Assembly (NCBI GenBank): GCA_900546005.1
Contig: URBJ01000052.1
Coordinates: 1-15,331 of the forward strand
DNA from: an uncultured Alistipes sp.
GTDB lineage: Bacteria; Bacteroidota; Bacteroidia; Bacteroidales; Rikenellaceae
Reading direction: 5' to 3'
Length of the DNA: 15,331 bases
The notes beneath the pieces are model-generated. The model was not told where the DNA came from and did no database searches. It worked only from the letters and a program-made list of their open reading frames with translations. The translations under genes were made by a program, and so were the position numbers. Every line of letters begins with the position of its first letter. Position 1 is the first letter of the stretch. Positions 1-15,331 of this stretch are shown here, one piece after another.

Positions 1-411
1 GACTACGACGACTACGCCTTTTTCAGTGCCAACAACAATTTCAACCTCGGAGGAGTCGGTTCCCGAAGCTATAAGAATGCAGTGGGACAGGAGATCACCG
101 TACGGATTATCGAACGGGATGTCACTTTCTTGGGACAACATTACGGGAACGTATCGTTTTTTGAATTTCAAACAGAGACAGGATACTGGGTTCTATACGG
201 TCTCGGACACCAATGGAACACCACACCCGGCAACATTTCGACCAAGATGCTGTTGCTTGCGACCTACGGCAACAGTGCAAACTGCTGGGTGATGGAGGGC
301 TATGCCCAGAGCGACCGTCCCAACCAAAACTGGTTGAAATTCACGAACCAAAACTCAACCAAAACCCGGACGATCCGCTGCATCAAGAGTCCGGTAGAGT
401 ATATTTACTAA
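1..411 (+). CDS. C-terminal part of a surface/fimbrial-adhesin-like protein (cut by window edge)
   Basis: An open frame runs from the first base to TAA at 409-411 (136 codons), so the start lies to the left of the window. The last 70 or so residues align by eye with the end of the next protein: both have an aromatic core (YGLGHQWN here, YGPGAQWN there) and end in KSPVEYIY. The two are therefore tandem paralogues sharing a C-terminal domain. By analogy with the downstream lipoprotein this is likely a secreted or outer-membrane-anchored adhesin or fimbrial accessory protein, but the N-terminus is not visible. The 20-bp gap to the next start fits an operon. The ligand is unknown. Confidence is high that this is coding and moderate for the role. 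Confidence 0.75.
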   Translation, partial: DYDDYAFFSANNNFNLGGVGSRSYKNAVGQEITVRIIERDVTFLGQHYGNVSFFEFQTETGYWVLYGLGHQWNTTPGNISTKMLLLATYGNSANCWVMEGYAQSDRPNQNWLKFTNQNSTKTRTIRCIKSPVEYIY

Positions 412-431
412 CAAAGTCCGCTTGCTGAACC

Positions 432-2741
432 ATGAAAAAGATCAATAAAATAAGTCTAAAGATTCGTGCAATAATAACCTGCGGAATAGTTCTCCTTGCA
501 GGCATGAACTCTTGTTCGAAATCGGAGTCCACTACGGAACCGCCCCACATACCGCCCTCCGATTCAAGCACATTCGTCACCCTTCAGATGACTGACTACG
601 AGATCGCCGGCGAGAAGATCGCGGGGGAGAACGAACTGCAAGAGCTCCGGGCCTACCGGTTCGAGAACGGACATCTGGTCCAAATTCTCGACCGTCCGAC
701 CACCGGCTCCGAGGGCTATGGGTTCCGACTCGATCGCCCGGTCGGCACGCTCTACGTCGTATCGAACACAAACGACATCTCCGCCCTCAACAACCTGCAA
801 GGCTCCGGGATTTCCGAGCAGGAGTGGCTTAAACTTACGACCGGTACGAAGGAGGGGCTACCGATCCGATTCTTCTCCGGCAGTACCTCCCTTTCGGGAA
901 GCTCGTCCAAGATGGTCAAAATGACCCGCGGATTTGCCCGCTTCGATCTACAGATCCGCACTTCGGGAGAGACAGCGATCGAATCTCTCACTTTGGGAAA
1001 CCGTACGCTCTCAACCCCTCTCTTTGCCGGTACTGATTCGGGCTCCACGCCTCCTCAATCGGGCAATCTGACGATCCAGCCCGACAAGCCGTACACCCAA
1101 GACACTCCGGGCTTCGCGTACGTTTACGAACAGACGGACACCGAAGCAACGCTTTTTGCCGAAGCGATCGTCGATGGCGAACGAACCCACCTCGAAGCGA
1201 AACTTCCGGAAATCATCCGAAGAAACTGCATATATGTCGTAAGCGTAACGAAAGAGGAGTCCGACGCGGCTGTTCAATTGACAGTCGAAGCATGGCAGGA
1301 GGGCGACCAGATCGGAATGCACCCCGGTTTGGACGGCACCATCACGGTGGATACCGACCGGTCGGAACTCCCCGAAACCGCAACCGTTACCGACAGCGGA
1401 ACAAAACTGATCCTGCCGCACAACCTTACAGACTTTCTTTTGGCTTTAGATTGCAACGATGAGCTGGAGCTTCTTCCTCCCGATAACGACGATCTGACCA
1501 TCGAACCGCTGGGCTCCGTACGGGAGACGTATGCCGTGAATCTGTTTCGGATCCAGAAGCCGCTGTTCGCCCCCGGGATGCCCACCCGAACGGTTGAGCT
1601 CAAATTCCGACGGAAAGGGTTGAACAACGTCTACCCCGAAGACCGAATTTTGGTTACCCTTTCGGCCAATCCTGTCGATCTCGAAGGGGAAATCTCCTTC
1701 GACACGAAGAGCTACTCCTTCGACTTCGATCGCTACGTCGACAACGAACTGGGACGTTTCACCGTGCCGTCCGACAAAAAACTCACGGTAGAGTTCGAGG
1801 CCGGTGAAGATCCGTGGATCAAACTCGCTCCCAGTGACGAAGACAACAACACACTCCGCGTACTGGGCGGATGGAAGCCAAACGATCCGACAGCCGACGG
1901 CCGGATTCAACGGGCCACACTCGTCATCTGCAATGCAGCCGACGGTTCCGAGCGGGAAGAGTATCAGATCTCTCGACGCAATTACGGTCTGCCGGTCACA
2001 AGGTTCCATGGTGTCTGGTGGTGCAAATACAACGCTCGGGGCAACTCCAAAAGTTTCGACGATCAGATTCTCTGCGCCTCCGATCCAGCGGTTGCTGCGG
2101 GTAAAAGCGTTCTCGACTACCTCCGGGACTGCTCGCCCGAGGAGTTCTACGATCTGTGGGGCTGGGCCTATCAAGGCGATAGCGGAATCGGCCTGCGGGT
2201 GGTCGAACAGAACGGCACGGTCGTGATGAAGGGCTTCTCATCATCCGTTTCGGCCCACATCAACAAGCTCCCGGCCGATGCCTTGGCTCCCGACGGATAC
2301 GAACTTCCCTCGATGGAGGAGTTCAACCGGATGTTCGACGCGACCGACTATGTCTGGATGATGTGGAGCGGCTCTCACCTGTTACGAAACCCGTGGGAAG
2401 GGCACAGCAAGGTCATCAGGGAGCAACGTCGCCGCAACGACCTGAGTGTTGGCACCGTACAGACTCCCGACCTGATCTACATCGGCATGTCGAGTCCCGA
2501 CTTTCCGGACTTCGAACCGGTCACTTGGTACGGACCCGGAGCCCAATGGAATGCGGACGGCATAAAACACGCCAACCACTACAACAACATCCTGTTTGCA
2601 GTACATTCACCGGAAGGCACGGGATGGTACATGGCCGGCAACATGTCTGCCCTCTACCTGCAGAAAAACGGTGCGGGAAATAAAGATACCCGTATCCTTC
2701 GTTTCAAAAAATCGCCGGTAGAGTATATATACGGGGAATAA
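432..2741 (+). CDS. Fimbrillin/Mfa-like lipoprotein with C-terminal adhesin-type domain
   Basis: A 769-residue protein from ATG 432. Residues 1-28 form a lipoprotein signal peptide: basic start, hydrophobic run, then LAGMNSC with Cys28 as the likely lipidated residue. Residues about 47-290 have the look of Bacteroidetes fimbrial-subunit N-terminal domains (VTLQMTDYEIAG, then RGFARFDLQI in a beta-rich context). Residues about 410-515 resemble a BACON/Ig-like beta domain. Residues about 525-769 form the C-terminal domain shared with the upstream protein. It includes GYELPSMEEFNRMF, recalling the lectin-like fold of FISUMP/formylglycine-enzyme-type domains, and ends in KSPVEYIYGE. The likely role is a surface-anchored fimbrial tip or accessory adhesin. 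Domain names are inferred by eye. No chaperone, usher or FimA-type major subunit is visible in the window. Confidence 0.72.
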   Translation: MKKINKISLKIRAIITCGIVLLAGMNSCSKSESTTEPPHIPPSDSSTFVTLQMTDYEIAGEKIAGENELQELRAYRFENGHLVQILDRPTTGSEGYGFRLDRPVGTLYVVSNTNDISALNNLQGSGISEQEWLKLTTGTKEGLPIRFFSGSTSLSGSSSKMVKMTRGFARFDLQIRTSGETAIESLTLGNRTLSTPLFAGTDSGSTPPQSGNLTIQPDKPYTQDTPGFAYVYEQTDTEATLFAEAIVDGERTHLEAKLPEIIRRNCIYVVSVTKEESDAAVQLTVEAWQEGDQIGMHPGLDGTITVDTDRSELPETATVTDSGTKLILPHNLTDFLLALDCNDELELLPPDNDDLTIEPLGSVRETYAVNLFRIQKPLFAPGMPTRTVELKFRRKGLNNVYPEDRILVTLSANPVDLEGEISFDTKSYSFDFDRYVDNELGRFTVPSDKKLTVEFEAGEDPWIKLAPSDEDNNTLRVLGGWKPNDPTADGRIQRATLVICNAADGSEREEYQISRRNYGLPVTRFHGVWWCKYNARGNSKSFDDQILCASDPAVAAGKSVLDYLRDCSPEEFYDLWGWAYQGDSGIGLRVVEQNGTVVMKGFSSSVSAHINKLPADALAPDGYELPSMEEFNRMFDATDYVWMMWSGSHLLRNPWEGHSKVIREQRRRNDLSVGTVQTPDLIYIGMSSPDFPDFEPVTWYGPGAQWNADGIKHANHYNNILFAVHSPEGTGWYMAGNMSALYLQKNGAGNKDTRILRFKKSPVEYIYGE

Positions 2742-2761
2742 AACTCCCTTGATCTTTAGCT

Positions 2762-2871
2762 ATAAGGGCGAACCATTCGACTCCGGACGGCGTTGTCTTC
2801 TATGAAAATCGACAAAGGGAGACAGGTTGCTACCACACGACAACGCAACGACCGGACAGGTTCGCCCTTAT
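2762..2871. repeat. Nested inverted repeat in the convergent intergenic gap
   Basis: Two 13-bp arms match perfectly as inverse complements: 2762-2774 (ATAAGGGCGAACC) and 2859-2871. Inside them a second 8-bp pair, 2790-2797 (GCGTTGTC) and 2839-2846, also matches, with a CCGG pair at 2783-2786 and 2852-2855. The element could fold into one long interrupted stem of about 110 nt. It contains no convincing reading frame. It could be a degraded MITE-like element, a structured RNA, or a read-through-blocking fold. The sequence alone does not decide. Confidence 0.5.
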
Positions 2872-3008
2872 TGGTTTTTATTCCTCTTTCTGTTTTTGGG
2901 AGGGACCGAATCGGTCGCGACTCGCCTTGTAAGGCATTGGGACGACTCGCTACAACTTTTCCGGAGCAGACTCTTTTCGACCCCTACTGCTCGGCATGAT
3001 CTCACAAC

Positions 3009-3045
3009 AGCGGGGCCGTCTTCATTGAATGAAGACGGCCCCGCT
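3009..3045. terminator. 37-bp perfect palindrome, probable bidirectional terminator hairpin
   Basis: Arms 3009-3026 and 3028-3045 are exact inverse complements around a single central G, with a GC-rich base (AGCGGGGCCGTC). It lies between the adhesin gene (ending 2741, +) and the ECF-type gene (ending 3126, -), where a shared terminator is expected. Neither side has a clean T-tract, so intrinsic termination is inferred from the stem and position. Apart from this and the nested repeat at 2762-2871, nothing else was recognised in 2742-3125. Confidence 0.55.
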
Positions 3046-3125
3046 CTATTTCCCTCCCAATTTCCTATCGGACCGGATTCTTCGCTTTCGACTCCGATCC
3101 CAATCTGGAAATCACGAATGTTCTC

Positions 3126-3638
3126 TTATCGCCGAATCAGCCGATTAATAAACAACCATCCACCGACAATCTGCAGCGCCATTCCGGGCAATCCGATCCG
3201 AAAATCCTGTACGGCAAGGGCAAAATCACCTACAATCGCCCATTCGCCCAAGGTTCCGAGAATCTGGTAAGCCAACACGACGGCAACCAACAATCCGAAC
3301 GATGCCCGTTTGAAATGCGAAGCCGCATATCCGGCAGCCAATGCCAGCAGAACCGACTTCAGCAAGATAGCCGGAAGGCCCGCCACTGGAGGCATTCCGA
3401 ACCACATCGAGTTCAACAACGGCGAAAAGACTGCGGTCAACAGTCCGACACGCCATCCATATTTATAGGCCCCAATCAGTGTAAAGAAGTAGATCGGCAG
3501 CCATCTCACCCCTCCTTGCGGGACAAGGTGGCACAACTGCGGCAGAACGATATTCCCCACAACAAACAATGCGGCAACCCAATAGGTCTTCACCCGGTTG
3601 TATTTCAGCGAATAGAATTTTACTGTTGTTGCTTCCAT
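3126..3638 (-). CDS. ECF-type transporter S-component-like membrane protein
   Basis: A 170-residue, very hydrophobic protein with five or six predicted membrane segments (about 20-36, 47-62, 64-78, 86-106, 113-131, 147-164). The pattern QGGVRWLPIYFF, YGWRVGL, SPLLNSMWFGMPP is characteristic of Bacteroidetes proteins annotated as ECF transporter S components, the small membrane proteins that bind a vitamin or cofactor and dock on a shared EcfT/EcfAA' module. No ATPase or T component is in the window, so it would be an orphan S-component. The substrate cannot be read from the sequence. It starts at ATG 3638, 24 bp after the stop of the aldo/keto reductase gene, so it is probably the last gene of the redox operon. 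Confidence 0.72.
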   Translation of the reverse strand: MEATTVKFYSLKYNRVKTYWVAALFVVGNIVLPQLCHLVPQGGVRWLPIYFFTLIGAYKYGWRVGLLTAVFSPLLNSMWFGMPPVAGLPAILLKSVLLALAAGYAASHFKRASFGLLVAVVLAYQILGTLGEWAIVGDFALAVQDFRIGLPGMALQIVGGWLFINRLIRR

Positions 3639-3662
3639 CTTACATAAAACGTTTAAATTTCA

Positions 3663-5069
3663 CTACTCATTTTCCGACACACCAAACTCCTTACCTTGCT
3701 TCAGCGTCTCCACAAACGCATTGATACGATGCATTTCGTGGGGAATATTAATGCTCTGCGGACAATGCTCGATACACTGCCCACAACCGATACAATGATC
3801 TGCCTGACGGAGACGGGGCACACTACGGTCATACCCGACAAGGAAAGCCCGTCGTGCCCGCCGATAGTTCTCGTCCTGCGACGAAGCCGGAAGATTCCCC
3901 TCGTTGACACACTTGTTGTAGTGCAGCAAAACGGCAGGTATGTCGATGCCGTACGGACACGGCATACAATATTTGCAGTCGTTACACGGAATCGTCGGAT
4001 ACTGCATCATCAGATCGGCCACGTGTCGCAAAAATTCCTGTTCACTCTCATCCAAAGGTACCAACGGAGAGTAGGTACGAATGTTATCCTGCAGATGTTC
4101 CATATAGGTCATGCCGCTGAGTACCGTCAGCACCTTTTCGGGCGTACCGGCAAAACGGAAGGCCCATGACGCCACACTGGTCTCCGGATTGCGTTGTTTC
4201 AACTCCGATACGACATGGTCCGGCACATTCGACAGACGTCCGCCGAGCAGGGGTTCCATGATAACGGCCGGAATATTGCGTTTTTCCAGCTGATCGTACA
4301 GATAAACGGCATTTACATTATTATTCGAGGCATGCTCCCAGTCGACATAGTTGAGCTGGATCTGCACAAAGTCCCAATGCACCGTATCGTGCATCGCCAA
4401 CACCTCGTCGAAGACATCGACCGTACTGTGGAACGAAAAGCCCAAGTTCCGAATACGTCCCGCTTCACGCTCTTTCAGCAGATAATCCAACATGCCGTTA
4501 TCGATGTACCGGGCCCGGAACGTCTTGATTCCGCCGTTGCCGATCGAGTGCAGCAGGTAGTAGTCGATATAATCCACCTGAAGCTCCTCGAACGATTTTT
4601 TGTACATGGCGATCGAGTTCTCCCGCGTAAAGTTCGAGAAGTTAGAGAGCTTGGTCGCAATCTGGAATTTTTCGCGCGGATGACGCTTCAGGGCATTTCC
4701 CGTAGACTTCTCGGACCAGCCCTGTACGTACACCGGAGACGTATCGAAATAGGTCACTCCATGTGCAATGGCGTAATCGACCAACTCGTTGACCGCATCC
4801 TGATCGATCACATTGCCATCTCCGTCGGGCGAAGGCAGCGTCGGCCACCGCATACACCCATAGCCCAACAACGACACCCGCTCTCCACTCTTCGGATTGG
4901 TCCGGTAGGTCATCTGATCGGTAGGAACCTCACCCTGTGCCATACGATCACCCGAGATCTGATTTTTCTTCGAATCGCATCCCACGAGGGCAGCCGTCGT
5001 CGTTGCCGTACTGATCCCTACGATCTTCAAAAAATCACGACGCGATATATTTTTTTGTTTAGGATTCAT
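3663..5069 (-). CDS. Tat-exported lipoprotein aldo/keto reductase with C-terminal 4Fe-4S motifs
   Basis: A 468-residue protein. ATG 5069 is preferred over the longer frame to 5189 because it places the twin-arginine signal (SRRDFLK, Arg10-Arg11) at the N-terminus and avoids overlap with the upstream gene ending at 5096. A hydrophobic stretch ends in LVGC, with Cys31 a likely lipobox cysteine. Residues about 58-340 are an aldo/keto reductase barrel with the full catalytic tetrad: Asp109 and Tyr114 (YFDTSPVY), Lys140 (ATK), His174 (YYLLH). After it come C362xxCxxCxxC371P and C426xxCxxCxxxC436P, the ferredoxin-like tail typical of Fe-S aldo/keto reductases. The signal predicts a folded, cofactor-loaded enzyme exported and lipid-anchored at the inner or outer membrane. 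The substrate is unknown. It sits 26 bp downstream of the polyferredoxin, its likely electron partner. Confidence 0.88.
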   Translation of the reverse strand: MNPKQKNISRRDFLKIVGISTATTTAALVGCDSKKNQISGDRMAQGEVPTDQMTYRTNPKSGERVSLLGYGCMRWPTLPSPDGDGNVIDQDAVNELVDYAIAHGVTYFDTSPVYVQGWSEKSTGNALKRHPREKFQIATKLSNFSNFTRENSIAMYKKSFEELQVDYIDYYLLHSIGNGGIKTFRARYIDNGMLDYLLKEREAGRIRNLGFSFHSTVDVFDEVLAMHDTVHWDFVQIQLNYVDWEHASNNNVNAVYLYDQLEKRNIPAVIMEPLLGGRLSNVPDHVVSELKQRNPETSVASWAFRFAGTPEKVLTVLSGMTYMEHLQDNIRTYSPLVPLDESEQEFLRHVADLMMQYPTIPCNDCKYCMPCPYGIDIPAVLLHYNKCVNEGNLPASSQDENYRRARRAFLVGYDRSVPRLRQADHCIGCGQCIEHCPQSINIPHEMHRINAFVETLKQGKEFGVSENE

Positions 5070-5095
5070 ATCCGTAAATTTTTCTTTTAAACATT

Positions 5096-6610
5096 CTATA
5101 TCATCCGGTGTCTCTCGTGCCCTTCGACATAAATCGCACTGAACGGACGGGACGGACAGAGATTTTCGCAGGCTCCGCAGCCGATACACTTCTCCTCATT
5201 TACAACAGGAATCTTCGGAGAGTTGGGATTCGCCGGATCGGAGGGAACCATCGCAATAGCCCCGGTCGGGCAGTGACGTGCACAGTTTCCGCACTCCACG
5301 CCATCGGTCAACGGAATGCAGTTCTCCTTCACCCACACCGCATGACCGACCTGTATGGCCGACTTGTCCGCCGGCGTAATTTTCAGGATCGCTCCCGTCG
5401 GACACACCTCCGAACACTTCACACACTCGGGTCGGCAGTACCCCCGCTCGTAGGAGGCTTCGGGTTGCATCAATACGGACCATCCGGTCGAAGGCCGCAA
5501 TACGCCCGTCGGACACACCGACACACAGAGCTGACACCCCGTACAGTGGGCCGCCATATTCCGCAGGCTTTGTGCTCCGGGCGGTACGATCGGCGTCGCA
5601 CGGTTCGGAATCTTTTTATCCAGAATCACGGCTAACCCTCCATCGACTTTCTTCTCTTGTGCCCGAACCGCAGCCGTCGCCGCCAAAAGGCCCACACCCG
5701 AGAGGAACATCCGACGGCCCGTATCGACTTTTCCGCTGTCGTTCGAACAAGACTCGGGCTTCGCCGAATCCGGCTTCGCGACACTCCGCATCGGTCTCAG
5801 TCGATAGCTGATCGCCTTCTCCCGACACGATTCGATACAATCCATACATGCCACACATCGGCTGTAATCAATCCGATGGGCTTTCGGATCGATACACGAG
5901 GCCTTACAACGCCGCGAACAGAGTGTACAGCCCGTACACTTTGTCGTATCGATTACCGGGCGGAAGAGAGAGAAACGTGAGATGAAACCCAATACCGTTC
6001 CTACCGGACAGATCGTATTGCAGTAGGTCCGTCCGTTGCGCCACGCCAGAATGACAACCGCAACAAAGGTTACGGCCGCAACGATAAAGGTCGGCAGGCT
6101 CTTGATCCACACCTCTTTCTCATAGAAGGCATAACTGTCCATACGTTCAGCCATGTAGGCCAACAGGTTGTTACCCCAACCCCATAGCGGAGCGAACAGG
6201 TTCTGTGCAATCCGTCCGTATGCCCCGTAGGGATCCAACAGGGCCACGAACGAACCGACTCCGGCGATCAGCGCAATGACCAGTAGCGCCAGCATCGTGT
6301 AGCGCAGCCACGAGATGGCCGGAGAGTAGAAAAAGCGATAACGTTTCTTTTTACGCCGACCGTTCAACCACGACACGATATCCTGCATCACGCCCAGCGG
6401 ACAGATCACCGAACAATAGACCCGACCGAAAAGCCATGTCACCAGAATCAGTACAACCACTACGCCCAGATTCAGTGCCAGCACAGCCGGCAGGAACTGC
6501 ACTTTTGCGAGCCATCCGAACCATGCGTGCAGTGTCCCCGTAAAATCGAGGAACAGCAACGTAATCAGTACGAAACAGATCGCCGCCAGCAAAATTCTTA
6601 TTTTCCTCAA
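5096..6610 (-). CDS. Membrane polyferredoxin: NapH-like domain, internal Tat motif, tetra-cluster ferredoxin domain
   Basis: A 504-residue protein. Membrane segments lie at about 5-25, 42-62, 103-125 and 173-191. Two CxxxCP motifs of the NapH/MauN type (C66/C70, C197/C201) follow segments 2 and 4. Two ferredoxin motifs come next (C225xxCxxCxxxC235 and C252xxCxxCxxxC262). A twin-arginine stretch TGRRMFLSGVGLLAATAAV (298-315) precedes a domain with four more cluster motifs (C356-C366, C392-C403, C440-C447 with C431 nearby, C475-C485). This is the plan of a protein inserted by Sec for the first helices and by Tat for the last. The role is inferred as electron transfer from a quinol or cytoplasmic donor to the periplasmic face. 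The start is TTG at 6610: a stop lies four codons upstream and the next in-frame Met is residue 75. It is first gene of the operon. Confidence 0.85.
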   Translation of the reverse strand: MRKIRILLAAICFVLITLLFLDFTGTLHAWFGWLAKVQFLPAVLALNLGVVVVLILVTWLFGRVYCSVICPLGVMQDIVSWLNGRRKKKRYRFFYSPAISWLRYTMLALLVIALIAGVGSFVALLDPYGAYGRIAQNLFAPLWGWGNNLLAYMAERMDSYAFYEKEVWIKSLPTFIVAAVTFVAVVILAWRNGRTYCNTICPVGTVLGFISRFSLFRPVIDTTKCTGCTLCSRRCKASCIDPKAHRIDYSRCVACMDCIESCREKAISYRLRPMRSVAKPDSAKPESCSNDSGKVDTGRRMFLSGVGLLAATAAVRAQEKKVDGGLAVILDKKIPNRATPIVPPGAQSLRNMAAHCTGCQLCVSVCPTGVLRPSTGWSVLMQPEASYERGYCRPECVKCSEVCPTGAILKITPADKSAIQVGHAVWVKENCIPLTDGVECGNCARHCPTGAIAMVPSDPANPNSPKIPVVNEEKCIGCGACENLCPSRPFSAIYVEGHERHRMI

Positions 6611-6639
6611 TATAAAATTTTATTATAACGACTTTTATT

Positions 6640-6647
6640 CAAATATA
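6640..6647 (-). promoter_or_regulatory. Candidate -7 box for the redox operon
   Basis: On the minus strand 6647-6640 reads TATATTTG, a perfect match to the Bacteroidetes -7 consensus TAnnTTTG. It would give a leader of roughly 20 nt before the TTG start at 6610. No TTG/TTTG element lies at the expected distance upstream, so the support is partial. The rest of 6611-6852 shows no other feature. Confidence 0.4.
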
Positions 6648-6852
6648 TTCCCTTCAATGGTATCTCTCGCATTCCGTTCTCCATTCGAACGGTAAAACTA
6701 CAGCTTTTGACCGAAAAACGATAACCCCTATTCCGGATTATTCAACCGATTTTACGGATTATACTCACCCGTTCCCCACACCTATACCTCCTATAACTTC
6801 TACTACTACCCGAGCCCCCTATTTATTAAAGGTCTGTCCGAACGCTTACTCC

Positions 6853-7299
6853 TCAACGCTTCCCCACCGCAGATCGGGAGAGCTCATGAACAAACCGATC
6901 AATAATTTCCCGACACTCCTCCACCGTCTTCGCATGGATACACCGCTTTTCCAACGGACACCAATCCGATCCTTGCCGGTTGATGATGTGGGGAACTTCC
7001 GTTGCGAACGCTGCATCGACCCCGTAAGTCCGGAAAAACTCCAATGCCGGCGTGCTGATCACCCGCGCAAAAACACCCTTCACCCCACCCTGAATCATCA
7101 AGGCTGCCGCACCGCGTCCCACAACCTTATCCGCGACAAAGGCTCCACGCAGAAATTCAGGCTCTTCGGTCAGCAATCGATACAGGTCCGAAACACCCCG
7201 GCCATAAAACGACCGTACGGTCGCCCCGTTTCCAACCACGCACGAACAATTTTCTGTCGTAAGAAGATCAATAATCCGCTGCCGTTCCAAATCCTTCAT
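6853..7299 (-). CDS. DUF1893 domain protein
   Basis: A 148-residue soluble protein starting at ATG 7299. It matches the DUF1893 family pattern: an N-terminal strand pair (CSCVVGNG), GAFVADKVVGRGAAALMIQGGV at about 52-73, STPALEFF, and the end signature NRQGSDWCPLEKRC (107-120). Proteins of this family have, as I recall, a cytidine-deaminase-like fold, but no catalytic activity is established. The Cys-rich CPLE motif could bind a metal, which is inference. It lies upstream of the polyferredoxin on the same strand but 242 bp away, with a possible separate promoter between, so membership of that operon is uncertain. Confidence 0.78.
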   Translation of the reverse strand: MKDLERQRIIDLLTTENCSCVVGNGATVRSFYGRGVSDLYRLLTEEPEFLRGAFVADKVVGRGAAALMIQGGVKGVFARVISTPALEFFRTYGVDAAFATEVPHIINRQGSDWCPLEKRCIHAKTVEECREIIDRFVHELSRSAVGKR

Positions 7300-7459
7300 A
7301 GTTCGTCAAGTTTTCACCGCTTCACCCGGGTAGACCATCCCTTTTCAACACCCGTTACCACACACTCTCCCACTGCGGCACCCTCCATCCTTCTCCACCC
7401 AACACATACCCCACCGGTCACCGTCCTACACGCCTTCGGCTTCGTCTGTTTTCGACCTC

Positions 7460-7467
7460 CAAAATTA
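7460..7467 (-). promoter_or_regulatory. Possible -7 box for the DUF1893 gene
   Basis: On the minus strand 7467-7460 reads TAATTTTG, matching TAnnTTTG. No upstream -33 element was found at the usual spacing, and the implied leader would be about 150 nt. The match could be chance in this T-rich stretch. The remainder of 7300-7700 is pyrimidine-rich on the plus strand and shows no gene or repeat I can support. Confidence 0.22.
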
Positions 7468-7727
7468 CATATTTTCTCAAAAAAATCGTTTTTTCTCTTC
7501 CATTTTACCTCAAATCACACGCTTCGAAACGTTTTGAGTTCGAGAGCCCTATCCTTTGTTCTCTTCATACAATACACCGTCCTCATTTTAGACATTCACC
7601 TCACGTGAACCCCCGCAAACCATTCGCATACATCTTTTCCATCCTCATTTGTGTAGCTTTCCGATTTCTCCTTGGGGCTTTACTCTTTTCCTACCCCGTT
7701 AAAAAACATAAAAAAATATACTTTGTA

Positions 7728-7759
7728 TTGCATAGTATAAAAACAAATTTATATATTTG
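7728..7759 (+). promoter_or_regulatory. Bacteroidetes-type promoter of the PspC/PadR operon
   Basis: TTG at 7728-7730 (ATTG) is followed, after 21 bp, by TATATTTG at 7752-7759, a perfect TAnnTTTG box. Transcription would start near 7766, leaving a leader of about 60 nt before the preferred ATG at 7825. The surrounding A/T-rich tract supports the assignment. Confidence 0.65.
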
Positions 7760-7824
7760 CAAAAACAAATAACTTGGAAGACCAAACAGAGCTTTCAACG
7801 AAACACAAAAAAAATTCTACCGCT

Positions 7825-8337
7825 ATGAAAAAGACCGTAAACGTGAATATCGGCGGAATCGCATTTATTTTAGACGAGGATGCCTATCTCTCGCTGAAGA
7901 GATACCTTGCCGAGATCGAGATCCGGCTGGACGGCACCGAAGACAAAGAGACCATGCAAGACATAGAGACCCGTATAGCCGATATTTTCAACGAGACCCT
8001 CACCTCACGCAACCAAGTTGTCGACCTTCCATTGGTACAACGGGCCATGGCCATTATCGGAAATGCACAGGAGTTCGGCGAGCCGCGCCGCAGCCTGACG
8101 CCCGACGAACCGACTTCCGCTCCGAACTACCGCAGGCTCTACCGCAGCCGCAACGACCAGATCGTCGGAGGCGTCTGTGGAGGCATCGCCGAATACTTCG
8201 AGATCGATCCTACGCTGATCCGTATCTTGATGGCCCTGTTCATCATCTTCGGGATCGGACTGATCGTCTATATCGTCCTGTGGATCATCATCCCGAAGGC
8301 TCCAGAAACCCGTTATCCCAATACATCGAACTTTTAA
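7825..8337 (+). CDS. PspC domain membrane protein (short paralogue)
   Basis: A 170-residue protein. ATG 7825 is chosen because the protein then begins MKKTVNVNIGGIAF, which aligns with the start of the second PspC protein (MNTIQVNIGGIGF). A TTG at 7774 would add 17 unconserved residues. Residues 1-90 form a cytoplasmic domain conserved between the two copies (NIGGI, then DIETRI). Residues about 103-160 are the PspC domain: RRLYRSRNDQIVGGVCGGIAEYF, then a membrane helix (about 131-157) ending in WIIIPKAP. PspC proteins sense or transmit envelope stress, and Bacteroidetes versions often sit with PadR regulators. The PadR gene starts 19 bp downstream. The stimulus is unknown. Confidence 0.85.
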   Translation: MKKTVNVNIGGIAFILDEDAYLSLKRYLAEIEIRLDGTEDKETMQDIETRIADIFNETLTSRNQVVDLPLVQRAMAIIGNAQEFGEPRRSLTPDEPTSAPNYRRLYRSRNDQIVGGVCGGIAEYFEIDPTLIRILMALFIIFGIGLIVYIVLWIIIPKAPETRYPNTSNF

Positions 8338-8356
8338 GCGCAAGGAGACTCTCGTC

Positions 8357-8695
8357 ATGACAGAACTGAATATCGACAACATCAAAGCCCAGATGCGGAA
8401 AGGAATCTTAGAGTACTGCATCCTTTCGATCATCTCGCGTCAGGACGCCTACGCCTCATCGATCATCGCCGAGCTGAAGAAAGCCGAAATGATCGTGGTC
8501 GAAGGGACGCTCTATCCGCTGCTTACCCGCCAGAAGAATCAAGGTTTGCTCACGTACCGCTGGGAGGAGTCGCCACAGGGTCCTCCGCGAAAATACTATT
8601 CGATCACCCCAAAGGGCAGGGAGTGTCTGGCACAACTCGATCAGGCATGGAGCGAACTCGTTGCGCAGATTGCGGTCATCCGTAACGAACAATAG
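8357..8695 (+). CDS. PadR family transcriptional regulator
   Basis: A 112-residue protein matching the short PadR winged-helix type in length and layout: MRKGILEYCILSIIS, SIIAELKKA, VEGTLYPLLTRQKNQGLL as recognition region, then RKYYSITPKG as the wing. PadR proteins are usually repressors that bind an operator near their own operon and respond to a small molecule or membrane signal. An AAGGAG at 8342-8347 sits nine bases before ATG 8357, a more Shine-Dalgarno-like site than its neighbours have. It lies between the two PspC genes and probably controls this operon. No operator palindrome was identified. Confidence 0.9.
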   Translation: MTELNIDNIKAQMRKGILEYCILSIISRQDAYASSIIAELKKAEMIVVEGTLYPLLTRQKNQGLLTYRWEESPQGPPRKYYSITPKGRECLAQLDQAWSELVAQIAVIRNEQ

Positions 8696-8707
8696 CACGA
8701 TAGAGCC

Positions 8708-9958
8708 ATGAATACCATTCAAGTCAACATCGGAGGTATCGGATTCTCATTGGAAGAGGAGGGGTATCGTCTGCTCAAGGAGTATCTGGTCCAGTTAGAG
8801 GTCCGGCTTCGCGAAAATCCGGACAGAAAGGAGATTGTCTCCGACATCGAGGCACGCATCTGCGAACTGATTCTCGACGAACAGAGCCCCGAAAATATCG
8901 TCTCGACCTCGCGAATCAAGGAGATTATCGAGCAACTCGGACTTCCGGACGGGGCGACCTCCTCTTCGGACAACGAGCCTGTGCCCCTGCAAACCGAATA
9001 TCCGAAGGAGTCGATCACCAGACGTCTTTATCGCAATCCGGACGGAGCCAAGATCGGAGGCGTATGCAGTGGTCTGGCCACCTATTTTCAGATTGAGCCG
9101 ACGATCATCCGCTTGCTGTTCTGCTCTCCGTTGCTGCTGCTGATCTGCGTCAGCGTCATACCGGTCGCCAATATGCTTTGTCCCCTCTTCGGGGTGATGA
9201 TTCCGGTCAGCCTGCTGCTCTACCTGATCCTGTGGTTCGCCATCCCGAAAGCCCGCACCCCCCGGCAGAGATTAGAGATGACGGGGAGCCCCATCACGGC
9301 AGCCTCCATCAGCCAAACCCTGAGCAACGAGATGTACGACAAGCACCCCTCCCCGGAAAACAGCCGTAGCGCCTCCATACTGGGTGAACTGCTCTTTACG
9401 ATCGGACGCATCGTACTCTTCTGCCTCAAGGCCTTCATGCTGATCGTTGCAATCGTGTTGAGTCTGGTCGTTCTGTTCGCCGGAATTGCATTCATCGCCT
9501 TGATAGTCGGACTGTTCGCCTTCGACGTCTCGTGGGAACACCCCCTTGTTCTGGCACTCCTGTCGCCTCTGGTCGTACTGCTCCCCACCGCCACGATCGT
9601 TTATCTGATCCTGAGGTGGTTATTTAAGGTACCCAAACGGGACAAGACCTTCTCCATCCTGACCGGAATCTGGATCCTGATTCTGATCTTCTTCGGAATA
9701 TTCCTCTTGAAAGAGTATCCGCATGTCGAAGATTGGTTCGACGACGGAGAGATCGAATGGTACTTCGAACAGATCCGACATCAGACATCCCCGGCAATCG
9801 TCCTGCCCACCGACACGACAAACGATACACCGGCTCTTCAGCCGGCCATCGACGTAGATTCAGCCAGTGCTGTACCTTTCGCGGTAACGACCGAGGCGGA
9901 TTCAATGAGCCGCGACACCCTCACTCCGAAAACAACAGAACCTTTAACCAACCCTTGA
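8708..9958 (+). CDS. PspC domain protein with extra membrane region (long paralogue)
   Basis: A 416-residue protein, 12 bp after the PadR gene. Residues 1-80 are the same N-terminal domain as in the short PspC protein (QVNIGGIGFSLEEEGY, then SDIEARICELI). Residues about 104-181 form the PspC domain (RRLYRNPDGAKIGGVCSGLATYF), enlarged by a second hydrophobic stretch, with helices at about 134-153 and 160-179. Residues 225-337 add about four more membrane segments (230-270 as two, 278-305, 316-335). The tail, about 336-416, is acidic then Thr/Pro-rich and hydrophilic. The architecture suggests an envelope-stress membrane sensor or scaffold duplicated from the short copy and extended. The function of the tail is unknown. 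Confidence 0.85.
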   Translation: MNTIQVNIGGIGFSLEEEGYRLLKEYLVQLEVRLRENPDRKEIVSDIEARICELILDEQSPENIVSTSRIKEIIEQLGLPDGATSSSDNEPVPLQTEYPKESITRRLYRNPDGAKIGGVCSGLATYFQIEPTIIRLLFCSPLLLLICVSVIPVANMLCPLFGVMIPVSLLLYLILWFAIPKARTPRQRLEMTGSPITAASISQTLSNEMYDKHPSPENSRSASILGELLFTIGRIVLFCLKAFMLIVAIVLSLVVLFAGIAFIALIVGLFAFDVSWEHPLVLALLSPLVVLLPTATIVYLILRWLFKVPKRDKTFSILTGIWILILIFFGIFLLKEYPHVEDWFDDGEIEWYFEQIRHQTSPAIVLPTDTTNDTPALQPAIDVDSASAVPFAVTTEADSMSRDTLTPKTTEPLTNP

Positions 9959-9965
9959 CCACACT

Positions 9966-10331
9966 ATGGAAATCATCCCGGACAACACCACGCGCAACAG
10001 GAAACAAATCTCCTACAACCGCACCCGTAATACCTATATCGGTTTTACACTGATCATAGCCAGTGTCGTCTGGCTGCTACACAACTTCGGAATACTCCCT
10101 CCCCCCGTATTCCACGCAATCTTTTCGTGGTCGATGCTGATAATCCTGATCGGAGGCTACCTGCTCGCGATACGACAATACGTTACAGGCGGCATCGTTA
10201 CCCTCGTAGGTCTCCTGCTCTTCCTGATCCGGACGTTCCATCTCCACTTCCCCATGGACAAGATTTTCGTTCCTCTGCTACTCTTCTGCACCGGAATCGC
10301 CTTTCTTGTTTCCATCCGGAACAAAGAGTAA
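9966..10331 (+). CDS. Small four-helix LiaI/LiaF-like membrane protein (DUF5668 type)
   Basis: A 121-residue protein only 7 bp after the long PspC gene, so co-transcribed. After a basic start (about 1-22) it has four hydrophobic segments at about 25-43, 49-67, 71-87 and 97-116, the pattern of the LiaI-LiaF-like transmembrane region (GFTLIIASVVWLLHNFGIL, then WSMLIILIGGYLLA). Such proteins accompany PspC domain proteins in cell-envelope stress operons in Bacteroidetes and Firmicutes. It has no visible catalytic residues. It is probably the last gene of the operon. Confidence 0.75.
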   Translation: MEIIPDNTTRNRKQISYNRTRNTYIGFTLIIASVVWLLHNFGILPPPVFHAIFSWSMLIILIGGYLLAIRQYVTGGIVTLVGLLLFLIRTFHLHFPMDKIFVPLLLFCTGIAFLVSIRNKE

Positions 10332-10334
10332 ACC

Positions 10335-10367
10335 TTTCATGAGATAAAAAAACCGGTCCTCATGAAA
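10335..10367 (+). terminator. Hairpin after the PspC/PadR operon (weak terminator candidate)
   Basis: TTTCATGAG at 10335-10343 is the inverse complement of 10359-10367, with a 15-nt A-rich loop. It lies just after the stop of the LiaI-like gene and before the pfkA promoter. There is no T-tract after it, so termination is uncertain and it could be a regulatory fold. Confidence 0.3.
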
Positions 10368-10386
10368 TCCGCTTCACAATAATTAC

Positions 10387-10394
10387 TACTTTTG
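10387..10394 (+). promoter_or_regulatory. -7 box of pfkA
   Basis: TACTTTTG at 10387-10394 matches the Bacteroidetes TAnnTTTG box, 38 bp before the pfkA start. No clear -33 TTTG is present. A separate promoter is expected because the gene has a different function from the upstream operon. Confidence 0.45.
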
Positions 10395-10416
10395 TGGCGA
10401 AGAAAAACGATAAAAT

Positions 10417-10426
10417 CAGAGGAGGT
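10417..10426 (+). promoter_or_regulatory. Strong Shine-Dalgarno site of pfkA
   Basis: AGAGGAGGT ends six bases before ATG 10433, a near-perfect anti-16S match. Bacteroidetes genes rarely use such sites and most other starts in this part of the window have none, so it stands out. It fixes the start codon. Confidence 0.65.
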
Positions 10427-10432
10427 TGATTT

Positions 10433-11413
10433 ATGGAAGGAAAACAATGTATAGGAATTCTGACCTCTGGAGGCGATGCTCCGGGAATGAATGCAGCGAT
10501 CCGTGCCGTAACCCGTACCGCGATCTATAACGGCTTCGAGGTAAAAGGGATCATGAGAGGCTATAAAGGATTGATTTCGGACGAAATCATACCGTTTCAG
10601 ACCGAAAACGTCAGCAACATCATCCAGCACGGAGGAACCATCCTGAAGACTGCACGGAGCGAAGAGTTCCGCACGGCTGAGGGACGTAAAACCGCATACG
10701 AAAACATCAAGAAGCACGGCATTACGGCATTAGTCGTAATCGGAGGCGACGGTTCGCTTACGGGAGCCCGCATCTTCGCTACCGAATACAACTTCCCGAT
10801 CGTCGGTGTCCCCGGCACGATCGACAACGACCTGTTCGGCACCGATACGACCATCGGTTACGACACCGCACTGAACACGATTGTCGAGGCTGTCGACAAA
10901 ATCAGGGATACGGCAACATCCCACGAACGGATCTTCTTCATCGAAGTGATGGGGCGTGAAGCGGGTTTTCTGGCCTTGAATGGTGCTATCGCTTCGGGAG
11001 CCGAAGCCGCCATCATTCCCGAAATTGCCACTGAGGTCGACCAGCTGGGCGAATTTATCCAACACGGCTTCCGTAAATCGAAAAACAGCAGCATCGTCTT
11101 GGTTGCCGAAAGCGAGCTGACCGGAGGTGCGATGGGGTTGGCCGAACGGGTCAAGAACGAATTTCCACAATACGACGTTCGGGTCACGATCTTGGGACAC
11201 ATCCAACGGGGCGGATCGCCAAGTGCCACAGACCGGATCCTCGCCAGTCGTATGGGAGAGGCTGCCATACATGCGCTGATCGAGGATCAGCGGAACGTCA
11301 TGATCGGCATACAGAACGACGAATTGGTTTACATTCCGTTCAGCAAAGCGATCAAGAATCAGAAACCGATCAAACGCGAATTGCTGAACACGCTGAAAAC
11401 GCTGTCGATCTAA
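10433..11413 (+). CDS. pfkA: ATP-dependent 6-phosphofructokinase
   Basis: A 326-residue protein of the standard bacterial PfkA length. It phosphorylates fructose 6-phosphate to fructose 1,6-bisphosphate in cytoplasmic glycolysis. All key motifs are present: [16 protein letters not shown] (9-24, ATP loop), GGDGS (104-108), PGTIDND (127-133, catalytic Asp131), MGREAG (173-178) and GHIQRGG (255-261). The Gly in GGDGS rather than GGDDS points to ATP rather than pyrophosphate as donor. The gene has its own -7 box, a strong ribosome site and an intrinsic terminator at 11444-11478, so it appears monocistronic. Confidence 0.97.
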
Positions 11414-11443
11414 CATCATACGATGTCATATTTTCACACAAAA

Positions 11444-11478
11444 CCGGATGGTTCTCAATGGGACCGTCCGGTTTTTTT
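11444..11478 (+). terminator. Intrinsic terminator of pfkA
   Basis: A stem of CCGGATGGTTC (11444-11454) with 11461-11471 (GGACCGTCCGG, including G-U pairs), preceded by AAAA and followed by seven T at 11472-11478. It starts 31 bp after the pfkA stop. Its presence argues against the in-frame ATG at 11448, inside the stem, as start of the next gene. Confidence 0.88.
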
Positions 11479-11531
11479 ATTACTTTTACGCATCATTTAT
11501 GACACATACCGGCATCATTAACTATTTCGCC

Positions 11532-12446
11532 ATGGGACATCACGATCATCACCACATCCATTCGATCGACCACTTGAACCGGGCTTTTCTGATCGGAATA
11601 CTGCTGAATCTGATATTCGTTATCGTAGAACTTACGGCAGGTCTATTTTTGGACTCGATCGCACTGATCTCCGACGCGGGACATAACCTAAGCGATGTGA
11701 TCAGTCTGGTTGTATCGCTGTTCGCATTCCGTCTGGCACGATTAAAACCGACTCCTCATTACACATACGGATACAAGAAGAGCACGGTTCTGGCCTCACT
11801 GTTCAATGCCTGCATCCTGCTGGTTGCAGTCGGAGCAATACTGATGGAGAGTTTCGACAAGCTGCGGAATCCTCAACCCATCGAAGGGAACAGCATCGCA
11901 TGGGTGGCAGGAGTAGGCATCCTCGTCAACGCTTTCACGGCTTGGCTCTTCCTCAAGGACAGGAAGCACGACCTGAATGTCAAAGGAGCCTTCCTGCACA
12001 TGGCGGCCGACACGTTAGTTTCGGTCGGAGTGGTCATCTCCGGAATCATCATCTCCTATACGGGATGGTACATTATCGACCCGGTGATCGGTATCGTCAT
12101 TTCGGTCGTCATCCTGATTTCGAGCATCCGGCTGTTGCATGACAGCCTTCGGCTTTCGTTGGACGGAGTCCCTGAAGGCATCGACATCGAGCAGCTCCGG
12201 CAACGGCTATTGGCATCCGATCCTCGTATTCAGGGCATCCATCACCTGCACGTCTGGGCCATCAGCACCACCGAAAACTCCCTGACCGCACATATCGTTA
12301 CGGAGGATATACAACACGCAGCCGAGATCAAACATGCCCTGCACGAGCGACTGAAACAGGAGGGCATCCTTCATGCAACGTTAGAATTCGAACGCCCGGA
12401 GGAGACCTGTGACGCTCCGGAATGCGACTGCGGAAGAGAGCATTAG
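11532..12446 (+). CDS. Cation diffusion facilitator, zinc-type metal/proton antiporter
   Basis: A 304-residue protein from ATG 11532, chosen because it gives the usual His-rich CDF start (MGHHDHHHIH). ATG 11448 lies in the pfkA terminator and ATG 11499 adds 11 unconserved residues. Six membrane helices lie at about 17-35, 40-66, 84-104, 120-141, 155-176 and 180-202. The metal site is complete: HNLSD (His51, Asp55) in helix 2 and HMAAD (His156, Asp160) in helix 5, the HxxxD pair typical of zinc exporters such as ZitB. The cytoplasmic C-terminal domain (HHLHVWAIS, residues 237-245) is followed by a Cys-rich tail, CDAPECDC (293-300). The likely role is efflux of Zn2+ (or Co2+/Cd2+) from the cytoplasm. 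A degenerate -7 box (TACTTTTA, 11481-11488) may drive it. Confidence 0.93.
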   Translation: MGHHDHHHIHSIDHLNRAFLIGILLNLIFVIVELTAGLFLDSIALISDAGHNLSDVISLVVSLFAFRLARLKPTPHYTYGYKKSTVLASLFNACILLVAVGAILMESFDKLRNPQPIEGNSIAWVAGVGILVNAFTAWLFLKDRKHDLNVKGAFLHMAADTLVSVGVVISGIIISYTGWYIIDPVIGIVISVVILISSIRLLHDSLRLSLDGVPEGIDIEQLRQRLLASDPRIQGIHHLHVWAISTTENSLTAHIVTEDIQHAAEIKHALHERLKQEGILHATLEFERPEETCDAPECDCGREH

Positions 12447-12513
12447 CCCACATTTTCCGTTCGGAAACCCGCATGCAGCGTGCTCATTTTCGATTTTTGC
12501 AACCAAAAAAATT

Positions 12514-12543
12514 TTTGCTTTATCGTTTTTTTGATTATCTTTG
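12514..12543 (+). promoter_or_regulatory. Bacteroidetes-type promoter of the tRNA gene
   Basis: TTTG at 12514-12517 and TATCTTTG at 12536-12543 are separated by 18 bp, a full match to the TTTG/TAnnTTTG promoter. The tRNA 5' end follows 11 bp later. This ties the 5' half of the tRNA to the Bacteroidales side. Confidence 0.75.
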
Positions 12544-12553
12544 CACTGCAAAT

Positions 12554-12629
12554 CGCGGGGTGGAGCAGTTGGCAGCTCGTTGGGCTCATAACCCAAAGGT
12601 CGGTAGTTCGAGTCTACTGCGACCCACCA
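12554..12629 (+). tRNA. tRNA-Met (CAT), initiator-like 5' part with mismatched 3' acceptor strand
   Basis: A 76-nt cloverleaf: D stem GAGC/GCTC (12563-12566, 12575-12578), anticodon stem TTGGG/CCCAA with loop CTCATAA (anticodon 12587-12589), T stem GGTAG/CTACT with loop TTCGAGT (12607-12613), A73 and an encoded CCA (12627-12629). The three G-C pairs at the base of the anticodon loop and C at position 1 mark an initiator tRNA. However, the acceptor strands, CGCGGGG (12554-12560) and GCGACCC (12619-12625), form only two of seven pairs. The 5' strand would need CCCCGCA; the 3' strand would need GGGTCGC. As written it cannot be a working tRNA. The best explanation is a join of two different tRNA-Met genes. 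Confidence 0.8.
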
Positions 12630-12631
12630 AG

Positions 12632-12660
12632 AAAAAACCGCCTGTTTCGGGCGGTTTTTT
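12632..12660 (+). terminator. Intrinsic terminator after the tRNA
   Basis: AAAAAACCGCC pairs with GGCGGTTTTTT around a short loop and ends in T6 at 12655-12660. It lies three bases after the CCA end, a usual position for a tRNA terminator. It belongs with the right-hand genome if the join is inside the tRNA. Confidence 0.85.
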
Positions 12661-12846
12661 CTATACAAAAAAAGGCTATACTAAACAGATGCCAAATAGG
12701 CGGTCTTTTCCACCCGCTGCCCGGCAGACCGCTGCAAACGCGGCCTGCCTTTTTTCGCGGACAAAAGGCGCCTTAAAAAAAATTTTTGATTCCCTGCAAT
12801 AAAACAGCGCCGCCGGGTATTTACTTAGTGAAAGGAGCGAGGTAAG

Positions 12847-13410
12847 ATGCTGATCTGCCTGATTGAGGAACCCGCAAAGCAGCCGCAGCAGGAGTTGGAG
12901 GACTGCCTTGCCGCACTGGCGGCAGGAGAGACGGACGCCATGGAGCCGCTCTACCGCATCGCCAACCCCGCGGTCTACGCCTTCGCCCTTTCCATCCTGA
13001 AAAGCGCCCAGGACGCGGAGGACGTCGCGCAGGACTGCTTTGTGCGCATCTTTCAGGCTGCGCCGGACTACCGGCCGATGGGCAAGCCCATGGCCTGGAT
13101 TCTGACCATCGCGCGCAACCTCTGTCTGCAAAAACTGCGGCAGGCAAAGCGCAGCGCCGCCGTTCCCTTTGAGGATTGGGAGACTTTTCTGGGCGCCGCG
13201 CCGGGAGACGAAGCCGATCGGCTCATCCTGGATCAGTTCATCCGCGAGTTGGATGAAACCGAACGGCAGCTGGTGGTGCTGCACGCGGTGGCCGGACTCA
13301 AGCACCGGGAAATTGCCGCGCTGCTGAACCTTCCGCTGGCCACAGCGCTCTCCCGCTACCACCGCGCCCTCAAAAAGCTCCGTGCAAAATGGGAGGTCGA
13401 AGCATCATGA
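12847..13410 (+). CDS. ECF-family RNA polymerase sigma factor
   Basis: A 187-residue protein. Region 2 spans about 34-100, with the DAEDVAQDCFVRIF core-binding helix (56-69) and MAWILTIARNLCLQKLR (82-98) for -10 recognition. Region 4 spans about 132-180: LDETERQLVVLHAVAGLKHREIAALL, then LATALSRYHRALKKLR as the -35 recognition helix. It has no region 1 or 3, as usual for ECF sigma factors. AAAGGAG at 12831-12837 stands nine bases before ATG 12847. Its stop overlaps the start of the next gene (ATGA at 13407-13410), the classic coupling to its own anti-sigma factor. The target promoter is unknown. The 217 bp upstream hold a 7-bp inverted repeat (12700-12706 with 12726-12732) but no promoter I could fix. 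Confidence 0.92.
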   Translation: MLICLIEEPAKQPQQELEDCLAALAAGETDAMEPLYRIANPAVYAFALSILKSAQDAEDVAQDCFVRIFQAAPDYRPMGKPMAWILTIARNLCLQKLRQAKRSAAVPFEDWETFLGAAPGDEADRLILDQFIRELDETERQLVVLHAVAGLKHREIAALLNLPLATALSRYHRALKKLRAKWEVEAS

Positions 13411-14900
13411 CAGAAAAACGCATCCGCAAGGCCTTTGAACACGTCGCTCCCGACCATCTGAACGATGTGATGGAGCAATGCAACGCGCAGAAACAACAGC
13501 AGAAAGGAAAAATACTTTCGATGACAAACAAAACCCCCGTCCCAAAGCGCAGCCGTCTTCCCCGCATACTGGCCGCCGCGGCAGCCCTTGTGCTGCTGCT
13601 CACCGGCACCGCCGTTTACGGCCTGAACACCCGTGTCTGCGCCACGGTGGCGCTGGACGTCAACCCCAGTATTGAACTGAACGTCAACCGCAGGGAACGC
13701 GTCGTCTCCGTCTCCCCCATCAACAACGACGGCAAACAGATATTGGGCGATATGGATCTTACCGGCAGCGATTTGCAGGTTGCGGTCAATGCACTGGTGG
13801 GCTCCATGCTCCGCCAGGGCTATCTTTCCGAGCTTTCCAACTCCATCCTCATCAGCGTGGACAGCAGTGATCCCAGCGAAAGCGCCGCTCTTCAGGAAAG
13901 GCTGACGCAGGAAGTCGCCGCTTTGCTGGATACAAACAGCTTTTCCGGCGCGGTACTGAGTCAGACCGTAACAACCGACGCAGAGCTATCCTCTCTGGCC
14001 GAACAATACGGCCTGACGCCGGGCAAGGCGCAGCTGATCCGCCGCATCACGGAAAGCCATCCGCAGCACACCTTTGAGGATCTGGCCGGTCTTTCGGTCA
14101 ACGAGCTGAATCTGCTGCTCTCCTCCGCCCCGAATGCCGCCGAATCCAGCGCTTCTTCTGCCGTCTCCTCCACGGGTCGCGCCAGCGACCGTGCTTATAT
14201 CGGCAGCGAGCAGGCTCTGTCCATCGCCTTGACTGCCGCAGGGCTTACCGAAAGCGAGATTGCGCATCCGGAAATCGAAATGGATTACGAACACGGCCGC
14301 ATGATCTATGATGTCGAGTTCAAAGCCGGCGGTCGAGAATACGACTGCGAGATCGACGCGCTGACCGGCGAGATTCTCAAGGCTGAAACCGAACCGGCTC
14401 ACGAAGATCACGCCGCCGCGTCCGCATCCGCCGCGCTTCTCAGCGCAGAGAAAGCGCGTGATATTGCGTTGAAGCACGCAGGCGTTGCTTCTTCGGACGT
14501 CCGCAGCTGGGACTGCGATCTGGATGACGAGCATGGCCGCAAAGTCTACGAGGTGGAGTTCCAAGCCGGAAACACAGAATATGATTACGAAATCGACGCT
14601 GTGTCCGGTGAAATTCTCCAATCCAACGCCGAGTCGCACGATGCACAGCCCAAAGAAACCCATCCCAATACGGATACGGTTTCTTCCGGGCGGCTCAGCG
14701 AGAGCGAAGTGCGCAGCATCGTTTTGAAACACGCAAACGTCTCCTCTTCCGAAGTGACGAATTGGGACTGTGAATTGGATACCGACGACGGCGTCACAAT
14801 CTTTGAGATCGAATTCAAGGCCGGCGGTTACGAATATGACTACGAAGTCAGCGCGCTGACCGGTTCCATTCTCCAATACGACCGAGAACTGGACGACTGA
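13407..14900 (+). CDS. RsgI-like transmembrane anti-sigma factor with three PepSY-like repeats
   Basis: A 497-residue protein. ATG 13407 overlaps the sigma stop and has GGGAGG 10 bases upstream; ATG 13389 is less likely. Residues 1-50 are cytoplasmic and should bind the sigma factor. A single membrane helix spans 52-73. Outside, ATVALDVNPSIELNVN (79-94) matches the conserved core of RsgI-type middle domains, in which cleavage at the Asn-Pro bond (here 86-87) has been reported for Bacillus/Clostridium proteins. A helical part (150-240) is followed by a Ser/Ala-rich linker. Three tandem PepSY-like repeats of about 60 residues follow (267-326, 347-406, 431-491), each with an F-x-A-G core, then EYD-EI/V and LTG/VSG. 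Inferred role: sense an extracellular signal and release the sigma factor. The PepSY ligand is unknown. Confidence 0.88.
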   Translation: MTEKRIRKAFEHVAPDHLNDVMEQCNAQKQQQKGKILSMTNKTPVPKRSRLPRILAAAAALVLLLTGTAVYGLNTRVCATVALDVNPSIELNVNRRERVVSVSPINNDGKQILGDMDLTGSDLQVAVNALVGSMLRQGYLSELSNSILISVDSSDPSESAALQERLTQEVAALLDTNSFSGAVLSQTVTTDAELSSLAEQYGLTPGKAQLIRRITESHPQHTFEDLAGLSVNELNLLLSSAPNAAESSASSAVSSTGRASDRAYIGSEQALSIALTAAGLTESEIAHPEIEMDYEHGRMIYDVEFKAGGREYDCEIDALTGEILKAETEPAHEDHAAASASAALLSAEKARDIALKHAGVASSDVRSWDCDLDDEHGRKVYEVEFQAGNTEYDYEIDAVSGEILQSNAESHDAQPKETHPNTDTVSSGRLSESEVRSIVLKHANVSSSEVTNWDCELDTDDGVTIFEIEFKAGGYEYDYEVSALTGSILQYDRELDD

Positions 14901-14912
14901 TCCTGCTGGAAA

Positions 14913-14948
14913 AGCCTCATCCTATTTATCAAAGGATGAGGCTTTTTT
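14913..14948 (+). terminator. Intrinsic terminator of the sigma/anti-sigma operon
   Basis: AGCCTCATCCT (14913-14923) pairs perfectly with 14933-14943, with a 9-nt loop and T6 following. It begins 12 bp after the anti-sigma stop. Confidence 0.93.
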
Positions 14949-14964
14949 CTGCTCACGGCATTGA

Positions 14965-15268
14965 GACAAATACTGCGGCGCGGATGCGGGGAAGGCGCGC
15001 TGTTGCCCGAACTGTGGGAAAATCACGGAGGAACAGCCCGCCATCATCAACACCAGCATCAACGTCAATTCCATCCGCAGCATCCATGCCGCCGTCGCCA
15101 CGGGGCGTGCCAAGAACAAATGGGCGGCCTTTGCGCTTTGCCTGTTCGGCGCGCACAAGTTCTGTGGGCATGGGGCTTCTGCATCTTTTTGCAGGCATTC
15201 TGTTCTTGATCGGCATCATCATCGACCTGATCGCGCTGCTCGGAAAACCCAATCCCCATTACATCTGA
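14965..15268 (+). pseudogene. Broken zinc-ribbon/TM2 domain membrane protein
   Basis: Frame 1 from 14965 reads DKYCGADAGKARCCPNCGK, a zinc ribbon whose first CxxC is reduced to one Cys, then a linker rich in I/N/S and NKWAAFALCLFGAHKFC. The TM2 signature continues only in frame 2 from 15164: VGMGLLHLF, then GIIIDLIALLGKPNPHYI and TGA at 15266. TM2 proteins of Firmicutes usually have an LGxxG stretch before AHKFY and several residues before VGMG. Here both are short, and the second gap shifts the frame. There is no start codon: TGA at 14962-14964 directly precedes GAC, and no Met lies in frame 1. Only 16 bp separate it from the upstream terminator, so its promoter is also missing. Either a decaying gene or a stretch with assembly or sequencing errors. 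Confidence 0.72.
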
Positions 15269-15290
15269 TTTTTCCCCGGAAAACCAAAAA

Positions 15291-15331
15291 GGACTGCTTC
15301 CTGATTCGTCCGTCAGGAAACAGCCTTTTTT
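15291..15331 (+). terminator. Intrinsic terminator at the window end
   Basis: CTGCTTCCTGA (15294-15304) pairs with TCAGGAAACAG (15313-15323), one mismatch, loop TTCGTCCG, then T6 at 15326-15331. It follows the TM2 remnant by 22 bp. Confidence 0.82.

What the first reader, a model, noticed from the sequence alone, without database searches (positions are those of the whole stretch)
12554..12660. A tRNA-Met whose two acceptor strands come from different tRNAs: a chimeric join between phyla
All arms of this tRNA fold except the acceptor stem, where CGCGGGG faces GCGACCC and only two of seven pairs form. The 5' half has a Bacteroidetes promoter and initiator features (C1, three G-C pairs by the anticodon loop). 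The 3' half has the acceptor strand of a different tRNA, an encoded CCA and a classic terminator, and is followed by genes of Firmicutes style. Integration into a tRNA normally restores the gene; this one is destroyed. A misassembly through a shared anticodon/T-arm segment (about 12580-12617) explains everything at once. If real, it would be an inter-phylum fusion that killed an initiator tRNA.
Basis: partly seen in the sequence, partly recalled or inferred. Interest (0 to 1): 0.75.

Follow-up and report, generated by a model that had tools for sequence, protein, structure and literature searches.

The report
Chimeric contig joined through tRNA genes
The broken tRNA is a seam where metagenome assembly most likely glued a Bacteroidales chromosome to a Clostridia chromosome through short stretches that their tRNA genes share, so it is very probably an assembly artefact and not a biological fusion.

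Summary
In detail: 12554-12629 is laid out as a tRNA with anticodon CAT whose D, anticodon and T stems pair fully but whose acceptor stem forms 2 of 7 pairs. Up to 12614 the window aligns with two same-genus genomes, where the same gene is an intact initiator tRNA followed by other DNA. Bases 12597-12629 are identical to the 3' end of tRNA-Ile(GAT) in three Clostridia records, and the ECF sigma/RsgI genes that follow have Clostridia relatives. The two end tRNAs share only 9 contiguous bases. A third gene bridges them: a Clostridia-class initiator tRNA identical to window 12554-12617 (64 of 64) shares 50 bases with the Bacteroidales gene and 21 with tRNA-Ile. All 69 22-mers of 12540-12629 occur in seven reference loci; of 68 23-mers one is missing. 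A short-k de Bruijn graph could spell exactly this. A real fusion would have broken what looks like this genus's only initiator tRNA. Verdict: assembly chimera, not a real feature. No reads were available to prove it, and the exact clostridial source was not found.

The parts
1..12614 (.). Bacteroidales chromosome segment (fimbrillin-like ORF region, Fe-S proteins, PspC protein, phosphofructokinase, cation efflux gene)
   Evidence: Aligns in order, in five pieces (1-2788, 3000-6627, 6878-7212, 7706-7772, 7809-12614) at 76-96% identity with G001 (L123), and from 778 on with G006 (L124) at 76-97%; Pfam families of five of its proteins. 'Fimbrillin-like' is a guess from reading, not searched.
12536..12553 (+). 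Bacteroidetes-type promoter -7 region (TATCTTTG) before the tRNA
   Evidence: 12540-12553 identical in L001; the motif's meaning is recalled
12554..12603 (+). 5' two thirds of an initiator tRNA(CAT): Bacteroidales source, also identical in the Clostridia-class initiator tRNA L050 (first shared stretch, 50 bases)
12604..12617 (+). T-arm piece TAGTTCGAGTCTAC: not Bacteroidales; identical in L050 initiator tRNA and in tRNA-Ile
   Evidence: 0 of 393 Bacteroidales-order genomes hold the 36-base pattern around it, 2 of 391 of the Clostridia class do
12597..12617 (+). Second shared stretch, 21 bases, common to the L050 initiator tRNA and clostridial tRNA-Ile; most likely the splice point
   Evidence: k-mer walk
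12597..12629 (+). 3' 33 bases of a clostridial tRNA-Ile(GAT), with encoded CCA
   Evidence: identical in L002, L003, L004
12630..12662 (+). Intrinsic terminator-like hairpin with T run
   Evidence: fold, z -6.97; not listed by the scan
12847..13410 (+). ECF sigma factor gene, clostridial
   Evidence: Pfam Sigma70_r2/r4_2; 98% identical proteins P0121, P0122, unnamed
13389..14900 (+). RsgI-like anti-sigma factor with PepSY repeats, clostridial
   Evidence: Pfam RsgI_M, PepSY; P0006 99% identical, unnamed; named rows among the 120 listed are Clostridia, Eubacteriales, Clostridiales or Firmicutes; operon in five loci of Clostridia-class relatives

Best explanation
The contig is an assembly chimera of unrelated genomes spliced at tRNA genes. 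Shown: the left 12.6 kb is a Bacteroidales-type locus that in relatives ends in an intact initiator tRNA; the right 2.7 kb begins with the 3' part of a clostridial tRNA-Ile and carries clostridial genes; a clostridial-class initiator tRNA exists that overlaps both by 50 and 21 identical bases. Inferred: a short-k de Bruijn assembly walked from the Bacteroidales initiator tRNA into a clostridial initiator tRNA, then out into a tRNA-Ile and its downstream genes. The hybrid tRNA has no function because it most likely exists in no cell.
For: Left match ends inside the tRNA: in G001 only window 11463-12614 of the 11448-15331 query matches, and no listed match in 61 genomes goes past window 12615. 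Orthologous gene intact in G001 and G006 with different DNA after it, 97% alike between those two. 12597-12629 = tRNA-Ile 3' end. L050 initiator tRNA = window 12554-12617, 64/64, and its locus stops one base later, as a contig broken at this repeat would. All 69 22-mers of 12540-12629 are found in seven reference loci; without the two clostridial initiator tRNAs 14 of 69 are missing. Bridging pattern 0 of 393 Bacteroidales-order, 2 of 391 Clostridia-class genomes. Tetranucleotide distances: right part vs 20 left segments 0.40-0.46; 105 pairs of non-overlapping left segments 0.25-0.33. Chimeric contigs from misassembly are described in PMC8201837 (passages seen).
Against: No reads, coverage or assembly graph. 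The window's own assembly is not held and its assembler is unknown. The reference tRNAs come from other genomes, not from this sample; with them the walk fails at k = 23 (1 of 68 missing), so it only works at a minimum k near 21. The exact clostridial source was not found, and the five operon loci of relatives have no tRNA in the fetched stretches, so tRNA-Ile next to this operon is not shown in any genome. The right part's composition is not much closer to the one clostridial locus tested (0.41, L112) than to the Bacteroidales one (0.44, L123), and GC3 hardly separates the sides (0.62-0.70 left; 0.78 and 0.68 right). PMC8201837 calls misassemblies relatively rare (passage); PMC8172020 reports chimeric contigs between highly similar genomes (passage), which these are not.
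Confidence: 0.72

Rival explanations
1. Also an artefact, but by another route: the sample's own Bacteroidales or clostridial tRNA has an unseen allele with a longer direct overlap, or a library (PCR/ligation) chimera was made at the tRNA and then assembled.
For: The sample's own source tRNAs were not found, so a longer overlap cannot be excluded; the three-source walk works only up to k = 22 with the references at hand.
Against: The T-arm piece 12604-12617 is not in 29 read Bacteroidales initiator tRNAs nor, in its 36-base pattern, in 393 sampled Bacteroidales-order genomes, while a clostridial initiator tRNA holds the whole of 12554-12617.
Confidence: 0.25
2. A real inter-phylum fusion: a clostridial segment starting in tRNA-Ile recombined into the initiator tRNA of a Bacteroidales cell and left a dead hybrid tRNA.
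For: The contig is gap-free (no N seen at the seam), and tRNA genes are known targets of integration (recalled).
Against: Integration into a tRNA normally restores the gene (recalled); here it is destroyed. Eight of nine genomes of the genus have exactly one match covering the tRNA and the ninth, 69% complete, has none (the first look scored at most 11 candidates per genome, so a second copy could be missed), so the cell would lack an initiator tRNA. Neither right-hand protein scanned is an integrase, though only 2.7 kb of that side is seen and its 110-aa ORF at 14936-15268 was not scanned. The breakpoint sits exactly in stretches shared by three tRNAs.
Confidence: 0.02

Closest known systems
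Chimeric contig from metagenomic misassembly (as described in GUNC, PMC8201837, passages seen)
   Same: Fragments of different genomes joined in one contig; lineage of the genes changes along the contig
   Different: Here the seam can be placed to within about 20 bases and the bridging sequence, a third organism's tRNA, can be named
Initiator tRNA (fMet) of Bacteroidales
   Same: 50 bases from the 5' end, C1, three G-C pairs by the anticodon loop, CAT anticodon
   Different: 3' acceptor strand and T stem from elsewhere; acceptor stem 2/7 instead of 6/7
tRNA-Ile(GAT) of Clostridia (L002-L004)
   Same: Last 33 bases identical
   Different: 5' part, anticodon and 5' acceptor strand are not those of tRNA-Ile
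Genomic island integrated in a tRNA 3' end
   Same: Foreign DNA begins inside a tRNA gene
   Different: Target tRNA not restored; no integrase among the two right-hand proteins scanned

Membership tests
Functional initiator tRNA | CAT anticodon and three G-C pairs next to the anticodon loop | tested here: met
Functional initiator tRNA | Acceptor stem that pairs (6/7 with the 1-72 mismatch) | tested here: not met
   2/7 against 6/7 in 28 of 29 relatives; ARAGORN none
tRNA-integrated genomic island | Target tRNA restored by the element | tested here: not met
tRNA-integrated genomic island | Integrase gene near the junction | tested here: inconclusive
   the two right-hand proteins scanned are a sigma factor and an anti-sigma factor; only 2.7 kb of that side is in the window and the 14936-15268 ORF was not scanned
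Assembly chimera through shared repeats | The two sides belong to different lineages | tested here: met
   the name of the left lineage rests on one named protein relative, Culturomica, and recalled features
Assembly chimera through shared repeats | Identical sequence at the seam long enough for a short k | tested here: met
   50 and 21 bases through a bridging tRNA; every 22-mer found, 1 of 68 23-mers missing. Direct overlap of the two end tRNAs is only 9 bases
Assembly chimera through shared repeats | Coverage step or no spanning reads | not testable with these tools
   no reads held; own assembly not held

The most novel reading that the evidence does not exclude
A Bacteroidales cell really carries a clostridial segment fused into its initiator tRNA, with a second initiator tRNA copy elsewhere keeping the cell alive.
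Probability: 0.02. Interest if true: 0.7.

Novelty: not a real feature. Interest (0 to 1): 0.08.

Why it matters
It matters as a caution. tRNA genes can splice genomes of different phyla in metagenome contigs, and a tRNA whose acceptor strands do not pair is a simple flag for such seams. Genes after about 12603 should not be counted as Bacteroidales genes or as horizontal transfer.

Tried and rejected
Rejected: integration of a mobile element (tRNA not restored; no integrase in the two right-hand proteins scanned). Rejected as sufficient: a direct one-step join from the Bacteroidales initiator tRNA to tRNA-Ile, because they share only 9 contiguous bases.

Tried without success: finding the exact clostridial source of the right side, in 3 genomes, a class sample of 391, a family sample of 200, two searches that returned one genome each, an order sample of 396, a family of 103 and a genus of 2. 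The closest by identity was G893: 55% over residues 3-329 of the anti-sigma protein, DNA 69% over about 480 bases. The 48-base junction pattern (12582-12629) is in no viral contig of that collection, nor is the tRNA-Ile end; the bridging pattern hit one, L127, a different tRNA-like gene. The terminator scan missed the hairpin, the fold shows it. My T-stem count was one base out of register; searches give the right one. One search stopped with an error after the rows used here, at L050, whose locus ends inside the gene.

Full report
What is there. Window 12554-12629 has the layout of a tRNA with anticodon CAT. D stem 4/4, anticodon stem 5/5 and T stem 5/5 pair, while the acceptor strands CGCGGGG and GCGACCC form 2 of 7 pairs. 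ARAGORN reports no tRNA in the window; Rfam matches one at 43.9 bits with a gap near the 5' end; alone, the strand does not fold better than shuffles (z -0.72).

Left side. G001 is the nearest held genome (33% of the window's sampled 31-mers). Window 1-12614 aligns with it in order in five pieces at 76-96% identity, and with G006 from 778 to 12614 at 76-97%. In both, the efflux gene, promoter region and first 50 tRNA bases continue into an intact initiator tRNA with 6/7 acceptor pairs, followed by DNA that is not in the window and is 97% alike in the two genomes over 2.2 kb. With the query 11448-15331, G001 gives one match, which ends at 12614. In 61 genomes (G001 and relatives) 55 match the query 12300-12640 and no listed match goes past 12615. 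Of the nine genomes of this genus eight have exactly one match covering the tRNA and the ninth, 69% complete, has none; the first look scored at most 11 candidates per genome.

Right side. 12597-12629 is identical to the last 33 bases of tRNA-Ile(GAT) in L002 (Christensenella sp. UBA7102), L003 and L004 (both titled uncultured Clostridia); these are the three stretches that the genome collection scan gave for the exact 32-base pattern. A terminator-like hairpin follows, then an ECF sigma gene and an RsgI-like anti-sigma gene with PepSY repeats. Proteins 98-99% identical to them exist but are unnamed; named rows among the listed ones that give a taxon are Clostridia, Clostridiales, Eubacteriales, Oscillospiraceae or Firmicutes. 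The operon is found in five loci of genomes drawn round the L003 genome and its order. Against: the source species was not found, and these five loci have no tRNA in the fetched stretches, so a genome with tRNA-Ile next to this operon is not shown.

The seam. The Bacteroidales initiator tRNA and the clostridial tRNA-Ile share only 9 contiguous bases. A search of 391 genomes of the class of L004's genome turned up L050 in G311, whose initiator tRNA is identical to window 12554-12617 (64 of 64) and whose locus stops one base later, presumably the contig's end. It shares 50 bases (12554-12603) with the Bacteroidales gene and 21 (12597-12617) with tRNA-Ile. All 69 22-mers of 12540-12629 occur in seven reference loci (L001, L005, L050, L051, L002, L003, L004); at 23, 1 of 68 is missing (start 12596); without L050 and L051, 14 of 69 22-mers are missing. 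The 36-base bridging pattern is in 0 of 393 sampled genomes of the Bacteroidales order and 2 of 391 sampled of the Clostridia class. So the middle of the tRNA looks clostridial too, and the composite has three sources. That common assemblers start at k of about 21 is recalled, not tested, and this window's assembler is unknown.

Composition. Tetranucleotide distance between the right part and 20 left segments is 0.40-0.46, against 0.25-0.33 among 105 pairs of non-overlapping left segments. The right part is hardly closer to one distant clostridial locus (0.41, L112) than to the Bacteroidales one (0.44, L123), so composition shows that the sides differ but does not name the source. GC3 hardly separates them (six left genes 0.62-0.70; right 0.78 and 0.68).

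Verdict. Assembly artefact, about 97% in all: 72% for the three-source walk, 25% for another artefactual route; about 2% for a real fusion. Chimeric contigs from misassembly are described in print, and called relatively rare (PMC8201837, passages seen); PMC8172020 reports them in a mock community between highly similar genomes (passages seen). Two paper searches listed 6 and 7 papers; going by titles and the starts of abstracts shown, none is about tRNA-mediated chimeras, but apart from passages of those two I read none.

Noticed in passing
L050, last 65 bases (G311:C40): Another genome's piece stops one base after the window-identical 64 bases of its initiator tRNA, which suggests that this tRNA stretch also breaks contigs elsewhere.
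   Followed up: partly
window 2789-2999: Both G001 and G006 have about 2.3 kb where the window has about 0.2 kb (between aligned pieces 1-2788 and 3000-6627): a deletion here, an insertion there, or another weak spot of the assembly.
   Followed up: no
window 13389-14900: Listed relatives of the RsgI-like protein come as 497 aa (99% identical) and 577 aa (86-87% identical); the 577-aa P0001 carries an extra near-exact PepSY-region repeat, so repeat number varies between near relatives.
   Followed up: no
window 12611-15331: The protein row P0129 (a piece of the sigma factor, 100% identical) lists a longest contig of 2721 bases, the same as the length from 12611 to the window's end; possibly a contig of another assembly that breaks at the tRNA, possibly coincidence.
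   Followed up: no
L127, 318-348 (- strand): A viral contig carries a tRNA-like gene with CAT anticodon and the same anticodon-to-T-arm sequence as the bridge, 94% alike over window 12557-12618, with other acceptor strands.
   Followed up: partly
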